Origin: Bradyrhizobium septentrionale | GTDB lineage: Bacteria; Pseudomonadota; Alphaproteobacteria; Rhizobiales; Xanthobacteraceae | DNA: 64,000 nucleotides | Assembly (NCBI RefSeq): GCF_011516645.4 | Contig: NZ_CP088285.1 | Span: 5,846,501 to 5,910,500, forward strand | Reading direction: 5' to 3' | In this document: positions 1 to 64,000 of the stretch, piece after piece | Numbering within the stretch: position 1 is the first letter of the stretch | How the letters are laid out: every line of letters begins with the position of its first letter | Program-made: the position numbers and the translations under genes | The notes under the pieces: model-generated | Told to the model about the DNA's origin: nothing | What the model saw: only the letters and a program-made list of their open reading frames with translations | Databases searched by the model: none

Positions 1-1
1 T

Positions 2-1000
2 CTCGGCGAGGCGCTGCAGATGTGGGGCGGCAAGGCGGAGGCGATGTGCGGCCAGCATCATTGGCCGGTGTGGGGGCGGGAGCGGATCGACAGCATGATC
101 CGCCAGCAGCGCGATCTCTACAAATACGCGCACGACCAGACCATCCGGCTGATGAATCACGGGCTCAACGCGGCCGAGATTGCCGAGACGATCCGGCTGC
201 CCTCGAGCCTCGAAGGCGCCTGGCACGGCCGCGGCTATTACGGCCACATCAGGCACAATGTGAAGGCGATCTATCAAAAATATCTCGGCTGGTACGACGC
301 CAATCCGGTCAATCTCGATCCCTTGCCACCGGTCGAGGCCGGCAAGAAGTATGTCGAGTATATGGGCGGCGCCGACGCAATCCTGAAACGGGCCGCGGCC
401 GATTTCGCCAAGGGTGAATTCCGCTTCGTGGCGCAGGCCGTCAGCCATCTCGTGTTCGCCGAACCGGATAATCAGGCGGCCCGCGCATTGCTGGCCGACA
501 CGTTCGAGCAGCTCGGCTACGCCGCGGAGAGCTCGACCTGGCGCAACGCCTATCTGTTCGGCGCCCAGGAGCTGCGGCAGGGCATGCCGAAGACCCCGCC
601 GCGCTCGCCGATGCCGCGCGAGACGCTGGCTGCGCTGCGCACCGAGCAGCTCTGGGACGTGCTCGGCATCCGTCTCAACGGTCCCAAGGCCGAAGGTAAG
701 CGCATCGTGCTGAACTGGAGCTTCACCGACACCGGCGAGACGTTTGTGCTCAATCTCGAGAATTCGGCGCTGACCTACGTCAAAGGCGCGCAGGCCGCCG
801 ATGCGCACGCGAGCTTCACGCTGGCGCGCAGCGTGCTGGACGAGGTGATTGCCAAGCTGACCACGTTCCCCGACGCGGTCGGCGCCGGCAAGATCAAGGT
901 GGCGGGCGATCCGTCGCGGCTCGATGAGTTGATGGCGCTGATGGACGAATTCCCGCGGATGTTCGAGATAGTCGAGCCGAAGCGGACGGTGGTGGTGTGA
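2..1000 (+). CDS. Alkyl/aryl sulfatase (BDS1/SdsA1 family), C-terminal part, cut by the window edge
   Basis: The reading frame is open from base 2, so the gene begins outside the window; the last 332 residues are seen. The family hydrolyses alkyl sulfate esters such as SDS, and full proteins have about 620-660 residues. The part seen starts after the metal-binding metallo-beta-lactamase domain. It holds the dimerisation region (about residues 1-150, with the HHWPVWG and RLMNHGLN stretches) and a C-terminal SCP2-like lipid-binding domain (about 205-332). The catalytic zinc ligands lie upstream and cannot be checked. It stops with TGA at 998-1000 and is followed by a repeat-rich gap. Family assignment rests on sequence recognition; the exact substrate is unknown. 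Confidence 0.85.
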   Translation, partial: LGEALQMWGGKAEAMCGQHHWPVWGRERIDSMIRQQRDLYKYAHDQTIRLMNHGLNAAEIAETIRLPSSLEGAWHGRGYYGHIRHNVKAIYQKYLGWYDANPVNLDPLPPVEAGKKYVEYMGGADAILKRAAADFAKGEFRFVAQAVSHLVFAEPDNQAARALLADTFEQLGYAAESSTWRNAYLFGAQELRQGMPKTPPRSPMPRETLAALRTEQLWDVLGIRLNGPKAEGKRIVLNWSFTDTGETFVLNLENSALTYVKGAQAADAHASFTLARSVLDEVIAKLTTFPDAVGAGKIKVAGDPSRLDELMALMDEFPRMFEIVEPKRTVVV

Positions 1001-1025
1001 CGGACGCGTACCCAGAACGATAACC

Positions 1026-1130
1026 GTCACCCTGAGGAGGCCGCGGAGCGGCCGTCTCGAAGGGTCGACGGCCCGGTTGGTGGCCGTACATCCTTCGAGG
1101 CTCGCTCCGCTCGCACCTCAGGATGACGGG
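1026..1130. repeat. Dispersed inverted repeat, CCTGAGG...CCTCAGG type
   Basis: The ends GTCACCCTGAGG and CCTCAGGATGAC are near-perfect reverse complements, with further complementarity inside (CTCGAAGG against CCTTCGAGG). A related element lies at 27465-27555. Such GC-rich dyads are common between genes of Bradyrhizobium and Rhodopseudomonas. It follows the sulfatase stop directly and may help end transcription. Confidence 0.7.
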
Positions 1131-1151
1131 ATGGCCAGATGGGGACGAGGC

Positions 1152-1232
1152 GTCATTGCGAGCGTAGCGAAGCAATTCAGGGTGTCGCTGCTGAGACATG
1201 GATTGCTTCGTCGCTTCGCTCCTCGCAATGAC
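1152..1232. repeat. Dispersed inverted repeat, GTCATTGCGAG...CTCGCAATGAC type
   Basis: Perfect 11-base terminal arms GTCATTGCGAG and CTCGCAATGAC enclose GAAGCAAT and ATTGCTTC sub-arms, so the whole unit can fold into a long hairpin. A longer copy of the same family lies at 39323-39473. It sits between the convergent ends of the sulfatase and livF. Confidence 0.75.
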
Positions 1233-1254
1233 GGCAGAGAGACCGATCGCTGTC

Positions 1255-1959
1255 TCAAATCCCCAGATACGCCGCCTGCACCTGCTTGTTGTTGGCGAGC
1301 TCGGCGCTCGTGCCCTGCATGATTACGTTGCCGCTTTCCAGCACATAGGCGCGCTGCACCAGTGACAGGGCGCGGCTGACATTCTGCTCGACCAGCAGGA
1401 TCGCGGTGCCCATCTTGTGGATCTCGCCGATCTTCTCGAAGGTGACGTCGGTCATGACAGGGGCCAGGCCCAGCGAGGGTTCGTCCAGCATGAGCAGGCG
1501 GGGCTTGAGCATCAGGCCGCGGCCGACCGCGAGCATCTGCTGCTCGCCACCGCTCATGGTGCCGGCAAGCTGTTTCTTGCGGTCGGCGAGCCGCGGGAAG
1601 ATACTGTAGACCAGCTCCATCGTGCGTGCGCGGTCGGCCTTGGCTTTCGGGGTATAGGCGCCGATCTCGAGGTTTTCCTGCACCGTCATTTCCGGAAACA
1701 CCTGGCGTCCCTCCGGGACATGCGCGATGCCGAGCTCGGGAATCCGGTACGGCGGCAGGGTTGCGAGGTCGACGCCGTCGAACGTGACCTTGCCGGCGAA
1801 CAGTTTGACGAGGCCGGAGACGGCGCGCAGCGTCGTGCTCTTGCCGGCGCCGTTGGCGCCGAGCAGGCCGACGGCTTCGCCTTCGCCGATCGAGATGCTG
1901 ACATCGGTGATGGCGGGGACCGAGCCGTAGCTGGCGCTGACGTGGGACAGCTCAAGCAT
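1255..1959 (-). CDS. livF: Branched-chain amino acid-type ABC transporter, ATP-binding protein LivF
   Basis: A 234-residue cytoplasmic ATPase of the HAAT transporter family. The Walker A motif GANGAGKST is at residues 34-42, the signature MSGGEQQ at 135-141 and Walker B LLMLDEP at 155-161. The length and the VEQN element in the switch region are typical of LivF. It is the last gene of a five-gene minus-strand operon and its start overlaps the end of livG by 8 bases, which points to translational coupling. The real substrate could be a branched-chain amino acid, an amide or an aromatic compound; the ATPase alone does not decide this. Confidence 0.93.
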   Translation of the reverse strand: MLELSHVSASYGSVPAITDVSISIGEGEAVGLLGANGAGKSTTLRAVSGLVKLFAGKVTFDGVDLATLPPYRIPELGIAHVPEGRQVFPEMTVQENLEIGAYTPKAKADRARTMELVYSIFPRLADRKKQLAGTMSGGEQQMLAVGRGLMLKPRLLMLDEPSLGLAPVMTDVTFEKIGEIHKMGTAILLVEQNVSRALSLVQRAYVLESGNVIMQGTSAELANNKQVQAAYLGI

Positions 1960-2701
1960 GGGCGTCCCCCTGTGCCGGCGGATGCACGTAGGAGCCGAGA
2001 TAGGCGCGGATCACTTCGGGATTCTCCACGATCTCCTTCGGCGCGCCCTCGGCGATCTTCTGGCCGTGATCGAGCACCACGATGTGGCGCGCCACCGCCA
2101 TGATCGCGCGCATCACATGCTCGACGATCACGATGGTCAGGCCGCTGGCGGAAAGCTTCTTCACCAGCGCCACAGCCTGGTCGATCTCCGATGGATTGAG
2201 TCCGGCCATCACCTCGTCGAGCAGCAGGATCTTCGGCTGCGTCGCCAGCGCGCGCGCCATTTCCAGCCGGCGCTGGTCGATGGTGGTGAGGTCCTTGGCA
2301 GCCGTCTGCTCCCTGGCGCCGAGGCCGACGAACTCGATTGCCTCCAGCGCCTTCTTTTGCGCGGCGGCAACATGCCGGTCGCGCAGGAAGGCGCCGGTCA
2401 TCACATTGGCGAGCACCGTCATCGCGCCGAACGGCTTTGCCACCTGGAATGTGCGGGCGAGGCCGAGCGCGCAAACGTCATGCGGCTTGAGCCCCACGAC
2501 CTCCTGGCCGAAGGCGAGCACCGAGCCGGAGTCCGGCCGGTGAAACCCCGTGATCAAATGAAAGCTCGTGGTCTTGCCAGCGCCGTTCGGCCCGATCAGC
2601 GCGACCGTCTCGTTCTCCTGCACCGTGAAGCTGACGTCCTGCACGGCGCGCAAGCCGCCGAAGCGCTTGCTGAGACCCTTGATGACCAGTGCTTCTGCCA
2701 T
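1952..2701 (-). CDS. livG: Branched-chain amino acid-type ABC transporter, ATP-binding protein LivG
   Basis: A 249-residue ATPase partner of LivF. Walker A GPNGAGKT is at residues 37-44 and Walker B reads LLLDEVMAGL. The usual LSGGQ signature is replaced by LTTIDQRR, as in the DEVMAGL subgroup of LivG proteins. The start used is the ATG at 2699-2701 (MAEALVIKGL), 11 bases after the livM stop. The open frame runs much further upstream, but that part overlaps livM and is a shadow. The C-terminal EGAPKEIVENPEVIRAYLG tail is the conserved end of LivG. Confidence 0.92.
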   Translation of the reverse strand: MAEALVIKGLSKRFGGLRAVQDVSFTVQENETVALIGPNGAGKTTSFHLITGFHRPDSGSVLAFGQEVVGLKPHDVCALGLARTFQVAKPFGAMTVLANVMTGAFLRDRHVAAAQKKALEAIEFVGLGAREQTAAKDLTTIDQRRLEMARALATQPKILLLDEVMAGLNPSEIDQAVALVKKLSASGLTIVIVEHVMRAIMAVARHIVVLDHGQKIAEGAPKEIVENPEVIRAYLGSYVHPPAQGDAHA

Positions 2702-2712
2702 CGTTGGCGACC

Positions 2713-3693
2713 TCAGGCGCGCGCCGGCTTGCGCCGGATGGTGCGGTGATAGACGTCGGTCGCAAACCCGATCAGCCCGGTCGGCCGCCACAGGATCACG
2801 GCCATCAGGATCAGGCTGTAGACCGTGAGCTGGATGCCGCCCACCGAGCTGCCGAGCCAGCTTTGCAGCAGCGCCGAGGTGGTTTCCAGCAGCACGGTGC
2901 CGATCACCGGACCCCACAGCGTGCCGATGCCGCCGACGATCGACACCAGCGCCGCCTCGATCGAGACGCTGAAGGAGAACGCGGTCGCGGGATCGATGAA
3001 GTAGATGTACTGCGTGTAGAAGGTGCCGGCGAGCGCAGTCAGGAATGCGCTGATCATGTAGATGTCGCGCTTTACCTTCGGCGCGTTGACGCCGATCGCC
3101 TCGGCCGCGTCTTCGTCCTCGCCGATCGCGACGAGATAGTAGCCGATCCAGGATTTCTCGATTCTGTGGGTGATCCACAGCCCGACCACGAGCAGTCCGA
3201 GCACGACGTAGTAATAGGATGACTTCTCCTCGAACTGCATCATCAGCGGCGCGCTGCCGAGGTTCGGAATCGTGGTGCCTTCGGCGCCCCAGGCGAAGTC
3301 GCGGAATTTCAGGAAGATCAGCATCAAGACCTGGGCGGTGGCGATGGTCGCGATGGTGAAGTAGGGGCCGCGCAGGCGGAAGCAGAGCCAGCCGATCGGC
3401 AGGCTCGCCAGCATCGCCACCACGCCGCCCGCGATCATCCCGATCCAGGGCGAGATGCCGTAGTTCACCTGCATGATGGTCGAGGTGTAGGCGCCGAGCC
3501 CGAAATAGGCGGCGTGCCCGAGCGACAGCTGCTTGGCATAGCCACCCATCAGGTTCCAGGCGACGCCGATGAAGGAGAACAGCAGGATGCGGATGAAGAT
3601 GTCGATTGCGAACGACGAGGTGACGAACTGGGGCAAAGCGAGCATGACGACGGCGCCGATCGCCAGCCACAGCCATTTCATGTTGCCTGACAT
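2713..3693 (-). CDS. livM: Branched-chain amino acid-type ABC transporter, permease LivM
   Basis: A 326-residue inner-membrane permease with about ten hydrophobic helices. It has the LivM core motif GYAKQLSLGHAAYFGLGAY near residues 50-68 and the GGIGTLWGPVIG loop near the C-terminus. Its ATG overlaps the livH stop as TGATG, so livH and livM are translationally coupled. It forms the membrane channel with LivH and is powered by LivF and LivG. It ends in a basic tail (TIRRKPARA). Confidence 0.92.
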   Translation of the reverse strand: MSGNMKWLWLAIGAVVMLALPQFVTSSFAIDIFIRILLFSFIGVAWNLMGGYAKQLSLGHAAYFGLGAYTSTIMQVNYGISPWIGMIAGGVVAMLASLPIGWLCFRLRGPYFTIATIATAQVLMLIFLKFRDFAWGAEGTTIPNLGSAPLMMQFEEKSSYYYVVLGLLVVGLWITHRIEKSWIGYYLVAIGEDEDAAEAIGVNAPKVKRDIYMISAFLTALAGTFYTQYIYFIDPATAFSFSVSIEAALVSIVGGIGTLWGPVIGTVLLETTSALLQSWLGSSVGGIQLTVYSLILMAVILWRPTGLIGFATDVYHRTIRRKPARA

Positions 3694-4562
3694 CAGCGGC
3701 CCCTCCTGGCGCCAAGGCCGCTCGGCCTGAAGGCGAGCGTGAGCAGCAGCAGCGCGAACACCACGATCAGGCCGGAATCGGCGCCGACGAACTGGATGCC
3801 GAGCGATTCCGCGACACCCATCATCAGGCTCGCGACCAGCGCGCCCATCACATTGCCGAGCGTGCCCATCACGACGGCGACGAATGCCATCAGCACGAAC
3901 ACCTGGCCGACGAATGGATAGGCCGAATAGAACGGCATCAGCAGCGAGCCGGCGGCGCCCGCGAGCGCCAGCGCAGTGCCGAACGCGACCGCGAACACCC
4001 GGTTGGGATTGATCCCCATCAGCATCGCGACGTCGCGGTTCTGCGAGGCGGCGCGCATCGCCTTGCCGAGATCGGTGGTGTGCAGGAACACCCAGAGCAG
4101 GCCGCTCAGCGCCATCGCGACCGCAAAGGCGATCAGTTTCGCCACCGGGATATAGAGCCCGCCGATGTGGAACGCTTCATCCGAATAGGACGTATGGACC
4201 GTACGGTAGTTCGCGGTGAACAACATCAGCGAGAGATTGAGCAGCAGCAGCGACAGCGCAAACGTCAGGAAGATCTGCGGCATGTCGTTCGGTCCGAGCA
4301 CCCTGCGGATCAGGAAGTGCTGGATCAGGACGCCGGCTAGGAACAGCACCGGCATCGAGACAACAAGCGATACCAGCGGATCGATGCCGAACTGGGTGGC
4401 GAGGAAGAACGAGATGTACATCCCGATCATCACGAACTCGCCCTGGGCAAAATTGACGATCTTGATCACGCCGAAGATCAACGTAACGCCGATGCTGACA
4501 AGCGCGTAGATGCCGCCGATGAGCAGGCCGTTGATCACGGCCTGGGCCAGTGTCTCCCACAT
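3693..4562 (-). CDS. livH: Branched-chain amino acid-type ABC transporter, permease LivH
   Basis: A 289-residue inner-membrane permease, about eight hydrophobic segments. The N-terminal GLLIGGIYALVSIGVTLIFG segment and the NFAQGEFVMIG motif are hallmarks of LivH; the EAA-like loop RAASQNRDVAMLMGIN is at about residues 170-185. It starts 16 bases after the binding-protein stop and overlaps livM by one base. The operon order binding protein-H-M-G-F is the standard one. Confidence 0.92.
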   Translation of the reverse strand: MWETLAQAVINGLLIGGIYALVSIGVTLIFGVIKIVNFAQGEFVMIGMYISFFLATQFGIDPLVSLVVSMPVLFLAGVLIQHFLIRRVLGPNDMPQIFLTFALSLLLLNLSLMLFTANYRTVHTSYSDEAFHIGGLYIPVAKLIAFAVAMALSGLLWVFLHTTDLGKAMRAASQNRDVAMLMGINPNRVFAVAFGTALALAGAAGSLLMPFYSAYPFVGQVFVLMAFVAVVMGTLGNVMGALVASLMMGVAESLGIQFVGADSGLIVVFALLLLTLAFRPSGLGARRGR

Positions 4563-4578
4563 GCGATACGACCGCGGC

Positions 4579-5832
4579 TCAGGTCTTGATCAGCGGGGCG
4601 CGGGCGTCTTCCTTGGGGAAGATGCTGGCGAGGTCGGCGTTCTGCCACTGCACGCCGACCGGTCGGCCATAGACGTTCTTGCCGTCGGGGCCGAACTTCA
4701 CCTTGCCGCCTGGCGCCATCGCAGCAAAGCCCGAGGAGACGTCGAGCGTCGAGAGCGCCTCGCGCACCTTCTTGGGATCGGCGGAGGCGGCGCGCTCCAG
4801 CGCGTCGGCCAGCATGAAGGTCTGCGCGACCAGGCCGCCGGCATATTCGAAGGCGAACTCGCCGGTGCGCTTCTTGAATTCGGCGTTGACCTTTTGCGCG
4901 TCGTCGTTGACGTCGTGGTTCCAGTGCGCGACGCCCTGCAGGCCTTCGGCTGCCTTGCCGACATTCTTGTAGAAGTCCGGCATCACGAAGCCGCCCGAGC
5001 CGCCATTGATCGCGATGTTGAGCCCGACCTGCTTCACGGTGCGGACGATCAGGATGAGGTCGTTGAGATAGGACAGCGAGAACAGCGTATTGGCGCCGGA
5101 GGCCTTGACCTTGTTGATCAGCGGGCTCGCATCGGTGAAGCCGGCCGAGTAGGGCTCGAACATCACGATCTCGACGCCTTCGCCGGGCGCCAGTTCCTTC
5201 AGCCCGTTCGAGGTCGAGGTGCCGAATGCGGTGTTCTCGAAGATGACGGCGACCTTGGCCTGCTCGCTGACCAGCTTGGCCATCTGCAACTGCGCCTTGG
5301 CGAATTGCGAGGCGCGCGCGAATGGCGTGAAGGTGTAGGTGCGGCCCTTGTTGAGCTGGTCGGAGCTCGATCCTGATATGATCGGAACCTTGGCGCGCTC
5401 GCAGACCTCGCTCGCGATCAAGGTCAGCGCGCTGGCGTAGCAGCCATGGATCGCCGACAGCTTGTTGCCTGATATCAGGCGATCGGTCTCGGTGCGCGTC
5501 ACCGTGGTGTCGCTCTGCACGTCGGAGACGATCAGGTTGAGCTTGGCGCCCCCGAGCGACTTGATGCCGCCGGCCTCGTTGACCATGTCGACCGCGAGCT
5601 TGGCGGCGGCGACGCAGCCGGTGCCGATCTGCGCCATGCTGCCGGTGGTCGGATAGAGTGCCCCGATATTGATCGGGTCGGCGGCCCAGCCGCGCAGCGG
5701 AACGGCGCCGAATGCGCCGGCAGCGAGCACGCCGCCGGTTTTGACCAGGAATTTGCGGCGGTTCAGCTTGTCCTGCGAGGCTTTGGTCGGCGCGGCATTA
5801 TTAATGGCCGACGGCTTGCGGTCCCCTGTCAT
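4579..5832 (-). CDS. ABC transporter substrate-binding protein, HAAT (Leu/Ile/Val/amide) family
   Basis: A 417-residue periplasmic binding protein of the Peripla_BP_6 fold and first gene of the liv-type operon. The N-terminus carries a twin-arginine-like signal (NRRKFLVKTGG near residue 25) followed by a hydrophobic stretch and a probable cleavage after GWAA, so export may be by Tat. The ATG at 5830-5832 is preferred because AGGGGGAACACC stands just before it; an in-frame start nine codons earlier has no such site. The domain shows YPTTGSMAQIG and the conserved SSSDQLNKG region. Ligand unknown: the family covers branched-chain amino acids, amides, urea and aromatic acids. Confidence 0.88.
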   Translation of the reverse strand: MTGDRKPSAINNAAPTKASQDKLNRRKFLVKTGGVLAAGAFGAVPLRGWAADPINIGALYPTTGSMAQIGTGCVAAAKLAVDMVNEAGGIKSLGGAKLNLIVSDVQSDTTVTRTETDRLISGNKLSAIHGCYASALTLIASEVCERAKVPIISGSSSDQLNKGRTYTFTPFARASQFAKAQLQMAKLVSEQAKVAVIFENTAFGTSTSNGLKELAPGEGVEIVMFEPYSAGFTDASPLINKVKASGANTLFSLSYLNDLILIVRTVKQVGLNIAINGGSGGFVMPDFYKNVGKAAEGLQGVAHWNHDVNDDAQKVNAEFKKRTGEFAFEYAGGLVAQTFMLADALERAASADPKKVREALSTLDVSSGFAAMAPGGKVKFGPDGKNVYGRPVGVQWQNADLASIFPKEDARAPLIKT

Positions 5833-6133
5833 GGTGTTCCCCCTGCGCGACCGCGGCACGGTTGTCCCGTCCGCTCGCTTATTATTTTTTGCTCAAGCAG
5901 GAAGCATAAGAGCACGTAATTCGGCAATCGCAAAGGCGATATCGGCCGAGCGCATGGGGAAAGCTGTCACGACTGGTGCGTCGCAGCAATCGCGCGGCGC
6001 GCGCATGCGGATGGCTTCGCTGCGCGGGAGTTGTCGCCGGTTACGGCGGTATTATTGACAATCGAATGACCCGACGGACCGGCACGGTGGTGCCGGCCGG
6101 CCCGCCGGATCATTCGATCGGCCGCTGCAACGG
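5833..6133. other. Gene-free gap: promoter region of the liv-type operon and 3' end of the glycosyltransferase transcript
   Basis: The gap lies between two minus-strand genes. An AT-rich patch at about 5876-5905 directly upstream of the binding-protein start is the likely promoter area, but no clean -35/-10 pair can be fixed. The distal part holds the hairpin at 6061-6118. No coding potential seen. Confidence 0.5.
6061..6118 (-). terminator. Long hairpin after the glycosyltransferase gene, possible terminator
   Basis: ATCGAATGA (6061-6069) pairs exactly with TCATTCGAT (6110-6118), and between them CCGGCAC pairs with GTGCCGG around a GGTG loop. The structure starts 15 bases past the glycosyltransferase stop on the minus strand. 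There is no strong T-run, so intrinsic termination is likely but not proven. Confidence 0.55.
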
Positions 6134-7201
6134 CTACTCCGCGCTCGACACCAGCTTGAAGCGCGGCTTGGCTTCCATCAGGCCGCGATAGGCGGCGAGA
6201 TAGTCGAGCGCCATCCGACGCGCGGTGAAGCGGGTCTCGAACTGCTTGCGGATCGCGTCGCGATTGAGCGTCGCGAGGCGGCCGACGGAGGAGATCGCGC
6301 TGATCTCGTCCTCGACGATGAAGCCGGTCAGGCCGTCCTCGATGATCTCGGGCACCGAGCCGCGGTTATAGGCGATGACCGGCGTGCCGCAGGCCATGGC
6401 TTCGATCATCACGAGGCCGAACGGCTCGGGCCAATCGATCGGAACCAAGAGCCCGATCGCGCCGCTGAGAAAATCCGGTTTCTCGCGGTCGCTGATCTCG
6501 CCGATGAACTCGACCAGCGGATTGCTCGTGATCAAAGGCTTGATCAACTCGTCATAATATTCCTGGTCGGCACGATCGACCTTGGCCGCGATCTTCAGCG
6601 GAATGCCGCAGCGGGTTGCGATCTTGATCGCGCGATCGACGCCTTTCTCCGGCGCGATGCGCCCGAGCACGGCGAGATAGGATGGCTTGACGGGTTGCGG
6701 CGTCAGCAAATTCTCCGGCAGGCCGTGATGGATGGTGCGCACCCAATGCGCCTGCGGCACCGGCCGCCGCTGCGCGTTGGAGATCGAGATCACCGGGATC
6801 TTGGAAAAGGTGTTGAAGACGGGTTGATGCTCCGGCAGGTCGAGCCGGCCGTGCAGCGTGGTCACAAACGGCGTCGGCTGCCGCGCGAACAGCGACCACG
6901 GATAATAGTCGAGATGGCAGTGCAGAAAATCGAACTCGTCGTCGTCGGCTTTCTGCCGCACGCGTTCCAGCATCACCATGTGCAGCGCATTGGGATCGCG
7001 GACGGAGCCGTCGAGGCGCAGTGCCTTCGGCCAGGTCGCATCGAGCTTCGCGGAGGTCTGTGAATCGCCACTGGCGAACAACGTCACGTCATGTCCAAGT
7101 GTTACAAGTTCTTCGGTCAGCCAGTGCACGACCCGTTCGGTGCCGCCGTAGAGTTTCGGGGGAACAGCCTCCGTCAGCGGGGCAACCTGCGCGATGCGCA
7201 T
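6134..7201 (-). CDS. Glycosyltransferase, family 4 (GT-B fold)
   Basis: A 355-residue retaining GT4-type enzyme. The N-terminal Rossmann half has the glycine loop KLYGGTERVVHWL (residues 16-28) and the second half has the E-x7-E donor-site motif with E259 and E267 (PEPFGLVMIEA). AMACGTPVIAYNRGSVPEII follows, as usual for GT4. GGAGACGGAGAA stands just before the ATG. It is divergent from an ABC exporter and 2 kb from an amylo-alpha-1,6-glucosidase, a pairing seen in rhizobia. That suggests synthesis of an alpha-glucan or a small glycoside, but the donor and acceptor cannot be read from the sequence. Confidence 0.88.
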   Translation of the reverse strand: MRIAQVAPLTEAVPPKLYGGTERVVHWLTEELVTLGHDVTLFASGDSQTSAKLDATWPKALRLDGSVRDPNALHMVMLERVRQKADDDEFDFLHCHLDYYPWSLFARQPTPFVTTLHGRLDLPEHQPVFNTFSKIPVISISNAQRRPVPQAHWVRTIHHGLPENLLTPQPVKPSYLAVLGRIAPEKGVDRAIKIATRCGIPLKIAAKVDRADQEYYDELIKPLITSNPLVEFIGEISDREKPDFLSGAIGLLVPIDWPEPFGLVMIEAMACGTPVIAYNRGSVPEIIEDGLTGFIVEDEISAISSVGRLATLNRDAIRKQFETRFTARRMALDYLAAYRGLMEAKPRFKLVSSAE

Positions 7202-7519
7202 TTCTCCGTCTCCTGTTTTGTAGTGTGGGATGAACCAGACCCCTCAGCCCTGTGATGGCACTGACATGCCGAAGACGGGAACGTTCTCGCACGTGCGAGG
7301 TTCCTTAGGGGTGGGTGAATTCCCGCTTCTTTCTTCCATCACACTGTGGTCTTGCTGATGCCATCACGCTCCAACACGTTTTTGCCGACGCCAGCGTTGC
7401 AAAATTGTCGCGCAGTGATGGCTGCATCAAGGAATCCCGCCGCTGCTCTTCACGTCATCGTGCACGAGAGTTTCGACTAAAAATTTCTCGTTCACCCTCA
7501 ACAGGTTTTGCAGGACGTC
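7202..7519. other. Gene-free divergent promoter region
   Basis: 318 bases between the divergent glycosyltransferase and ABC exporter starts. It must contain both promoters. It is richer in A+T at 7300-7340 and 7470-7510, but I could not identify a convincing -35/-10 pair, an operator or an RNA structure. Confidence 0.4.
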
Positions 7520-9283
7520 ATGGACCATCTGTCAGGCTATGCGCATCGCCCCTTTCCCTTCGTGCTGCGCTATCTGCGCCGAAGGCTCCCGTCGCACGTC
7601 GTCATTCTGTCGGCGGTCGTTGCGGCGGTTGCCTGCTCGGTAGGCACGCAATACGGCGTGAAGAATCTGGTCGACGCCTTGTCGGCGGGGCCGTCGGCCG
7701 CGAATGGCGTATGGCTGGCATTCGCTCTGCTCATGTCGCTGATCGCCGCCGACAACTTCATGTGGCGGATCGCGAGCTGGACCGCGAGTTACACCTTTGT
7801 CAGCGTCACCGGCGACCTTCGCCGCGACATGTTCCGCCATCTCACCGGCCACGCGCCGAGCTATTTCACGGACCGGCTGCCGGGCATGCTGACCAGCCGG
7901 ATCACGGCGACGTCGAACGCGGTGTTCACGGTCGAGAACATGTTCGTATGGAACGTGTTGCCGCCTTGCATCGCGACCTTCGCGGCGATCACCCTGGTTG
8001 GAACCGTCAGCGTGACAATGTCGGCGGTGCTGATCCTGATCGCGGGAACCATGGTGGCGATCATGTTCCGCCTGGCGGCCGCCGGCAGGCCGCTGCATGA
8101 CGACTTCGCCAACCGGGCCGCCGCCGTCGACGGCGAAATGGTTGATGTCATCAACAATTTGCCGCTGGTGCGTGCGTTCTGCGGCCTCGGCTACGAGCAC
8201 GACCGCTTCGACGCGACCGTCAATCGGGAACTCGTCGCGCGCGGCCGTTCCCTGCGCTATCTCGAGAAGCTTCGCCTTTTTCACGCCGGCGTGACCGTGA
8301 TCCTGACGATCGCGATGCTGGCCTGGGCCCTCTCGCTCTGGCAGCAAGGCGCGGCGACCACCGGCGACGTCGTGCTGGTCTGCACGCTCGGCATCTCGAT
8401 CCTCAGCGCCACCCGCGATCTCGCCGTTGCGCTGGTCGACGTCACCCAGCATGTCGCCCGGCTCACCGAGGCGCTGGCGACGCTGCTGCAGCCGCACGAG
8501 CTGAAGGACCATCCGGAAGCCGAAGCTCTGGTGAAGAGCGGCGCGGCGATCGCATTCAACAATGTCGGGTTCCGCTATCCCGGCGGCCTTCAGGTGTTCG
8601 ATCGCTTCAGCCTGCGCATCCAGCCCGGCCAGCGCGTCGGCCTGGTCGGCCAGTCCGGCGGTGGCAAGTCAACATTGTTTACCCTTCTGCAGCGGTTCTA
8701 CGACGTCGAGCAGGGCAACATCATGGTCGATGGCCAGGACATCTCGCGCGTCACCCAGCAGAGCCTGCGCGCGGCGATCTCGGTGGTGCCGCAGGACATC
8801 TCACTGTTCCACCGTTCGATCCTGGAGAACATCCGCTACGGCCGGCCTGATGCCACCGACGACGAGGTGCTGCGGGCGGCGATCGCGGCGCGCTGCGACT
8901 TCATCGAAACCCTGCCCGAGGGCATGAACACCATCGTCGGCGATCGCGGCATCAAGGTCTCCGGCGGCCAGCGCCAGCGCATCGCGATCGCACGCGCCTT
9001 CCTGAAGGACGCGCCGATCCTGCTGCTCGACGAAGCCACCGCGGCGCTCGATGCGGATTCCGAGGAGGCGATCCGCGAGGCGTTGTCGCGGCTGATGCGC
9101 GGGCGTACGGTGGTGGCGATCGCGCACCGCCTCGCGACGCTGCGCAGCTTCGACCGCGTGCTCGTGCTGCAGGGCGGCCGCATCGTCGAGGACGGTCCGC
9201 CCGATATCCTCGTGAAGGGAAGGGGCCCCTACCGCGACCTGGTTGCGCGCGAAATGGGCCGCCTGTCCACCAGCGCGGCCTGA
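7520..9283 (+). CDS. ABC exporter, fused membrane and ATPase domains
   Basis: A 587-residue half-transporter of the MsbA/multidrug class that would work as a homodimer in the inner membrane. Residues 1-330 form the six-helix domain. The ATPase domain has Walker A GQSGGGKST at about 377-385, the signature VSGGQRQRIAIARAF at about 480, and Walker B PILLLDEATAALD at about 500. The ATG at 7520 has GCAGGA in front; a TTG four codons upstream is less likely. Placement beside a glycosyltransferase and a glucan-active enzyme fits export of a glycan or glycolipid, but the family also moves drugs and lipids. Confidence 0.9.
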   Translation: MDHLSGYAHRPFPFVLRYLRRRLPSHVVILSAVVAAVACSVGTQYGVKNLVDALSAGPSAANGVWLAFALLMSLIAADNFMWRIASWTASYTFVSVTGDLRRDMFRHLTGHAPSYFTDRLPGMLTSRITATSNAVFTVENMFVWNVLPPCIATFAAITLVGTVSVTMSAVLILIAGTMVAIMFRLAAAGRPLHDDFANRAAAVDGEMVDVINNLPLVRAFCGLGYEHDRFDATVNRELVARGRSLRYLEKLRLFHAGVTVILTIAMLAWALSLWQQGAATTGDVVLVCTLGISILSATRDLAVALVDVTQHVARLTEALATLLQPHELKDHPEAEALVKSGAAIAFNNVGFRYPGGLQVFDRFSLRIQPGQRVGLVGQSGGGKSTLFTLLQRFYDVEQGNIMVDGQDISRVTQQSLRAAISVVPQDISLFHRSILENIRYGRPDATDDEVLRAAIAARCDFIETLPEGMNTIVGDRGIKVSGGQRQRIAIARAFLKDAPILLLDEATAALDADSEEAIREALSRLMRGRTVVAIAHRLATLRSFDRVLVLQGGRIVEDGPPDILVKGRGPYRDLVAREMGRLSTSAA

Positions 9284-9367
9284 TCCCGCGTCATCAGGCC
9301 TGTTCTAGCGTTCCGGTGCGTTCGTTCGAGTCAGGAAAACGGCCAATAGAAGTCGCCAGAGGTTCAG

Positions 9368-11569
9368 ATGGCAGCTGACGTCGTTACGCAGATCATTACT
9401 GCTCGCATCACTGAGCACGTCGCCGAATCGCCGTTCTACATTCCGATGACCGGGCCCGCGGCGCGGCCGCGGCGCTCGCTCAAGCATGACGACACCTTCA
9501 TCGTGCTCGACAGCCATGGCGACATCGGCGCCTCGGCCGGCGGGCCGGACGGCCTGTTCAACGCCGACACGCGCTACCTCGCGCGGCTGGAAATGGTGCT
9601 GGAGGGCGTGCAGCCGCTTCTGCTCGGCTCCAACATGCGCGACGACAATTCGGCGCTGACGGTCGATCTCACCAATTCCGACGTCTACCGCGACGACCGC
9701 CTGACGCTGCAGAAAGACACGCTGCATATCGTGCGCTCGATCTTCCTGTGGCGCGGCACGTTCTATCAGCGCATCGGCCTGCAGAACCACGGCGATCATA
9801 CCGCGAGCTTCGATCTCACGCTGTTGTTCGACAATGATTTTGCCGATCTGTTCGAGGTGCGCGGTGAGCGCCGGCCGCGCCGCGGCATCGGTTCGAGCAA
9901 GCTCTTGGGGCCGACCGACGTCGTGCTGGAATATTGCGGCCTCGACGAGCAGTCGCGGATCACCGCGTTGCATTTCGATCCGCGGCCGACGCGGCTGTCG
10001 GTCAATGCTGCGACCTACCATTTCGAGCTCGAGCCCGGGCAGGTCACCTCGCTGTTCGTCGCGGTCTCCTGCAACAAGCCGATCATGCAGAAGCCGGTGC
10101 CGTTCTTCCGCGGGCTGCTGGCGCATCGCCGCGAGATGCGGATTTCGTCGGCCGGCGCGGCCAGCATCGAGACCTCGAACAACATCTTCAACGAGGTGCT
10201 GTGCCAGGCGATGGCCGACCTCAACATGCTGATGACGGAGACGCCGCAGGGCCGTTACCCCTATGCCGGCATTCCCTGGTATTCGACGACATTCGGCCGT
10301 GATGGGCTGATCACCGCGCTGCAGATGCTGTGGGTCGATCCCAGGATCGCCAAAGGCGTGCTGAAGCGGCTCGCGCTGTTCCAGGCCAAGACGGTCGATC
10401 CGCTGGCCGATGCCGCGCCGGGCAAGATCCTGCACGAGATGCGCGGCGGCGAGATGGCCGCGCTTCGCGAGGTGCCGTTCGCGCATTATTACGGCAGCGT
10501 CGATTCGACCCCGCTGTTCGTGCTGCTCGCCGGGCTCTACCTGGAGCGCACCGGCGATGTGGAGACGCTGCGCGAGCTGTGGCCGGCGGTCGAGGCCGGC
10601 TTGCAATGGATCGACGGCCCGGGTGATCCCGACCGCGACGGTTTCGTCGAGTACCAGCGCGCGACCGACGATGGGCTTCGGAACCAGGGCTGGAAGGATT
10701 CCTTCGACGCCATCTTCCATGCCGACGGAACGCTCGCCGAAGGCAATATCGCGCTGTGCGAAGTGCAGGCCTACGTGTTCGCGGGTAAGCAGCTTGCCGC
10801 GCGTGCGGCGCGCAAGCTTGGCTTTGCCGACAAGGCCGCAACGCTGGAAGCCGAGGCCGAGCGGCTGCGCGAGCGCTTCGAGGAAGCGTTCTGGTGCGAG
10901 GAGCTCGGTACCTATGCGGTCGCGCTCGACGGCGCCAAGCAGCCGTGCAAGGTGCGCACGTCCAATGCCGGACAAACCTTGTTTTCCGGCATGGTGCGCG
11001 AGGACCGCGCGCGACGGGTCGCCGCCGGTCTGATGAGCCAAAAATTCTTCTCGGGCTGGGGCATCCGCACCGTTGCCGCGGGCGAAGCGCGCTACAATCC
11101 GATGTCCTATCACGACGGTTCGATCTGGCCGCATGACAATGCGCTGATCGCGCTTGGACTTGCCCGCTACGGCCTCAAGCATTCGGTCGCGCATCTGTTC
11201 AAGGGCCTGTTCGACGCTGCGAGCTATATGGAGCTGCGGCGGCTGCCGGAGCTGTTCTGCGGCTTTCGCCGCGAGCGCCGCCGCGGCCCGGTGCTTTATC
11301 CGGTCGCCTGCGCGCCGCAGGCCTGGGCGAGCGCGACGCCGTTCACGCTGCTGGAGGCGGCGCTGGGAATCGAGTTCGACACCACACGCGGCGAGATCAG
11401 GCTGAGCGATCCGCGACTGCCGGAATTCCTCAACGACGTGGTGCTGCGCAACCTCAGGCTTGGCACTTCCAGCGTCGATCTGAGGCTGCGCCGCCACGGC
11501 GACGAAGTGTCACTCGAAGTGTTGCGCACGCGCGGCCAGATCCAGGTGTCGATCGTGCTGACGCATTGA
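9368..11569 (+). CDS. Amylo-alpha-1,6-glucosidase (bacterial glycogen-debranching-type enzyme)
   Basis: A 733-residue protein. Residues about 20-240 form the N-terminal beta domain typical of bacterial debranching enzymes (SHGDIG, LFNADTRYLARLE). From about 265 the (alpha/alpha)6 catalytic domain follows, with YPYAGIPWYSTTFGRDGL, DSTPLFV, DRDGFVEYQ, RNQGWKDS and YHDGSIWPHDN, which are conserved in amylo-alpha-1,6-glucosidases. It would cleave alpha-1,6 branch points in glycogen-like glucans, or a related glucoside. No secretion signal is seen, so it is cytoplasmic. It lies 84 bases after the ABC exporter on the same strand. A 730-codon antisense frame over it is a shadow. Confidence 0.88.
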   Translation: MAADVVTQIITARITEHVAESPFYIPMTGPAARPRRSLKHDDTFIVLDSHGDIGASAGGPDGLFNADTRYLARLEMVLEGVQPLLLGSNMRDDNSALTVDLTNSDVYRDDRLTLQKDTLHIVRSIFLWRGTFYQRIGLQNHGDHTASFDLTLLFDNDFADLFEVRGERRPRRGIGSSKLLGPTDVVLEYCGLDEQSRITALHFDPRPTRLSVNAATYHFELEPGQVTSLFVAVSCNKPIMQKPVPFFRGLLAHRREMRISSAGAASIETSNNIFNEVLCQAMADLNMLMTETPQGRYPYAGIPWYSTTFGRDGLITALQMLWVDPRIAKGVLKRLALFQAKTVDPLADAAPGKILHEMRGGEMAALREVPFAHYYGSVDSTPLFVLLAGLYLERTGDVETLRELWPAVEAGLQWIDGPGDPDRDGFVEYQRATDDGLRNQGWKDSFDAIFHADGTLAEGNIALCEVQAYVFAGKQLAARAARKLGFADKAATLEAEAERLRERFEEAFWCEELGTYAVALDGAKQPCKVRTSNAGQTLFSGMVREDRARRVAAGLMSQKFFSGWGIRTVAAGEARYNPMSYHDGSIWPHDNALIALGLARYGLKHSVAHLFKGLFDAASYMELRRLPELFCGFRRERRRGPVLYPVACAPQAWASATPFTLLEAALGIEFDTTRGEIRLSDPRLPEFLNDVVLRNLRLGTSSVDLRLRRHGDEVSLEVLRTRGQIQVSIVLTH

Positions 11570-11616
11570 GCGTCGCGGAACGGCACGCGCGCGCCAGGAG
11601 ATCGTGGGAGAGGTAC

Positions 11617-12120
11617 ATGCGTCCGAGGTTCATGATCATGCTGGTCGCAGCCGTGCTGCTGACATCCGCTGGTGTCCGCGCCGCCGACGATGTGACGCCG
11701 CCGGCAGCCCAGGCGCCGCCAGCGGCACCGAAGGAGCAGGCCAAAGAGCCGTCGAAGGAGCCATCGCCGCCGCCGTCGGTGACCGTGATCGGCGCGCGCG
11801 ATGCGCACGGCATTCTCGGGCGCGATGTGCGCAGCTCCGCCAATGAGGACATGGGCCGCATCGTCGACGTCATCGTCGACCGCGACGGCAAGGTCCGCGC
11901 CGCCGTGATCGATTTCGGCGGGTTCCTCGGCGTCGGGAGCCGCAAGATCGTGGTCGATTGGAACGCCCTGCGTTTCGCCGGCGTTTCCAGCAAGAGCGAC
12001 AGCATCACGCTGGACCTGAACAAGCAGCAGGTGAGCGCTGCGCCGGAATACAAGGAAGATACGCCGCTGATCGTGCTGGGCGCGGCCGGCAGTCTCCATC
12101 CATGGGATTACGAACATTAG
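11617..12120 (+). CDS. Secreted PRC-barrel domain protein
   Basis: A 167-residue protein with an N-terminal signal peptide (hydrophobic stretch after MRPRFMI, probable cut after GVRA). A Pro/Ala/Lys-rich linker follows, then a PRC-barrel domain from about residue 65 (GRDVRSSANEDMGRIVDVIVDRDGKVRAAVID). The ATG at 11617 is chosen because GGGAGAGG lies five to six bases before it; a TTG start at 11566 lacks this and would bury the signal. PRC-barrels bind partner proteins, often RNA-processing or photosynthetic ones. Its role here is unknown. It starts 47 bases after the glucosidase stop and may be cotranscribed. Confidence 0.8.
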   Translation: MRPRFMIMLVAAVLLTSAGVRAADDVTPPAAQAPPAAPKEQAKEPSKEPSPPPSVTVIGARDAHGILGRDVRSSANEDMGRIVDVIVDRDGKVRAAVIDFGGFLGVGSRKIVVDWNALRFAGVSSKSDSITLDLNKQQVSAAPEYKEDTPLIVLGAAGSLHPWDYEH

Positions 12121-12208
12121 GGGGCTCGAGCTGGTCGCGCGTCCGAACTCTTCCTTCGAGACGGTTGGCGACGGTCGTGGCGAGCGATCAGCCGGCGGCA
12201 CCAAAATT

Positions 12209-13447
12209 GTGCCGCGTGTTCCCGATCAGCCCAGTCCTGAGGAACCGCGCACGCCGTCGCGCGAAAGCCAGCGCGGGCTCGACTGGTTCATCTTCTTCCT
12301 CGCCGACGTGCAGACCGGCTTCGGCCCGTTTATCGCGGTCTATCTGACGACGCAGAAATGGACCCAGGTCGAGATCGGCTTCGTGCTCTCGATCGGCGGC
12401 ATCATCGGCCTGCTTGGCCAGATGCCCGGTGGGGCGATCGTCGATGCGGCCCGCTCGGAGCGGGTGGTGGCCGGCTGTGCGGTGGCCGCGATCGGCGCCA
12501 GCGCGCTCGCCTATGCGCTGTGGCCGATCTTTCCCGTGGTGACGCTCGCCGCGACATTGCACGCGCTCGCAAGCTGCGTGCTCGGTCCGGCGATCGCCGC
12601 GATCAGCCTTGGGCTGGTCGGACCGCTTGCGATCGGCGAGCGGCTCGGCCGCAACGCGCGCTTCGCCTCGCTCGGCAGCGGCTCGGCCGCGGCGCTGATG
12701 GGCGCCTGCGGCTATTTCCTGTCGAGCCGCTCGGTGTTCCTCGTGACCTTCATCCTGGTGATCCCGACATTGTTGTCGCTGGTGCGGATCCGCGAGCGCG
12801 AGATCGACATCGCCCAGGCCCATGGTGAGGTGAAGCGCGAGGTTCCGGACAAGCGCGCCACCAGCGTCGTCGGCCTGGTGCGGCAGCGGTCGCTGCTGAT
12901 CTTTGCCGGCGCGATGATGCTGTTCCAACTCGCCAATGCCGCGATGCTGCCGCTGATGGCGGGCGTGGTCACCACGCGGTCGAGCCAATGGGCGCCGGTC
13001 CTGATCGCCGCCTGCATCATTGTGCCGCAGGCGATCGTCGCGTTGTGCTCGCCCTCGGTCGGCCGCAAGGCCCAGGCTTGGGGCCGCCGGCCGCTGCTCC
13101 TGATCGCGTTCGCCTCCCTGGTGATCCGCGGCCTGTTGTTCGCAACGGTGCATGATCCCTATTTGCTGGTTGCGGTGCAGATTTTCGATGGCATCACCGC
13201 AGCGATCTTCAGCGTGATGGTGCCGCTGATCGTGGCCGACGTCGCGTTCGGTAGCGGCCATTTCAACCTGGCGCAGGGCATAGTCGGTACTGCCGTCGGC
13301 ATCGGCGCCTCGCTCAGCACGGTGCTGGCCGGCTATGTCAGCGACAAGCTCGGCAGCAGCACGGCCTTTATGGGCCTGGCCGGCGTCGCCGCGCTCGGGC
13401 TGTTCGTGATCTGGCTGGTAATGCCGGAAACGCGGCGGACGGCATGA
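12209..13447 (+). CDS. MFS transporter
   Basis: A 412-residue major facilitator superfamily carrier with about 12 hydrophobic segments; the first begins near residue 24 (LDWFIFFLADVQTGFGPFIAVYL region). There is a basic loop between the two halves around residue 205 and a short PETRRTA end. The only available upstream start in this frame is the GTG at 12209, with no clear ribosome-binding site, so the N-terminus is uncertain. The substrate is unknown; the protein resembles drug or sugar efflux proteins more than aromatic acid carriers. Confidence 0.82.
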   Translation: MPRVPDQPSPEEPRTPSRESQRGLDWFIFFLADVQTGFGPFIAVYLTTQKWTQVEIGFVLSIGGIIGLLGQMPGGAIVDAARSERVVAGCAVAAIGASALAYALWPIFPVVTLAATLHALASCVLGPAIAAISLGLVGPLAIGERLGRNARFASLGSGSAAALMGACGYFLSSRSVFLVTFILVIPTLLSLVRIREREIDIAQAHGEVKREVPDKRATSVVGLVRQRSLLIFAGAMMLFQLANAAMLPLMAGVVTTRSSQWAPVLIAACIIVPQAIVALCSPSVGRKAQAWGRRPLLLIAFASLVIRGLLFATVHDPYLLVAVQIFDGITAAIFSVMVPLIVADVAFGSGHFNLAQGIVGTAVGIGASLSTVLAGYVSDKLGSSTAFMGLAGVAALGLFVIWLVMPETRRTA

Positions 13448-13669
13448 CAAGAGGACGCGGCCGCAGTGCCATGGGCTACCTTTCAGACTATGGATATCCG
13501 CGACGGTGGGCCGGTTTTGACCGCGCCACACCCTTCCTCCTGCATGCGCCGTCATATATGAGTGATTTGCTGCTGGAACGCGCCGATGCTCCGCCGGATT
13601 AATCAATCCAAAATCGCGATCTGGTACGGATCGACGCAGCGCGGGCAGGCATTTCGACCGAGGAATGGC

Positions 13670-15298
13670 ATGGTGAATCGAACGACGACGGCGCAGACCA
13701 CCGGAGCGATGCGGCGTTGGGGGCATCCCACGATTGTGACCTTCGCAGCGATGGTCACATTTGCGGCACTGACCGGCAGTGCCGCCGCGAAGCAGCAGCG
13801 TCCCGAGCCAACCGTCGAGGCGACGGCGCCACGCACCGCGGGCGAACCGATCATGGCGATCGTGTCGATCAAGGCCCAGAAGGTCACCTTCTACGACGCC
13901 GACGGCTGGATCTACCGCGCGCCGGTGTCGAGTGGCGTCAAGGGACGCGAGACGCCGGCCGGTGTCTTTGCGCTGATCGAGAAGGACAAGGACCACCACT
14001 CGACGCTCTATGACGACGCCTGGATGCCGAACATGCAGCGCATCACCTGGAACGGCGTCGCGCTGCATGGCGGGCCGCTGCCGGGCTATGCGGCCTCGCA
14101 TGGCTGCGTGCGGATGCCCTACGATTTTGCCGAAAAGCTGTTCGACAAGACGCGGATCGGCATGCGGGTGATCATCGCGCCGAACGACGCGGCACCGGTC
14201 GATTTTACCCACCCGGCGCTGTTCGTGCCGAACGCGCAGGCGATCGCGGCTGCTCCGGCGCGCGCCCAGACGCTTGCTCGCGACGCCGCGGATGCCGCCA
14301 AGGCGGCCGACGAAGCGAAGAGGGCCTCCACAGCCGCGACCAAGGAAGCTGCACTGTTCACGCCTGCGTCACTGCGCAAGCTGGAAAAGGCCAAGACCCG
14401 TGCCGACGCCGAGCTTGCGTTCGCCGACAAGACGCTCGCCAATGCCAAGACCGACCAGACCAAGGCGCGCGCCGAGGATCTGAAGCAGAAGGCCGCCGCC
14501 AGGGCCGCGGAAGCGACCACGCAGTTCGAAGCCGCCCAGGGCGACGCCAGGCCGAAGCTCGACGCCGCGGCAGCCGCAAAGGACGCCGCCAAGGCGGCCG
14601 AGACCAAGAAAGCCGACACCGCGAAGGCGGCGACCGAGGCGAAGCTCGCGCTCGAGCCGGTCTCGGTCTACATCAGCCGCGCAACGCAGAAGCTCTACGT
14701 CCGCCGCAACACCCACAAGCCGTGGGCTGATGGCGGCGAGGTGTTCGATTCAAGCATCGAGGTTCCCGTCACGATCCGCGATCCGGACAAGCCGATCGGC
14801 ACGCATATCTTCACGGCGATGGCGCGTAACGACACCGGCCTGCGCTGGACCGAGGTGACGATCGACGAGGGCGACAACGCCAAGGACGCGCTCGACCGCA
14901 TCACCATCCCGCAGGACGTGCTGGATCGCATTGCACCGACCGTGGTGCCACGGTCTTCCATCATCGTCTCGGACGAGCCGCTGAGCAGCGAGACCAACTA
15001 CCGCACCGAATTCGTCGCCGTGCTGAGCAACCAGCCGCAGGGCGGTTTCATCACGCGCAAGCCCACCCGGCCCATGGTGCCCGACGACATGGTTGCGAGC
15101 AACGAGGACGGTTTCGGCTTCTTCTATCAGCGCAGCTGGAATCCCCAATCCGGCACCCAATACGGCGTGCCCCAGTATGGCAGCCGCCAATACAGCAATC
15201 CGCAGTACGGCAATCCTCAGATTTATGGCAACCCTCAAGCCGCCAATCCGCGCCGGCGCGGCGGCCAGCCCTACTGGCAATCGCAACAGGACTGGTAG
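13670..15298 (+). CDS. L,D-transpeptidase (YkuD) with Ala-rich coiled coil and C-terminal extension
   Basis: A 542-residue exported protein. After an N-terminal signal/anchor (hydrophobic about residues 20-40) comes a YkuD domain with HGGPLPGYAASHGCVRMP; the catalytic Cys is residue 146. L,D-transpeptidases make 3-3 crosslinks in peptidoglycan or attach proteins to it. About residues 190-325 are an Ala/Lys/Asp-rich likely coiled coil. Residues about 330-460 look like a second, Cys-free YkuD-like domain. The tail has four to five Tyr-Gly-Asn-Pro-Gln type units. Start: ATG 13670 with GAGGAA in front, rather than the longer frame from 13562. Most family members have 160-450 residues, so this one is large. 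Confidence 0.85.
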   Translation: MVNRTTTAQTTGAMRRWGHPTIVTFAAMVTFAALTGSAAAKQQRPEPTVEATAPRTAGEPIMAIVSIKAQKVTFYDADGWIYRAPVSSGVKGRETPAGVFALIEKDKDHHSTLYDDAWMPNMQRITWNGVALHGGPLPGYAASHGCVRMPYDFAEKLFDKTRIGMRVIIAPNDAAPVDFTHPALFVPNAQAIAAAPARAQTLARDAADAAKAADEAKRASTAATKEAALFTPASLRKLEKAKTRADAELAFADKTLANAKTDQTKARAEDLKQKAAARAAEATTQFEAAQGDARPKLDAAAAAKDAAKAAETKKADTAKAATEAKLALEPVSVYISRATQKLYVRRNTHKPWADGGEVFDSSIEVPVTIRDPDKPIGTHIFTAMARNDTGLRWTEVTIDEGDNAKDALDRITIPQDVLDRIAPTVVPRSSIIVSDEPLSSETNYRTEFVAVLSNQPQGGFITRKPTRPMVPDDMVASNEDGFGFFYQRSWNPQSGTQYGVPQYGSRQYSNPQYGNPQIYGNPQAANPRRRGGQPYWQSQQDW

Positions 15299-15405
15299 CA
15301 GGGCGGCGACGCGTAGGACGCAAGCCGAGGAATCCGACTAACCCTGTGTGCATTGGACGGCGGCGTGATGCCGCCGTCCAACTGCGCAGTGCGGTAGCCT
15401 CCGCG

Positions 15406-16464
15406 TTACGGGCGAGCTTCCAGGATCAGGTTGAACGGCGTTTCCGCCGCGCGGCGGAAGCGGGAGAAGCCGCCCTGGCGCGCGACCTCGCGCAGTCTTG
15501 CCTCTCCGGCCTGGGCGCCGAGCGCAAGCCCGACTTCCTGGTCCAGCGAGGCAGGGGTGCAGATCATGGTCGAGGCGGCATAGTAAACCCGCCCGATCGG
15601 ATTGAGGTTGTCCTCCAGCCGGTCGTTGGCGAACGGCTCGATCAGCAGGCAGGTGCCGTCATTTGCGAGGGTGGAGCGGGTGTGCTTGAGGGCGCCGACC
15701 GGATCGCCCATGTCGTGCAGGCAGTCGAAGAAGCAGACCAGATCATACCCCTTGGCCGGGAATGTCTTGGCGGAATGCGTTTCGAAATGGACGCGGTCCG
15801 ACAATCCCGCCTCCTTCGCCGAGGCCCGCGCTGTCTGGATCGAGCCGTCGTGATAGTCGAAGCCGTAGAAGGTGGATTTCGGAAACGCCTCCGCCATCAA
15901 CCGCGTCGAGACGCCGTGGCCGCAGCCGACGTCGGCGACGACGGCGCCTTTCTTCAGCTTGTCGACGACGCCCTCGAGCGCCGGCAGCCATTCCTGGACC
16001 AGATAGTGCTTGTAGCTGGTGCGGAAGAAGCGGGCGGTGCCGCAGAACAGGCACTCGCTGCGCTTGTTCCAGCCGACGCCCTTGCCGGTCTTGAACGCGT
16101 CGGTAATTTTCGGCTCGTCGAGGAAGGTCGCGCCGACCAGGCTTCCGACGGCGCCGAGGAACACCGGGCTTTCCTCATCGGCGAGCGCGAGCGCCTGCTC
16201 GGGCAGCATCGAGAATTTTCCGGACGCCTTGTCGTATTCGATGTAGCCCGAGGCGGCCTGCGCCGAGAGCCATTCCTGAACGTAACGCTCGGCGGTTCCG
16301 GTTGCCTTGGCCAGCGCCGCGGCATTCATCGGTCCTTGCTGTGCAAGTGCCTTGTAGAGCCCGAGCTTGTCTCCCAGCAGCATCAGCGAGGCGTTCATCG
16401 CCGCGCCGACATCGCCGATCATCTTTCCCATGAATAAATTGAGGCGTTCCTCATTGACGTCCAT
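15406..16464 (-). CDS. Class I SAM-dependent methyltransferase with N-terminal winged helix
   Basis: A 352-residue cytoplasmic enzyme. Residues about 15-95 are a winged-helix-like dimerisation region (MLLGDKLGLYKAL, TAERYVQEWLSAQ). The Rossmann methyltransferase domain begins near 165 with motif I VVADVGCGHGVSTRL (about 176-190) and an acidic loop FYGFDYHDGSI. LVCFFDCLHDMGDP matches motif IV of small-molecule O-methyltransferases. The ATG at 16464 follows GGAGGAACATC, which decides it over an earlier in-frame start. The substrate is unknown. It is convergent with the L,D-transpeptidase and downstream of glgA. Confidence 0.85.
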   Translation of the reverse strand: MDVNEERLNLFMGKMIGDVGAAMNASLMLLGDKLGLYKALAQQGPMNAAALAKATGTAERYVQEWLSAQAASGYIEYDKASGKFSMLPEQALALADEESPVFLGAVGSLVGATFLDEPKITDAFKTGKGVGWNKRSECLFCGTARFFRTSYKHYLVQEWLPALEGVVDKLKKGAVVADVGCGHGVSTRLMAEAFPKSTFYGFDYHDGSIQTARASAKEAGLSDRVHFETHSAKTFPAKGYDLVCFFDCLHDMGDPVGALKHTRSTLANDGTCLLIEPFANDRLEDNLNPIGRVYYAASTMICTPASLDQEVGLALGAQAGEARLREVARQGGFSRFRRAAETPFNLILEARP

Positions 16465-16645
16465 GATGTTCCTCCATCGCAATCGCGTTTGGCCAAAAGT
16501 CCATCATTCGCAATTTCACGCATGCGTCGTCGTACAGCCATGGGGCGACGCGATCGCATGAAAGGTTCGCTGCAATGAAGCGATTGTTACTTCGCCGCTG
16601 GGATCCCAGAGCGGCCGGCCTTCACAGGCCTGCGAGGCGGGCGGC

Positions 16646-18076
16646 CTACGCCGCCGCCCGCAGCATGACCAGCCTCTTGTACAGCGCGCCGTAGCAGGCG
16701 GCCGACAGGTCCCAGCTGTAGGACTTGGCCATTGCGCTGGAGCGCATGGCGTTGAGGCGGTCCTTGGCGCGATAGGCGTCGAAGGCGCGCCTGACCCCGC
16801 CGAGGAAAGATTCCGCCGACGGCTGCGGGAACAGGAAACCGGTCTCGCCGTCGGCGATGGTTTCGGCAAGGCCGCCGGTCTGGTGGCCGATCGGCAGCGA
16901 GCCAAAGCGCTGCGCATACATCTGGCTGAGGCCGCAGGGCTCGAAGCGCGACGGCATCAGGGTGAAATCGCTGCCGGCGAAGATCCGGCGCGCCTGCGCG
17001 TCGTTGAAGCCGATGATAACGCCGATCGCGTCCGGCCGGCGCCGGTGTGCGGCGACCAGCGCGTCCTCGAGGGCAGGCTCGCCACTGCCGGTGACGACGA
17101 TCTGGCCGCCATCCCCGATGATCTGATCGGCGGCCGACAGCACGAGGTCGACGCCCTTCTGATGCACGAGCCGCGCAACCAGGCCGAAGATCGGCCCGCG
17201 CGAGACCGCAAGCCCGAACTGCCGGCGGACATAATCGGCGTTGGCCTGCTTGCCCTTCCAGTCGCCGGCGCCGAACGGCTGCGCCAGCTGCGCGCAATGA
17301 CGCGGGTCCCAGCTCTCGTCGATGCCGTTCAGGATGCCGGTCAGCTGGTCGGCGTCGGAGCGGGCGCGCAGCACGCCCTCCAGCCCGCAGCCGAGCTCCG
17401 CGGTCGTGATCTCCTTCGCATAGGTCGCGCTGACGGTGGTCAAATGCGAGGCGTAGACGAGACCGCCCTTGAGGAAGGACAACTGGTCGTAGAACTCCAG
17501 CCCGTCGATGTGGAAGGAGCTTTCCGGTGCGCCGATCCGCCGCAGCGAGTCCTTCGGAAACAGGCCCTGATAGGCGAGATTGTGGATGGTCAGGATCGAC
17601 GGAATCCGCAGCTGACGCCATGCGAGGTAGGCCGGTGTGAGCGCGGCCTGCCAGTCGTTGGCGTGAACGAGGTCGGCTGCCCAATTCTTGTCCAGCGTTC
17701 CGGCTGCAAGTTCGGCAGCGGCGGAGGCAAAGCGGCCGAAGCGGATGTCGTTGTCCGGCCAGTCGCGGCCGGACTCATCGCCGTAGGGATTGCCCGGCCG
17801 GTCGTACAGTTGCGGGCACAGCAGCACGTAGACCGGCATGCCGTCCTTGGTCGATGCGCGCCCGAGCGTGCAGGCCGGCATCTCGGCAAGCGCAGGGCAG
17901 TTTCCAACGATTTCAATGTGAGTGAATTGCTCGACCACGTCCCGGTAGCCGGGAAGCATGATCCTGACATCGCTCCATGGGCGGAGCGCCCGGGGGAGTG
18001 CAGCGGAAACGGCGGCAAGCCCGCCCACGCGGACGAAATCGTCCATCTCCGTCGTGACGAATAAGACCTTCAACAA
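16646..18076 (-). CDS. glgA: Glycogen synthase (ADP-glucose type), GT5
   Basis: A 476-residue GT-B enzyme that would extend alpha-1,4-glucan from ADP-glucose. The length matches GlgA. The C-terminal half has GLVARLVHQKGVDLV, SRFEPCGLSQMYAQRFGSLPI and TGGLAETI, all GlgA hallmarks. The N-terminal KTGGLADV donor loop is altered to RVGGLAAV (residues 16-23), so the usual Lys is Arg. The rest of the operon (glgB, glgC, glgP) is not in the window; the debranching-type glucosidase 5 kb away is the only plausible partner here. The ATG at 18074-18076 has GAGGGC in front. Confidence 0.87.
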   Translation of the reverse strand: MLKVLFVTTEMDDFVRVGGLAAVSAALPRALRPWSDVRIMLPGYRDVVEQFTHIEIVGNCPALAEMPACTLGRASTKDGMPVYVLLCPQLYDRPGNPYGDESGRDWPDNDIRFGRFASAAAELAAGTLDKNWAADLVHANDWQAALTPAYLAWRQLRIPSILTIHNLAYQGLFPKDSLRRIGAPESSFHIDGLEFYDQLSFLKGGLVYASHLTTVSATYAKEITTAELGCGLEGVLRARSDADQLTGILNGIDESWDPRHCAQLAQPFGAGDWKGKQANADYVRRQFGLAVSRGPIFGLVARLVHQKGVDLVLSAADQIIGDGGQIVVTGSGEPALEDALVAAHRRRPDAIGVIIGFNDAQARRIFAGSDFTLMPSRFEPCGLSQMYAQRFGSLPIGHQTGGLAETIADGETGFLFPQPSAESFLGGVRRAFDAYRAKDRLNAMRSSAMAKSYSWDLSAACYGALYKRLVMLRAAA

Positions 18077-18248
18077 GCGCCCTCGTTCTAGCCCGTGACA
18101 GGGCTATGCAAGATCGGGTCCAATCTGCCTTTGAGTAAAATGCAAGACGGCCCGCGGGTCCGGTCTGGACGAGACGCTTTCCTGTCAGGGCGGCTCACTT
18201 TAGGGTCGCGCGGCGCCGAACAATGAGAACCACGCGGTGGAGGAAGCC

Positions 18249-19460
18249 TTGGCCACAACAATAGCTGCTGACGATGAGGGGAATTTGACACGGAGCTTCG
18301 ACGGCCTTCGGGTGCTGGATTTTTCCACCACGATCGCCGGACCTCATTGCACGCGGATGCTCGCCGACATGGGCGCGGAGGTGATCAAGATCGAGTCCGC
18401 CGAAGGCGAGACGATGCGGACGCGGCCGCCGCTGCGCAACAATTGCTCGACGGCGTTCGGTCAGCTCAATGTCGGCAAGAACAGTCTTGTGCTCGACCTG
18501 AAGTCGCCCTCCGGCGTCGAGGCCGTGCGCCGGCTGATCGCGACCGCCGACGTGCTGGTGGAGAATTTCCGCCCCGGCGTGATGCGGCGGCTGAAGCTCG
18601 ACCATGCCTCGATAAGGGACATCAACCCGAAGCTGATCTACTGCTCGATCTCCGGCTACGGCCAGACCGGCCCGTCGGCGGAGTTGCCGGCCTATGCGCC
18701 GGTGATCCATGCCGCCTCGGGTTATGAGATGGCGCATCTCGCCTATCAGCCGGGCCGCTCGCGGCCGGACTATTGCGGCATCTATCACGCCGATGTGCTC
18801 ACAGGCGTCTATGCCTTCGGCGCGATCTCGGCGGCGCTCTATCAGCGCAGCGCCAGCGGCAAGGGCCAGCATATCGACGTCTCGATGCTGGAATCGATGC
18901 TGAGCCTGACCCTCAACGAGTTGCAGTGGTCACAATTCGAGGTGAAGCAAACGCAGCGCCCGATGTTCGGCCCGATCGAAACCACCGACGGCTACGTCAT
19001 GGTGGCGATCGCCAGCGAGAAGACGTTCCAGAACCTGATGCAGGTGATCGGCCATGGCGAATGGGTCTCCGATCCGCGCTTCGCCAGATATTCCGATCGG
19101 CGGGACAACTGGGCGGCCCTAATGGAGGGCGTCGAGGCGTGGTCGCGCGCGGTGAGCACGCAGGCCTGCCTCGCTGCGCTCAATGAATATGGCGTGCCGT
19201 CGTCGGCCTATCGCACCGTGCGCGAAGCGCTCGCCGATCCACAAATCGCCCATCGCGGCGCGCTGGCCGAGGTCGAGGACGGCGGCGGCGCCTTCAAGGT
19301 GCTCAACCTGCCGTTCCGCATGTCGGGCGCGACGGTCGGCGCCGCCAAGCGGATGTCGACGCTCGGCGAGCACACGCTGTCTTATTTGAAGGAGATCGGG
19401 CTCTCCGACGATCAGATCGCAGGCTTCGCAGCGCAACCGGCAAAAGCCGCGCGCAGTTAG
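18249..19460 (+). CDS. CaiB/BaiF-family CoA-transferase
   Basis: A class III CoA-transferase, 403 residues from the TTG at 18249. The N-terminal Rossmann part shows VLDFSTTIAGPHCTRMLADMGAEVIKIE. The Asp expected to form the acyl anhydride is in YHADVLTGVYA (residue 182), and DGYVMVAIASEKTF closes the core. The TTG is preferred because GGAGGAAG lies directly upstream; a GTG at 18237 has no site. The family moves CoA between organic acids such as formyl, succinyl, carnitine or bile acids; the substrate cannot be read. A repeat separates it from the dipeptide ABC operon, so co-transcription is uncertain. Confidence 0.87.
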   Translation: MATTIAADDEGNLTRSFDGLRVLDFSTTIAGPHCTRMLADMGAEVIKIESAEGETMRTRPPLRNNCSTAFGQLNVGKNSLVLDLKSPSGVEAVRRLIATADVLVENFRPGVMRRLKLDHASIRDINPKLIYCSISGYGQTGPSAELPAYAPVIHAASGYEMAHLAYQPGRSRPDYCGIYHADVLTGVYAFGAISAALYQRSASGKGQHIDVSMLESMLSLTLNELQWSQFEVKQTQRPMFGPIETTDGYVMVAIASEKTFQNLMQVIGHGEWVSDPRFARYSDRRDNWAALMEGVEAWSRAVSTQACLAALNEYGVPSSAYRTVREALADPQIAHRGALAEVEDGGGAFKVLNLPFRMSGATVGAAKRMSTLGEHTLSYLKEIGLSDDQIAGFAAQPAKAARS

Positions 19461-19527
19461 AGCATGATCCGGACCCGGAGGGCCGCGTTAGCGCAAAGTG
19501 GATACCGGTTCTCCGAAAGGTCATGCT
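19461..19527. repeat. AGCATGATC-type dispersed dyad, copy 1
   Basis: AGCATGA at the left end and TCATGCT at the right end are exact reverse complements; the inner part includes AAGTGGATACCGGTTCTCCGAAAGG. Related copies lie at 29832-29880, 32898-32946 and, more diverged, 57681-57724. It begins at the stop codon of the CoA-transferase. Confidence 0.7.
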
Positions 19528-19696
19528 CAAACAAGTCAATGAGATCATGATGCGGTCTTGCGTGATCGCATCGTGATCTCCCTGCGGCTTTTCATCCGTA
19601 TTACGGTCTTGTCGCGCGCGGCGATTCCGGACAAGCTGCCGCGCAACATACGACGATCCGGAACACCGGACGTCGCCCACCTGGGAGGGAGCATCG

Positions 19697-21382
19697 ATGA
19701 AGCTGGCCGGGCGCGCGCACGCGGTTGCGCGCATATTTCTTGTGGCGGGATTAGCTGCGGCAACATTCGCTGTACCCGCCAGCGCGCAGAAGCAGGGCGG
19801 CACGCTCAACGTCGGCCAGGAGCTGGACATTGCGGGCTTCGACCCGCTCAAGGTCGGCGTCTACGACACCTCGGCCAACACCGCGGCGGCCGCGATCTTC
19901 GACACACTGACCACGCTCGACGACAAGGGCGAGCCGATACCGAAGCTCGCGTTGTCGTGGACGCATTCCGACGACTTCAAGACCTGGACCATCAAGCTGC
20001 GGCCAGGCGTCAAATTCCACGACGGCACGCCGTTCAACGCGCAGGCGGTGAAGGAGAACTTCGACCGTCAGAAGGACCCCGCCAACAAGTGCCGCTGCGC
20101 CTTCTACATCACGAGCATCATCAGTGTGCAGACGGTCGATGACCTCACGGTGGTCTACAATTTCAGCGATCCGTCGGTGAACTTTCCGGCGACCCAGTCG
20201 ATCCAGAGCTCCAACAACGTGATGCAGTCGCCGACCGCCTGGAAGACCAAGGGCGACGACTACAACCGCAATCCGGTCGGCACCGGCCCCTACATCCTGA
20301 AATCCTGGACCGCCGGCGATCGCATGGTGCTCGAGAAGAACTCGGACTATTGGGACAAGGGCAAGCCCTATCTCGACCGCATCATCCTGAAGCCGCTGCC
20401 GGATGCACAGTCGCGTTTTGCCTCGCTGCAATCGGGTGAGGCCGACATCATCTGGGACGACGAGGCCGACGCCGACAACATTATCAAGGCGCGCAAGGAC
20501 GCGAGTCTAACCGTGCATACCTATCAAGGCTCGGGGGCTTCAGTCGCTGCCTTCAACACCAAGGTCCCGCCGTTCGACGACGTGCGCGTGCGCCAGGCGC
20601 TGGTGATGGCGCTCGACCGCAACAAGATGTCGCAAGCGATTACCAATGGCCTGGCGCGACCGGCCAGCAATCCCTACGGCGACGGTTCTTGGGTGAAGTG
20701 CAAGGATGACGGCGCATTGCCCTTCGATGTCGAAAAGGCCAAGGCGCTCATCAAGGACTACGGCAAACCGGTCGAGTTCAAGATGCTGGTCTCGGCGACG
20801 CCGCGCGGCCGCACGGGCGGTCAGGTCCTGCAGCAATTCTGGAAGCGCGTAGGCGCCAACATGGAGATCGAGCAGGTCGATCAGGCGACCATTCCGCCGC
20901 GCGCCTTCATGCGCCAGTTCCAGCTCACGCCGTGGCGCATCGTCGATCTCGCCGATCCCGATCCGCAGATGTACGCCAATTTTCACACCGGCAGCCCAGT
21001 GGCGCTGGCGAACTACTCCAATCCGGAACTCGATCGGCTGCTGGAGCATGCGCGAACCACGGCCGACGTCGCCCAGCGTACCGAGGACTATTGCGCGATC
21101 AGCCGCCTGATCAACAAGGAGGCGATCTGGTTCTGGACCTTCCAGAACACCTATTTATGCGATATCGAGCGCGAAGGTGAAGGGCGTGCCGAAAATGTTC
21201 AACGGGGTGCTCGACGTCTCCTACGCCTGGAAGGAATAGCGCTGCATGCTGTTCTTCGTCGCGCGTCGGCTCCTGTACCTGGTGCCGGTGCTGATCGCGG
21301 TCTCGGCGCTGACCTTCGTGATTGCGTCGCTGTTGCCGGGCGATCTCGCTTACGTGATCCTCGGCGACCAGGCGACGCCTGA
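19697..21382 (+). CDS. Dipeptide/oligopeptide-type ABC binding protein, 3' end apparently frameshifted
   Basis: A family 5 periplasmic binding protein with a signal peptide (cut after PASA, about residue 31). The core shows TLDDKGEPIPKLALSWT, RNPVGTGPYILKSW and PPFDDVRVRQALVMALDRNKM. The literal frame gives 561 residues and overlaps the next gene by 137 bases. The family-like end is in the +1 shifted frame: after NTYLCD, reading past one T in 21154-21156 gives NTYYAISSAKVKGVPKMFNG and stops at 21237-21239, six bases before the permease ATG. So the intact protein would have about 514 residues. Either a real late frameshift or a one-base read error; most of the ligand-binding domain is intact. 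Confidence 0.8.
   Translation: MKLAGRAHAVARIFLVAGLAAATFAVPASAQKQGGTLNVGQELDIAGFDPLKVGVYDTSANTAAAAIFDTLTTLDDKGEPIPKLALSWTHSDDFKTWTIKLRPGVKFHDGTPFNAQAVKENFDRQKDPANKCRCAFYITSIISVQTVDDLTVVYNFSDPSVNFPATQSIQSSNNVMQSPTAWKTKGDDYNRNPVGTGPYILKSWTAGDRMVLEKNSDYWDKGKPYLDRIILKPLPDAQSRFASLQSGEADIIWDDEADADNIIKARKDASLTVHTYQGSGASVAAFNTKVPPFDDVRVRQALVMALDRNKMSQAITNGLARPASNPYGDGSWVKCKDDGALPFDVEKAKALIKDYGKPVEFKMLVSATPRGRTGGQVLQQFWKRVGANMEIEQVDQATIPPRAFMRQFQLTPWRIVDLADPDPQMYANFHTGSPVALANYSNPELDRLLEHARTTADVAQRTEDYCAISRLINKEAIWFWTFQNTYLCDIEREGEGRAENVQRGARRLLRLEGIALHAVLRRASAPVPGAGADRGLGADLRDCVAVAGRSRLRDPRRPGDA
21152..21239 (+). other. Frameshift site and original 3' end of the binding-protein gene
   Basis: The bases around 21152-21160 read TAT TTA TGC in the frame of the gene. 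Removing one T of the three at 21154-21156 gives TAT TAT GCG ATA and a hydrophobic/basic end typical of this protein family, with TAG at 21237-21239. The spacing of that stop to the next ATG (21246) is normal for an operon, whereas the literal stop is deep inside the permease gene. Confidence 0.75.
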
Positions 21383-22196
21383 GAACGTCGCGGCGCTGCG
21401 CCATGATATGGGGCTCGATCAGCCGATCTGGCTGCGCTATCTCGGCTGGCTCTGGCACATCCTGCAAGGTGATTTCGGGCGCTCGTTCCGCACCGGGCAG
21501 ACCGTGCTGCAGGCGGTCAGCGAGCGTCTGCCGGTCTCGTTCGAACTGATGATCCTGGCCGAACTGATCGGGCTTGCGATCGGCGTGCCGCTCGCGATCG
21601 CCTGCGCGGCCAAGGCCGGCAGCGCGTTCGACCGCCTGATGACCGGCTCGGCCTTCGGCATGCTGTCGGTGCCGACCTTCCTGTCCGCGATCCTCTTGAT
21701 CTATTTGTTCGCGGTCGAGCTGCGCTGGCTGCCGGCGACCGGCTACGTGCCGTTCGCCGAGGATCCGCTCGCCAATCTGCGCTTCATGGTGCTGCCGGCG
21801 CTGACGCTCGCGCTTGCGGAGTGGCCGGGCATCATGCGCGTGCTGCGCTCCGACATGATCGCGGCGCTGCAGGAGGATTATATCGCGCTCGCGAAGGCGA
21901 AAGGCCTGAAGCCGTCGCGCATCCTGTTCGTGCATGCGCTGAAGCCGTCGTCGCTGACGCTCGTCACCATCACCGGCATCAATATCGGCCGCCTGATCGG
22001 CGGCGCCGTGATCGTCGAGACGATCTTCGCCTTGCCCGGGATCGGCCGCCTCTTGGTCGGCGCGATCTATACCCGCGACCTCATCATCCTGCAGGGCGTG
22101 GTGCTGCTGGTCGCCGCCGGCTTCGTCATCATGAACTTCATCGTCGACCTGCTCTACGCCGTGCTCGACCCGAGGATCCGCCATGGCCACGCTTGA
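21246..22196 (+). CDS. Dipeptide/oligopeptide-type ABC transporter permease (DppB-like)
   Basis: A 316-residue inner-membrane permease with about six helices. It opens with MLFFVARRLLYLVPVLIAVS, as DppB/OppB proteins do. The EAA loop reads DYIALAKAKGLKPSRILFVHALK (about residues 212-234) and is followed by the GGAVIVETIFALPGIGRLL segment. Its end overlaps the next permease gene by 14 bases, and the order binding protein-B-C-D-F is the standard dpp order. Confidence 0.9.
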   Translation: MLFFVARRLLYLVPVLIAVSALTFVIASLLPGDLAYVILGDQATPENVAALRHDMGLDQPIWLRYLGWLWHILQGDFGRSFRTGQTVLQAVSERLPVSFELMILAELIGLAIGVPLAIACAAKAGSAFDRLMTGSAFGMLSVPTFLSAILLIYLFAVELRWLPATGYVPFAEDPLANLRFMVLPALTLALAEWPGIMRVLRSDMIAALQEDYIALAKAKGLKPSRILFVHALKPSSLTLVTITGINIGRLIGGAVIVETIFALPGIGRLLVGAIYTRDLIILQGVVLLVAAGFVIMNFIVDLLYAVLDPRIRHGHA

Positions 22197-23052
22197 GCTC
22201 AGCCTCGACGAGACCACCGCGGCCCCGGCACGGCGCAAACGCCGGCTCGGCACGCTGTTCTGGATCGCGATCGGCTGGATGGTGCTGGTGTTCGCGGTCG
22301 CGATCCTTGCCGATGTGCTGCCGTTGCCGAGCCCGACCGACATGGACATGCTGGAGCGGCGAGCGCCGTTTTCGGCCGAGCATTGGCTCGGCACCGACGG
22401 TCTCGGCCGTGACGAGCTGTCGCGGCTGATCTATGGCGCGCGGATCTCGCTGATCGTCGGGCTCTGTGCGCCGGTGATCGGGGTCACCATCGGCGGCGCG
22501 CTCGGCATGCTGGCCGGCTATTTCCGCGGCCGCTTCGAATCCATCGTGGTCGGCAGCATGGACGTGCTGCTGGCGTTTCCGCCCCTGATCCTGGCGCTGG
22601 CGGTGACCGCCTATCTCGGCCAGTCGATCTTCAACCTGACCTGCATCCTCGGCGTGCTCGGCATTCCCGCCTTCATGCGGGTGGCGCGAGCGTCGACCCT
22701 GACGCTGGCGCGGCGCGAATTCGTCATCGCGGCACAGGCACTCGGCGCTACGCATGCGCGCATCCTGCTGCGCGAATTGCTGCCGAATGTGCTACTGCCG
22801 CTGCTCGCCTTCTTCCTGCTCGGCGTCGCCGTCACCATCGTGGTCGAGGGCGCGCTGTCCTTCCTCGGCCTCGGCGTGCCGCCGCCGATCTCGAGCTGGG
22901 GCAGCATGATCGGGGAGGGCCGTGAAAGCCTCGACGTGGCGCCGCGGCTCGCCTTCATTCCGGCGATTGCGATGTTCCTGACCGTGCTCTCCTTCAACCT
23001 GATCGGCGACACCATCCGCGCGCTGACCGACCCCAGGCAGGGTGCGCTATGA
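22183..23052 (+). CDS. Dipeptide/oligopeptide-type ABC transporter permease (DppC-like)
   Basis: A 289-residue permease with a soluble N-terminal tail that includes basic ARRKRRLG, then the first helix. The family motif HWLGTDGLGRDELSRLIYGARISL is at about residues 66-89 and the EAA loop REFVIAAQALGATHARILLRELLPN at about 180-204. GALSFLGLGVPPPISSWGSM near the end is characteristic of DppC. It overlaps both neighbours (14 and 4 bases), so the operon is tightly coupled. Confidence 0.9.
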   Translation: MATLELSLDETTAAPARRKRRLGTLFWIAIGWMVLVFAVAILADVLPLPSPTDMDMLERRAPFSAEHWLGTDGLGRDELSRLIYGARISLIVGLCAPVIGVTIGGALGMLAGYFRGRFESIVVGSMDVLLAFPPLILALAVTAYLGQSIFNLTCILGVLGIPAFMRVARASTLTLARREFVIAAQALGATHARILLRELLPNVLLPLLAFFLLGVAVTIVVEGALSFLGLGVPPPISSWGSMIGEGRESLDVAPRLAFIPAIAMFLTVLSFNLIGDTIRALTDPRQGAL

Positions 23053-24031
23053 GTGGCACGCTGCTTTCGGTCGAGAACGCGGTGGTCGATCTGCCGACGC
23101 CGCGCGGCAATCTGCGGGCGGTCGATCACGTCGATCTCTCTGTCGGTGCGGGCAGGACGCTCGGCATTGTCGGCGAGTCCGGCTGCGGCAAGACCATGCT
23201 GTCGCGCGCCGTCCTGCAACTGCTGCCCAAGAAGGCGAAATTGTCCGGCCGGGTGATGTTCGACGGGCAGGACCTGACAAGACTGTCGCCGGAGAAACTG
23301 CGCAAGCTGCGCGGCCGCTCGCTCGCAGTGGTGTTCCAGGATCCCATGACCTCGCTCAATCCGGTGCTGACCATCGGCACCCAGCTGATCGAGACCATTG
23401 TGGAACATCTCGAGCTCGATCTTGCCGGGGCGAGGCAGCGCAGCATCGAGCTGCTGGCCGCCGTCGGCATTCCGGCACCTGAGCAACGCCTGACGCAATA
23501 TCCGCATCAGCTCTCCGGCGGCATGCGCCAGCGTGTGGCGATCGCAGTTGCGCTGTCCTGCGAACCAAAACTCCTGATCGCCGATGAGCCGACCACCGCG
23601 CTCGACGTCACGATCCAGGCGCAGATCCTCGATCTCCTCGCACGCGAGCAGCAGCGCCGTCATATGGCGATGATCATCATCACGCACGACCTCGGCGTGG
23701 TCGCCGGCCGCACCGACGAGGTCGCGGTGATGTATGCCGGGCGCGTCGTCGAGCGCGCGCCGACACCTGCCCTGTTCAAGCAGATGCGGATGCCCTACAC
23801 CGAGGCGCTGCTCGCCGCGTTGCCAAAGCTCGACGTCCCGCCGCATACGCCGCTGCCGGCGATTTCGGGGCGGCCGCCCGACCCAACCCGGCCGCTCAAG
23901 GGCTGCTCGTTCTCGCCGCGCTGCCGCTATTCCGCCGGGCGCTGCGGCACCGAGAAGCCGCCGCTCTGCGCGGCGGAGACATCAGACCATCTCTATGCCT
24001 GCTTCCATCCGATCGCGGCGGGGGTCGGCGC

Positions 24032-24035
<4 letters not shown>
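23049..24035 (+). CDS. Dipeptide/oligopeptide-type ABC transporter ATP-binding protein (DppD-like)
   Basis: A 328-residue ATPase. Walker A GESGCGKT is near residues 39-46, the signature [15 protein letters not shown] near 157, and Walker [13 protein letters not shown] near 178. A C-terminal oligopeptide-transporter domain carries Cys residues ([15 protein letters not shown]) that in related proteins hold an iron-sulfur cluster. The start overlaps the DppC-like stop as ATGAG over TATGAG. Works with the next ATPase as a heterodimer. Confidence 0.92.
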
Positions 24036-25000
<965 letters not shown>

Positions 25001-25084
25001 ATATGGGGAGACCAACACCGCGTTTGTCCCCGGCGGGCAGGCGTGGCAAGGTCCGCCGCAAGAACAAGCTTCGGGAGAGCAGCG

Positions 25085-26155
25085 ATGAAGAGTTTCCAGG
25101 TCGTCGATTTCAACGCCCCCTTGAAAGAGGTTGATCAGCCGACGCCGCAGCCGTCGGGCACGCAGGTGCTGATCAAGGTCAAGGCCGCCGGTGTCTGCCA
25201 CAGCGACCTGCATATCTGGGAAGGCGGTTATGATCTTGGCCATGGCCGCAAGCCGCTGTCGCTGAAGGATCGCGGCGTCTCGTTGCCGCGCACGATGGGC
25301 CACGAGACGGTCGGCGAAATCATAGCCTTCGGGCCCGACGTCAAGGATGCCGACAAGGGCGGTCTCAAGCTCGGCGATGTCGCGCTGGCCTATCCCTGGC
25401 TCGGCTGCGGCAAATGCCCGACCTGCCTCGGTGGCGACGAGAACATGTGCGCGATCAAGCCGAATGCGCTCGGCGTCTACTGCGACGGCGGCTACGCCGA
25501 TCACATGACCGTGCCGCATCCGAAATATCTGCTCAACCTGAACGGACTCGATCCGGTCACGGCGGCGCCCTACGCCTGCTCCGGCGTCACGACCTACAGC
25601 GCGCTGAAGAAGGTCGAGAAGGATCTCGACACGCCGATCGTGATTTTCGGCGCCGGCGGTCTTGGCCTGATGGCGCTCTCGCTGTTGAAAGCGATGGGCG
25701 GCAAGGGCGCGATCGTGGTCGATATCGACGCCAGGAAGCGCGAGGCGGCCGAGGCCGCCGGCGCGCTCGCCACCGTCGACGGCAAGGCGCCCGACGCGCT
25801 GGAGCAGCTCGTCAAGAAGGCCGGCCAGCCGATCCGCGCCGCGATCGATCTCGTCGGCAACGCCCAGACCTCGCAGCTCGGCTTCGACTGCCTGACCAAG
25901 GGCGGCAAGCTCGTGATCGTCGGCCTGTTCGGCGGCGGCGCGACCTGGGCGCTGCCGCTGATCCCGATCAAGGCCGTCACCATCCAGGGCAGCTATGTCG
26001 GCAATCTGCGCGAGACGCAGGAGCTGCTCGACCTGGTGCGGACCAAGAAGATTCCGGCGATCCCGGTCACGCCGATGCCGCTGGCGAAGGCGAATGAGGC
26101 GCTGACCAATCTGCAGAAAGGCCAGCTCGTCGGCCGCGCGGTGCTGACGCCGTAA
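25085..26155 (+). CDS. Zinc-dependent alcohol dehydrogenase
   Basis: A 356-residue medium-chain dehydrogenase. The catalytic zinc ligand Cys38 is in AGVCHSDLH and the GHE motif in TMGHETVGEI. The structural zinc Cys cluster CGKCPTCLGGDENMC is complete. The NAD(P) loop reads IFGAGGLGLMAL. The ATG at 25085 follows GGGAGAGCAGCG, which decides against the longer frame from 25043. It oxidises or reduces an alcohol/aldehyde pair that cannot be named. It is on the same strand as the dipeptide ABC operon, but the 84-base gap makes a shared transcript uncertain. Confidence 0.9.
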   Translation: MKSFQVVDFNAPLKEVDQPTPQPSGTQVLIKVKAAGVCHSDLHIWEGGYDLGHGRKPLSLKDRGVSLPRTMGHETVGEIIAFGPDVKDADKGGLKLGDVALAYPWLGCGKCPTCLGGDENMCAIKPNALGVYCDGGYADHMTVPHPKYLLNLNGLDPVTAAPYACSGVTTYSALKKVEKDLDTPIVIFGAGGLGLMALSLLKAMGGKGAIVVDIDARKREAAEAAGALATVDGKAPDALEQLVKKAGQPIRAAIDLVGNAQTSQLGFDCLTKGGKLVIVGLFGGGATWALPLIPIKAVTIQGSYVGNLRETQELLDLVRTKKIPAIPVTPMPLAKANEALTNLQKGQLVGRAVLTP

Positions 26156-26170
26156 GACGGCATATCTCGC

Positions 26171-26286
26171 GTCATGGCCGGGCTTGTCCCGGCCATCCAC
26201 GGCTTGCTTGCCGATGCGCGGTTAAGACGTGGATGCCCGGGACATCTAGCGCGAAGACGCGCTTCGCGCTTCTGCCCGGGCATGAC
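26171..26286. repeat. Dispersed repeat, GTCATGGCCGGG...CCCGGGCATGAC type, copy 1
   Basis: The ends GTCATGGCCGGG and CCCGGGCATGAC are near-perfect reverse complements. Inside, TGTCCCGGCCATCCACG faces CGTGGATGCCCGGGACA. A shorter copy of the same element is at 59663-59748. It fills the gap between the alcohol dehydrogenase and the next gene. Confidence 0.75.
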
Positions 26287-26319
26287 GAGGTTCACAACTG
26301 AAGCTATCAGGGAATCCCC

Positions 26320-27402
26320 ATGTCCGCCAACGACGCACTTCACATCGCAGTTCTCGGTGGCGACGGCATCGGCCCCGAGGTGATGGCGCCGGCGCTCGAG
26401 GTGCTGCGCGGCATCGAGGCGTCGGCCGGCCTCAAATTCCGCTTCACCGAGGCGCCGGCCGGCGCCGGTCATTACAAGGAGACCGGCAAGTCGATGCCGG
26501 AGAGCACGATCCGGCTGTGCGAGGAGGCCGATGCGATCCTGCTCGGGGCCTGCGGCCTGCCGTCGGTGCGCTACCCCGACAACACCGAGATCGCGCCGCA
26601 GATCGAACTGCGCATGATCTTCGATCTCTATGCCGGTGTGCGGCCGGCGCGATTGATCCCTGGCGTGCCGAGCACGATCGTCGGCGCCGATCAGAAGGGC
26701 ATCGACCTCGTCGTGATCAGGGAATCCACCGAGGGCCTGTTCGCCTCGATGGGCAAGGGCGTCGTCACCGACAGCGAGGCGCGCGAGACGATGGTGATCA
26801 CGCGCCGGACCTCCGAGCGGCTGTTCGAGTTCTCGTTCCGGCTTGCCGAACGCCGCAAGGCGCGCGGCCGCGTCGGCGGCGGGCTGACCTGCGTCGACAA
26901 GGCGAACGTGTTCAAGGCGTTCGCATTCTTCCGCAACATCTTCGACGAGACGGCGAAGCGTCATCCCGACGTCAGGGCTGACCACCTCTACATCGACGCG
27001 ACGGCGGCTGCGCTGGTGAAGCGTCCCTGGGACTTCGACGTCATGGTGACCGAGAACATGTTCGGCGACATCCTGTCCGACCTCACCGCCGGCCTGATCG
27101 GCGGCATGGGCATGGCGCCGTCGGCCGACATCGGCGATCGCTACGCGGTGTTTCAGCCTTGCCATGGCACGGCGCCCGACATCATGGGGCAGGGCAAGGC
27201 CAATCCGACCGCGATGATCCTCTCGACCGCGATGATGCTGGACTGGCTCGCCGACAAACACAGTCTGGAGAGCGCTGCGGAAGCCGGAGAGCGGATCGAG
27301 CGCGCGGTCGACAGGGTCTATGCCGACGGCATCAAGCCGTTCGAGTTCGGCGGCAGCAATGGCACGGCCGATGTGGCGAAGGCGGTACTGGCGGCGCTTT
27401 AG
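26320..27402 (+). CDS. Isocitrate/isopropylmalate dehydrogenase-family enzyme
   Basis: A 360-residue beta-decarboxylating dehydrogenase. It has the N-terminal GGDGIGPEV loop, the LRMIFDLYAGVRP substrate segment with its Arg residues, ESTEGLF, the catalytic Lys region ATAAALVKRP, and FDVMVTENMFGDILSDL with its metal-binding Asp residues. HGTAPDIMGQGKANPTA is the cofactor loop. It could be a 3-isopropylmalate, tartrate or other hydroxyacid dehydrogenase. No leuC or leuD is near, so a role outside leucine synthesis is possible. Confidence 0.85.
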   Translation: MSANDALHIAVLGGDGIGPEVMAPALEVLRGIEASAGLKFRFTEAPAGAGHYKETGKSMPESTIRLCEEADAILLGACGLPSVRYPDNTEIAPQIELRMIFDLYAGVRPARLIPGVPSTIVGADQKGIDLVVIRESTEGLFASMGKGVVTDSEARETMVITRRTSERLFEFSFRLAERRKARGRVGGGLTCVDKANVFKAFAFFRNIFDETAKRHPDVRADHLYIDATAAALVKRPWDFDVMVTENMFGDILSDLTAGLIGGMGMAPSADIGDRYAVFQPCHGTAPDIMGQGKANPTAMILSTAMMLDWLADKHSLESAAEAGERIERAVDRVYADGIKPFEFGGSNGTADVAKAVLAAL

Positions 27403-27464
27403 CGCGCTGGCGCGCTCAATCTTCAACCAGTCATGCCCGCGCAACGGCTTTGCCGTTGTCGCTG

Positions 27465-27555
27465 GAGGTGCTCGCGGAGCGAGCCTCGAAGCATGCACGG
27501 CCCGAGTCGGGCCGTCGACCCTTCGAGGCTCGCAAGAACTCGCACCTCAGGGTGA
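27465..27555. repeat. Dispersed inverted repeat related to the 1026-1130 element
   Basis: GAGGTGCTCGCGGAGCGAGC on the left faces GCTCGCAAGAACTCGCACCTC on the right, and the centre ACGGCCCG/CGGGCCGT is itself a hairpin. It lies between the convergent dehydrogenase and His-rich genes, 39 bases past the stop of the latter, and may serve as a terminator. Confidence 0.65.
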
Positions 27556-27593
27556 CGGGGAAGGAGAGGGGGCCGAAGCCCCCTCGTTGACGA

Positions 27594-27926
27594 TTAGCGA
27601 TGGTGTCCGCCGTGATGCCCGCCGCCGCGGTGTCCGCCGCCGTAATGGCCGCCATGATGCCGCGGCCCGTGATGATGGTGGCGATGGTGGTAGTGCGGAC
27701 GATGATGCCATCCGTGATGGCGTGGTCCGTAGTAGCCGTAACCGCCCGGTTGCCAGGTGCAGCGGCCCCAGCGATCGCAGACCTGGCGGACCTTGTCGAC
27801 ATTGGACGTTTCGCCTGCGATGTGGCCGGCCTGCGGCAGCCCGTTCGGCATCGCTGACGCCGCACCCGACATCAGCGCTGCGCTTCCGAGCGCGGCCAGT
27901 CCAATAACAGCAAGCTTGATATTCAT
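27594..27926 (-). CDS. Small secreted His/Gly-rich protein
   Basis: 110 residues with a clear signal peptide (MNIKLAVIGLAALGSAALMS, probable cut after GAASA). A short conserved part follows with two Cys (VCDRWGRCTW), then a tail from about residue 65 that is nearly all His, Gly, Tyr and Arg. Proteins of this build are frequent in Bradyrhizobium and have no proven function; the His-rich tail would bind divalent metals. AGGAGAT stands five bases before the ATG. Confidence 0.75.
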   Translation of the reverse strand: MNIKLAVIGLAALGSAALMSGAASAMPNGLPQAGHIAGETSNVDKVRQVCDRWGRCTWQPGGYGYYGPRHHGWHHRPHYHHRHHHHGPRHHGGHYGGGHRGGGHHGGHHR

Positions 27927-28447
27927 CGAGATCTCCTTGGTTGAAGCCTGAAAACGTCCATGCGGCCACTTCGTTGCTGCGACAAGAAAGACTGTGCACT
28001 TGGTTCTAAGGGACGCCGGTTCAACGCAGGAAATGCGGGAGTTGTGAGGTCGCGCTGTGTGCGGGCGACAATTGGCCGCGCGGCAGAATGGCGGCGCGTC
28101 GCGCGTGCATGCGCTGCATGAGATGTGCAGTCAAAGCGTGAGCCGGAAAGACCTGCGCTGATACGCAACTGTGTGCGCGAAGACCGTGCTCAAGTCGAGT
28201 TGCGAGATCATGACGCCGCGCTTGCCGTCGCTTCATGACCCCGCATTCGGACGCGAGACTGAAGAGGCTCGCCTCGATCACAAATCCTTGAGCCGACTGC
28301 GTCGGCAAAAAGAAAAAGCGCCGCCATCGCCGATGGCAGCGCTTTGTCATGTCCCGGCCCGACCGGCGTATGGCGGTCGTGGTGACCGGCAACCGGCCGA
28401 TGCGGCGTGGTGGATCGCGTTCGCGGCGTCGCGACCCGACCCGCGGC
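27927..28447. other. Gene-free gap with a terminator
   Basis: 521 bases between the His-rich gene and the HTH regulator, both on minus. It holds the promoter of the His-rich gene (not resolved) and the intrinsic terminator at 28307-28342. A 123-codon minus frame (28021-28392) runs through the terminator, has a basic low-complexity translation and is not counted as a gene. Confidence 0.55.
28307..28342 (-). terminator. Intrinsic terminator of the HTH regulator gene
   Basis: Read on the minus strand, AGCGCTGCCATCG pairs with CGATGGCGGCGCT with one mismatch and is followed by TTTTCTTTTT. This is a textbook rho-independent terminator about 105 bases past the HTH regulator stop. Confidence 0.85.
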
Positions 28448-28843
28448 TCAGTCCTCGTTGGCGGCGATCGATTCCATCAGCGACACCAGCTGGCGCTGTA
28501 CGGTTTGATCCTTGATCTTGCTGTAGGCGCGCAGCAACCGGAGGCTGAACGCGCTGTCGAGGAACAGCAGGCTCTCGACCTCGCGGGCCTTGTTGTCGCC
28601 GTCGTAGAAGAAGGTGACCGGCACATCCAGCGCGCTCGCGATCTGCTGAAGGCGGGCGGCGCCGACGCGGTTCACGCCCTTCTCGTACTTCTGCACCTGC
28701 TGGAAGCTGACGCCGAGTTTGTCGCCGAGTTCGGCCTGCGAGATCTTCTGCTCGACACGGCGCAGGCGAATCCGCTTGCCCAACTCGATGTCTGGCTTGC
28801 CGGCGCTGCGCTGCTTCATCTTCTTTGCTGCTGATCTGTTCAT
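28448..28843 (-). CDS. XRE-family helix-turn-helix transcriptional regulator
   Basis: 131 residues from the ATG at 28841-28843 (MNRSAAKKMKQ). The HTH_3 domain spans about residues 18-72 (LGKRIRLRRVEQKISQAELG, then GVSFQQVQKYEKGVNRVGAARL). A C-terminal helical part (LLFLDSAFSLRLLRAYSKIKDQ... ) follows. The pattern is that of small rhizobial XRE regulators with a helical tail. The frame is open up to 29041, but the added 66 residues are not conserved-looking; a start at 28901-28903 cannot be excluded. No neighbour gives away the target; an 18-base palindrome lies 340 bases upstream. Confidence 0.8.
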   Translation of the reverse strand: MNRSAAKKMKQRSAGKPDIELGKRIRLRRVEQKISQAELGDKLGVSFQQVQKYEKGVNRVGAARLQQIASALDVPVTFFYDGDNKAREVESLLFLDSAFSLRLLRAYSKIKDQTVQRQLVSLMESIAANED

Positions 28844-29426
28844 TCTTGTGACCCGTCCTTCAATCGGGAATCCCTGGCCCGGCTGGGTCAGGGACACGTT
28901 CATGATGTACCGCGTTAAGCTCGAGTGGATCGTCAGTTCGTCGTGAACCACGAAAATCCAAGAAGATCGCGGGATGGTATCCAAACGCACATCCTTGTTG
29001 GAAGCATGCGTATTGGAAGCACCCTTTACCGACACAGCCAACTACCTGAAGTCGACCGTGCCTAGGTGTCTCTCGACACCCCGCCCTCTACATTTGGCAA
29101 AATATTGACCAAACCACAACTAGCGCGAGTTTGATCGCCACAGATTTTGCACGCATGCTTACCGGGCGGCAGTACACTGCGCCCGTAGTTCTACGGGCAA
29201 CTATATTGTACGGGCGTCTTTGCGTGGATGCAACCCCAGCTAGTGCACCCTGAGGTCGCGCAGACGGGGCGGCGGTTGCTTGACGGAATGGCCCGCCAGG
29301 CGAAAAGTTTGACCTAAGTCCAAGTCGGGCTTTCGGAATGTTGCTGGACAATTGCCTGAAAGTTCTCGATCATCGGGAACCAATGTGCGCCTACGACAAG
29401 CCGGCGAACTCTGGCGGGAGAGGCCA
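28844..29426. other. Gene-free divergent region with an 18-base palindrome
   Basis: 583 bases between the XRE regulator and a small plus-strand gene, visibly richer in A+T than its surroundings at 28980-29220. It contains the dyad at 29181-29216. No open frame here looks coding. Confidence 0.5.
29181..29216. promoter_or_regulatory. Candidate operator: GCCCGTAG-TT-CTACGGGC plus a third half-site
   Basis: GCCCGTAGTTCTACGGGC at 29181-29198 is an exact 8-base dyad around TT. Ten bases later TACGGGCG (29209-29216) repeats the right half-site. Half-sites at this spacing are typical of a dimeric repressor or activator. The protein is unknown; the XRE regulator next door is the natural suspect. Confidence 0.5.
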
Positions 29427-29738
29427 ATGAAGCGGAAGAGGGGAACGCCTCGACTCTACCTCGCGGCTTCGGGAGTGGAAGATATGCCGGTCGCAAATAC
29501 GGAAGAACGGTTGCTGGCGCTGCTCGCAACCCTGGAAGAGTGTCAGGCCTTCCTGACCGACCGGACCAATACGGAGACGGCGCGGCTTTTGTCCCTTGCC
29601 ATCCTCGAGCTCCGGATGGAGCTCCACAAGGTGACCGATTCCGAGTTGAAGGCCCTGTGTGACATGATCGCGTCGGACGGGCCGGCGCCGGAACCGGCGA
29701 CCCGGCAGTTGCCGCCGTATCTGAGGCTGGTCAAGTAG
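29427..29738 (+). CDS. Small hypothetical protein
   Basis: 103 residues from the ATG at 29427, which follows GGGAGAGGCC. The N-terminus is basic (MKRKRGTPRL). The middle is a likely amphipathic helical pair (ANTEERLLALLATLEECQAF; LLSLAILELRMELHKVTDSE) and the end is LPPYLRLVK. No signal peptide or membrane helix. I do not recognise the family. A second start at 29484 also has a purine-rich site. It lies upstream of the broken dctA-like gene, tail to tail. Confidence 0.6.
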   Translation: MKRKRGTPRLYLAASGVEDMPVANTEERLLALLATLEECQAFLTDRTNTETARLLSLAILELRMELHKVTDSELKALCDMIASDGPAPEPATRQLPPYLRLVK

Positions 29739-29831
29739 GTCAGCGCCCCGCGCCACGCGCGGGACGCTGCCGGTCCTGTGCCGTGCTCGAGCGCGATGAC
29801 TTTTAGTCATCCCGCTCTGGCTCTTTGATTT

Positions 29832-29880
29832 GAGCATGATCTTTTCGGAAAACCGCTACACACTTTTCCGGATCATGCTC
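29832..29880. repeat. AGCATGATC-type dispersed dyad, copy 2
   Basis: GAGCATGATC (29832-29841) and GATCATGCTC (29871-29880) are exact reverse complements; inside, TTCGGAAAACCGC and CTTTTCCG form further pairs. It touches the stop codon of the dctA-like gene and separates it from the small convergent gene. Confidence 0.75.
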
Positions 29881-31199
29881 TAGCCGGCGGTGACGTCGAC
29901 TGCCTCTGCGCCTTCAAGCACGCGACGGGCCTTGTCACGGTCGAGGTCACCCTCCCATGCCGCGACCACGACGGTGGCGACGCAGTTGCCGATCAAATTG
30001 CCGACCGCGCGTGCCATGCCGATGAACCAGTCGACCGAGAGCACCAGCACGAGGCCGATCGCCGGGATGCTCGGCACCGCATTGAGCGTCGCCGCCAGGA
30101 TGACGATCGCCGAGCCCGGCACGCCATGCGCGCCCTTCGAGGTGATCAGCGACACGCCGAGCACCAGCAGCAGGTCGCCGAACGACAGCGGCGTGTTGGT
30201 CGCCTGCGCGATGAACACGACCGCAAGCGTCAGATAGATCGAGAACGCATCGAGGTTGAAGGACTAGCCGGTCGGGATCACCAGGCCGACCACCGAATCC
30301 TTGACGCCGAGGCGCTCCAGCTTGCGCATGATCTGCGGCAACACGGCGTCGGAGGATGCGGTGGCGACCACGATCGTCAGCTCCTCGCGCAGGTAGCCGA
30401 GGAATTTGAGGATGTTGATGCCGGCGAGCGCCATCACGCCGCCGAGCACGCCGAGCACGAAGATCGCGACCGAGACGTAGAACAGCGCCACCAGCGACAG
30501 CAGCTGCTTCAGCGAGCCGACGCCGTATTTGCCGACCGTGTAGGCGACGGCGCCGAGCACGCCGATCGGCGCGATGCGCACGATCAGGCCCATGGCGCGG
30601 AACAGCACGGTCGAGACCGCGTCGATGAGGGAGGAGATCTTCTCGCCCTTCTCGCCGCCGGCCAGCGCCAGGCTGACGCCGAAGATGATGGCGAAGAACA
30701 GGACCTGCAGCACGTCGTTGCGCGACAGCGCGTCGAACGAGGTGGTCGGGATGATGTTGAGCAGGAAGCTGCCGACGCCTTCGCCCTTCAGCTTCTGCGC
30801 GTTGCTGGCATAGTTGCCGAGCGCCTTGGGATCCAGCGTCGAGGTGTCGATGTTCATGCCGTGACCGGGCCCGAACAGGTAGGCCAGGATCAACCCGACC
30901 ACCAGCGCGACCGTCGTCATCACCTCGAAATAGACCAGCGCCTTGACGCCGACGCGGCCGACCTTCTTGAGGTCGCCGGCGCCCGCGATGCCGTGCACCA
31001 CCACGCAGAACACGATCGGCGCCACGATCATCGAGATCAGCTTCAGGAAGGCATCGCTGAAGATCTTCAACCCGATCGCGAAATCGGGCGCGGCCATGCC
31101 GATGATGATGCCAAGCAACAGCGCGACGAGCACCTGCACGAACAGTGACGTGTAAAGCGGCTTTCGTGCCACACTGGCTTCCGCTACGATGGTCGACAT
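29880..31199 (-). pseudogene. dctA: dctA-like C4-dicarboxylate/H+ symporter gene, broken by an in-frame TAG
   Basis: Without the stop the gene would code for 439 residues of a DAACS-family carrier importing succinate, malate and fumarate. The N-terminal 311 residues are intact (YTSLFVQVLVALLLGIIIG, MIVAPIVFCVVVHGIAGAGD) and end at GLVIPTG, then TAG at 30266-30264. The same frame continues with SFNLDAFSIYLTLAVVFIAQATNT and runs to 29880 with the family's usual end. The motif normally reads GYSFNLD, so a Tyr codon has become amber. The lost part includes the substrate- and cation-binding helices 7 and 8, so no function is expected unless the stop is suppressed. No frameshift is involved. Confidence 0.88.
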
Positions 31200-31288
31200 G
31201 AACTTCCCCCTGTTTCTGGCCGGCCGAACCCGCCCTATCTTAGCAACTTGCGTGCCAAGATGTCGCAGGCTTGGCCGCCATTATCGGG

Positions 31289-32797
31289 TCAATCGCGGGG
31301 TTCGAGGGAGCTGGTCACGGTGTAGACGACGCCCTGGGGCAGGAAATCCACCGTGGCTTCGCCGCCGAGTTGGTCGCGGGCGCTGCGCTCGATCAGCCGG
31401 GAGCCGAAGCCGCGCTGGACCGGCGCGGTGACCGGCGGACCGCCGGCCTCGGTCCAGATCATCCGGAGCTTCGGTCCGGCGCCTTCCTCCAGGATCTCCC
31501 AGTCCAGCGTCACCGTGCCGGTGTCGTTGGACAGCGCGCCATATTTGGCGGCGTTGGTCGCCATTTCGTGCAGGAGCATCGACAGCACCAGGGCAAGCCG
31601 CGGCGACAGCGGCACACGTGGGCCGAACATTTTGACCCGCTCGGAGGCGTTGAGCAGATAGGGCCGCAACACCCGGCTGACCACGTCCTGCAGGTCGGAG
31701 CCCTGCCATTTGTCGGTGGAGAGCAGGTTGTGCGCCTCGGCAAGCGCGCCGAGCCGTCCCTCGAACTTGTCGCGCTCGGCGCGGCTCGCGCTGCGAAAGG
31801 TCTGCGTGGCGATCGATTGCAGGATCGCCAGCGTGTTCTTGACGCGGTGGTTGAGCTCCTCGATCAGGAGATCGTGCAGCATCTCGGCGCGCGCGATCGT
31901 GGTCGCCATCCGCACCGCGAAGCCGAGGCCGACCAGCAACAGCACGCCGCCGATCACGCTGGTGATCGCAAGCGAGCGCCACAGCGGCGCCACCAGCGAG
32001 TTCTCGGCTATGCCCGCGGCGACGGTCCAGCCGGTGACGCGCGACCGCGTGAAGCCGGTGATCAGCGCGACGCCTTCGAGCGAGACGGTCGGCAGCGTCG
32101 CCTCGCTACGGCGGAACATCTCGGCGAACAGCGACGGCGCGGCGCGCTGCCCGATCGTCGCCTGCGGATTTGGCACGCGGGCCAGGTTGACGCCGTCGCT
32201 GTCGAAGATCGAGATGGTCCAGTCCTGGTTGAGGCGCTGCTTCTCGATGATGGCCTGGAAGACCTCGATCGGCGGGCTGAACGAGATGTCGTAGAGCACC
32301 TCGCCGTCGCGCATCACCGGCACCTCGACGGTGATGATCAGGCGCTGCTTCACCGCGCCGAAGAACAGGTTAGAATATTGCGGCTGCCTTGTCGCAAACA
32401 CCTTGACGAGGATCTCGAGATTGTTGCGCGGCAGCAGGCTCGCCGTATCCGCCGTCAGCGAGGAGAACACCTGGCGTCCGCTGCGGTCGGCCACCAGCAC
32501 CACGCCGTCCTTGCCGTACTGGTCGATGAAGCCGGCCGCGACGCGGCGGAAATTGTCGAAGTCGCTGTTGCGCAGCGAATTGGTCAGCGCCAGCACCTGC
32601 AGCCCGCCGGTCATGCGCTGCATTTCCGCATCGAGCAGCAGGCGGATGTTGCGCGCGGTCTCGAGCACGCGCTGCGTGGCGGCCTGGCGGTCCTGCTGGT
32701 AATTGTGGAACACTATGCCGACCGCGAAAACGATCAGCGGCAACATCGTTCCCGCGACCAGGAGCACGAGACGCACTGGCAATGTCAGTTTCGGCAC
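31289..32797 (-). CDS. HWE-type sensor histidine kinase with periplasmic sensing domain
   Basis: 502 residues. A membrane helix at about residues 8-30, a periplasmic Cache-like domain to about 280 and a second helix at about 282-304 are followed by the kinase. The H-box is EELNHRVKNTLAILQSIATQTFR with the phosphorylated His near residue 316, of HWE/HisKA_2 type. The N-box HEMATNAAKYGALS and the VTLDWEI segment match the HWE subgroup. No response regulator gene is next to it. HWE kinases in this group often feed the general stress response (PhyR) or light signalling, but the signal cannot be read. Confidence 0.88.
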   Translation of the reverse strand: MPKLTLPVRLVLLVAGTMLPLIVFAVGIVFHNYQQDRQAATQRVLETARNIRLLLDAEMQRMTGGLQVLALTNSLRNSDFDNFRRVAAGFIDQYGKDGVVLVADRSGRQVFSSLTADTASLLPRNNLEILVKVFATRQPQYSNLFFGAVKQRLIITVEVPVMRDGEVLYDISFSPPIEVFQAIIEKQRLNQDWTISIFDSDGVNLARVPNPQATIGQRAAPSLFAEMFRRSEATLPTVSLEGVALITGFTRSRVTGWTVAAGIAENSLVAPLWRSLAITSVIGGVLLLVGLGFAVRMATTIARAEMLHDLLIEELNHRVKNTLAILQSIATQTFRSASRAERDKFEGRLGALAEAHNLLSTDKWQGSDLQDVVSRVLRPYLLNASERVKMFGPRVPLSPRLALVLSMLLHEMATNAAKYGALSNDTGTVTLDWEILEEGAGPKLRMIWTEAGGPPVTAPVQRGFGSRLIERSARDQLGGEATVDFLPQGVVYTVTSSLEPRD

Positions 32798-32897
32798 GAA
32801 GTCCCCGAGTCGGTGCCCATCTGCTGGGAGCTTAGGGGAAGCGGGAAAAGTCCGCCAAACGAAATAGCTGGTGATTGGAAAGGTTCCGCGGCGCTTA

Positions 32898-32946
32898 GAG
32901 CATGATCCGGAAAAGTGTGAAGCGGTTTTCCGAAAGGATCATGCTC
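32898..32946. repeat. AGCATGATC-type dispersed dyad, copy 3
   Basis: GAGCATGATC and GATCATGCTC form the ends, with CGGAAAAGTGTGAAGCGGTTTTCCG inside, so nearly the whole element can pair. It is nearly identical, in the opposite orientation, to the copy at 29832-29880. It lies upstream of the HWE kinase gene and downstream of the beta-lactamase-fold gene. Confidence 0.8.
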
Positions 32947-32980
32947 AAACGAGGGGTGTGCGCCGCGGAAAAGCGCTGGT

Positions 32981-34246
32981 TCAGAGATTGCTCTCGGTGA
33001 TCGCGGCGTAGACCATGGTGCGCAGCTCGCGGCGCAGCGGATAGGCGCTCGATGGCAGCACCTGGGTCATGAAGATCGTGATCAGCTCTTCTGCCGGGTC
33101 GATGAAGAACGACGTCGTCGCGGCGCCGCCCCAGTTGAATTCGCCCGGGCTGCCCGCGATCAGCGTCTGCGCCGGATGCATCGTGACGGCGAAGCCGAGG
33201 CCGAAGCCGATGCCGTCATAGGCGGCTTCGGAGAACAGCGAGCGCGACATCGCCGGCAGGTCGACGCCGCCGGGCAGATGGTTGGAGGCCATCAGCTTCA
33301 GCGTCTTCGGGCCGAGCAGCCTGACCCCGCCGAGCTCGCCGCCGTTGAGCAGGGCGCGGCAGAAGGTGAGATAGTTTGAGGCGGTCGAGCACAGCCCGCC
33401 GCCGCCCGAGATTAGCGAGGGCGGTGACAGGAACGAGCTGGCGGCCGGGTCGTCCTGGAGCGTCAGCGTGCCCTTGCGCTCGGTGGCGTGGCCGCCCTGC
33501 GGGTCGGCCGAGTAGCAGGCGGCGAAGCGGTGCACCTTGTCGGCCGGCACGAAGAAGTCGGTGTCGTTCATGCCGAGCGGCTTGAAGATGCGCTCCTTCA
33601 GGAACTGCTCGAACGGTATCCCTGAGATCTTGCCGACGAGATAGCCGAGCACGTCGGTGGCGACCGAATAATTCCAGGCTTCACCCGGCGAGAACTCCAG
33701 CGGGATTTTCGCCAGATCCTCGATCATGCTGTCGAGCGTGCCGGCCTTGATGATCTCGCCGATCTTCTTCTCGCGATAGGCCGCGTCCACATTGGAGCGC
33801 TGCTGGAAGCCGTAGGTGAGGCCCGAAGTGTGCCGCAAGAGGTCGACGATCAGCATCGGCCGGCTCAGTGGGCGGGTCAGGAAGGCGGGCGCGGTGCCGG
33901 CGACGAACACGCCGAGATTCTTCCACTCCGGAATGTATTTGGCGACCGGCTCGTCGATCGCGACCTTGCCTTCCTCGACCAGCATCATGAAGGCGACCGA
34001 CGTGATCGGCTTGGTCATCGAATAGATGCGGAAGATGGTGTCGTCCTTGACCGGTACCTTGCGCTCGAGATCGGCAAAGCCCTGCACCGTGGAATGCACG
34101 ATCTTGCCGCGCCGGTAGATCAGGAGCTGGGTGCCGGGAAAGCGGCCGCCGTCGATGTAGCGGCTCTTCAGATGCGCTTCGAGACGGTTGAGGGCAGTGG
34201 TCGACATTCCCGCCGATTCGGGCGAGGCAGGCGTGGGGGCTAACAT
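32981..34246 (-). CDS. Serine beta-lactamase-fold hydrolase (class C / esterase family)
   Basis: 421 residues of the Beta-lactamase (PF00144) fold. The S-x-x-K motif is Ser76-Met-Thr-Lys79 (IYSMTKP) and the Tyr motif is in WNYSVATDVLGYL. No signal peptide is present after the chosen ATG at 34244-34246 (MLAPTPASPESAG), so it is likely a cytoplasmic esterase or amidase and not a resistance enzyme. The frame stays open to 34468, but the extra part overlaps the divergent promoter region. Substrate unknown. It is divergent from an intradiol dioxygenase, so an ester-hydrolase role in aromatic metabolism is possible. Confidence 0.85.
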   Translation of the reverse strand: MLAPTPASPESAGMSTTALNRLEAHLKSRYIDGGRFPGTQLLIYRRGKIVHSTVQGFADLERKVPVKDDTIFRIYSMTKPITSVAFMMLVEEGKVAIDEPVAKYIPEWKNLGVFVAGTAPAFLTRPLSRPMLIVDLLRHTSGLTYGFQQRSNVDAAYREKKIGEIIKAGTLDSMIEDLAKIPLEFSPGEAWNYSVATDVLGYLVGKISGIPFEQFLKERIFKPLGMNDTDFFVPADKVHRFAACYSADPQGGHATERKGTLTLQDDPAASSFLSPPSLISGGGGLCSTASNYLTFCRALLNGGELGGVRLLGPKTLKLMASNHLPGGVDLPAMSRSLFSEAAYDGIGFGLGFAVTMHPAQTLIAGSPGEFNWGGAATTSFFIDPAEELITIFMTQVLPSSAYPLRRELRTMVYAAITESNL

Positions 34247-34391
34247 CGGGCATTTCTCCGGCTGGCAAGGCCGTCTTGATAGCCGAAAAGTGTCCGTTTC
34301 ACCAATCCGCCGCTGCTTACCGCCACAGGGGCGGTGGTGTACGCTCGCCCTTGCAATCGCACCCCGAAGGGGGCTCAAGGGAAACGCCGAG

Positions 34392-35306
34392 ATGACCCAG
34401 TTCAACGAGACCGAGCTCACCACCGCCGTCATCCGCAGCTTCGACCAGACGCCCGATCCGCGGGCCAAGTTCCTGTTGCAGGAACTGGTGAAGTCGCTGC
34501 ACGATTATGTGCGCAGGACCGATCTCACCTTCGAGGAGTGGGACCACGCGATCGGCTTCCTGACCCGCACCGGACAGAAGTGCACCGACATCCGCCAGGA
34601 GTTCATCTTGCTGTCCGACGTGCTCGGCGTGTCGATGCTGGTCGATGCGGTCAACCACCGCGATCGCGACGGCGCGACCGAGACCACCGTGCTCGGCCCG
34701 TTCTATGTCGGCGAGCACAAGGTGGCGCCGCATGGCACCGATATCTCGGCAAGCCTGCCCGGCGAGCGCATGTTCGTGCAGAGCCGCGTCACCGACCTCA
34801 CGGGCAAGCCGCTGGTCAATGTGCCGGTCGATGTCTGGCACGCGGACGACGACGGATTCTACGACTCGCAGAAGCCGAGCTATGCCACCGAAGGCCCGTC
34901 GTCGCGGGCGCGCTTCGTCACCGATGCCGACGGCCGCTTCTTCTTCCGCACCATCGTGCCGTGCAGCTATCCGATTCCGACCGACGGTCCGGTCGGGCAG
35001 ATGATCACGCAGACCAACCGTCACCCGATGCGGCCGGCGCATGTGCACTTCCTGGTCAATGCCAAGGGCCATGAGCCGCTGATCACGCACGTATTCATGG
35101 AAGGCGACAAATATATCGACTCCGACGTCGTGTTCGGCGTGAAGGACGAGCTGATCGCCAAGGTTGAACGGCGTACCGATCCTGACATGCCCGATGGCCA
35201 GCGCTCGGATGGTCCGTGGCATCTGATGAGCTACGAATTCCATGTGAAACCCGGTGGCGGAATGGCGCCCGCGCCGCTCGGCACCAAGGTCGCCGAGGAC
35301 GCCTGA
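34392..35306 (+). CDS. Intradiol ring-cleavage dioxygenase, hydroxyquinol 1,2-dioxygenase-like
   Basis: 304 residues, the usual length for catechol/hydroxyquinol 1,2-dioxygenases, with the N-terminal helical dimer domain (FDQTPDPRAKFLLQELVKSLHDYVR). The Fe(III) site is visible: Tyr in ETTVLGPFYV, Tyr in CSYPIPTDGPVG, and His-x-His in RHPMRPAHVHFLV. The LGPFYV and YPIPTDGPVG forms fit the hydroxyquinol/chlorocatechol branch better than plain catechol enzymes. The product would be maleylacetate (from hydroxyquinol) or muconate (from catechol). The ATG at 34392 is weakly supported by AAGGGAAACGCCGAG. Link to the gamma-resorcylate genes 8 kb away is inference. Confidence 0.85.
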   Translation: MTQFNETELTTAVIRSFDQTPDPRAKFLLQELVKSLHDYVRRTDLTFEEWDHAIGFLTRTGQKCTDIRQEFILLSDVLGVSMLVDAVNHRDRDGATETTVLGPFYVGEHKVAPHGTDISASLPGERMFVQSRVTDLTGKPLVNVPVDVWHADDDGFYDSQKPSYATEGPSSRARFVTDADGRFFFRTIVPCSYPIPTDGPVGQMITQTNRHPMRPAHVHFLVNAKGHEPLITHVFMEGDKYIDSDVVFGVKDELIAKVERRTDPDMPDGQRSDGPWHLMSYEFHVKPGGGMAPAPLGTKVAEDA

Positions 35307-35328
35307 TCGCTATCGTCGAAGCCGTCTG

Positions 35329-35359
35329 CTCAATTCTTGTGCGTCGCACAAGAATTGAG
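35329..35359 (+). terminator. Perfect 14-base-pair hairpin after the dioxygenase gene
   Basis: CTCAATTCTTGTGC (35329-35342) pairs exactly with GCACAAGAATTGAG around a GTC loop, 22 bases after the dioxygenase stop. There is no T-run directly behind it. A second GC-only stem (AGCGCGCG with CGCGCGCT) follows at 35378-35402. Together they probably end the dioxygenase transcript. Confidence 0.6.
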
Positions 35360-35456
35360 CGAATCGCAAATTTTGGGAGCGCGCGGAAAGTTCGCGCGCG
35401 CTGCGACATGTTGCGCAAGACTTTGCAATAAAATCAATTTTTGCACTGCGGTAGCT

Positions 35457-35472
35457 TGGCACAAGGCTTGAA
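35457..35472 (+). promoter_or_regulatory. Sigma-54-like promoter candidate upstream of the nitrate transporter
   Basis: TGGCACAAGGCTTGAA matches the sigma-54 consensus TGGCAC-N5-TTGC at the -24 half and at the TTG of the -12 half, but has A instead of the strict C after TTG. The distance to the binding-protein ATG is about 180 bases. NtrC/RpoN control of nitrate uptake is common in rhizobia. The imperfect -12 element keeps this weak. Confidence 0.3.
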
Positions 35473-35650
35473 TAGTCGGTGCCGACGCCATTGAAGCCGT
35501 CCCTCGAGGCCACCCCATCGGATTTCTGACGCCGCCAGACCGGGGCCTCCCCGGTGCATGCCCTTTTGCGCCCTGCGCGCGTCGCCACCCGAAGGAGGGC
35601 GCTCGACGCAAAGACGCAACACCGCAACGCAACGACGCAAAGGACGACCG

Positions 35651-36967
35651 ATGACCAAGCCCACCAATAAGCCCTCAGGCCGTGGCCTCAGCCGCCGTCA
35701 GCTCCTGAAGGCGAGCAGTGGCGCCGCCGCGCTGCTCGCTGCAGCCAGGCTCAACTTTCCCGCCGGTGCATTCGCGCAAGGTGCAGGCCCCGAGGTGAAG
35801 GGCGCCAAGCTCGGATTCATTGCGCTGAGCGACGCCGGTCCGCTGTTCGTCGCCAAGGACAAGGGCTTGTTCGCCAAGTATGGCGTGCCCGATGTCGACG
35901 TGCAGAAGCAGGCCTCATGGGGCACCACGCGCGACAATCTCGTGCTCGGCTCCGAGGGCAACGGCATCGACGGCGCGCATATCCTGACCCCGATGCCGTA
36001 TCTGATCTCGGCCGGCAAGGTGACGCAGAACAACCAGCCGACGCCGATGTACATCATGGCGCGGCTCAATCTCGATGCGCAGTGCATCTCGGTCGCAAAG
36101 GAATATGCCGACCTCAAGCTCTCGACCGACGCATCGCCGTTCAAGACGGCGCTGGAAAAGAAGAAGGCGTCGGGCAAGGCGGTGAAGGCCGCGATGACCT
36201 TCCCGGGCGGCACCCATGATCTGTGGATACGCTATTGGCTGGCCGCAGGCGGCATCGATCCCGACAAGGATATCGAGACCATCGTGGTGCCGCCGCCGCA
36301 GATGGTCGCCAACATGAAGGTCGGCACCATGGACTGCTTCTGTGTCGGCGAGCCCTGGAATCTGCAGCTGATCCACCAGGACATCGGCTACACCGCGGTC
36401 AATACCGGCGAGATCTGGAACAAGCATCCGGAGAAGTCGTTCGCGATGCGCGCCGCCTGGGTCGACAAATATCCGAACGCGGCGAAGGCCATCCTGATGG
36501 CGGTGATGGAAGCCCAGCAATGGGCCGACAAGGCCGAGAACAAGCAGGAGCTCGCGGCGATCATGGCCAAGCGGCAGTGGATCAACTGCCCGGTCGAGGA
36601 CGTCTATGACCGCACTGCGGGCAAGTTCGACTACGGCATCGGCAAGGTGGTCGAGAATTCACCGCACATCATGAAGTACTGGCGCGATTTCGCGTCATAT
36701 CCGTTCCAGAGCCACGAGCTCTGGTTCCTCACCGAAGACATTCGCTGGGGCAAGTTCGAAGCGGGATTCGATACCAAGGGCCTGATCGGCAAGGTCAACC
36801 GCGAGGACATCTGGCGTGCCGCCGCCAAGGATCTCGGCGTGCCCGCATCCGAGATTCCAACCTCGACCTCGCGCGGCAAGGAGACCTTCTTCGACGGCAA
36901 GGTGTTCGATCCGGAAAATCCGGCCGCATACCTCAAGTCGCTGTCGATCAAGCGCGTGGACGTCTGA
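35651..36967 (+). CDS. nrtA: Nitrate-type ABC transporter substrate-binding protein (NrtA/CmpA family)
   Basis: 438 residues. The N-terminus has a twin-arginine-type signal (SRRQLLKASSG, then an Ala/Leu core and a cut near AFAQ). The body shows LGFIALSDAGPLFVAKDKGLFAKYG, RWIRYWLAAGG-like LWIRYWLAAGGIDPDKDI, and PPPQMVANMKVGTMDCFCVGEPWN, the pattern of NrtA. The family binds nitrate, nitrite, cyanate or bicarbonate. It is first in the operon with the permease and ATPase, and a globin gene follows, which favours nitrate. The ATG at 35651 follows AAAGGACGACCG. Confidence 0.85.
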   Translation: MTKPTNKPSGRGLSRRQLLKASSGAAALLAAARLNFPAGAFAQGAGPEVKGAKLGFIALSDAGPLFVAKDKGLFAKYGVPDVDVQKQASWGTTRDNLVLGSEGNGIDGAHILTPMPYLISAGKVTQNNQPTPMYIMARLNLDAQCISVAKEYADLKLSTDASPFKTALEKKKASGKAVKAAMTFPGGTHDLWIRYWLAAGGIDPDKDIETIVVPPPQMVANMKVGTMDCFCVGEPWNLQLIHQDIGYTAVNTGEIWNKHPEKSFAMRAAWVDKYPNAAKAILMAVMEAQQWADKAENKQELAAIMAKRQWINCPVEDVYDRTAGKFDYGIGKVVENSPHIMKYWRDFASYPFQSHELWFLTEDIRWGKFEAGFDTKGLIGKVNREDIWRAAAKDLGVPASEIPTSTSRGKETFFDGKVFDPENPAAYLKSLSIKRVDV

Positions 36968-37031
36968 TTTGAGCAGGGCTGCGCGCCCCTCGCGCGCGGC
37001 CCACCCATTTGACCACGGAGATACTTTGTCG

Positions 37032-37934
37032 ATGTCAATGCCTGCCATGAAGACCGAACTCACCGCAGCGATCGTTCCGGCTGCCGCAACCGCGGCGCCG
37101 GTGGTGACGATGACGCCCAAGCGGCCGCCGCGTGCCGAGACATATGCCAAGATGGCGAAGGAGGCGGCAGTGCGCGTCGTGCCGCCGCTGATCGTACTCG
37201 CGCTGCTGCTGCTCGTCTGGGAGCTGGTGTGCCGCCGCGCCGGCTCGGCCCTGCCGCCGCCCTCGCGCGTGTTCAAGGATACCAAGGAGCTGATCCTCGA
37301 TCCGTTCTTCGATCACGGCGGCATCGACAAGGGTCTGTTCTGGCACCTGTCGGCGAGCCTGCAGCGCGTCGCGCTGGGCTATTCGCTGGCGGCGATCGCG
37401 GGCATCGCGCTCGGCACGCTGGTCGGCCAGTCGGTCTGGGCGATGCGCGGGCTCGATCCGCTGTTCCAGGTACTGCGCACGATCCCGCCGCTCGCGTGGC
37501 TGCCGCTGTCGCTCGCCGCATTCCGCGACGGCCAGCCCTCGGCGATCTTCGTCATCTTCATCACCTCGGTGTGGCCGATCATCATCAACACTGCGGTCGG
37601 CATCCGCAATATCCCGCAGGACTACCGCAACGTCGCCGCCGTGGTGCAGCTCAATCCGCTGGAGTTCTTCGCCAAGATCATGATCCCGGCGGCCGCGCCC
37701 TACATGTTCACCGGCTTGCGCATCGGCATCGGCCTGTCATGGCTCGCGATCGTCGCCGCCGAGATGCTGATCGGCGGCGTCGGCATCGGCTTCTTCATCT
37801 GGGATGCGTGGAATTCCTCGCACATCAGCGAAATCATCCTGGCGCTGTTCTATGTCGGCATCATCGGCTTTGTGCTCGACCGCCTGATCGCGGGATTGGG
37901 CAAGATCGTGACCCGCGGCACGGCTGCGAACTGA
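37032..37934 (+). CDS. nrtB: Nitrate-type ABC transporter permease (NrtB family)
   Basis: 300 residues with a Pro/Ala-rich cytoplasmic tail to about residue 45 and about six helices. The permease core has LQRVALGYSLAAIAGIALGTLVG, QVLRTIPPLAWLPLSLAAF and the EAA-type loop RNVAAVVQLNPLEFFAKIMIPAAAPYM, all standard for NrtB/SsuC/TauC. The ATG at 37032 lies 12 bases after GGAG; a TTG at 37026 has better spacing and would add two residues. It is 64 bases after nrtA and 11 before the ATPase gene. Confidence 0.85.
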   Translation: MSMPAMKTELTAAIVPAAATAAPVVTMTPKRPPRAETYAKMAKEAAVRVVPPLIVLALLLLVWELVCRRAGSALPPPSRVFKDTKELILDPFFDHGGIDKGLFWHLSASLQRVALGYSLAAIAGIALGTLVGQSVWAMRGLDPLFQVLRTIPPLAWLPLSLAAFRDGQPSAIFVIFITSVWPIIINTAVGIRNIPQDYRNVAAVVQLNPLEFFAKIMIPAAAPYMFTGLRIGIGLSWLAIVAAEMLIGGVGIGFFIWDAWNSSHISEIILALFYVGIIGFVLDRLIAGLGKIVTRGTAAN

Positions 37935-37945
37935 GGGGACAAGTC

Positions 37946-38740
37946 ATGCAGGCCTATCTGAAGCTCGACCACATCGACAAGATTTTTACCCGCGGCAGCG
38001 CCACCACGGAGGTTCTGAAGGACATCAACCTGACGATCCAGAAGGGTGAATACGTCTCGATCATCGGCCATTCCGGCTGCGGCAAGTCGACCTTGCTCAA
38101 CATCGTCGCCGGCCTCACCGGCACCACCAATGGCTGCGTGCTGCTGGAGAACCGCGAGGTCAATTCACCGGGGCCCGACCGGGCCGTGGTGTTCCAGAAC
38201 CACAGCCTGCTGCCGTGGCTGACCGTCTACGAGAACGTCAAGCTCGGCGTCGACAAGGTGTTTGCCAAGACCAAGAGCAGGGCGGAGCGCGACGCCTGGG
38301 TGATGCACAATCTCAACCTGGTGCAGATGGCGCATGCCAAGGACAAGCGGCCGAGCGAGATTTCGGGCGGCATGAAGCAGCGCGTCGGCATCGCGCGTGC
38401 GCTCGCCATGGAGCCGAAGGTGCTGCTGCTCGACGAGCCGTTCGGCGCGCTCGACGCGCTGACCCGGGCGCATCTGCAGGATTCGGTGATGGCGCTGCAT
38501 CAAAAGCTCGGCAACACCATCCTGATGATCACCCACGACGTCGACGAAGCCGTGCTGCTGTCGGACCGCATCGTCATGATGACCAACGGTCCGAGCGCAC
38601 GGATCGGCGAGGTGCTCGAGGTGCCCTTGGTGCGTCCGCGCAAGCGGCTCGAGCTCGCGAACAACCCCGGCTATCTGAAGTGCCGGCAGCGCGTGCTCGA
38701 ATTCCTCTATGAGCGCCACAGCTTCGTCGAGGCGGCTTGA
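37946..38740 (+). CDS. nrtD: Nitrate-type ABC transporter ATP-binding protein (NrtD family)
   Basis: 264 residues. Walker A GHSGCGKST is near residues 39-47, the signature ISGGMKQRVGIARAL near 139, and Walker B LLLDEPFGALDALTR near 162. The PGPDRAVVFQNHSLLPWLTVYENV Q-loop is typical of NrtC/NrtD/TauB. There is only one ATPase gene, without the NrtA-like fusion of cyanobacterial NrtC, so it probably works as a homodimer. GAGGGGACAAGTC stands before the ATG. The longer frame from 37229 is a shadow of nrtB. Confidence 0.87.
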   Translation: MQAYLKLDHIDKIFTRGSATTEVLKDINLTIQKGEYVSIIGHSGCGKSTLLNIVAGLTGTTNGCVLLENREVNSPGPDRAVVFQNHSLLPWLTVYENVKLGVDKVFAKTKSRAERDAWVMHNLNLVQMAHAKDKRPSEISGGMKQRVGIARALAMEPKVLLLDEPFGALDALTRAHLQDSVMALHQKLGNTILMITHDVDEAVLLSDRIVMMTNGPSARIGEVLEVPLVRPRKRLELANNPGYLKCRQRVLEFLYERHSFVEAA

Positions 38741-38831
38741 AGATCAGGCGTTTCGGCCTTGAACCGAAACGCCGTGGTCCACGACCAATGCTCGGATTTT
38801 GCAAAGTCATTCAGAACCACGGAGAGTTGAA

Positions 38832-39254
38832 ATGAATCCGGCCCAAATCAAGCTGGTTCAGGATAGCTTTGGCAAGGTCGCGCCGATTGCGGAGCAAGCC
38901 GCGGTCATTTTCTACGATCGCTTGTTCGAAGTCGCGCCCGCCGTGAAGGCGATGTTTCCGGCCGACATGAAAGAGCAGCGCAAGAAGCTGATGACGACGC
39001 TCGCCGTCGTCGTCAACGGGCTGAGCAATCTCGACGCGATCCTGCCCGCCGCGAGTGCACTCGCCAAACGCCATGTCGGCTATGGCGCCAGGCCCGAGCA
39101 CTATCCGGTGGTCGGCGACGCATTGCTGTGGACGCTGGAGAAGGGCCTCGGTGATGGCTGGACGCCTGACGTCGCCGCCGCATGGACTGCGGCCTACGGC
39201 ACGCTGTCCGGCTACATGATTTCGGAAGCCTATGGCGCGCAGGCAGCGGAGTAG
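38832..39254 (+). CDS. Single-domain globin
   Basis: 140 residues of the Vitreoscilla/flavohaemoglobin-like three-over-three globin class, without the reductase domain. Visible haem-pocket residues are the proximal His81 in AKRHVGYG, Phe42 at CD1, Tyr28 in FYDRLF (B10) and Gln49 (E7). GARPEHYPVVGDALLWTLEKGLG is typical of this class. GGAGAGTTGAA precedes the ATG at 38832. It lies 91 bases after the nitrate transporter operon. In Bradyrhizobium a similar globin (Bjgb) is part of an assimilatory nitrate system and protects against nitric oxide; by analogy this one may do the same here. Confidence 0.9.
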   Translation: MNPAQIKLVQDSFGKVAPIAEQAAVIFYDRLFEVAPAVKAMFPADMKEQRKKLMTTLAVVVNGLSNLDAILPAASALAKRHVGYGARPEHYPVVGDALLWTLEKGLGDGWTPDVAAAWTAAYGTLSGYMISEAYGAQAAE

Positions 39255-39322
39255 GGGAATCGTGGAGGCGCCGGCCGCTGCTGCCAAATCGCAGCTGACG
39301 GCAAACTAGAACTCTCTCCCCC

Positions 39323-39473
39323 GTCATTGCGAGCCACCCGGTCGGCGCGAAGCGCCGCCGGATGACAGGCTCCGCGAAGCAATCCATACCTCCGCTTGCC
39401 GAGAGATGGATTGCTTCGTCGCTTCAGCGCAAAATTGCGCTTGCAATTTTGTCGCGAGCTTCCTCGCAATGAC
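39323..39473. repeat. Dispersed inverted repeat, GTCATTGCGAG...CTCGCAATGAC type, long copy
   Basis: Same end sequences as the element at 1152-1232, but with two insertions inside: a GGCGCGAAGCGCC hairpin and an AAAATTGCGCTTGCAATTTT hairpin. It sits between the globin and the SMP-30 gene. Confidence 0.75.
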
Positions 39474-39524
39474 GAACGGAACGATCTAAGGTTCACTCGC
39501 TCCGCTAACGGGTGAATCAAGAAA

Positions 39525-40424
39525 ATGATGTTCCTGGAAACGCCGCCGAAACTGATCCCGACCGAGATATTCTCAGCAGTTCCCGCCGAGTTTCGCCGCA
39601 AGGTGGCGAGCGAATGGGCCGATGCCAACCGGCCGGGCGCGGTGACCGACTGCTTCATCGAGGGCCCGTCATTCGATGCGTCGGGCAATCTCTACATCGT
39701 CGACATTCCATTCGGCCGCGTCTTCAGGATCGCGCCGGACAAGTCGTGGTCGGAGGTCGCCGAATATGACGGCTGGCCGAACGGGCTGAAGATCGACGCC
39801 AGGGGCCGCATCCTGATCGCCGACTACCGGCACGGGCTGATGGAGCTCGATGCCAGATCGGGCAAGGTCACGCCGCTGCTGCGTTCGCGCAATTCGGAAT
39901 CGTTCCGCGGCTGCAACGATCTGCATATTGCCTCGAACGGCGACATCTATTTCACCGATCAGGGGCAGACCGGACTGCACGATCCGACCGGCCGCGTCTA
40001 TTGCTTGCGGGCGAACGGTGCGCTCGACTGCCTGATCGACACCGGCATCAGCCCGAACGGCCTGGTGCTCGATCCGCACGAGGCGGTGCTGTTCGTCGCC
40101 ATGACGCGCGACAACGCGGTCTGGCGCGCGCCGTTCATGAAGGACGGCAGCGTGTCCAAGGTCGGGCGGTTCTGCTCGCTGTTCGGCCCGAGCGGGCCCG
40201 ACGGCATGACGATGGACAGGGCAGGGCGGCTGTTCGTCGCGCACGCCTCGCTCGGCCATGTCTTCGTGTTTGCGCCGAACGGCGAGTGCATCGCCCGGAT
40301 CAAGTCCTGCGCCGGACAAAGCTGCACCAATGTCGCGATCGGCGGCGCCAACCGCGACCGGCTCTACATCACGGAATCGGTGACGGGCTCTGTGTTGGTC
40401 GCTGATATCAGCGGGCTCGGCTGA
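39525..40424 (+). CDS. SMP-30/gluconolactonase-family protein
   Basis: 299 residues, a six-bladed beta-propeller. The metal-site residues of the family are present: Glu in FIEGPSFDASGNLYIVD, Asn in RGCNDLHI, Asn in GISPNGLVLDP, and Asp in GPDGMTMDRAG. Members hydrolyse sugar lactones or other lactones/esters. No signal peptide. It is convergent with the flavin monooxygenase gene (23 bases between the stops) and not part of the aromatic operon on the strand. The substrate is unknown. Confidence 0.85.
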   Translation: MMFLETPPKLIPTEIFSAVPAEFRRKVASEWADANRPGAVTDCFIEGPSFDASGNLYIVDIPFGRVFRIAPDKSWSEVAEYDGWPNGLKIDARGRILIADYRHGLMELDARSGKVTPLLRSRNSESFRGCNDLHIASNGDIYFTDQGQTGLHDPTGRVYCLRANGALDCLIDTGISPNGLVLDPHEAVLFVAMTRDNAVWRAPFMKDGSVSKVGRFCSLFGPSGPDGMTMDRAGRLFVAHASLGHVFVFAPNGECIARIKSCAGQSCTNVAIGGANRDRLYITESVTGSVLVADISGLG

Positions 40425-40447
40425 TTCGTCTGTCCGGCAATCATCGC

Positions 40448-41647
40448 TTATGCAGCGAGGTTCGGACGCTCGGGAAAAGGCGAGTCGTACAGCCACGCCA
40501 GGTTATCGCAGAACTGCTCGAGGCTGGTGTTGCGGATTAGCTGGTTGCGCAGCAACGCGTGCACGCCGGCCGGATGATAGACATGGGTGCCGAGTTCACG
40601 GGCCTGCAACTGGACCCGTGCCGTGCGCATCAGCCGAACCTGGCGGTATTTCTCCAGCGCGTGCGCGAAGGCATCAGGCGTTGCGCCCAGTAATTCGGCG
40701 AGCCAGACCGCGTCCTCCAGCGCCATGCAGGCGCCTTGCGCGAAATATTGCAGCATCGGATGCGCGGCATCGCCGAGCAGGGCCACGCGTCCGTCGACCC
40801 AGTGTTCGGTTGGATCGCGATCGCAGGTCACCCACGCCTTCCAATCCTTGCCGTGGTGAATGATCGCCTTGGCGCGTGGATGAACGTCGCGAAAGCCCTC
40901 CAGCACCTCCTCATGGGTGACCGGCCTCGCAGCAAAGGCTTCCGCCGGATCGTTGTGACAGGTGATCGCGAGGTTGAACACCTTCCAGCCCGAGAGCGGA
41001 TAGTGCACCAGATGGCACTTGGCGCCGGCCCATAGGGTCGCGGCGTTCCAGCGCAGATCCTCCGGCATCTGCTCGGTCGGAATCACCGATCGATAGGTGG
41101 TATGGCCCGCGATCCGCGGCGGGCCGTCATCGACCATCTGCTGGCGAATCCGGGACCTCAGCCCGTCGGCGCCGATCAAGAGACGGCCTTTGACACGCTC
41201 GCCGGATTTCAGCCGCGCGACGACGGCCTCGCCGTCCTGGTCGTATCCGACGACATCGCAATCGCTGCGCAGCGTGATGCCGGGATGCGCCTCGCAGGCG
41301 CGCAGGAAGATGCCGTGCAGGTCGCCGCGATGGACCACCGCATAGGGATTGCCGAAGCGCCGGCGGAAATAGCTGGTCAGGTCGATGCTGGTGATCTCTT
41401 CGGCCGAGATCGCGTCCATCAGCCGCAACTGGTCGATGAACACCGCGATCGCGCGGGCGGCATCGCCGAGATCGAGATGGTCGAAGGCATGGAAGGCGTT
41501 TGGGCCGAGCTGGATGCCGGCGCCGATCTCCTGATAGCGCGGTGCGCGTTCCAGGACGGTGACCTGAAATCCCTTGCGGGCCAGCGCGACCGCCGCGGCC
41601 AGTCCGCCGATGCCGCCGCCTGCAATGATGATCGGATCCTTGCGCAT
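40448..41647 (-). CDS. FAD-dependent aromatic monooxygenase (3-hydroxybenzoate 6-hydroxylase / salicylate hydroxylase type)
   Basis: 399 residues, a single-component class A flavoprotein hydroxylase. The FAD loop GGGIGGLAAAVAL is at residues 9-21, the DG motif in LLIGADGLRSRIR, and the GD motif in VALLGDAAHPMLQYFAQGACMALEDA. The overall pattern is close to 3-hydroxybenzoate 6-hydroxylases. It uses NAD(P)H and O2 to hydroxylate a phenolic acid. It lies just downstream of marR on the minus strand and beside gamma-resorcylate decarboxylase, so resorcinol or a hydroxybenzoate is a likely substrate. That choice is inference. Confidence 0.85.
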   Translation of the reverse strand: MRKDPIIIAGGGIGGLAAAVALARKGFQVTVLERAPRYQEIGAGIQLGPNAFHAFDHLDLGDAARAIAVFIDQLRLMDAISAEEITSIDLTSYFRRRFGNPYAVVHRGDLHGIFLRACEAHPGITLRSDCDVVGYDQDGEAVVARLKSGERVKGRLLIGADGLRSRIRQQMVDDGPPRIAGHTTYRSVIPTEQMPEDLRWNAATLWAGAKCHLVHYPLSGWKVFNLAITCHNDPAEAFAARPVTHEEVLEGFRDVHPRAKAIIHHGKDWKAWVTCDRDPTEHWVDGRVALLGDAAHPMLQYFAQGACMALEDAVWLAELLGATPDAFAHALEKYRQVRLMRTARVQLQARELGTHVYHPAGVHALLRNQLIRNTSLEQFCDNLAWLYDSPFPERPNLAA

Positions 41648-41668
41648 GTCCTCTCCCTGACGTTGGTG

Positions 41669-42241
41669 CTATTTCCTCGGTATCTTGCGGCGGCGGCCGG
41701 CCGTGCCTTTGGCGTCGGACTTCGCCTCGCGAACGTCTTTCGGCACCTTCGGCGGGGGCACCTCGATCATGCCGGCCTCGACCTCGTGCTCCAGCCGGTC
41801 GAGATTCTTGTAGAGCTCGACCAGCACCTGCTTGAGCTCGGCGGCTTCCTTGGCCGACATCGCACCGGTTGCGACCTCTTCATAGTGTTGCGCGATCGGC
41901 ATCAGCCGGTCTGCGAGCTCGGCGCCCTTCGGCGTCAGCGCGACCTGCAGGCTGCGCTGGTCGTTCTCAGGCCGGTCGCGCGTCAGGAGGCCGGCGCGGC
42001 TCATCTCGGCAACGATGCGCGACAAGGTCGAGACATCGGCCGACGTCAGTTCGGCGATTTCGCCGAGCCGCAGCGGCTGTCCCTGCTCCGAGAGTGCGGC
42101 GAGCACGCGGTACATCGGCAGCGTCAACTTCTCGTGACGGATGACGCGGACGAACAGATCGCCCATCCGCACGCCGAGCCGGGCGAGCAGATAGGGCAGC
42201 GAATTCGAAAATCGGTACATGGGCTTAGGTCCGGGCTTCAT
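41669..42241 (-). CDS. MarR-family transcriptional regulator
   Basis: About 190 residues. The winged helix covers about residues 35-110 (TLPMYRVLAALSEQGQPLRLGEIAELTSADVSTLSRIVAEM, then LTRDRPENDQRSLQVALTPKG). The tail is a helix followed by a Lys/Arg-rich end (AGRRRKIPRK). The frame is open to 42520; starts at 42241 and 42220 are the sensible ones and neither has a strong ribosome-binding site. It is divergent from the decarboxylase gene and 21 bases before the monooxygenase, which suggests it represses both sides until an aromatic acid binds. Confidence 0.85.
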   Translation of the reverse strand: MKPGPKPMYRFSNSLPYLLARLGVRMGDLFVRVIRHEKLTLPMYRVLAALSEQGQPLRLGEIAELTSADVSTLSRIVAEMSRAGLLTRDRPENDQRSLQVALTPKGAELADRLMPIAQHYEEVATGAMSAKEAAELKQVLVELYKNLDRLEHEVEAGMIEVPPPKVPKDVREAKSDAKGTAGRRRKIPRK

Positions 42242-42310
42242 TTCTGGCGGGAGGCGTCCGCCCGGAATAGCCGCCGGTCCTCGCACCGACAACAGTTGCA
42301 TATCAATCAT

Positions 42311-42336
42311 TTGCATTCGCAACTTTCTCATTGACA
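42311..42336. promoter_or_regulatory. Divergent aromatic promoter: TTGC-N4-GCAA dyad next to a TTGACA box
   Basis: TTGCATTCGCAA (42311-42322) is a short dyad that could be half of a MarR operator. TTGACA at 42331-42336 is a perfect -35 hexamer on the plus strand, 69 bases before the decarboxylase ATG; the -10 element is not clear. The position between the divergent MarR and catabolic genes fits an operator-promoter. Confidence 0.45.
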
Positions 42337-42404
42337 AATAATTGGACCGGATGTTTTGCTCTGTCAACACGGAAACGGGGGCACGAGCCCGAAGGGAGCA
42401 ACCG

Positions 42405-43379
42405 ATGCAGGGAAAGATCGCGCTGGAGGAGCACTTCGCCATCGAGGAGACGGTTCGCGACAGCGCGGGCTTCTCGCCGGCCGACGACTGGGTCGAGCTC
42501 AAGGCCCGGCTGCTCGACATTCAGGACCGCCGCCTTGCCGAGATGGATGCGCACGGCATCGAGCTGATGCTGCTGTCGCTCAACGCGCCGGCGATCCAGG
42601 CGATCCCCGACCGCAGCCGCGCGCTGGAGCTGTCGCGCCGCGCCAATGATTTCCTCGCCGAGCAGGTGGCGCGGCGGCCGCAGCGCTTCCAGGGCCTGGC
42701 CGCGCTGCCGATGCAGGATCCGGAAGCTGCCGCGCGCGAGCTCGATCGCTGCGTGAGTGCGCTGAAATTCCGCGGCGCGCTCGTCAACGGCTTCAGCGAG
42801 GTCGAAGGCCACGACGGCGCCGTCTACTATGATCGCAAGGAGTTCTGGCCGTTCTGGTCGGAGGTCGAGCGCCTCGACGTTCCGTTCTATCTCCACCCGC
42901 GCAACCCGCTGGCGAAGGATGCCGCGATCTACGAGGGCCATCGCTGGCTGATGGGGCCGACCTGGGCCTTCGGCCAGGAAACCGCGGTGCACGCGCTGCG
43001 CCTGATGGGCTCGGGCCTGTTCGATGCTCATCCGCGGCTGCAGATCATCCTCGGTCACATGGGCGAGGGCCTGCCGTACTCGATGTGGCGGGTCGACAAC
43101 CACAACAAGTGGATGCGGGCGCAGAACATCTATCCCGCCAGGCGCAAGATCGCCGACTACTTCCGAGAGAATTTCTACATCACGACGTCAGGCAATTTCC
43201 GGACGCAAACCCTGATCGACGCGATGCTCGAGATCGGCGCCGACCGCATCCTGTTCTCCGCCGACTGGCCGTTCGAGAACATTGACCACGCCGCCGAATG
43301 GTTCGACACCGCGACCATCGCCGAGGGCGACCGTTTCAAGATCGGCCGCGACAACGCCCGCAGGCTGTTCAAGCTTTAA
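42405..43379 (+). CDS. Gamma-resorcylate (2,6-dihydroxybenzoate) decarboxylase
   Basis: 324 residues of the amidohydrolase-superfamily decarboxylases. The Rhizobium gamma-resorcylate decarboxylase ligands are all in register: Glu8 and His10 (MQGKIALEEHF), His164 (FYLHPRNPL), His218 (ILGHMGEG) and Asp287 (FSADWPFENIDHA). It would convert 2,6-dihydroxybenzoate to resorcinol and CO2 without a cofactor other than the metal, reversibly. The ATG at 42405 follows GAAGGGAGCAACCG. It opens the plus-strand operon with an aromatic acid carrier and DoxX. A salicylate decarboxylase activity, known for relatives, cannot be excluded. Confidence 0.9.
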   Translation: MQGKIALEEHFAIEETVRDSAGFSPADDWVELKARLLDIQDRRLAEMDAHGIELMLLSLNAPAIQAIPDRSRALELSRRANDFLAEQVARRPQRFQGLAALPMQDPEAAARELDRCVSALKFRGALVNGFSEVEGHDGAVYYDRKEFWPFWSEVERLDVPFYLHPRNPLAKDAAIYEGHRWLMGPTWAFGQETAVHALRLMGSGLFDAHPRLQIILGHMGEGLPYSMWRVDNHNKWMRAQNIYPARRKIADYFRENFYITTSGNFRTQTLIDAMLEIGADRILFSADWPFENIDHAAEWFDTATIAEGDRFKIGRDNARRLFKL

Positions 43380-43438
43380 GCGCGCGATTCCAACCTGCCG
43401 CAGAGCAGGGCGCATCATCAGTTGCAAGGGAGGAAACC

Positions 43439-44797
43439 GTGAGCACTTCGCCCGACATCGACGTGCACGAGGAATTGTCCGGTGCGGCCATCGGCCGGCT
43501 GCACATCATGCTCGGCATCCTGATCACGCTTATCACGCTGTTCGACGGTTATGACACGTTCAATCCCGCCTATGTCATCCACTACGTCGCAAAACCCTGG
43601 GGATTGTCGCCGAGCCAGGCGGGCTTCCTCGTGAGCTCGGGCCTCGTCGGATTCCTGTTCGGGGCGGTCGGTCACGGCACGGTCGCCGACCGGCTCGGCC
43701 GGCGCGGCACGCTGCTGGCCGGCCTGTGGGTCGTCAACCTCTTCACGCTTTTGACGGCAACGGTCGCGAGCGACTTCTGGAGCTTCTGCGCGCTGCGCTT
43801 TGCGACCGGCCTCGGCCTCGGCGTGCTGCTGCCGCTGGGCACGACCTTCGTCAACGAACTGGCGCCGCGCCGTGTCAGCAACGCGTTCTCGTTGTGGGGC
43901 GTGACGCTGGGCTGGTCGCTCGGCGGCGTCTGTGCCGGGCTCGTCGGCGTCTATCTGACGCCGCATTACGGCTGGCAGATTCTGTATTATCTCGGCGCGC
44001 TGTCGATCCCGCTGACATTCGTGGCGCACGCGGTGCTGCCCGAAAGCCCGCAATTCCTGGCGGCGCGGCGCCGCACCGAGGAGCTGCGCACGCTGCTCGC
44101 GCGGCTGCGCCCGGAGCGGGCCGCCGCCTATCGCAACGCGACCTTTGCATCAGTCGATGCCGGCAGCGTGCCGAATCCGATCGCGGCGCTGCTGAGCCCG
44201 CGCTATCGCCGCGTCTCGCTGACGATCTGGATCACCGCGTTCCTGAGCCTGTTCGCGATCTTCGGCCTCACCGGCTGGATCCCGACGGTGATGCAGAAGC
44301 GCGGCGAGACGTTTGCGGCGTCGTTCGGCTTCGGCGCACTGATGCAGGCGATGTCGTTCGTCGGCGGGCTCACGCTTGCGATGCTGGCCGACCGCAATCT
44401 GTCGCTGACGCCGCGCTACCTCGCCACATGGTGGCTGAGCGGCGGCATTGCCGTGCTGGCGCTGGTGTTCGTCAGCGGTCACGGCGTCAATCTCGCGATC
44501 GTCGCCATCGCCGGCTTCTGCATCATCGGCGCCCAGCATGTGCTCAACAACTTCACCGCAGGCTCGTACGAGACGCTGCTGCGCGCCAGCGGCGTCGGTA
44601 TGGAATTGGGCGTCGGCCGGGTCGGCGCGATCCTCGGTCCCTACGTGATCGGACTGCTGCAACAGATGACCGGCGGCCCCGACATCGTGTTCTGGGTGAT
44701 CGGCGGTGCCGCGATCGTCGGCGCGTTCGCGATCGGCTCGCTTGGCCTCGCCGCCGCGCCCCGGCCCGCGGCCATCGATACGGCGCCCGCGGAGTGA
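43439..44797 (+). CDS. MFS aromatic acid:H+ symporter (AAHS family)
   Basis: 452 residues with about 12 helices. Helix 1 carries LFDGYDTFNPAYV, the D-G-x-D signature of AAHS carriers (PcaK, BenK, GraK type), and the loop 2-3 motif is GHGTVADRLGRRGT. The GTG at 43439 follows GGAGGAAACC, far better than the longer frame from 43298, which overlaps the decarboxylase. It starts 59 bases after the decarboxylase stop. The obvious substrate is the aromatic acid used by that enzyme. Confidence 0.9.
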   Translation: MSTSPDIDVHEELSGAAIGRLHIMLGILITLITLFDGYDTFNPAYVIHYVAKPWGLSPSQAGFLVSSGLVGFLFGAVGHGTVADRLGRRGTLLAGLWVVNLFTLLTATVASDFWSFCALRFATGLGLGVLLPLGTTFVNELAPRRVSNAFSLWGVTLGWSLGGVCAGLVGVYLTPHYGWQILYYLGALSIPLTFVAHAVLPESPQFLAARRRTEELRTLLARLRPERAAAYRNATFASVDAGSVPNPIAALLSPRYRRVSLTIWITAFLSLFAIFGLTGWIPTVMQKRGETFAASFGFGALMQAMSFVGGLTLAMLADRNLSLTPRYLATWWLSGGIAVLALVFVSGHGVNLAIVAIAGFCIIGAQHVLNNFTAGSYETLLRASGVGMELGVGRVGAILGPYVIGLLQQMTGGPDIVFWVIGGAAIVGAFAIGSLGLAAAPRPAAIDTAPAE

Positions 44798-44853
44798 CGA
44801 CGGATCCATATCAAACGCCGCATAGGCGAGTTTAGAACCCACGGAGACAACGC

Positions 44854-45300
44854 ATGTCCACGACAACTCACATTGCGGCCGATGACAAAGCCGCGCGGCT
44901 TTCCCCATCCTGGGTTCTGCTGTTTGCGCGGCTCGCCATCGCGCCGCTGTTTCTCTACAGCGGCATCGGCAAGCTGATGGCGTTCTCGGCGACCGCCGGA
45001 CGCCTCGGCGGCGCCGACGGCATCGGCGCGGTTCTTGCGGCCGGCGCGACGGCGGTCGAGCTCGGCTGCGGCGCGGCGCTCGTGCTCGGCCTGTTCGCAC
45101 GTCAGGCGGCCTTGGTCCTGTTCCTGTTCACGATCGCCGCGACGCTGATGTTTCACAATTTCTGGGCCGCGCCGGAGGCGCAGGTCTTCACCCAGACCAT
45201 CAACTTCCTGAAGAATCTCGGCCTGCTCGGCGCGCTTGCGATGATCGCGGTCTACGGGCCCGGGAGCTACGCGGTGAATGTGGGCACGAAGCGCACCTAG
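44854..45300 (+). CDS. DoxX-family membrane protein
   Basis: 148 residues with four hydrophobic helices (ARLAIAPLFLYSGIGKLMAF, then VELGCGAALVLGLF, LFLFTIAATLMFHNFW, and LKNLGLLGALAMIAVYG), the standard DoxX topology. Function in bacteria is poorly known; relatives have been linked to thiosulfate:quinone reduction and redox stress. GGAGACAACGC precedes the ATG, and the gene is 56 bases after the carrier, so it is probably the last gene of the aromatic operon. Confidence 0.85.
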   Translation: MSTTTHIAADDKAARLSPSWVLLFARLAIAPLFLYSGIGKLMAFSATAGRLGGADGIGAVLAAGATAVELGCGAALVLGLFARQAALVLFLFTIAATLMFHNFWAAPEAQVFTQTINFLKNLGLLGALAMIAVYGPGSYAVNVGTKRT

Positions 45301-45360
45301 CTTCGCCCGACGATCAGCGTTCGGGGCACGCCGAGTCCAGCCGCCACCGATGCCAGCGGG

Positions 45361-46446
45361 TCAGCGGTCGGAATGCATCTTCTCGAGAAACTCCTTCACG
45401 CCGCTGACGGCGCCGGTATTCGAAGCGACATAGCCGGGCAGGGCGCCCACCGCCTTGTGAAACTCGCTGCTCTTCATGATGTCGAGCACCCGCTGCATCG
45501 GCTCGGTCTCGAGGAACGCACGCTTGCAGACGAAGAAATAATCTTCCGTGAGCAGGCGAATGAAATCGAGGCCGAACTGCCGGGCGGCGGCCTCGACGCC
45601 AAAACTGGCATCCGCCATGCCGCTCGCGACATAGGCGGCGACCGCGGCGTGGGTGAACTCCATGTGCTGGGCGCCGTTGATCTTGCTTTCCGGGATCTTG
45701 TGCTGCGCCAGCAACTGATCGAACAGCATCCTTGTGCCGGAATCATGGTCGCGGTTGACGAAGCGGGCCTTGCGGTCGACCAGGTCCTTCAGCGAGGTGA
45801 TCTTCAAGGGGTTGCCGCGCTTGACCATCAGGCCCATCTCGCGCGTGACGAAATTGATCAGGCGGTCCTCGCGCGGATCGAGCCATTCCCGGCAGGCCTT
45901 GATGCCCTGCGCCCGCAACTCGCCGCGCGGCAGATGCACGCCGGAGAGATCGCAGGCGCCCTGCGCCAGCGAGACCAGCGAGTTCTGGTTGCTGACATAG
46001 CGCAGATCGACGCCGACGCCGCCCTCGCGGTCGAGGAATTCGCGCAGCTTGGAGACCGCGAAGCCGTGGCTGGCATGGACGCGGATCACCGACGGCCGCT
46101 GCTCCAGGAACGGCTTGATCTCGGTGACCAGTTCCTGCGCGAGGTTCTCGAGTTGCAGCCCGAGCCGCGCCTGCATGCGTTCGCCGGCCCACACCAGCTT
46201 CTCGCCGAACGGCGTCAGCTTCGAGCCCTTGCCGCGCTGTGTCTCCACCAGCGGCACGCCGAAGAATTCGGTCCACTGCTCGATCAGGTTCCAGACATGG
46301 CGATAGGACAAATGCGCGTCAATGGCGGCGCTGGTGATCTTCCCGGTCTTCCTGATCTCGTTGAGGATGCCGAGCATCACGACCGCGGTTTGCGGTGAGT
46401 TCTCTTTGCGAAAGCGCCAGACGGTCTCGATCTCGATCTGCAGCAT
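45361..46446 (-). CDS. One-component regulator: ModE-like winged helix fused to a periplasmic-binding-type ligand domain
   Basis: 361 residues. Residues about 1-105 are a LysR/ModE-like winged helix (TAVVMLGILNEIRKTGKITSAAIDAHLSYRHVWNLIEQW, then VETQRGKGSKLTPFGEKL). From about 120 a PBP-like domain follows (VIRVHASHGFAVSKLREFL; NQNSLVSLAQGACDLSGVHLP; FVNRDHDSGTRMLFDQLL), the type found in molybdate or tungstate binding proteins. The ATG at 46444-46446 is used; an upstream start four codons earlier is possible. It is divergent from an aldehyde dehydrogenase with two palindromes between them, so it likely controls that gene, perhaps in response to an oxyanion or small acid. Confidence 0.85.
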   Translation of the reverse strand: MLQIEIETVWRFRKENSPQTAVVMLGILNEIRKTGKITSAAIDAHLSYRHVWNLIEQWTEFFGVPLVETQRGKGSKLTPFGEKLVWAGERMQARLGLQLENLAQELVTEIKPFLEQRPSVIRVHASHGFAVSKLREFLDREGGVGVDLRYVSNQNSLVSLAQGACDLSGVHLPRGELRAQGIKACREWLDPREDRLINFVTREMGLMVKRGNPLKITSLKDLVDRKARFVNRDHDSGTRMLFDQLLAQHKIPESKINGAQHMEFTHAAVAAYVASGMADASFGVEAAARQFGLDFIRLLTEDYFFVCKRAFLETEPMQRVLDIMKSSEFHKAVGALPGYVASNTGAVSGVKEFLEKMHSDR

Positions 46447-46459
46447 CGTGGTCACCACT

Positions 46460-46490
46460 TATGAAGTTGACTTCATATCATGGTATACCA
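46460..46490. promoter_or_regulatory. Two palindromes in the regulator/aldehyde dehydrogenase divergent promoter
   Basis: TATGAAGTTGACTTCATA (46460-46477) has exact 8-base arms around TG. TGGTATACCA (46481-46490) is a perfect 10-base palindrome three bases further on. Both lie within 15-45 bases of the regulator start and 70-100 bases before the aldehyde dehydrogenase ATG. They do not match the ModE consensus ATCGNTATATA. Confidence 0.6.
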
Positions 46491-46560
46491 ATAGGCACAA
46501 GATATCATATTTACTGCTGACCAAACCCTCCTACGTTGAAACACAACACCAGGAGGAAAT

Positions 46561-48048
46561 ATGATGTCGGTTGCATATGACTATGAGCGCGACGCCCGCC
46601 ACGCCCCGACCGTCCGGGAAGAGTTGCTGCTGATCGACGGCGCCCGAATCCGCTCCCTCTCGGGAAAAACCTTCAAATCGCTCAATCCCGCCACCGAGCA
46701 GGTGATCGCAACGATTGCCGAAGGCAATGAGGCGGATGTCGACCGCGCCGTCGCCGCCGCCCGCCGCGCCTTCGAAGGGCCCTGGCGCACCATGCGCGCC
46801 GCCGAACGCGGCCACATTCTCCTGCGCTGGGCCGAGCTCTTGAAGCAGCACGCCGACGAGATCGCAGCGCTCGAGAGCCTCGATGCGGGCAAGCCGATTG
46901 CAGCGGTGCTGCGGCAGGATCTTCCGGCCGCCATCGACACGCTGACCTATTATGCCGGCTGGGCCGACAAGATCAGCGGCGATGTCGTCTCGACGCGCGA
47001 CGACGCGCTGACCTATACGGTGCGTGAGCCGGTCGGCGTGGTCGCCGCGATCGTGCCGTGGAATTTCCCGCTGATGATCGGCATGTGGAAGCTGGCGCCG
47101 GCGCTGGCCTGCGGCTGCACGGTGGTGATGAAGCCGGCCGAGCTGACCTCGCTGTCGGCGCTGCGGATCGGCGAGCTGGCGCTCGAGGCCGGATTGCCGA
47201 AGGGCGTGCTCAACATCGTGACCGGCCCCGGCCGCGTCGTCGGCGACGCGCTGGTCAACCATCCTGACGTCGACAAGGTGACGTTCACCGGCTCGCCCGG
47301 TGTCGGCCGCGGCATCATGAAGGGTGCCGCCGGCAACTTCAAACGCGTCTCGCTCGAGCTCGGCGGCAAGTCCGCCAATGTGATCTTCGACGATGCCAAT
47401 CTCGAAGCCGCCGCCAAGGCCGCCGCCGCCGGCATCTTCTTCAACGCCGGGCAGGTCTGCTCGGCCGGCTCCCGCGTGCTGGTGCAGGAGAAGGCCTATG
47501 ACGAGGTGGTGGAACGGCTGGTCGCCCGCGCCGAAAGCCTGCGCATCGGCGATCCCGCGGATCGCGCCACCGTGCTCGGACCTGTCATCTCCGAGAAGCA
47601 GATGCGCTCGATCCTCGATTATGTCGAGATCGGAAACAATGAAGGCGCGCAGCTCGCCACCGGCGGAGAGCGTGTCGGTGACCGCGGCTATTTCATCAGC
47701 CCCGCGGTGTTCGCCAATGTCGCGCACGAAATGCGCATCTCGCAGGAGGAGATCTTTGGTCCCGTCGTCAGCGTGATCAAGTTCAAGGACGAGGCCGACG
47801 CGCTGCGCATCGCCAACGGCACCGCCTACAGCCTCGCCGCCGGGGTCTGGAGCGCGGATATGGGCCGTGTGCAGCGCTTCGCCAAAAAGGCCCGCGCCGG
47901 CACGGTGTGGATCAACACCTATGGCTACACCGATGTGCGGTTGCCGTGGGGCGGCGAGCGCGACTCCGGCCTCGGCCGCGAGCACGGCACCGCCGCGCTC
48001 GACAATTTCACCGAGCCGAAGGCGGTGTGGATGAATCTCAACGTGTGA
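46561..48048 (+). CDS. Aldehyde dehydrogenase family protein
   Basis: 495 residues, the usual length. The NAD(P) loop segment VPWNFPLMIGMWKLAPALACG is followed by FTGSPGVGRGI, the general base Glu266 in SLELGGKSAN, and the nucleophile Cys300 in FNAGQVCSAGSR. EEIFGPVVSVIKF closes the substrate channel. AGGAGGAAAT directly before the ATG is an excellent ribosome-binding site. It oxidises an aldehyde to an acid; betaine-aldehyde, phenylacetaldehyde and aminobutyraldehyde-type enzymes have this build. Regulated probably by the divergent ModE-like gene. Confidence 0.92.
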   Translation: MMSVAYDYERDARHAPTVREELLLIDGARIRSLSGKTFKSLNPATEQVIATIAEGNEADVDRAVAAARRAFEGPWRTMRAAERGHILLRWAELLKQHADEIAALESLDAGKPIAAVLRQDLPAAIDTLTYYAGWADKISGDVVSTRDDALTYTVREPVGVVAAIVPWNFPLMIGMWKLAPALACGCTVVMKPAELTSLSALRIGELALEAGLPKGVLNIVTGPGRVVGDALVNHPDVDKVTFTGSPGVGRGIMKGAAGNFKRVSLELGGKSANVIFDDANLEAAAKAAAAGIFFNAGQVCSAGSRVLVQEKAYDEVVERLVARAESLRIGDPADRATVLGPVISEKQMRSILDYVEIGNNEGAQLATGGERVGDRGYFISPAVFANVAHEMRISQEEIFGPVVSVIKFKDEADALRIANGTAYSLAAGVWSADMGRVQRFAKKARAGTVWINTYGYTDVRLPWGGERDSGLGREHGTAALDNFTEPKAVWMNLNV

Positions 48049-48087
48049 GGGCCGTAGAGAAGCGTGAACGCACGCCACAATACAAGT

Positions 48088-48210
48088 GTCGTCCCGGGCT
48101 TGACCCGGGACCCATAACCACGACTGGTTGTTGTTGCGCACGGTTGGAATGACGAGTCCCGCCAACAACTCTTGCTGCGGAGTATGGGTCCCTGCTTTCG
48201 CAGGGACGAC
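48088..48210. repeat. Dispersed repeat, GTCGTCCCGGG...CAGGGACGAC type
   Basis: GTCGTCCCGGG...GACCCATA on the left mirrors TATGGGTCCCTGC...GGGACGAC on the right. The arms enclose GGTTGTTGTTGC and GGCGGGACTCGTCATT-like inner segments. It fills the gap between the aldehyde dehydrogenase and the aldo/keto reductase. Confidence 0.7.
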
Positions 48211-48286
48211 GGTGGGAGACATTGTCGCCTGTTTCCTTTATCGTTCTGCGCGGGGCCATAAGCGAACCACGCAGAACGAGGCGATC

Positions 48287-49126
48287 GTGCAGACAAAAAA
48301 ATTCGGCAACAACGGCCCGCAGGTCTCGGTGATCGGGCACGGCACCTGGTATCTCGATCGCGGTGACCGCAAGACAGCCGTCGCTGCGCTGAAGCGCGGC
48401 ATCGATGCCGGCATGACGCATATCGACACCGCCGAGATGTATGGTGACGCCGAACCCGTGATCGCGGACGCGATCGCCGGCCGGCGCGACGAGCTGTTCC
48501 TGGTCTCGAAGGTCTTGCCGAGCAACGCCTCGCGGCGCGGCACCATCACCGCCTGCGAGCGCTCGCTGAAGCGGCTGAAGACCGATCGGCTCGATTGCTA
48601 TCTGCTGCACTGGCGCGGAACCACTCCATTTGCCGAGACGGTCGCCGCCTTCGACGAATTGATCGCCGCGGGCAAGATCCGCTCCTGGGGCGTCAGCAAT
48701 TTCGACGCAGACGATCTTGATGAACTGCGCGATGTCGCGGGCGAGGGGAAGATCGCCTGCAACCAGGTGCTCTACCATCTGCGCGAGCGCGCCATCGAGC
48801 ACGCCGTGATCCCGTGGTGTGAACAACATGGCGTCGCCGTCGTCGCCTACTCGCCGTTCGGCCACAATGATTTTCCCGCGCCGTCGAGCAAGGGTGGAAC
48901 GGTGCTGCAATCGATCGCCGAGGCGCACCAGGCGACGCCGCGCCAGGTCGCGCTGAGCTTCCTGACGCGATTGCCGTTGGTGCTCACGATCCCGAAGGCG
49001 TCGAACGCCGAGCACGCGGCGGAGAATGCAGCGGCGGGCACGCTCAAGCTCAGTGATGGCGAGATATCAGCGCTCGACAAGGCGTTCCTGCGCGGGCCAA
49101 AGCCGCGCTCGCTGCCGATGCTCTGA
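48287..49126 (+). CDS. Aldo/keto reductase
   Basis: 279 residues of the AKR TIM-barrel. The catalytic tetrad is present: Asp47 and Tyr52 (HIDTAEMYGDA), Lys75 (LVSKVLPS) and His108 (CYLLHWRG). The cofactor site has IPKASNAEHAAENAAA near the end. The GTG at 48287 (MQTKKFGNNGPQV) follows CGAGGCGATC; the frame extends back to 48128 but that part is repeat sequence. It would reduce aldehydes or ketones with NADPH; the substrate is unknown. Confidence 0.88.
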   Translation: MQTKKFGNNGPQVSVIGHGTWYLDRGDRKTAVAALKRGIDAGMTHIDTAEMYGDAEPVIADAIAGRRDELFLVSKVLPSNASRRGTITACERSLKRLKTDRLDCYLLHWRGTTPFAETVAAFDELIAAGKIRSWGVSNFDADDLDELRDVAGEGKIACNQVLYHLRERAIEHAVIPWCEQHGVAVVAYSPFGHNDFPAPSSKGGTVLQSIAEAHQATPRQVALSFLTRLPLVLTIPKASNAEHAAENAAAGTLKLSDGEISALDKAFLRGPKPRSLPML

Positions 49127-49272
49127 ACGGGATGCGCAAAATCAGAGGTTTGCGCCGCCTCGCTCCACACGGTTCTTAACAAACTGTTGCAGTTGCTGCC
49201 GCGCACTGGCTGCGGCAGGCCGTCGCGCACCCCGATGCATATCGGAGTCCCGTTTTCGGGCATTGTCCTTGC

Positions 49273-49310
49273 GGGGGAATTGGCGTTTTGTGATAGCAGC
49301 AGATTCCCCC
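49273..49310. promoter_or_regulatory. Inverted repeat upstream of the EamA transporter
   Basis: GGGGGAAT (49273-49280) and ATTCCCCC (49303-49310) are exact complements separated by 22 bases, 20 bases before the start codon. Could be an operator or a hairpin in the leader. Confidence 0.35.
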
Positions 49311-49330
49311 TTGTTGCTTTCGAGATTGCC

Positions 49331-50335
49331 GTGACTCCGCCTCCCGCAGCAGCCGCCAGGCTGGACCGCGTTTCATTTCCATTGCCCGAGAAGACGGCGC
49401 CCGCAACGATAAGCGTCGCGCGCAAAGCGCCTGCGCGCACCGACCGGCCGTTCAAGGGCATTGCGCTGATCCTGCTGTCGACGGTGTTTCTCGGCACCTC
49501 CGACGTCACAGCAAAATATCTGTCGAAGACGCTGCCCCCGATCGAGATCACCTGGATCCGCTTCCTGGTGTTCGCGCTGATCATGATGCCGGCGATGCTG
49601 CCGGGCTCGCCGTTGCTCGCGCTGCGCAGCAGCCGTCCCGGCCTGCATGTGCTGCGCGGCGCCGCGCTGCTCGGCTCGTCCCTGATCTTCATCACCGGCT
49701 TGAGCTTCCTGCCGATCGCCGAAGCCTCGGCCACCAGCTTCGTCTCGCCGCTGTTCGTCACTGCGCTGTCGATCGCATTTCTTGGCGAGCGGGTCGGCAT
49801 GCGGCGCTGGATCGCGACCGCGGTCGGCCTTGCCGGCGTGTTCATCATCCTGCGGCCGGGCACCAGCGCCTTCCACCCTGCCGCGATCTTTCCGATCGTC
49901 TCCGCGCTGGCCTGGGCCGGCACGCTGATCCTGACGCGCATGATGAGCGGCAGCGAGCGCCCGATCACGGTGATGACCTACTCGTCCATTGTCGGCTTGG
50001 CCATCGTCAGCGCGCTGGTGCCGTTCGTCTGGGTCGCGCCGAGCTGGCACGACGTGATGTTCGGCATCCTGATCGGTGTCGCGTCCACCGTCGGGCAGTG
50101 GATCGTGGTGCTGGCGTTCCGCTATGGCGATGCCTCGGTGCTCGCGCCGTTCTCCTACACGCAGCTGCTGTGGGTCAGCATCCTCGGCTTCCTGATCTTC
50201 GGCGAGCTGCCCGACGGCTGGACCATCCTCGGCGCGGGCTTCATCGTCGCCTCGGGCCTCTACACCGCGCATCGCGAGCGAATCCGCCGCTCGCAATTGC
50301 TGGCCGTGGCGAGCGAGCCGTCGCCCAACGCCTGA
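49331..50335 (+). CDS. DMT-superfamily transporter with two EamA domains
   Basis: 334 residues from the GTG at 49331, with about ten hydrophobic helices in two EamA halves (about residues 45-175 and 190-320). The second half has RFLVFALIMMPA-like and GQWIVVLAFRYGDASVLAPFSYTQLLWVSILG segments of the EamA fold. A Pro/Ala-rich N-terminal tail (about 40 residues) is unusual in length; a longer frame begins at 49187 but crosses a promoter-like stretch. Members export amino acids or other metabolites. Substrate unknown. Confidence 0.82.
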   Translation: MTPPPAAAARLDRVSFPLPEKTAPATISVARKAPARTDRPFKGIALILLSTVFLGTSDVTAKYLSKTLPPIEITWIRFLVFALIMMPAMLPGSPLLALRSSRPGLHVLRGAALLGSSLIFITGLSFLPIAEASATSFVSPLFVTALSIAFLGERVGMRRWIATAVGLAGVFIILRPGTSAFHPAAIFPIVSALAWAGTLILTRMMSGSERPITVMTYSSIVGLAIVSALVPFVWVAPSWHDVMFGILIGVASTVGQWIVVLAFRYGDASVLAPFSYTQLLWVSILGFLIFGELPDGWTILGAGFIVASGLYTAHRERIRRSQLLAVASEPSPNA

Positions 50336-50525
50336 CCGCGGTACCGAAAATCATGCGCTGGTTGCGAAAGCAGCCTGCCCTAGCGTTGCGCGTGTACCAC
50401 AGTCGGGCCGAAACGTCGATCTCCGCAATCTGAATCGAAGGGTTTCGGAAACAATCGGCAATCTCGCAGTTCGCCGCATGCTAACCTGACCCCAACAGCG
50501 CCGCAGAGCGCTTGGGGGCGGTGCA

Positions 50526-53500
50526 GTGCATTTTGGTTTGTTCTTTGTCTTGTTGGGTCGCTCGTCTCGTCGTGCGGTGGCCTCGGCGGCCTTTGTCTCG
50601 GCGGCCGTCAGTCTGTTTCCGGTCAGTCCGGCGCAGGCCCAGAGCTTCACCTGGGGCGGCAGCGGCAGCACGACGAGCAGCGCGGACTACCAGCTCCCGA
50701 CCAACTGGTCGACGACGTCGCCCGGCGCGCCGCCGATCCTCCCGACCCAATCCGCCATTTTCGATTCAGCGGGATCAAGCACGGTCACCATCGGCGCTGG
50801 TCCGATGTTTCCGGACTCTTGGACCTTCACCGCCAATTCGCAGTCGTACACGATCAGCGGTAACCCGGTTAACTTCGCCCTGACCGGGCCAACCGGCGGT
50901 CTGATCAACCGGGCCAACAGCGGCCAGACCATCACCATCAGCGCGAACATCAATGACGGATTTGCGCCCGGGGTGATGGTGCAGCAGCTCGGCAACAGCA
51001 CGCTGGTGCTCGCGGGCACCAACGGCTACACCGGCGGCACGTTGATCTCGGCCGGCACCGTGCAGGTGACCAATGCGGATTCGGTCGGCACCGGCACCAT
51101 CACGCTCAACGGCGGCACCTTCCAGATGCAGTCGCCGACCGTCTCGAGCGTCGCGTTCTCCAACAACATCGCGGTCAACGCCGCCGGCGGCACGGTCGAT
51201 GCGAACGGCGCCCAGGTCGATCTCCAGGGCGTGATTGCCGACGGAAGTGGAGCGGGCGTTTTGCGGCTGATCGATTCGTCCGCGTCCGGATTCTCCAACG
51301 TTCAGCTCTCCGGCGTGAACACCTATACCGGCGGCACGCTGGTGGTCGATACGACCGTCGTCGTCAGCAACAACAAGTCGGTCGGGTCAGGCACGGTCAC
51401 GCTGGACAATGCGGCGTTCCAGGCCGACGGCCTGAGCAACCTGACCTTCGGCAACAATTTCAGGATCAACACGTCGCCGATCGGCAGCGCGATCGACGCC
51501 AACGGCGTGAACCTCACGATCGCCGGCAACATCGCCGACGGCAACGGCCCCGGCAAGCTGACGGTGCTGGACAGCTCAGGCGGCCTCGGCCGTGTGGTGC
51601 TATCAGGCACCAACACCTATACCGGCGGCACCACGATCTGCGATTGCGCGACGCTGCAGCTCGGCGACGCCACCCACACCGCCTCGATCGTCGGCGAGGT
51701 CACCGTCGACGGCAAGTTCGACATCGTCAACGCGAACACGTCTGGAATCACCAAGATCGTCAACGACGGTTTCAATGGAATTGCCACCACGACGTTCTAC
51801 AATGCGACGTCGGCGTCGGCAGCGACGATCGTGAACCAGAATTTCGGCATCACGGAGTTTCGCGACAGCGGCACCGCGGGCAATGCCACCGTGAGCAACA
51901 CCAACGGTGCGCTCACGATCTTCCGCGACACGAGCTCCGCCGGCAGTGCCACGTTCACCAACAGCACTGGCGGCGCCGTGGTGTTCGGCGACGCGCTTGG
52001 TCCTCCTGGTGGCACCGACACCAGCACGGCCGCCAAGGCCGTGATCGACAACCATAGCGGTGGCAGCGCCGTGTTCCTGGGCCACACCAATGCGGGCCAG
52101 GCGACCATCATCAATCGCGATAGCGGTTTGACCGAGTTCTTCGAATTCTCGTCGGCCGCGTCGGCAACGATTATTACAGAAGCCAATGGCGGCCTCGGCT
52201 TCGTCCAACACAGTACTGCCGCGAACGCGACGATCGACAACAGCGGCACTACGATTTTCGGTGGGTTCAGCGTTGGTGTGGATGCGCCGACCGCGGGCAA
52301 TGCGAACATCACCAACCGTTCCGGCGGCGCGCTGATCTTTGAGGCCTATGCGACGGCCGGCAATGCCACCATCACGACCGAGAGCGGCGGCACGGTCACC
52401 TTCCTCGGCAACTCGACGGGCGGTACCGCGCAGTTCATGACCCAGGGAACCGGCTCTGTGGACTTCGGCGGCGCCCTTGGTCCGAACGGCGACGGGCGCA
52501 TCACGGCCGGTTCGATCGCAGGGTCGGGCACCTACTACATCGGCGGTGGCAACACGCTGACCGTCGGCGGCAACAATCTGTCGACCACTGTCAGCGGCGT
52601 GATCGCCGATCACAGTTTTTGTTGCTTCCCGGTCGGGCAAGGCAATCTGGAGAAGACCGGCAGCGGCACGCTGACCTTGTCGGGCTTCAACACCTATTCG
52701 GGCACCACCACGGTCAATGGCGGCATTCTGCAAGTCGACGGCGGGATCGCGTCGTCGTACCTCACCACCGTGAATGCCGGCGGCACGCTCTCGGGCATCG
52801 GCACCGTCAACAATACGACGATCGCAAGCGGCGGCATCATGCTGCCCGGCAATGCGACGCCAGGCACCTACCTGACCGTGGGAGGCAATCTCGCGTTGCA
52901 GTCCGGTGCGCTGTATCTGGTGAGCATCGGCTCGACCGCATCGACATCAGCCAAGGTGACGGGCACCGCGACGCTGGCCGGTTCGGTCGGCGTCAGCGCC
53001 GCCGCCGGCAGCACGGTTGCCAAGCAATATACCATTCTGTCGGCCGCCGGCGGCCGCAGCGGAACGTTTGCAGGCGTCGATTCAACCGGGCTGCCGTCCA
53101 ATCTCGTGGCGACACTCGGCTATGACACGAACAACGTCTATCTCAATTTCGCGCTCGATTACGGCGCAGCATCGAAGCTCAACGTCAATCAGCAGAACGT
53201 CGCCACCACGCTGCAGAACTTCTTCAATGCCAATGGCGGCATCAGCGCCGTGTTCGCAGGCCTCTCGCCGAACGGCCTGACGCAGGCCTCGGGCGAGGGC
53301 GCGACCGGATCGCAGCAGACGACGTTCAATGCGATGAACCAGTTCCTCGGCCTGTTGACCGATCCGTTCGTCGCCGGACGCGACGGCGGCTTCGGTGGCG
53401 GCGCGGGCGCCACGCCGTTTGCCGAGGAGAGCGCGTCGCTGGCTTACGCGGCGCGCAGGACCGATCCGCGCGATGCGCTGGCCGCGATCTATGCCAAGGC

Positions 53501-54365
53501 GCCGCCGCAGCAGGTCGACTTCGCGCAGCGCTGGAGCGTGTGGGCGGCCGGCTATGGCGGCTCGCAGAGCACGAGCGGCAATGCCGTGCTCGGCTCCAAC
53601 AACACCACGAGCAGCCTCTCAGGCACCGCGGTCGGCGCCGACTACCGCTTCTCGCCGAACACCATCGCCGGCTTTGCGCTCGCCGGTGGCGGCACCAGTT
53701 TCAGCGTCAACGGTCTCGGCTGGGGCCGCTCGGACCTGTTCCAGGCCGGCGGCTTCGTCCGCCACAGCGTCGGCGCGGCATACTTAAGCGCGGCGCTCGC
53801 CTATGGCTGGCAGGACATCACCACCGACCGCATCGTCACCGCTGCTGGCGCCGATCATCTGCGCGCCAACTTCAATGCCAATGCGTGGTCGGGCCGGCTC
53901 GAGGGCGGCTATCGATATGCGACGCCATGGATTGGGCTCACGCCTTACGCCGCCGCGCAGTTCACCAGCTTCGAGCTGCCGAACTATGCCGAGACCGTGG
54001 TCTCCGGCGGCGGCGCCTTCGCGCTCAACTATGCCGCAAAGAGCGTCACCGACACCCGCAGCGAGCTCGGCCTGCGCTCCGACAAATCCTTCGCGGTCGA
54101 CGGCGGCATCGTGACGCTGCGCGGGCGCGTCGCCTGGGCGCATGACTTCAACCCGGACCGCAACGTTGGCGCCGTGTTCCAGACGCTGCCGGGCGCGGCC
54201 TTCGTGGTCAACGGTGCGGCGCAGGCGAGCGACTCCGCGCTGACCACGGCCTCGGCCGAGCTGAAGTGGCGCAACGGCTGGTCGGCGGCGGCGACCTTCG
54301 AAGGCGAATTCTCCAGCGTTACCCAGTCCTACGCCGGCAAGGGCGTGGTGCGTTACGCCTGGTAA
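50526..54365 (+). CDS. Autotransporter (type Va secretion) with beta-helix passenger
   Basis: 1279 residues. A signal peptide ends near PAQAQ (residue about 39). The passenger (about 40-990) has at least four autotransporter-associated strand motifs of the TYTGGT/TYSGTTT kind and a block of about nine 22-residue units (51800-52485). About residues 1010-1279 form the outer-membrane beta-barrel, with WSVWAAGYGG at its start, several GYRYATPWIG-type strands and the terminal aromatic signature VVRYAW. The start is GTG 50526 behind GGGGGCGG. The passenger has no visible protease motif; adhesion is likely by family precedent. The ligand is unknown. Confidence 0.9.
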   Translation: MHFGLFFVLLGRSSRRAVASAAFVSAAVSLFPVSPAQAQSFTWGGSGSTTSSADYQLPTNWSTTSPGAPPILPTQSAIFDSAGSSTVTIGAGPMFPDSWTFTANSQSYTISGNPVNFALTGPTGGLINRANSGQTITISANINDGFAPGVMVQQLGNSTLVLAGTNGYTGGTLISAGTVQVTNADSVGTGTITLNGGTFQMQSPTVSSVAFSNNIAVNAAGGTVDANGAQVDLQGVIADGSGAGVLRLIDSSASGFSNVQLSGVNTYTGGTLVVDTTVVVSNNKSVGSGTVTLDNAAFQADGLSNLTFGNNFRINTSPIGSAIDANGVNLTIAGNIADGNGPGKLTVLDSSGGLGRVVLSGTNTYTGGTTICDCATLQLGDATHTASIVGEVTVDGKFDIVNANTSGITKIVNDGFNGIATTTFYNATSASAATIVNQNFGITEFRDSGTAGNATVSNTNGALTIFRDTSSAGSATFTNSTGGAVVFGDALGPPGGTDTSTAAKAVIDNHSGGSAVFLGHTNAGQATIINRDSGLTEFFEFSSAASATIITEANGGLGFVQHSTAANATIDNSGTTIFGGFSVGVDAPTAGNANITNRSGGALIFEAYATAGNATITTESGGTVTFLGNSTGGTAQFMTQGTGSVDFGGALGPNGDGRITAGSIAGSGTYYIGGGNTLTVGGNNLSTTVSGVIADHSFCCFPVGQGNLEKTGSGTLTLSGFNTYSGTTTVNGGILQVDGGIASSYLTTVNAGGTLSGIGTVNNTTIASGGIMLPGNATPGTYLTVGGNLALQSGALYLVSIGSTASTSAKVTGTATLAGSVGVSAAAGSTVAKQYTILSAAGGRSGTFAGVDSTGLPSNLVATLGYDTNNVYLNFALDYGAASKLNVNQQNVATTLQNFFNANGGISAVFAGLSPNGLTQASGEGATGSQQTTFNAMNQFLGLLTDPFVAGRDGGFGGGAGATPFAEESASLAYAARRTDPRDALAAIYAKAPPQQVDFAQRWSVWAAGYGGSQSTSGNAVLGSNNTTSSLSGTAVGADYRFSPNTIAGFALAGGGTSFSVNGLGWGRSDLFQAGGFVRHSVGAAYLSAALAYGWQDITTDRIVTAAGADHLRANFNANAWSGRLEGGYRYATPWIGLTPYAAAQFTSFELPNYAETVVSGGGAFALNYAAKSVTDTRSELGLRSDKSFAVDGGIVTLRGRVAWAHDFNPDRNVGAVFQTLPGAAFVVNGAAQASDSALTTASAELKWRNGWSAAATFEGEFSSVTQSYAGKGVVRYAW
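51800..52485 (+). repeat. Tandem 22-residue repeat block inside the autotransporter passenger
   Basis: About nine imperfect units follow the pattern (A/G)G-x-A-T-(I/V/F)-x-N-x2-G-G-x3-F-x4-(S/T). Examples are AGNATVSNTNGALTIFRDTS, AGQATIINRDSGLTEFFEFS and AGNATITTESGGTVTFLGNS. The period fits one rung of a right-handed beta-helix. The DNA of the units has diverged, so the block is old, not freshly duplicated. Confidence 0.75.
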
Positions 54366-54456
54366 GACTTCCCGTACTTGCGTTTTCGCCCGAAGCGGCT
54401 ATCCCTTCCTGAAGAAAACGCAACAATGAGTGGGCCAAACCCACGCGGGAGGAACG

Positions 54457-55539
54457 ATGCGCGCAGCGATCTTCAGGAGCGGCGAGATTGTCGTAGGCAC
54501 CATGCCGGAACCGAAGCCGGGCGCGGGGCAAGTGCTGGTCAAATCGCTCGCCTGCGGCATCTGCGGTTCCGATCTGCACGCCCGCAAGCACGCCCACCGC
54601 ATGGTGGAGCTGAGCAAGTTCCTTCCGGGACGTGCGCCGATGGATTTGTCGCGCGACGTCGTGTTCGGCCACGAGTTCTGCTGCGAGATCCTCGATTACG
54701 GCCCTGACACCACGCGCAAGCTGAAGCCCGGCACACGGGTGTGCTCGCTGCCGGCGGTGCTGACGCCGGAGGGCCCCAAGGGCATCGGCTATTCCAACGA
54801 TTATGTCGGCGCCTATGCCGAGCAGATGCTGCTCAGCGAGCCGCTGCTGCTCGAAGTGCCGAACGGGCTTGCCGCCGAGCATGCCGCGCTCACCGAGCCG
54901 CTTGCGGTCGGCGTGCATGCGGTGGCGATGGCCAACATCAGAGGCGGCGAGGTGCCGCTGGTGATCGGCTGCGGGCCGGTAGGGCTAGCGGTGATCGCGG
55001 CGCTGAAGATCAGGGGCCTCGGCCCGATCGTCGCCGCCGATTACTCGCCGGCGCGGCGCTTGCTCGCCGAGAAGATGGGCGCCGATGTCGTGGTCGATCC
55101 CGCGACGACGCAGCCCTATGCGAGCTGGGCCGAGCACGCCCAGATGACGGAGGCGGAGAAGGCCGCGCGGCCGCCGATGCAGGCGCTGCTGCCGCCGCTG
55201 AAGCCGGCGCTGATCTTCGAATGCGTCGGCGTGCCCGGCGTGCTGCAACAGCTGTTCGAAGGCGCGCCACGCAGCGCCCGCATCGTCGTGGTCGGCGTCT
55301 GCATGGAGACCGACAAGTCCGAGCCGATGCTCGGCATCATCAAGGAGCTCAACGTCCAATACGTGCTCGGCTACACGCCGGAGGAATTTGCGTATTCGCT
55401 GCGCCTGATCGCGGAAGGCCAGGTCGATGCCGCCTCGCTGGTCACCGGCCGCGTCGGCATCGACGGCGTCGCGCAGGCCTTCGCCGATCTCGCCAATCCC
55501 GAGGCGCACACCAAGATCCTGGTCGAGCCGTGGCGGTGA
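54457..55539 (+). CDS. Zinc-binding alcohol dehydrogenase-family protein
   Basis: 360 residues of the medium-chain dehydrogenase fold. The catalytic zinc region is ACGICGSDLHARKH, with GHEFCCEI and an Asp/Glu-rich loop. The structural four-Cys cluster is absent, unlike the enzyme at 25085. The cofactor loop is VIGCGPVGLAVIAAL. GGGAGGAACG precedes the ATG at 54457. It starts a same-strand group with an SDR, a FAD oxidoreductase and an amino-acid permease. Substrate unknown. Confidence 0.87.
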   Translation: MRAAIFRSGEIVVGTMPEPKPGAGQVLVKSLACGICGSDLHARKHAHRMVELSKFLPGRAPMDLSRDVVFGHEFCCEILDYGPDTTRKLKPGTRVCSLPAVLTPEGPKGIGYSNDYVGAYAEQMLLSEPLLLEVPNGLAAEHAALTEPLAVGVHAVAMANIRGGEVPLVIGCGPVGLAVIAALKIRGLGPIVAADYSPARRLLAEKMGADVVVDPATTQPYASWAEHAQMTEAEKAARPPMQALLPPLKPALIFECVGVPGVLQQLFEGAPRSARIVVVGVCMETDKSEPMLGIIKELNVQYVLGYTPEEFAYSLRLIAEGQVDAASLVTGRVGIDGVAQAFADLANPEAHTKILVEPWR

Positions 55540-55620
55540 GCCCTTGGCGGCGCGCGGTTTGCATTTCATGACACCGAACCTATAGTTCGTTGTCCTTGCA
55601 ATACTGACAGTACGCACCGC

Positions 55621-56379
55621 ATGCGGGTTTCAATCATCACGGGAGGCGGCTCCGGCATCGGCGCTGCGGTTGCACGCCGGCTCGCCGGCCCCGATCAATG
55701 CCTGATGCTGCATGGACAGGGCGCCGAGGCTGCCGGGTTGGCGCGGCTGAATGCGGTTGCGGAGGAATGCCGCGGCAAGGGCGCCAAGGTCGAGCTTCTC
55801 ACCGGCGATCTCGCCAAAGCCGGCGCGGGCACCGCGCTGGTCGAGGCAACGCGCGCCGCGTTCGGGCCGGTCGACAGCATCGTGCACGCCGCCGGCTTTG
55901 CCGACCGGCGCGACTTCGCCAGCCTGCCGCGCGAGGCGCTGGAGCGCGCGTTCGCGGTGATGGCGGCGGCATTCCACGAGATCGCGGCGGCCGCGCTGCC
56001 CGATCTCACGCGCGACGCAAAGGGCCGCGTCGTTGCTGTCTCGAGCTTCGGTACGCATCGCTTCGTGCCCGGTGCCACCTATCCGGGATCGGCCGCGGCG
56101 AAGGCCGCGCTCGAGGTGCTGGTGAAGTCGCTGGCAATCGAGCTCGCCGCCTCCGGCGCCACCGCCAACGCCGTGATGCCCGGCTACACCCGCAAGGATC
56201 CCGGCCTGTTCGGCGCGCTTGACACTGCGACCTGGGAGCGCGTGGCGAAAGCCAATCCGATGCAGCGCCTCGCCGAGCCGGACGAGGTCGCCGCCGTCGT
56301 CGCATTCCTGCTGTCGCCGGAAGCGGGCCACGTCACCGGCGCCACGCTGCCGGTCGATGGCGGCCTGACCTTGATGTGA
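55621..56379 (+). CDS. SDR-family oxidoreductase with an altered catalytic motif
   Basis: 252 residues. The cofactor loop TGGGSGIGAA is at residues 8-17, the NNAG position reads HAAGFAD, and the end VTGATLPVDGGLTLM is normal for the family. The Ser is in VVAVSSFGTHRF, but the Y-x3-K motif is missing: the segment reads ATYPGSAAAKAALEVL, where the Tyr is seven residues before the Lys and a Ser stands at the usual Tyr place. Either Tyr reaches in from the loop, or catalysis is changed. It is 81 bases after the zinc dehydrogenase and 4 before the next gene. Confidence 0.83.
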   Translation: MRVSIITGGGSGIGAAVARRLAGPDQCLMLHGQGAEAAGLARLNAVAEECRGKGAKVELLTGDLAKAGAGTALVEATRAAFGPVDSIVHAAGFADRRDFASLPREALERAFAVMAAAFHEIAAAALPDLTRDAKGRVVAVSSFGTHRFVPGATYPGSAAAKAALEVLVKSLAIELAASGATANAVMPGYTRKDPGLFGALDTATWERVAKANPMQRLAEPDEVAAVVAFLLSPEAGHVTGATLPVDGGLTLM

Positions 56380-56383
56380 CGGC

Positions 56384-57643
56384 ATGAGCGAGGGCACGGC
56401 TGCGCAACAAGCTGACGTCGTCGTGCTCGGCGCCGGCATGGTCGGCGTCTCGGCAGGCCTCGCCGCGCGGCAGCGCGGGCTCTCCGTCATCATCGTCGAC
56501 CGCCGCGAGCCGGGCAGCGAAACCTCCTACGGCAATGCCGGCATCATCTCGTCAGGCTCGATCCTGCCGCTCAACACGCCATCGCTGCTGAAGAACCTGC
56601 CGAAATATCTCACCAACACGCATCCGGCGCTGCGCTGGAATCTGCCGTGGGCGCTCGCCAACGCCGGCTGGGTGATCCGCTTCCTCGCCACCGCCACCCC
56701 GTCGCAGACAAAACCGCGCGCCGCCGCGCTGCACGGCCTGATCGGCACCTCGCTGCAACTGCACCGCGACTGGATCGTGCAGGCCGGCGCCGGCCATCGC
56801 ATCCGCGAGACCGGCTGGCTCAAGGCCTGGCGCAGCGATGGGCTCGCCGCCGCGAAGGCCGAGCAGGCGGCGCTCGCCGAATTCGGCATCATGAGCGAGG
56901 TGCTCGACCGCCAGGCGATCTCCGCGCTCGAGCCCGGTATCATCCCTGCCTACAGCACGGGCCTGCTGCACACCCAGACGGCATCGGTCGATTCCCCCGG
57001 CGCGGTGGTGAAGGCCTATGCGCAGATGCTCGCCGGTCACGGCGGCACAGTCAGGCAATCCGAGATCCGGCGGATCGAGCAGCACAACGACGGCTGGCGC
57101 GTGCAGCTTGCCGACGGCGAGATCGCCGCGCGCCATGCCGTGGTCGCGCTCGGGCCGTGGTCGGCCGAGCTGCTGCGGCCGCTCGGCTATCGCGTGCCGC
57201 TGGCGTTCGAGCGCGGCTATCACCAGCATTTCGTGCCGAACCCGGCACGCAAATTGCTGCGGCCGATCCATGATGCAGAGGGCGGATTCCTGATGACGCC
57301 GATGGAGCAGGGCATTCGCGTCACCAGCGGCGTCGAGTTCACCGCGCGCGACGCGCCGTCGAATTATGCGCAGCTCGAGGCAGTGGTGCCGATGGCGCGC
57401 AGCGTGGCCGAATTCGGCGATGCCGTCGGCGAGCGCTGGCGCGGCGCGCGGCCGACATTGCCCGACAGCCTGCCGATGATCGGACCAGCGCCGCGGCATC
57501 GCGGCCTCTGGCTCGCCTTCGGCAACCAGCATATCGGCTTCACCACCGGCCCCGGAACGGGCGCCGCGGTTGCCGCGATGATCGCAGGCGATGCGCCGCC
57601 ATTCGACCTGAAGGCGTTTTCGCCGGACCGGTATATCGCGTGA
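56384..57643 (+). CDS. FAD-dependent oxidoreductase, D-amino-acid dehydrogenase (DadA)-like
   Basis: 419 residues of the DAO fold. The FAD loop VVVLGAGMVGVSAGLAA is at residues 11-27, followed by the RREPGSETSYGNAGIISSG element typical of DadA. ERGYHQHFVP is in the substrate domain, and RGARPTLPDSLPMIGPAP with GNQHIGFTTGPGTG at the end is characteristic. It would deaminate a D-amino acid or oxidise a related amine, passing electrons to the membrane or O2. It starts 4 bases after the SDR stop, so the two are coupled. An amino-acid ABC permease follows, which fits amino-acid use. Confidence 0.87.
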   Translation: MSEGTAAQQADVVVLGAGMVGVSAGLAARQRGLSVIIVDRREPGSETSYGNAGIISSGSILPLNTPSLLKNLPKYLTNTHPALRWNLPWALANAGWVIRFLATATPSQTKPRAAALHGLIGTSLQLHRDWIVQAGAGHRIRETGWLKAWRSDGLAAAKAEQAALAEFGIMSEVLDRQAISALEPGIIPAYSTGLLHTQTASVDSPGAVVKAYAQMLAGHGGTVRQSEIRRIEQHNDGWRVQLADGEIAARHAVVALGPWSAELLRPLGYRVPLAFERGYHQHFVPNPARKLLRPIHDAEGGFLMTPMEQGIRVTSGVEFTARDAPSNYAQLEAVVPMARSVAEFGDAVGERWRGARPTLPDSLPMIGPAPRHRGLWLAFGNQHIGFTTGPGTGAAVAAMIAGDAPPFDLKAFSPDRYIA

Positions 57644-57680
57644 CTCGCGTGAGGCCGCCTGCGATGCTGAGGCGTCCAAA

Positions 57681-57724
57681 GCGTTTTCGAGCGAAGTGGG
57701 CACCGGTTCGCGTGAAGAAAACGC
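57681..57724. repeat. AGCATGATC-family dyad, diverged copy
   Basis: GCGTTTTC on the left and GAAAACGC on the right pair exactly around GAGCGAAGTGGGCACCGGTT. The centre AAGTGG-x-ACCGGTT is shared with the copy at 19461-19527, so it belongs to the same family although its ends differ. It lies 30 bases before the amino-acid permease start. Confidence 0.65.
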
Positions 57725-57753
57725 GTCAAAGCTAAAGTCAACCGAGGGGCAGG

Positions 57754-58422
57754 ATGAACTACGTTTGGGATTTCGCGATCCTTGGCAAGTACAGCCATCT
57801 GTTCTTGCTCGGGCTCGGCTGGACCATGGCCTACACGATCGGCACCATCATCCTGGGCACATTGATCGGCCTGATCGTCGGCATGCTGCGGCTGCGGCGG
57901 ATTCCCGTGATCGACTGGCTGCTGATCGCCTACATCGAATTGTTCCGCTGCACGCCGCTGCTGGTGCAGATCATCTGGTTCTATTACGCGTTTCCGGTCG
58001 TGATCGGCGTCAACATCCCGGCGCATGCCGCGGCCGTCAGCGTGCTCTCGCTTTATGGCGGCGCGTTCTATGCCGAGATCGTGCGCGGCTCGATCGAGAG
58101 CGTGCCGGTCGGGCAGTGGGACGCCGCGAAGGCGCTCGGCTTCCGCGGCTGGCGCTTGATGCGGCTCGTGATCCTGCCGCAGGCGCTGAAGCCGATGATG
58201 GCGCCTTACGTCAACCAGTCGGTGACGCAGCTGAAGAACACCTCGCTGGTCTCGATCATCGCGGTGCCCGATCTCGTCTACAACGCGACCTTGATCAACG
58301 CCGACACCTACCGGCCGCTCGAGGTCTACACCATCGTGGCGCTGATCTATTTTGCGATCCTGTTCCCATCGACGCTGGTGGCGCGGCGGCTGGAGCGCGG
58401 GCTGACCTATGACAAGGTGTGA
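57754..58422 (+). CDS. Amino-acid-type ABC transporter permease
   Basis: 222 residues with about five helices, of the His/Glu/Gln/Arg/opine permease family. It has GLGWTMAYTIGTIILGTLIG at the N-terminus, YIELFRCTPLLVQIIWFYYAFP in the middle and the EAA loop QWDAAKALGFRGWRLMRLVILPQALKPM at about residues 120-147. Such systems usually have one or two permeases, an ATPase and a binding protein. Here a binding protein gene is convergent at 58598 and no ATPase gene is in reach. Confidence 0.88.
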   Translation: MNYVWDFAILGKYSHLFLLGLGWTMAYTIGTIILGTLIGLIVGMLRLRRIPVIDWLLIAYIELFRCTPLLVQIIWFYYAFPVVIGVNIPAHAAAVSVLSLYGGAFYAEIVRGSIESVPVGQWDAAKALGFRGWRLMRLVILPQALKPMMAPYVNQSVTQLKNTSLVSIIAVPDLVYNATLINADTYRPLEVYTIVALIYFAILFPSTLVARRLERGLTYDKV

Positions 58423-58435
58423 GTTTGTTTCCTCT

Positions 58436-58573
58436 CCCTCTCCCCGTTCTTACGGGGAGAGGGTTGGGGTGAGGGGCTCTCACCGCGAGTATCGATGCTC
58501 GAAAGACCTGTACCCCCTCACCCGGATCACATCTGGCGATGTGATCCGACCTCTCCCCGCAGGCGGGGAGAGG
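58436..58573. repeat. Three-hairpin repeat after the amino-acid permease
   Basis: CCCTCTCCCC pairs with GGGGAGAGGG (58436-58463). GGATCACATC pairs with GATGTGATCC (58524-58547). CCTCTCCCC pairs with GGGGAGAGG (58550-58573). The outer GGTGAGGGG and CCCCTCACC also face each other. A single-hairpin relative, ACCTCGCCCCGC...GCGGGGAGAGGT, lies at 59601-59626. Between convergent genes, so a bidirectional terminator is likely. Confidence 0.75.
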
Positions 58574-58597
58574 TGAAGAAACCGCTGGATTGCGCGG

Positions 58598-59491
58598 CTA
58601 GATACTCAACTCCACCGGCACGTCCTCCGGCTTCACGCCGGCAAGCCCGAGGCCCTTGACGAACCATTCGCGCATCTGGCCGATGCCTCTGTTATAGTCG
58701 ACCCACACCGAGAGGAAGTCGCGCCAGCGCTTGTCGCCCTCGCGGCGCACTGCCATGCCGCTCGCGATCGTCACCGACGGCGAGGTCAGGATCTTGTAGG
58801 TGCCGAGATTGGGGTTTTTGGCGATCGCGGTCAGCCCGAGCACCAGCGCGTTGACGACGCAATCGACGCGGCCCGAGGACATTTCCAGCATCACCTCGTC
58901 GCGCGACTTCAGCGACTTGATGGTGGCGTTCGGCGCAAAGCGCCGCGCCACCGCCTCGTTGGCCGAGCCGACGTCGACCGCGATCTTGACCTCCGGCTTG
59001 TTGATGTCGGCCCAGGTCTTAGCATCTGAAGCCTTGGCCTCCAGCCCCTTCTTCAGCATCGCGCCGAACGGATGCGGGAACACCAGATTGGTGAAATCGA
59101 CCACCAGCGCGCGCTGCGGCGTCGGGTTGAGCGCGAAGCCGAGATCGATCTTGTTGGCCTGCAAATCGAGAATTGAATTGCCATAGGTCGATTCGACATA
59201 TTCCAGCTTGACGTCGAGCAGCTTTGCCAGATCGTTGGCCATCTCGATCGAGAAGCCGGACCAGGTGCCGGAGGCGAGATCCTTGTTGAAATAGGGCAGT
59301 TCGCCCGGCAGCACGGCGATCCGCAGCACCTTGTTGGCGCGGATACGATCCAGCGTGTTGTCGGCAGGCGTCTGCGCCGCGGCCGGGGTTGCCAACGCGG
59401 CCACCAGCGCGGCGCCGCTGCCGATCCCGAGCGCATAGCGCAGCGCGTCACGGCGATCTTCGGAAATTGTGATGTCGTCGGATTGAGTCAA
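58598..59491 (-). CDS. Amino-acid-type ABC transporter substrate-binding protein
   Basis: 297 residues of the SBP_bac_3 fold. The N-terminus has RRDALRYALGIGSGAALVAAL and a probable cut after PAAA, a Tat-like signal. The body shows LRIAVLPGELPYF, SGFSIEMANDLAKLL, YGNSILDLQANKIDLGFALNPTPQRA and VDCVVNALVLGL, standard for Gln/Glu/cystine-type binding proteins. It is convergent with the permease of the same family and separated from it by a hairpin element, so the two are not one operon but may be one system. Ligand unknown. Confidence 0.87.
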   Translation of the reverse strand: MTQSDDITISEDRRDALRYALGIGSGAALVAALATPAAAQTPADNTLDRIRANKVLRIAVLPGELPYFNKDLASGTWSGFSIEMANDLAKLLDVKLEYVESTYGNSILDLQANKIDLGFALNPTPQRALVVDFTNLVFPHPFGAMLKKGLEAKASDAKTWADINKPEVKIAVDVGSANEAVARRFAPNATIKSLKSRDEVMLEMSSGRVDCVVNALVLGLTAIAKNPNLGTYKILTSPSVTIASGMAVRREGDKRWRDFLSVWVDYNRGIGQMREWFVKGLGLAGVKPEDVPVELSI

Positions 59492-59807
59492 GCGGGCCTC
59501 CCTGCACCAGATCGGGGAAGCCTAGCGTCGGGATTTGGCCGCAGCAATAGTGCGGGCCTCCGCCAATAGTAGGCGCAGTTGCCCAAGTGCTGGCCTTCTT
59601 ACCTCGCCCCGCTTGCGGGGAGAGGTCGGATTGCATTTGGAATCAACTGGACTCTCCGCACCGTCATGGCCGGCCTTGTCCCGGCCATCCACGTCTTTTC
59701 TCGCGCGGAAACGAAGACGTGGATGCCCGGGACAAGCCCGGGCATGACGAGTTTGTGGGGACGTTGAGCGCTTGCCGCAAGCGGGAGCGCGCAGATCGCA
59801 CCCCGGA
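59492..59807. other. Gene-free gap made largely of dispersed repeats
   Basis: 316 bases between two minus-strand genes. It contains the hairpin ACCTCGCCCCGC...GCGGGGAGAGGT at 59601-59626 and the 59663-59748 repeat. Nothing here looks coding. Confidence 0.6.
59663..59748. repeat. Dispersed repeat, GTCATGGCCGGC...CCCGGGCATGAC type, copy 2
   Basis: Same family as 26171-26286. GACGTGGATGCCCGGGACA on the right mirrors TGTCCCGGCCATCCACGTC on the left, with only TTTTCTCGCGCGGAAACGAA between. Lies 59 bases past the stop of ppk2 on the minus strand. Confidence 0.8.
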
Positions 59808-60770
59808 TCAATACCTTCCCGGCACGTACATCTCCGGCGGGATCGGGCCGCGGTGATAGTCGGGGTTGCGCACCCGGGGCGGCAGCACGACCGGTTGGTG
59901 CTGCACAGCCTGATACGGCATCTGGCTCAGCAGATGCGAGATGCAGTTGAGCCGGGCGCGCTTCTTGTCGACGGCGTCGACGATCCACCACGGCGAGTCC
60001 TGCAGATGGGTGCGCTCCAGCATCGTCTCCTTGGCCTTGGTGTACTGCTCCCAGCGGGTTCGCGCCTCGACGTCCATCGGGCTCAGCTTCCACTGCTTCA
60101 GCGGGTCATGGATCCGCATCGAGAAACGGAACGCCTGTTCCTCGTCGGTGATCGAGAACCAGTATTTCAACAGGATGGTGCCGGAGCGGATCAGCATGCG
60201 CTCGAATTCCGGCACCGACTTGAAGAATTCCTCGTACTGCTCGTCGGTGCAGAACCCCATCACCTTCTCGACGCCGGCGCGGTTGTACCAGCTGCGGTCG
60301 AACAGCACCATTTCGCCGCCGGCCGGCAGATGCGACACGTAGCGCTGAAAATACCATTGCGTGCGTTCGCGCTCGTTCGGCGCCGGCAGCGCCGCGACGC
60401 GGCAGATGCGGGGGTTGAGCCGCTGGGTGATGCGCTTGATGACGCCGCCCTTGCCGGCGGAATCGCGCCCCTCGAACAGCACCACCACCTTCTTCTTCTC
60501 GTGCTGCACCCAGTCCTGCAGCTTCACCAACTCGCCCTGCAGCCGTAGCAATTCGCGGAAATAGAGTTTGCGATCGATCGACGGATGTCCAGCGGACCCG
60601 TCATGGTCGAGCTTGTCGAGCCTGACGTCGTCGAGCTCGAGCTCAAGTTCCTCATCGAAGCTGTCGGCCATCTCCTGGTGGATGCGGGCGCGCAAGGCTT
60701 CGTCACGGAAGGCTTCGTCGCGCAAGGCTTCATCTCGGGAGGCTTCGTCGGTGAGGTGGGGGGCGGTCAT
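59808..60770 (-). CDS. ppk2: Polyphosphate kinase 2
   Basis: 320 residues. The PPK2 kinase fold has Walker A EGRDSAGKGG, then KRITQRLNPRICRVAALPAPNERERTQWYFQRYV. The Walker B and lid segment is MVLFDRSWYNRAGVEKVMGF, typical of one-domain (class I) PPK2. It moves phosphate between polyphosphate and nucleoside diphosphates. The N-terminus is odd: residues about 9-28 are pentad repeats of the type DEA-x-R, coded by 15-base direct repeats near 60700-60750. It is divergent from the FAH-family gene. Confidence 0.9.
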   Translation of the reverse strand: MTAPHLTDEASRDEALRDEAFRDEALRARIHQEMADSFDEELELELDDVRLDKLDHDGSAGHPSIDRKLYFRELLRLQGELVKLQDWVQHEKKKVVVLFEGRDSAGKGGVIKRITQRLNPRICRVAALPAPNERERTQWYFQRYVSHLPAGGEMVLFDRSWYNRAGVEKVMGFCTDEQYEEFFKSVPEFERMLIRSGTILLKYWFSITDEEQAFRFSMRIHDPLKQWKLSPMDVEARTRWEQYTKAKETMLERTHLQDSPWWIVDAVDKKRARLNCISHLLSQMPYQAVQHQPVVLPPRVRNPDYHRGPIPPEMYVPGRY

Positions 60771-60812
60771 GCAGGTCCGTCTTTCAGTGTGTTAGATGGA
60801 TCGACGGGAGCA

Positions 60813-60840
60813 TTGACGGGCGATGTTACCCCTCTATGAC
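60813..60840 (+). promoter_or_regulatory. Sigma-70-like promoter candidate for the FAH-family gene
   Basis: TTGACG at 60813-60818 and TATGAC at 60835-60840 are spaced by 16 bases and lie about 75 bases before the ATG at 60913. Both hexamers are near consensus. Confidence 0.4.
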
Positions 60841-60912
60841 AATGGCATGACCGCTGTTTCACGCAGTCGGCGGGACTGTGCTAACAAGCGCCAACAACAA
60901 TGGGAGACGCCG

Positions 60913-62085
60913 ATGATTTCGCTCACGCTAAAAGACGTCCTGCCGGAGGACGCGACCGCCGGCACGCTGGTCGGACGGGTCTGGTTGCCGCAGGCCGGCG
61001 GCCCGGCCGTGGTCGCGGTGCGGGCGGACGGCGTGTTCGACGTCACGGCGCGGTTCCCGACCGTGAGCGCGCTGTGCGAGGAGAGCGATCCCGCAGCGGC
61101 GTTGCGCGCGACCAAAGGCGAGCGGCTCGGCGATTTCGACGCGATCCTCGCCAACACGCCGCCGGACCGCCGCGACGGCACAAAGCCGCATCTGCTCGCG
61201 CCGGTCGATCTGCAGGTGCTGAAGGCCGCCGGGGTCACGTTCGCGATCTCGATGCTGGAGCGCGTGATCGAGGAGCGGGCGCGCGGCAATCCATCCTCTG
61301 CGGAAGCGATCCGCACCGAGGTGGTGTGGCTGGTCGGTGACGATCTTTCCAAGCTGAAGCCGGGCTCCGAGCAGGCGATGAAGCTGAAGCAGGTCTTGAT
61401 CGATCAGAACGCCTGGAGCCAGTATTTGGAGGTCGGCATCGGCCCGGACGCGGAAGTGTTCACCAAGGCGCCGACGCTGTCCTCGGTCGGTACCGGCATG
61501 GATGCCGGGCTGCATCCGAAGTCGACCTGGAACAATCCGGAGCCGGAGGTCGTGCTCATTGTTTCCGGCGCCGGCAAGATCGTCGGCGCCGCGCTCGGCA
61601 ACGACGTCAATCTGCGCGACTTCGAGGGCCGCTCGGCGTTGCTATTGTCGAAGGCCAAGGACAACAACGCATCGTGCGCGATCGGCCCGCTGCTCCGCCT
61701 GTTCGACCAGACCTTCTCGCTCGACGACGTCAGGAAGATGGATGTCGGCCTGACCGTGAAGGGCGCGGACGGTTTCGTGCTCGAAGGCCATTCCTCGATC
61801 TCAAAGATCAGCCGCGACCCGACCGATCTGGTCGCCCAGACCATCGGCCCCGTGCACCAATATCCCGACGGCTTTGCGCTGTTCCTCGGCACGATGTTCG
61901 CGCCGGTCAAGGACCGCGACGCCAAGGGTGAGGGCTTCACCCACAAGCGCGACGACATCGTCACCATTGCCGCGCCCCAGCTCGGCAAGCTCGTCAACCG
62001 CATGCGCAGCAGCGACGAATGCGAGCCCTGGAGCTTCGGCGTCGGTGCGCTGATGAAGAATTTGGCGCAGCGCAAGGTGCTGTGA
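60913..62085 (+). CDS. Fumarylacetoacetate hydrolase-family protein
   Basis: 390 residues. The C-terminal two thirds show the FAH fold: the E-x-E metal site in PEPEVVLIVSGAGKIVGAALGNDVNLRDFEGRSALLL and a SKAKDNNASCAIGP loop. An N-terminal domain of about 100 residues precedes it. The family includes hydrolases, decarboxylases and isomerases of acylpyruvates in aromatic and sugar-acid breakdown. The ATG at 60913 follows TGGGAGACGCCG; the longer frame from 60823 starts inside the promoter. No pathway partner is adjacent. Confidence 0.85.
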   Translation: MISLTLKDVLPEDATAGTLVGRVWLPQAGGPAVVAVRADGVFDVTARFPTVSALCEESDPAAALRATKGERLGDFDAILANTPPDRRDGTKPHLLAPVDLQVLKAAGVTFAISMLERVIEERARGNPSSAEAIRTEVVWLVGDDLSKLKPGSEQAMKLKQVLIDQNAWSQYLEVGIGPDAEVFTKAPTLSSVGTGMDAGLHPKSTWNNPEPEVVLIVSGAGKIVGAALGNDVNLRDFEGRSALLLSKAKDNNASCAIGPLLRLFDQTFSLDDVRKMDVGLTVKGADGFVLEGHSSISKISRDPTDLVAQTIGPVHQYPDGFALFLGTMFAPVKDRDAKGEGFTHKRDDIVTIAAPQLGKLVNRMRSSDECEPWSFGVGALMKNLAQRKVL

Positions 62086-62406
62086 GGGCGCGGGCAGAGC
62101 GTAGGGGGTAGCCGACCACGTCCGCCGTAGCTCAACGAGCGAAGGCGGAAGGCGTAACTCACCATCTTCGCCGCGAGCGACACTGTGGGTTGCGTCTCCG
62201 GAGAGGCGCGCAGCGCAAGCGCACTCAGCCCGAACATGTTCAGAAACCTGCGCGGCAGGTCGATCGTGTGCTGCAACTTGCGCGCGCTGCGCGCAGCGAA
62301 GTTTGGATTGCCACTTTTTCCCGATTTGTGTGATCTGCTTCACGCTCGTCGGCGCATGGTCCGTGTCAACATATCGGCTCGGACGCGAACAGAAGGAGTC
62401 GCGGAC
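62086..62406. other. Gene-free gap with repeat remnants
   Basis: 321 bases. 62108-62165 resembles the GTCCGCCGTAGCTCAACGAGC-type intergenic sequence of Bradyrhizobium (from memory). An open frame from 62185 crosses it but is only credible from 62407 onward. Confidence 0.45.
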
Positions 62407-62511
62407 ATGCGCGAATGGTCAAAGGGACTGCCCGATTGGCTCGCAACGGATATGCTGGTGATTGCCGTCGCACTGGCCATCATCGTGACCGGCGTGTGGA
62501 TCGCGCCGTAG
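62407..62511 (+). CDS. Small single-helix membrane protein
   Basis: 34 residues from the ATG at 62407, with AAGGAG ending nine bases before it. The protein is MREWSKGLPDW at the front, then one hydrophobic helix (LVIAVALAIIVTGVW) and a short IAP end. Such mini-proteins are hard to call, but the ribosome-binding site and the clean helix support it. Function unknown. Confidence 0.5.
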   Translation: MREWSKGLPDWLATDMLVIAVALAIIVTGVWIAP

Positions 62512-62682
62512 CTGGGTTGTTGCGCCGTCGTTCAGCCGATCTGGCGACCAGCTTCATGCCGACGGTCGTGACGCCTGCTCAGTCATACCCTGCCGGCCCG
62601 GCAGCCAGATAGCCGGGCTGTCGGTTTCGTTGAACATGTCCGCAAGCATGTCCGCGCCGGTCGTCGCGCCGGCGCGCCCCGG

Positions 62683-62925
62683 TCACGGACAGACTTCCTC
62701 GTTGAAGCCGCCGGACTGCTGCTCAAGATGGCAGCCTTTCCTCACCGGGCGACAAGGGACGCCGTTCTTGCAGAAGATCTGCGCCGAAGGCTGGTCCTTC
62801 GCCTGCGGCTTGCGCTGTGTGACAGGCTTCTTGTTGCCTGGTGGATCTCCGGCGATTTGTGCGTTTGCCGCCGCGGTTGAGGCGAGGGCGACGACAATCA
62901 TTGCGGCCATTGACGAAGCTTTCAC
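62683..62925 (-). CDS. Small secreted Cys-containing protein
   Basis: 80 residues from the GTG at 62923-62925, which has GGAGGAAACC five bases before it; the longer frame to 62979 has none. A signal peptide (MAAMIVVALASTAAANA) is followed by a Lys/Gln/Pro-rich segment and four Cys (FCKNGVPCRPVRKGC, VCP) that could form two disulfides in the periplasm. No family recognised. Confidence 0.65.
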   Translation of the reverse strand: MKASSMAAMIVVALASTAAANAQIAGDPPGNKKPVTQRKPQAKDQPSAQIFCKNGVPCRPVRKGCHLEQQSGGFNEEVCP

Positions 62926-63628
62926 GACGGTTTCCTCCAGATGTCCGGGAGACCAATGCGGGGGATCGCTCGCGACCATATCGCAAATCCCGTGAAGGCG
63001 CCCGGTGGGTAATGGCTCCGGGCCGCTTGCGGGGTTGCACCTCGATCACTGAGTTGCCCGACGCGTCAAGTCCTGGCAGCAAAAATATTTCGGTTTATCG
63101 GAACGGCAACTCGGTGTATGGTTCGCCCGTCTCACCCGATGGAGGGGCGCTTCGCGATCGTCACGAACGCGGTGTGAGATGCGGTGGACGCCGATCATGC
63201 AGGCGACGAACGCATGTGAAGCGGACGGCGAAGTCGTGCAGGCCTGACGCCCTAGTGGTAGGTGTCCTCTCCTAAAGAAGCTAGCGCTTCTCAGGGAAGG
63301 CGGTGACAACCAAGCCCAGTCTCGCCGGGGCGAGCACGTATAAGCCGTAAGACCATCGCGCAGGGAAAGCCGGATTGCTCCGGTTACACCTGTGGTCCTA
63401 CCCCCGAGCTTTCACCCTTTGCTCGGGGCCCATGGGTGCGATCGGCACCCGGCTTTCCCTGCGCCCTCTGCAAGAGAGAGGGTGGAACGAAGAGCAAAGC
63501 TCGGGCAGATCATGTCGCGAGAATGCGGATGTTTGACTCACAGACCGTCCAACAAAACTCGGCGTCGTCCTGGCTTTCGCCAGGACGACACCGTGGTGTT
63601 GGCACGGTCGGCGTCCCCACCAACACTT
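62926..63628. other. Long gene-free region with a folded repeat element
   Basis: 703 bases. Several short frames (62841-63275, 63046-63309, 63436-63846) give Arg/Ser-rich translations without ribosome-binding sites and are rejected. From 63250 on it holds the element described at 63254-63520. Confidence 0.55.
63254..63520. repeat. Folded dispersed element with 15-base perfect arms
   Basis: CGCAGGGAAAGCCGG (63359-63373) and CCGGCTTTCCCTGCG (63449-63463) are exact complements enclosing 75 bases, in which CCCCGAGC and GCTCGGGG form an inner stem. Upstream is a smaller hairpin AGAAGC-TAGC-GCTTCT (63276-63291). From memory, a very similar element is scattered in many Bradyrhizobium genomes, usually between genes; its function is not established. 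It may be a transcribed structured RNA or a non-autonomous mobile repeat. Confidence 0.6.
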
Positions 63629-64000
63629 CTACACCGGCAACGCGGTCGAGTACTTCACCTGGCTCAGCGCAAAACTCGACTCGATCGAGGCGATGCCGTC
63701 GAGCCGGGTCAGCTTGTTCTTCAGAAACGCTTCATAGGAGGAGAGGTCGGCGGCGACGACGCGCAGCAAATAGTCGCGGTTGCCGGTCATCAGATAGCAT
63801 TCGAGCACCTCGTCCCATTTCGAGATCGCGCGGGCGAAACGGTTGAGGTCTTCCTCCTTCTGCCGCGCCAGCTTGATCGAGATGAAGACCGAGACATGCA
63901 GCCCGATCGATTTCTGGTCGACGGTTGCGATGTAGCGAGAGATCACGCCGCGTTGCTCGAGCAGCTTGACCCGGCGATGGCAGGGCGACACCGACAGCCC
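63629..64000 (-). CDS. Lrp/AsnC-family regulator, C-terminal part, cut by the window edge
   Basis: 124 residues are visible; the gene starts beyond base 64000. It opens in the recognition helix and wing of the HTH (VSPCHRRVKLLEQRGVISRYIATVD). Then the RAM ligand-binding domain follows (VSVFISIKLARQKEEDLNRFARAISKW, VLECYLMTGNRDYLLRVVAADLSSYEAFLKNKLTRLDGI). The end SSFALSQVKYSTALPV is typical. Such regulators sense amino acids and often control a divergent transport or catabolic gene, here outside the window. Confidence 0.9.
   Translation of the reverse strand, partial: GLSVSPCHRRVKLLEQRGVISRYIATVDQKSIGLHVSVFISIKLARQKEEDLNRFARAISKWDEVLECYLMTGNRDYLLRVVAADLSSYEAFLKNKLTRLDGIASIESSFALSQVKYSTALPV

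Follow-up and report, generated by a model that had tools for sequence, protein, structure and literature searches.

A gamma-resorcylate gene cluster of Bradyrhizobium septentrionale with a candidate single-component resorcinol hydroxylase

Bacterial clusters for gamma-resorcylate (2,6-dihydroxybenzoate) degradation of the gra type, which Yoshida reportedly described in 2007 from Rhizobium sp. MTP-10005, combine a decarboxylase with a two-component oxygenase acting on the resorcinol that it releases. A cluster of this kind with all five of its genes present lies within a 64,000-nt stretch (hereafter the window) of the 10.4 Mb genome of Bradyrhizobium septentrionale, but the oxygenase encoded there is a class A flavoprotein of a family known for a different substrate. 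Which enzyme, then, would hydroxylate resorcinol in this organism? Comparison of the locus with its relatives leads us to propose, with a probability of roughly 0.8, a gamma-resorcylate module in which the two-component oxygenase has given way to a one-protein NAD(P)H/FAD hydroxylase, drawn from the 3-hydroxybenzoate 6-hydroxylase family, that converts resorcinol to hydroxyquinol.

The divergent cluster and its decarboxylase

An earlier note on this DNA had described a compact divergent cluster encoding a MarR regulator, a flavin hydroxylase, a decarboxylase, an AAHS-like carrier and a DoxX protein, and sequence comparison confirmed all five genes. The class A flavin hydroxylase, our proposed resorcinol 4-hydroxylase (40448..41647; PF01494, NF006021), and the MarR-family regulator (41669..42220; PF01047) are encoded on the minus strand by co-directional genes 21 bp apart; conservation places the start of the MarR gene at 42220 rather than 42520. 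A putative divergent promoter/operator region of 184 bp (42221..42404), conserved across the module loci in an alignment of 22 intergenic regions, separates this arm from the plus-strand genes for the gamma-resorcylate decarboxylase (42405..43379), an MFS carrier nearest to the AAHS (aromatic acid:H+ symporter) group (43439..44797; PF07690) and a DoxX-family membrane protein (44854..45300; PF07681). The carrier gene likely starts at the GTG read at 43439, and the top NCBIfam match of its product is the AAHS subfamily TIGR00895, with 264 bits against a cut-off of 419 and thus below it. The DoxX gene is present in 18 of 18 module loci as well as in L152 and L156; none was seen at L151.

The decarboxylase aligns over its full length with the solved gamma-resorcylate decarboxylases 3s4t (E 2e-163, 546 bits) and 2dvt (1.3e-161, 540 bits). 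All five of the residues that we take to be the metal/catalytic positions of this enzyme (E8, H10, H164, H218 and D287) are present and in register, as the earlier note had read them. Judged by this alignment, the window protein belongs with the gamma-resorcylate decarboxylases.

Neither a two-component oxygenase nor a maleylacetate reductase was found in the cluster, in agreement with what had been noted earlier, and the genome search for a two-component resorcinol hydroxylase that was proposed at that time returned, as the nearest GraA-type protein, one only 36% identical. Two HpaB-type (PF11794) oxygenases are encoded in the genome; these were rejected as the gra enzyme because the GraA-type oxygenase of a reference locus (L056) belongs to the acyl-CoA dehydrogenase type instead. 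The gap between the carrier and DoxX genes, where the reductase and a ring-cleavage dioxygenase reside in other loci, measures only 56 bp here (44798..44853), and neither the maleylacetate reductase nor a hydroxyquinol dioxygenase is found in the cluster.

Linkage of the hydroxylase across genomes

The neighbours of close hydroxylase homologues (n=19) were compared with those of the 65-69% identical paralogues (n=41) in 146 genomes of the genus. The decarboxylase gene adjoins 18 of the 19 homologues and none of the 41 paralogues; conversely, gentisate dioxygenase is near none of the 19 homologues and beside 40 of the 41 paralogues. It is likewise missing from the vicinity of the hydroxylase in all 18 named module loci. 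The reciprocal view, from 80 decarboxylase loci, is that 18 carry this hydroxylase, 47 the GraA two-component oxygenase and none both. Among the 15 loci with neither, three from Roseomonas (L055, L060 and L073) possess an MhpA-type flavin hydroxylase instead, and no locus holds two hydroxylase kinds. For the remaining 12, gene calls were inspected (L026-L029, L031, L032, L044, L058, L063, L076, L083 and L084): L031 and L063 keep flavin reductase, maleylacetate reductase and dioxygenase, with no GraA visible on their short contigs, and in L076 and L084 one neighbour gene each was identified, which encodes none of the aromatic hydroxylases considered here.

The gra cluster and its look-alikes among loci L035-L088 resemble the window locus in most other respects: their decarboxylases are 70-75% identical, and they share an MFS carrier, hydroxyquinol as the end product, and a MarR gene preceded by the same palindrome. 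They differ in possessing a two-component oxygenase with its flavin reductase where the window encodes a single-component class A flavoprotein, and in having the reductase and dioxygenase that are absent from the window's cluster. The palindrome, TTGCA-N2-TGCAA, ranks first of 9,216 palindromes upstream of MarR in the module loci and, ranked separately, first of 9,216 in the two-component loci as well. Within one mismatch it has three matches in the window, at 39435, 42311 and 59631, the second of which is the operator-like site (42311..42322, one mismatch) between the two arms of the cluster.

Six loci (L009 from B. mercantei, L011, L013, L014 from B. viridifuturi, L152 and L156), one of them from another order, contain the same cluster together with maleylacetate reductase and hydroxyquinol dioxygenase. 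With these two enzymes in place, the only step left open in the complete clusters is the one that the hydroxylase fills. Gene content and order, their conservation, the common operator-like site and the separate clade of the hydroxylase (see below) can all be read directly from the sequences. The assignment to resorcinol is drawn from the complete clusters, from the replacement of the two-component oxygenase in the same place and from the common operator-like site. The earlier note had left two routes side by side, from resorcinol to hydroxyquinol or through hydroxybenzoate and gentisate; this evidence lends strong comparative support to the former.

One locus departs from the common layout. 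In L151 (genome G141) the gene order is different, yet the hydroxylase and decarboxylase genes are still adjacent on one strand. The LysR (44%) and FAD-oxidoreductase (64%) genes beside the pair resemble genes near the gentisate cluster of the window genome, a resemblance that counts against the resorcinol assignment.

Family placement and competing explanations

The hydroxylase scores 551 bits on NF006021 (3-hydroxybenzoate 6-monooxygenase; cut-off 459) and so passes the equivalog cut-off. However, a paralogue encoded within a gentisate cluster of the same genome, 67% identical to the hydroxylase, and the L156 enzyme score alike (556 and 533 bits), so that this model cannot separate them. A phylogenetic tree does: one branch, with a support of 99 (quick method), splits 22 module rows from 14 gentisate-linked rows. 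The module-side clade, currently named 3-hydroxybenzoate 6-monooxygenase, makes up 54 of the 129 tree rows, and eight nearly fixed positions distinguish it from its gentisate-linked sisters. With an E limit of 1e-100, 17 plasmid records match the hydroxylase, with no more than 62% identity among the 15 matches listed.

With the 3-hydroxybenzoate 6-hydroxylase of Rhodococcus (PDB 4bjy) the window enzyme has family and length in common, as well as the residues that we take to be catalytic. It differs in belonging to a clade apart from the gentisate-linked enzymes and in its linkage to a decarboxylase gene and hydroxyquinol genes rather than to those for gentisate. A loss of carboxylate-binding residues was sought in the hydroxylase and none was found: H213, Y217 and Q301 (4bjy numbering), which we take to be substrate-contact residues, are kept, and a lost carboxylate site is consequently not visible.

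These retained residues, like the equivalog score, are what would be expected of an ordinary 3-hydroxybenzoate 6-hydroxylase feeding a gentisate pathway encoded elsewhere; the MarR shared with the decarboxylase would then reflect that each of the two enzymes acts on a hydroxybenzoate. Gentisate dioxygenase was expected to be absent from the module genomes; it is instead present in 18 of 18, and in 142 of the 146 genomes of the genus. Being nearly universal, it does not separate the two explanations, and it speaks mildly against the resorcinol assignment. Genomic context nevertheless makes the gentisate route improbable. None of the 19 homologues in the genus and none of the 18 named loci places the gene near gentisate dioxygenase, six module genomes, this one included, possess a second, gentisate-linked paralogue, and L152 and L156 would be left with no hydroxylase between decarboxylase and hydroxyquinol dioxygenase. 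In the other 12 of 18 module genomes, a search at E up to 1e-120 found no paralogue of the gentisate type, so that the module enzyme could also serve as their 3-hydroxybenzoate hydroxylase.

Less probable still is a swapped order of steps, with the hydroxylase converting 2,6-dihydroxybenzoate to 2,3,6-trihydroxybenzoate and the decarboxylase then yielding hydroxyquinol. The end product would be unchanged, the identical gene set is compatible with it, and the kept contact residues would be accounted for if, as we assume, they bind a carboxylate; against this, the decarboxylase is about equally close to named gamma-resorcylate decarboxylases here and in the two-component loci, and the new hydroxyl would stand meta to the carboxylate, which is not so in the 6-hydroxylation of 3-hydroxybenzoate. 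The least probable explanation is that the window hydroxylase is unrelated to resorcinol, whose hydroxylation would fall to a different enzyme, for example the FAD monooxygenase encoded beside a reductase-dioxygenase pair at C2:5980149 (L103). Such a cluster does exist in the genome; however, it lies at a distance of about 90 kb, no sequence within one mismatch of TTGCA-N2-TGCAA occurs in its stretch, and the tight linkage of hydroxylase and decarboxylase would be left unexplained.

Proposed route and turnover of the hydroxylase

In the route via resorcinol that we favour, 2,6-dihydroxybenzoate would be taken up by the carrier and converted to resorcinol by the decarboxylase, and the hydroxylase would add a hydroxyl group para to one phenol, yielding hydroxyquinol. 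Relatives of this enzyme carry out para hydroxylation on 3-hydroxybenzoate, and the same chemistry is plausible on resorcinol, which is 3-hydroxybenzoate with a hydroxyl replacing the carboxyl group. Ring cleavage would then turn hydroxyquinol into maleylacetate, whose reduction would give 3-oxoadipate, and the MarR protein may repress both arms from the common intergenic region.

In the window strain, dioxygenase and reductase would be supplied from outside the cluster. Their absence from the carrier-DoxX gap is common, the reductase occurring there in only 4 and the dioxygenase in 5 of 18 module loci, a scarcity that counts against the proposed route. A hydroxyquinol-type intradiol dioxygenase gene is located at about 34392..35306 on the plus strand (start inferred from conservation in an alignment), about 5 kb from the hydroxylase gene, and its counterpart is found upstream of the module in L009-L016. 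Its product is a candidate for the ring-cleavage enzyme of the module. The palindrome has no match within one mismatch upstream of this gene, which is therefore probably outside the control of the cluster's MarR. Further reductase and dioxygenase copies are present elsewhere in the genome, among them reductases at C2:5980149 and C2:4965619.

Single-component resorcinol hydroxylases have reportedly been described from Pseudomonas putida ORC (by Ohta and Ribbons in 1976) and Corynebacterium glutamicum (by Huang in 2006). By description these are flavoproteins that convert resorcinol to hydroxyquinol, the chemistry proposed for the window enzyme; to our knowledge, neither enzyme belongs to the 3-hydroxybenzoate 6-hydroxylase family or is accompanied by a gamma-resorcylate decarboxylase. 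No published description of the one-component variant was found among the open-access papers searched, which is weak evidence of novelty given that subscription journals lay mostly outside that search.

The MhpA-type enzymes provide a second case of a single-component class A hydroxylase encoded next to MarR and the decarboxylase, in the three Roseomonas loci and in L153, a second locus of genome G101, where reductase and dioxygenase are also present. They belong to another subfamily (NF004829, 519-535 bits) and align with the window enzyme only locally, over 76 residues; their gene immediately precedes that of the decarboxylase and runs in the same direction, unlike the window arrangement. 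It seems likely, with somewhat less assurance than for the window enzyme itself, that the hydroxylase slot has been filled anew on more than one occasion, with MarR and its site retained: by the two-component oxygenase, by the 3-hydroxybenzoate-6-hydroxylase type and by the MhpA type. The whole module-side clade would then consist of resorcinol 4-hydroxylases, and some lineages would have shed their ring-cleavage genes and come to rely on copies elsewhere. If so, Alphaproteobacteria possess a gene family for single-component resorcinol hydroxylase, one enzyme type has given way to others without a change of the regulatory site, and a clade bears an NCBIfam equivalog name that does not apply to it. 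The eight nearly fixed positions would in that case make a small test case of how a flavin hydroxylase exchanges an acid substrate for a phenol.

The gamma-resorcylate cluster and its relatives

The five genes proposed in the earlier note, a MarR regulator and a class A flavin hydroxylase on the reverse strand and a gamma-resorcylate decarboxylase, an MFS/AAHS-type carrier and DoxX on the forward strand (~40448-45300), were all borne out in the 10.4 Mb host genome, with starts revised to 42405 for the decarboxylase and 42220 for MarR. The decarboxylase aligns over its full length with the gamma-resorcylate decarboxylase structures 3s4t and 2dvt, and retains, as had been claimed, all five metal-binding or catalytic residues. 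The hydroxylase, a flavoprotein of class A, scores above the NCBIfam cut-off for 3-hydroxybenzoate 6-monooxygenase.

A comparison of the best 80 among 225 named loci that carry a decarboxylase gene shows the gene order of the window kept in 17 Bradyrhizobium loci and in one from Rhizobium (sp. P38BS-XIX, L030); the nearest are Bradyrhizobium loci L009-L015, with decarboxylases 95-98% identical. Genes for a dehydrogenase of the iron type and for an intradiol dioxygenase are inserted between those for the carrier and DoxX in L009, L011, L013 and L014, while L017 possesses the additional dioxygenase without the dehydrogenase. In L009 the former is a maleylacetate reductase (435 bits to the solved structure 3w5s) and the latter is of the hydroxyquinol type (297 bits to 8r2x, versus 123 bits for the best catechol-type match). 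L152, whose genome stands further off within the genus, and L156 have this seven-gene cluster too. The latter belongs to genome G500, placed in the same genus as G422, and is taken to come from another order because L157, a stretch of G422, matches the Rhodospirillales locus L028 without a difference over 19,001 bp. Since decarboxylase, reductase and ring-cleavage enzyme are all encoded in this cluster, the sole step left for the hydroxylase would be the conversion of resorcinol to hydroxyquinol.

The window cluster itself contains neither reductase nor dioxygenase, and its carrier and DoxX genes are just 56 bp apart. This loss looks recent, since L009, the nearest relative in the tree (support 94), retains both genes. 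Candidates for completing the pathway are a hydroxyquinol-type dioxygenase (window ~34392-35306) and, at own-genome contig coordinates (C2), a reductase-dioxygenase pair (C2:5980149-5982005) and a further reductase (C2:4965619). A hydroxyquinol-type dioxygenase is found somewhere in the fetched flanks of 14 of the 18 module loci.

Several neighbouring features were also observed. At 34392-38740 in the window, the dioxygenase gene precedes genes for the binding protein, permease and ATPase of an NMT1-like ABC uptake system; in L009-L015 the dioxygenase and NMT1-like binding protein genes stand upstream of the module, and a dioxygenase gene of the same type lies downstream in L019-L022 and L025. 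The second hydroxyquinol cluster of the genome (L103 8578-17351, C2:5980077-5988850), with maleylacetate reductase and dioxygenase, also encodes a 634-residue FAD monooxygenase (PF01494 and PF21274) and, judging by inspection of the sequence, putative branched-chain-type ABC uptake genes. A glutamine-amidotransferase-like gene (PF00117; L009 14797-15534) separates DoxX from a ModE-like regulator in L009-L013 and L015, and is absent from the window at 45300-45361. The rearranged locus L151 of genome G141 (4351-10236) encodes LysR, an FAD oxidoreductase, an MFS carrier, the hydroxylase and the decarboxylase; all but LysR share one strand, and MarR and DoxX are missing. Two adjacent, divergent decarboxylase homologues (L160 7722 and 8895; 66% and 52% identical to that of the window) occur in a distant genome of this class.

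Probable exchange of the hydroxylase

In the two-component gra-type locus L056, GraA is an acyl-CoA-dehydrogenase-type oxygenase and GraD a flavin reductase. The earlier note had seen no such enzyme here, and a search of the whole genome agrees, recovering no close GraA (best match 36%). Of the 80 loci, 18 have the window-type hydroxylase within 6 kb of the decarboxylase, 47 a GraA-type oxygenase, none both and 15 neither (Fisher 3e-9, with related loci not independent and some contigs ending early). Three of these 15, all from Roseomonas, encode an MhpA-type hydroxylase directly upstream of the decarboxylase (L055 3758-5293, L060 8408-9943, L073 8408-9940), a 511-residue single-component flavin enzyme matching NF004829 (526 bits in L055, 535 bits in L060). 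Genome G101 has two clusters, each with reductase and dioxygenase: L152 of the window type and L153 of the MhpA type (6646-8184, again directly upstream of the decarboxylase). The MhpA type would be a second case of a single-component enzyme in place of the two-component oxygenase, and G101 possesses both single-component types. Three kinds of enzyme occupy the position between decarboxylase and hydroxyquinol dioxygenase, which supports resorcinol hydroxylation as the meaning of that position. Four loci with decarboxylases 77-86% identical (L026-L029) have neither main hydroxylase type in their fetched flanks; three of them have a matching MarR.

Substrate of the module hydroxylase

A search of 146 genomes of the genus for the hydroxylase returned 60 places, which fall into two sets. 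In the set with at least 74% identity, 18 of 19 have the decarboxylase no more than 2 kb away and none has a gentisate dioxygenase within 5 kb; the odd one, in G121, is a match of only 219 residues. In the 65-69% set, none of 41 is near the decarboxylase and 40 are near gentisate dioxygenase, the exception (G090) sitting at a contig edge; maleylpyruvate isomerase is also present in all 12 gentisate-linked loci examined (L139-L150). The own genome carries both paralogues. Conversely, 18 of 42 decarboxylase places in the genus have the hydroxylase within 2 kb. Across 385 genomes of the class, 2 of 29 hydroxylase places (own genome and G500) adjoin a decarboxylase. In a 129-row tree made by a quick method, a branch with SH-aLRT 99 has the 22 module enzymes on one side; the clade below it comprises 54 rows, 32 of which are database proteins of unknown context. 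Among 120 listed of 7,712 matches, with names truncated, close relatives carry such names as 3-hydroxybenzoate 6-monooxygenase and salicylate hydroxylase, and the word "resorcinol" occurs in none of the names displayed.

The main rival reading is that the module enzyme is a 3-hydroxybenzoate 6-hydroxylase feeding a gentisate route, and several observations count against resorcinol as substrate. The substrate-contact positions of 3-hydroxybenzoate 6-hydroxylase are identical in module and gentisate-linked enzymes; gentisate dioxygenase is near-universal in the genus (142 of 146 genomes), and the gentisate-type paralogue is absent from 12 of the 18 module genomes (E up to 1e-120). Fourteen of the 18 module loci have no reductase within 6 kb, and the LysR and FAD oxidoreductase of L151 resemble genes near the gentisate cluster of the own genome. 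Judged by gene content and sequence, the module is a genuine, conserved gamma-resorcylate pathway variant that seems to have recruited a single-component hydroxylase, and we put the probability that this enzyme converts resorcinol to hydroxyquinol at roughly 0.8.

The MarR-decarboxylase intergenic region

The region between MarR and the decarboxylase is conserved from the window through L156 (22 rows; four loci gave no region). Of the 9,216 possible palindromes with arms of 5 bases and gaps of 0-8, all of them scored, TTGCA-N2-TGCAA ranked first separately in the module loci (14 of 18 exact, 17 with up to one mismatch) and in the two-component loci with a MarR match (21 and 33 of 40); it still ranked first (7/23) without those two-component loci whose GraA is at least 80% identical to that of L056. 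Exact matches number 62 in 1.32 Mb (the 65 of 80 loci with a MarR match), 38 of them in the 21 kb of sequence that lies upstream of MarR in these loci. The copy of the window carries one mismatch, and L152 and L017 have none upstream of MarR within one mismatch. As the palindrome is also present in the MhpA-type loci L055, L060 and L153, MarR and its putative site were probably retained while the hydroxylase was exchanged. A separate inverted repeat, TTGACAA ... TGTCAA (window 42331-42367), is kept in most module loci and might represent two overlapping divergent promoters.
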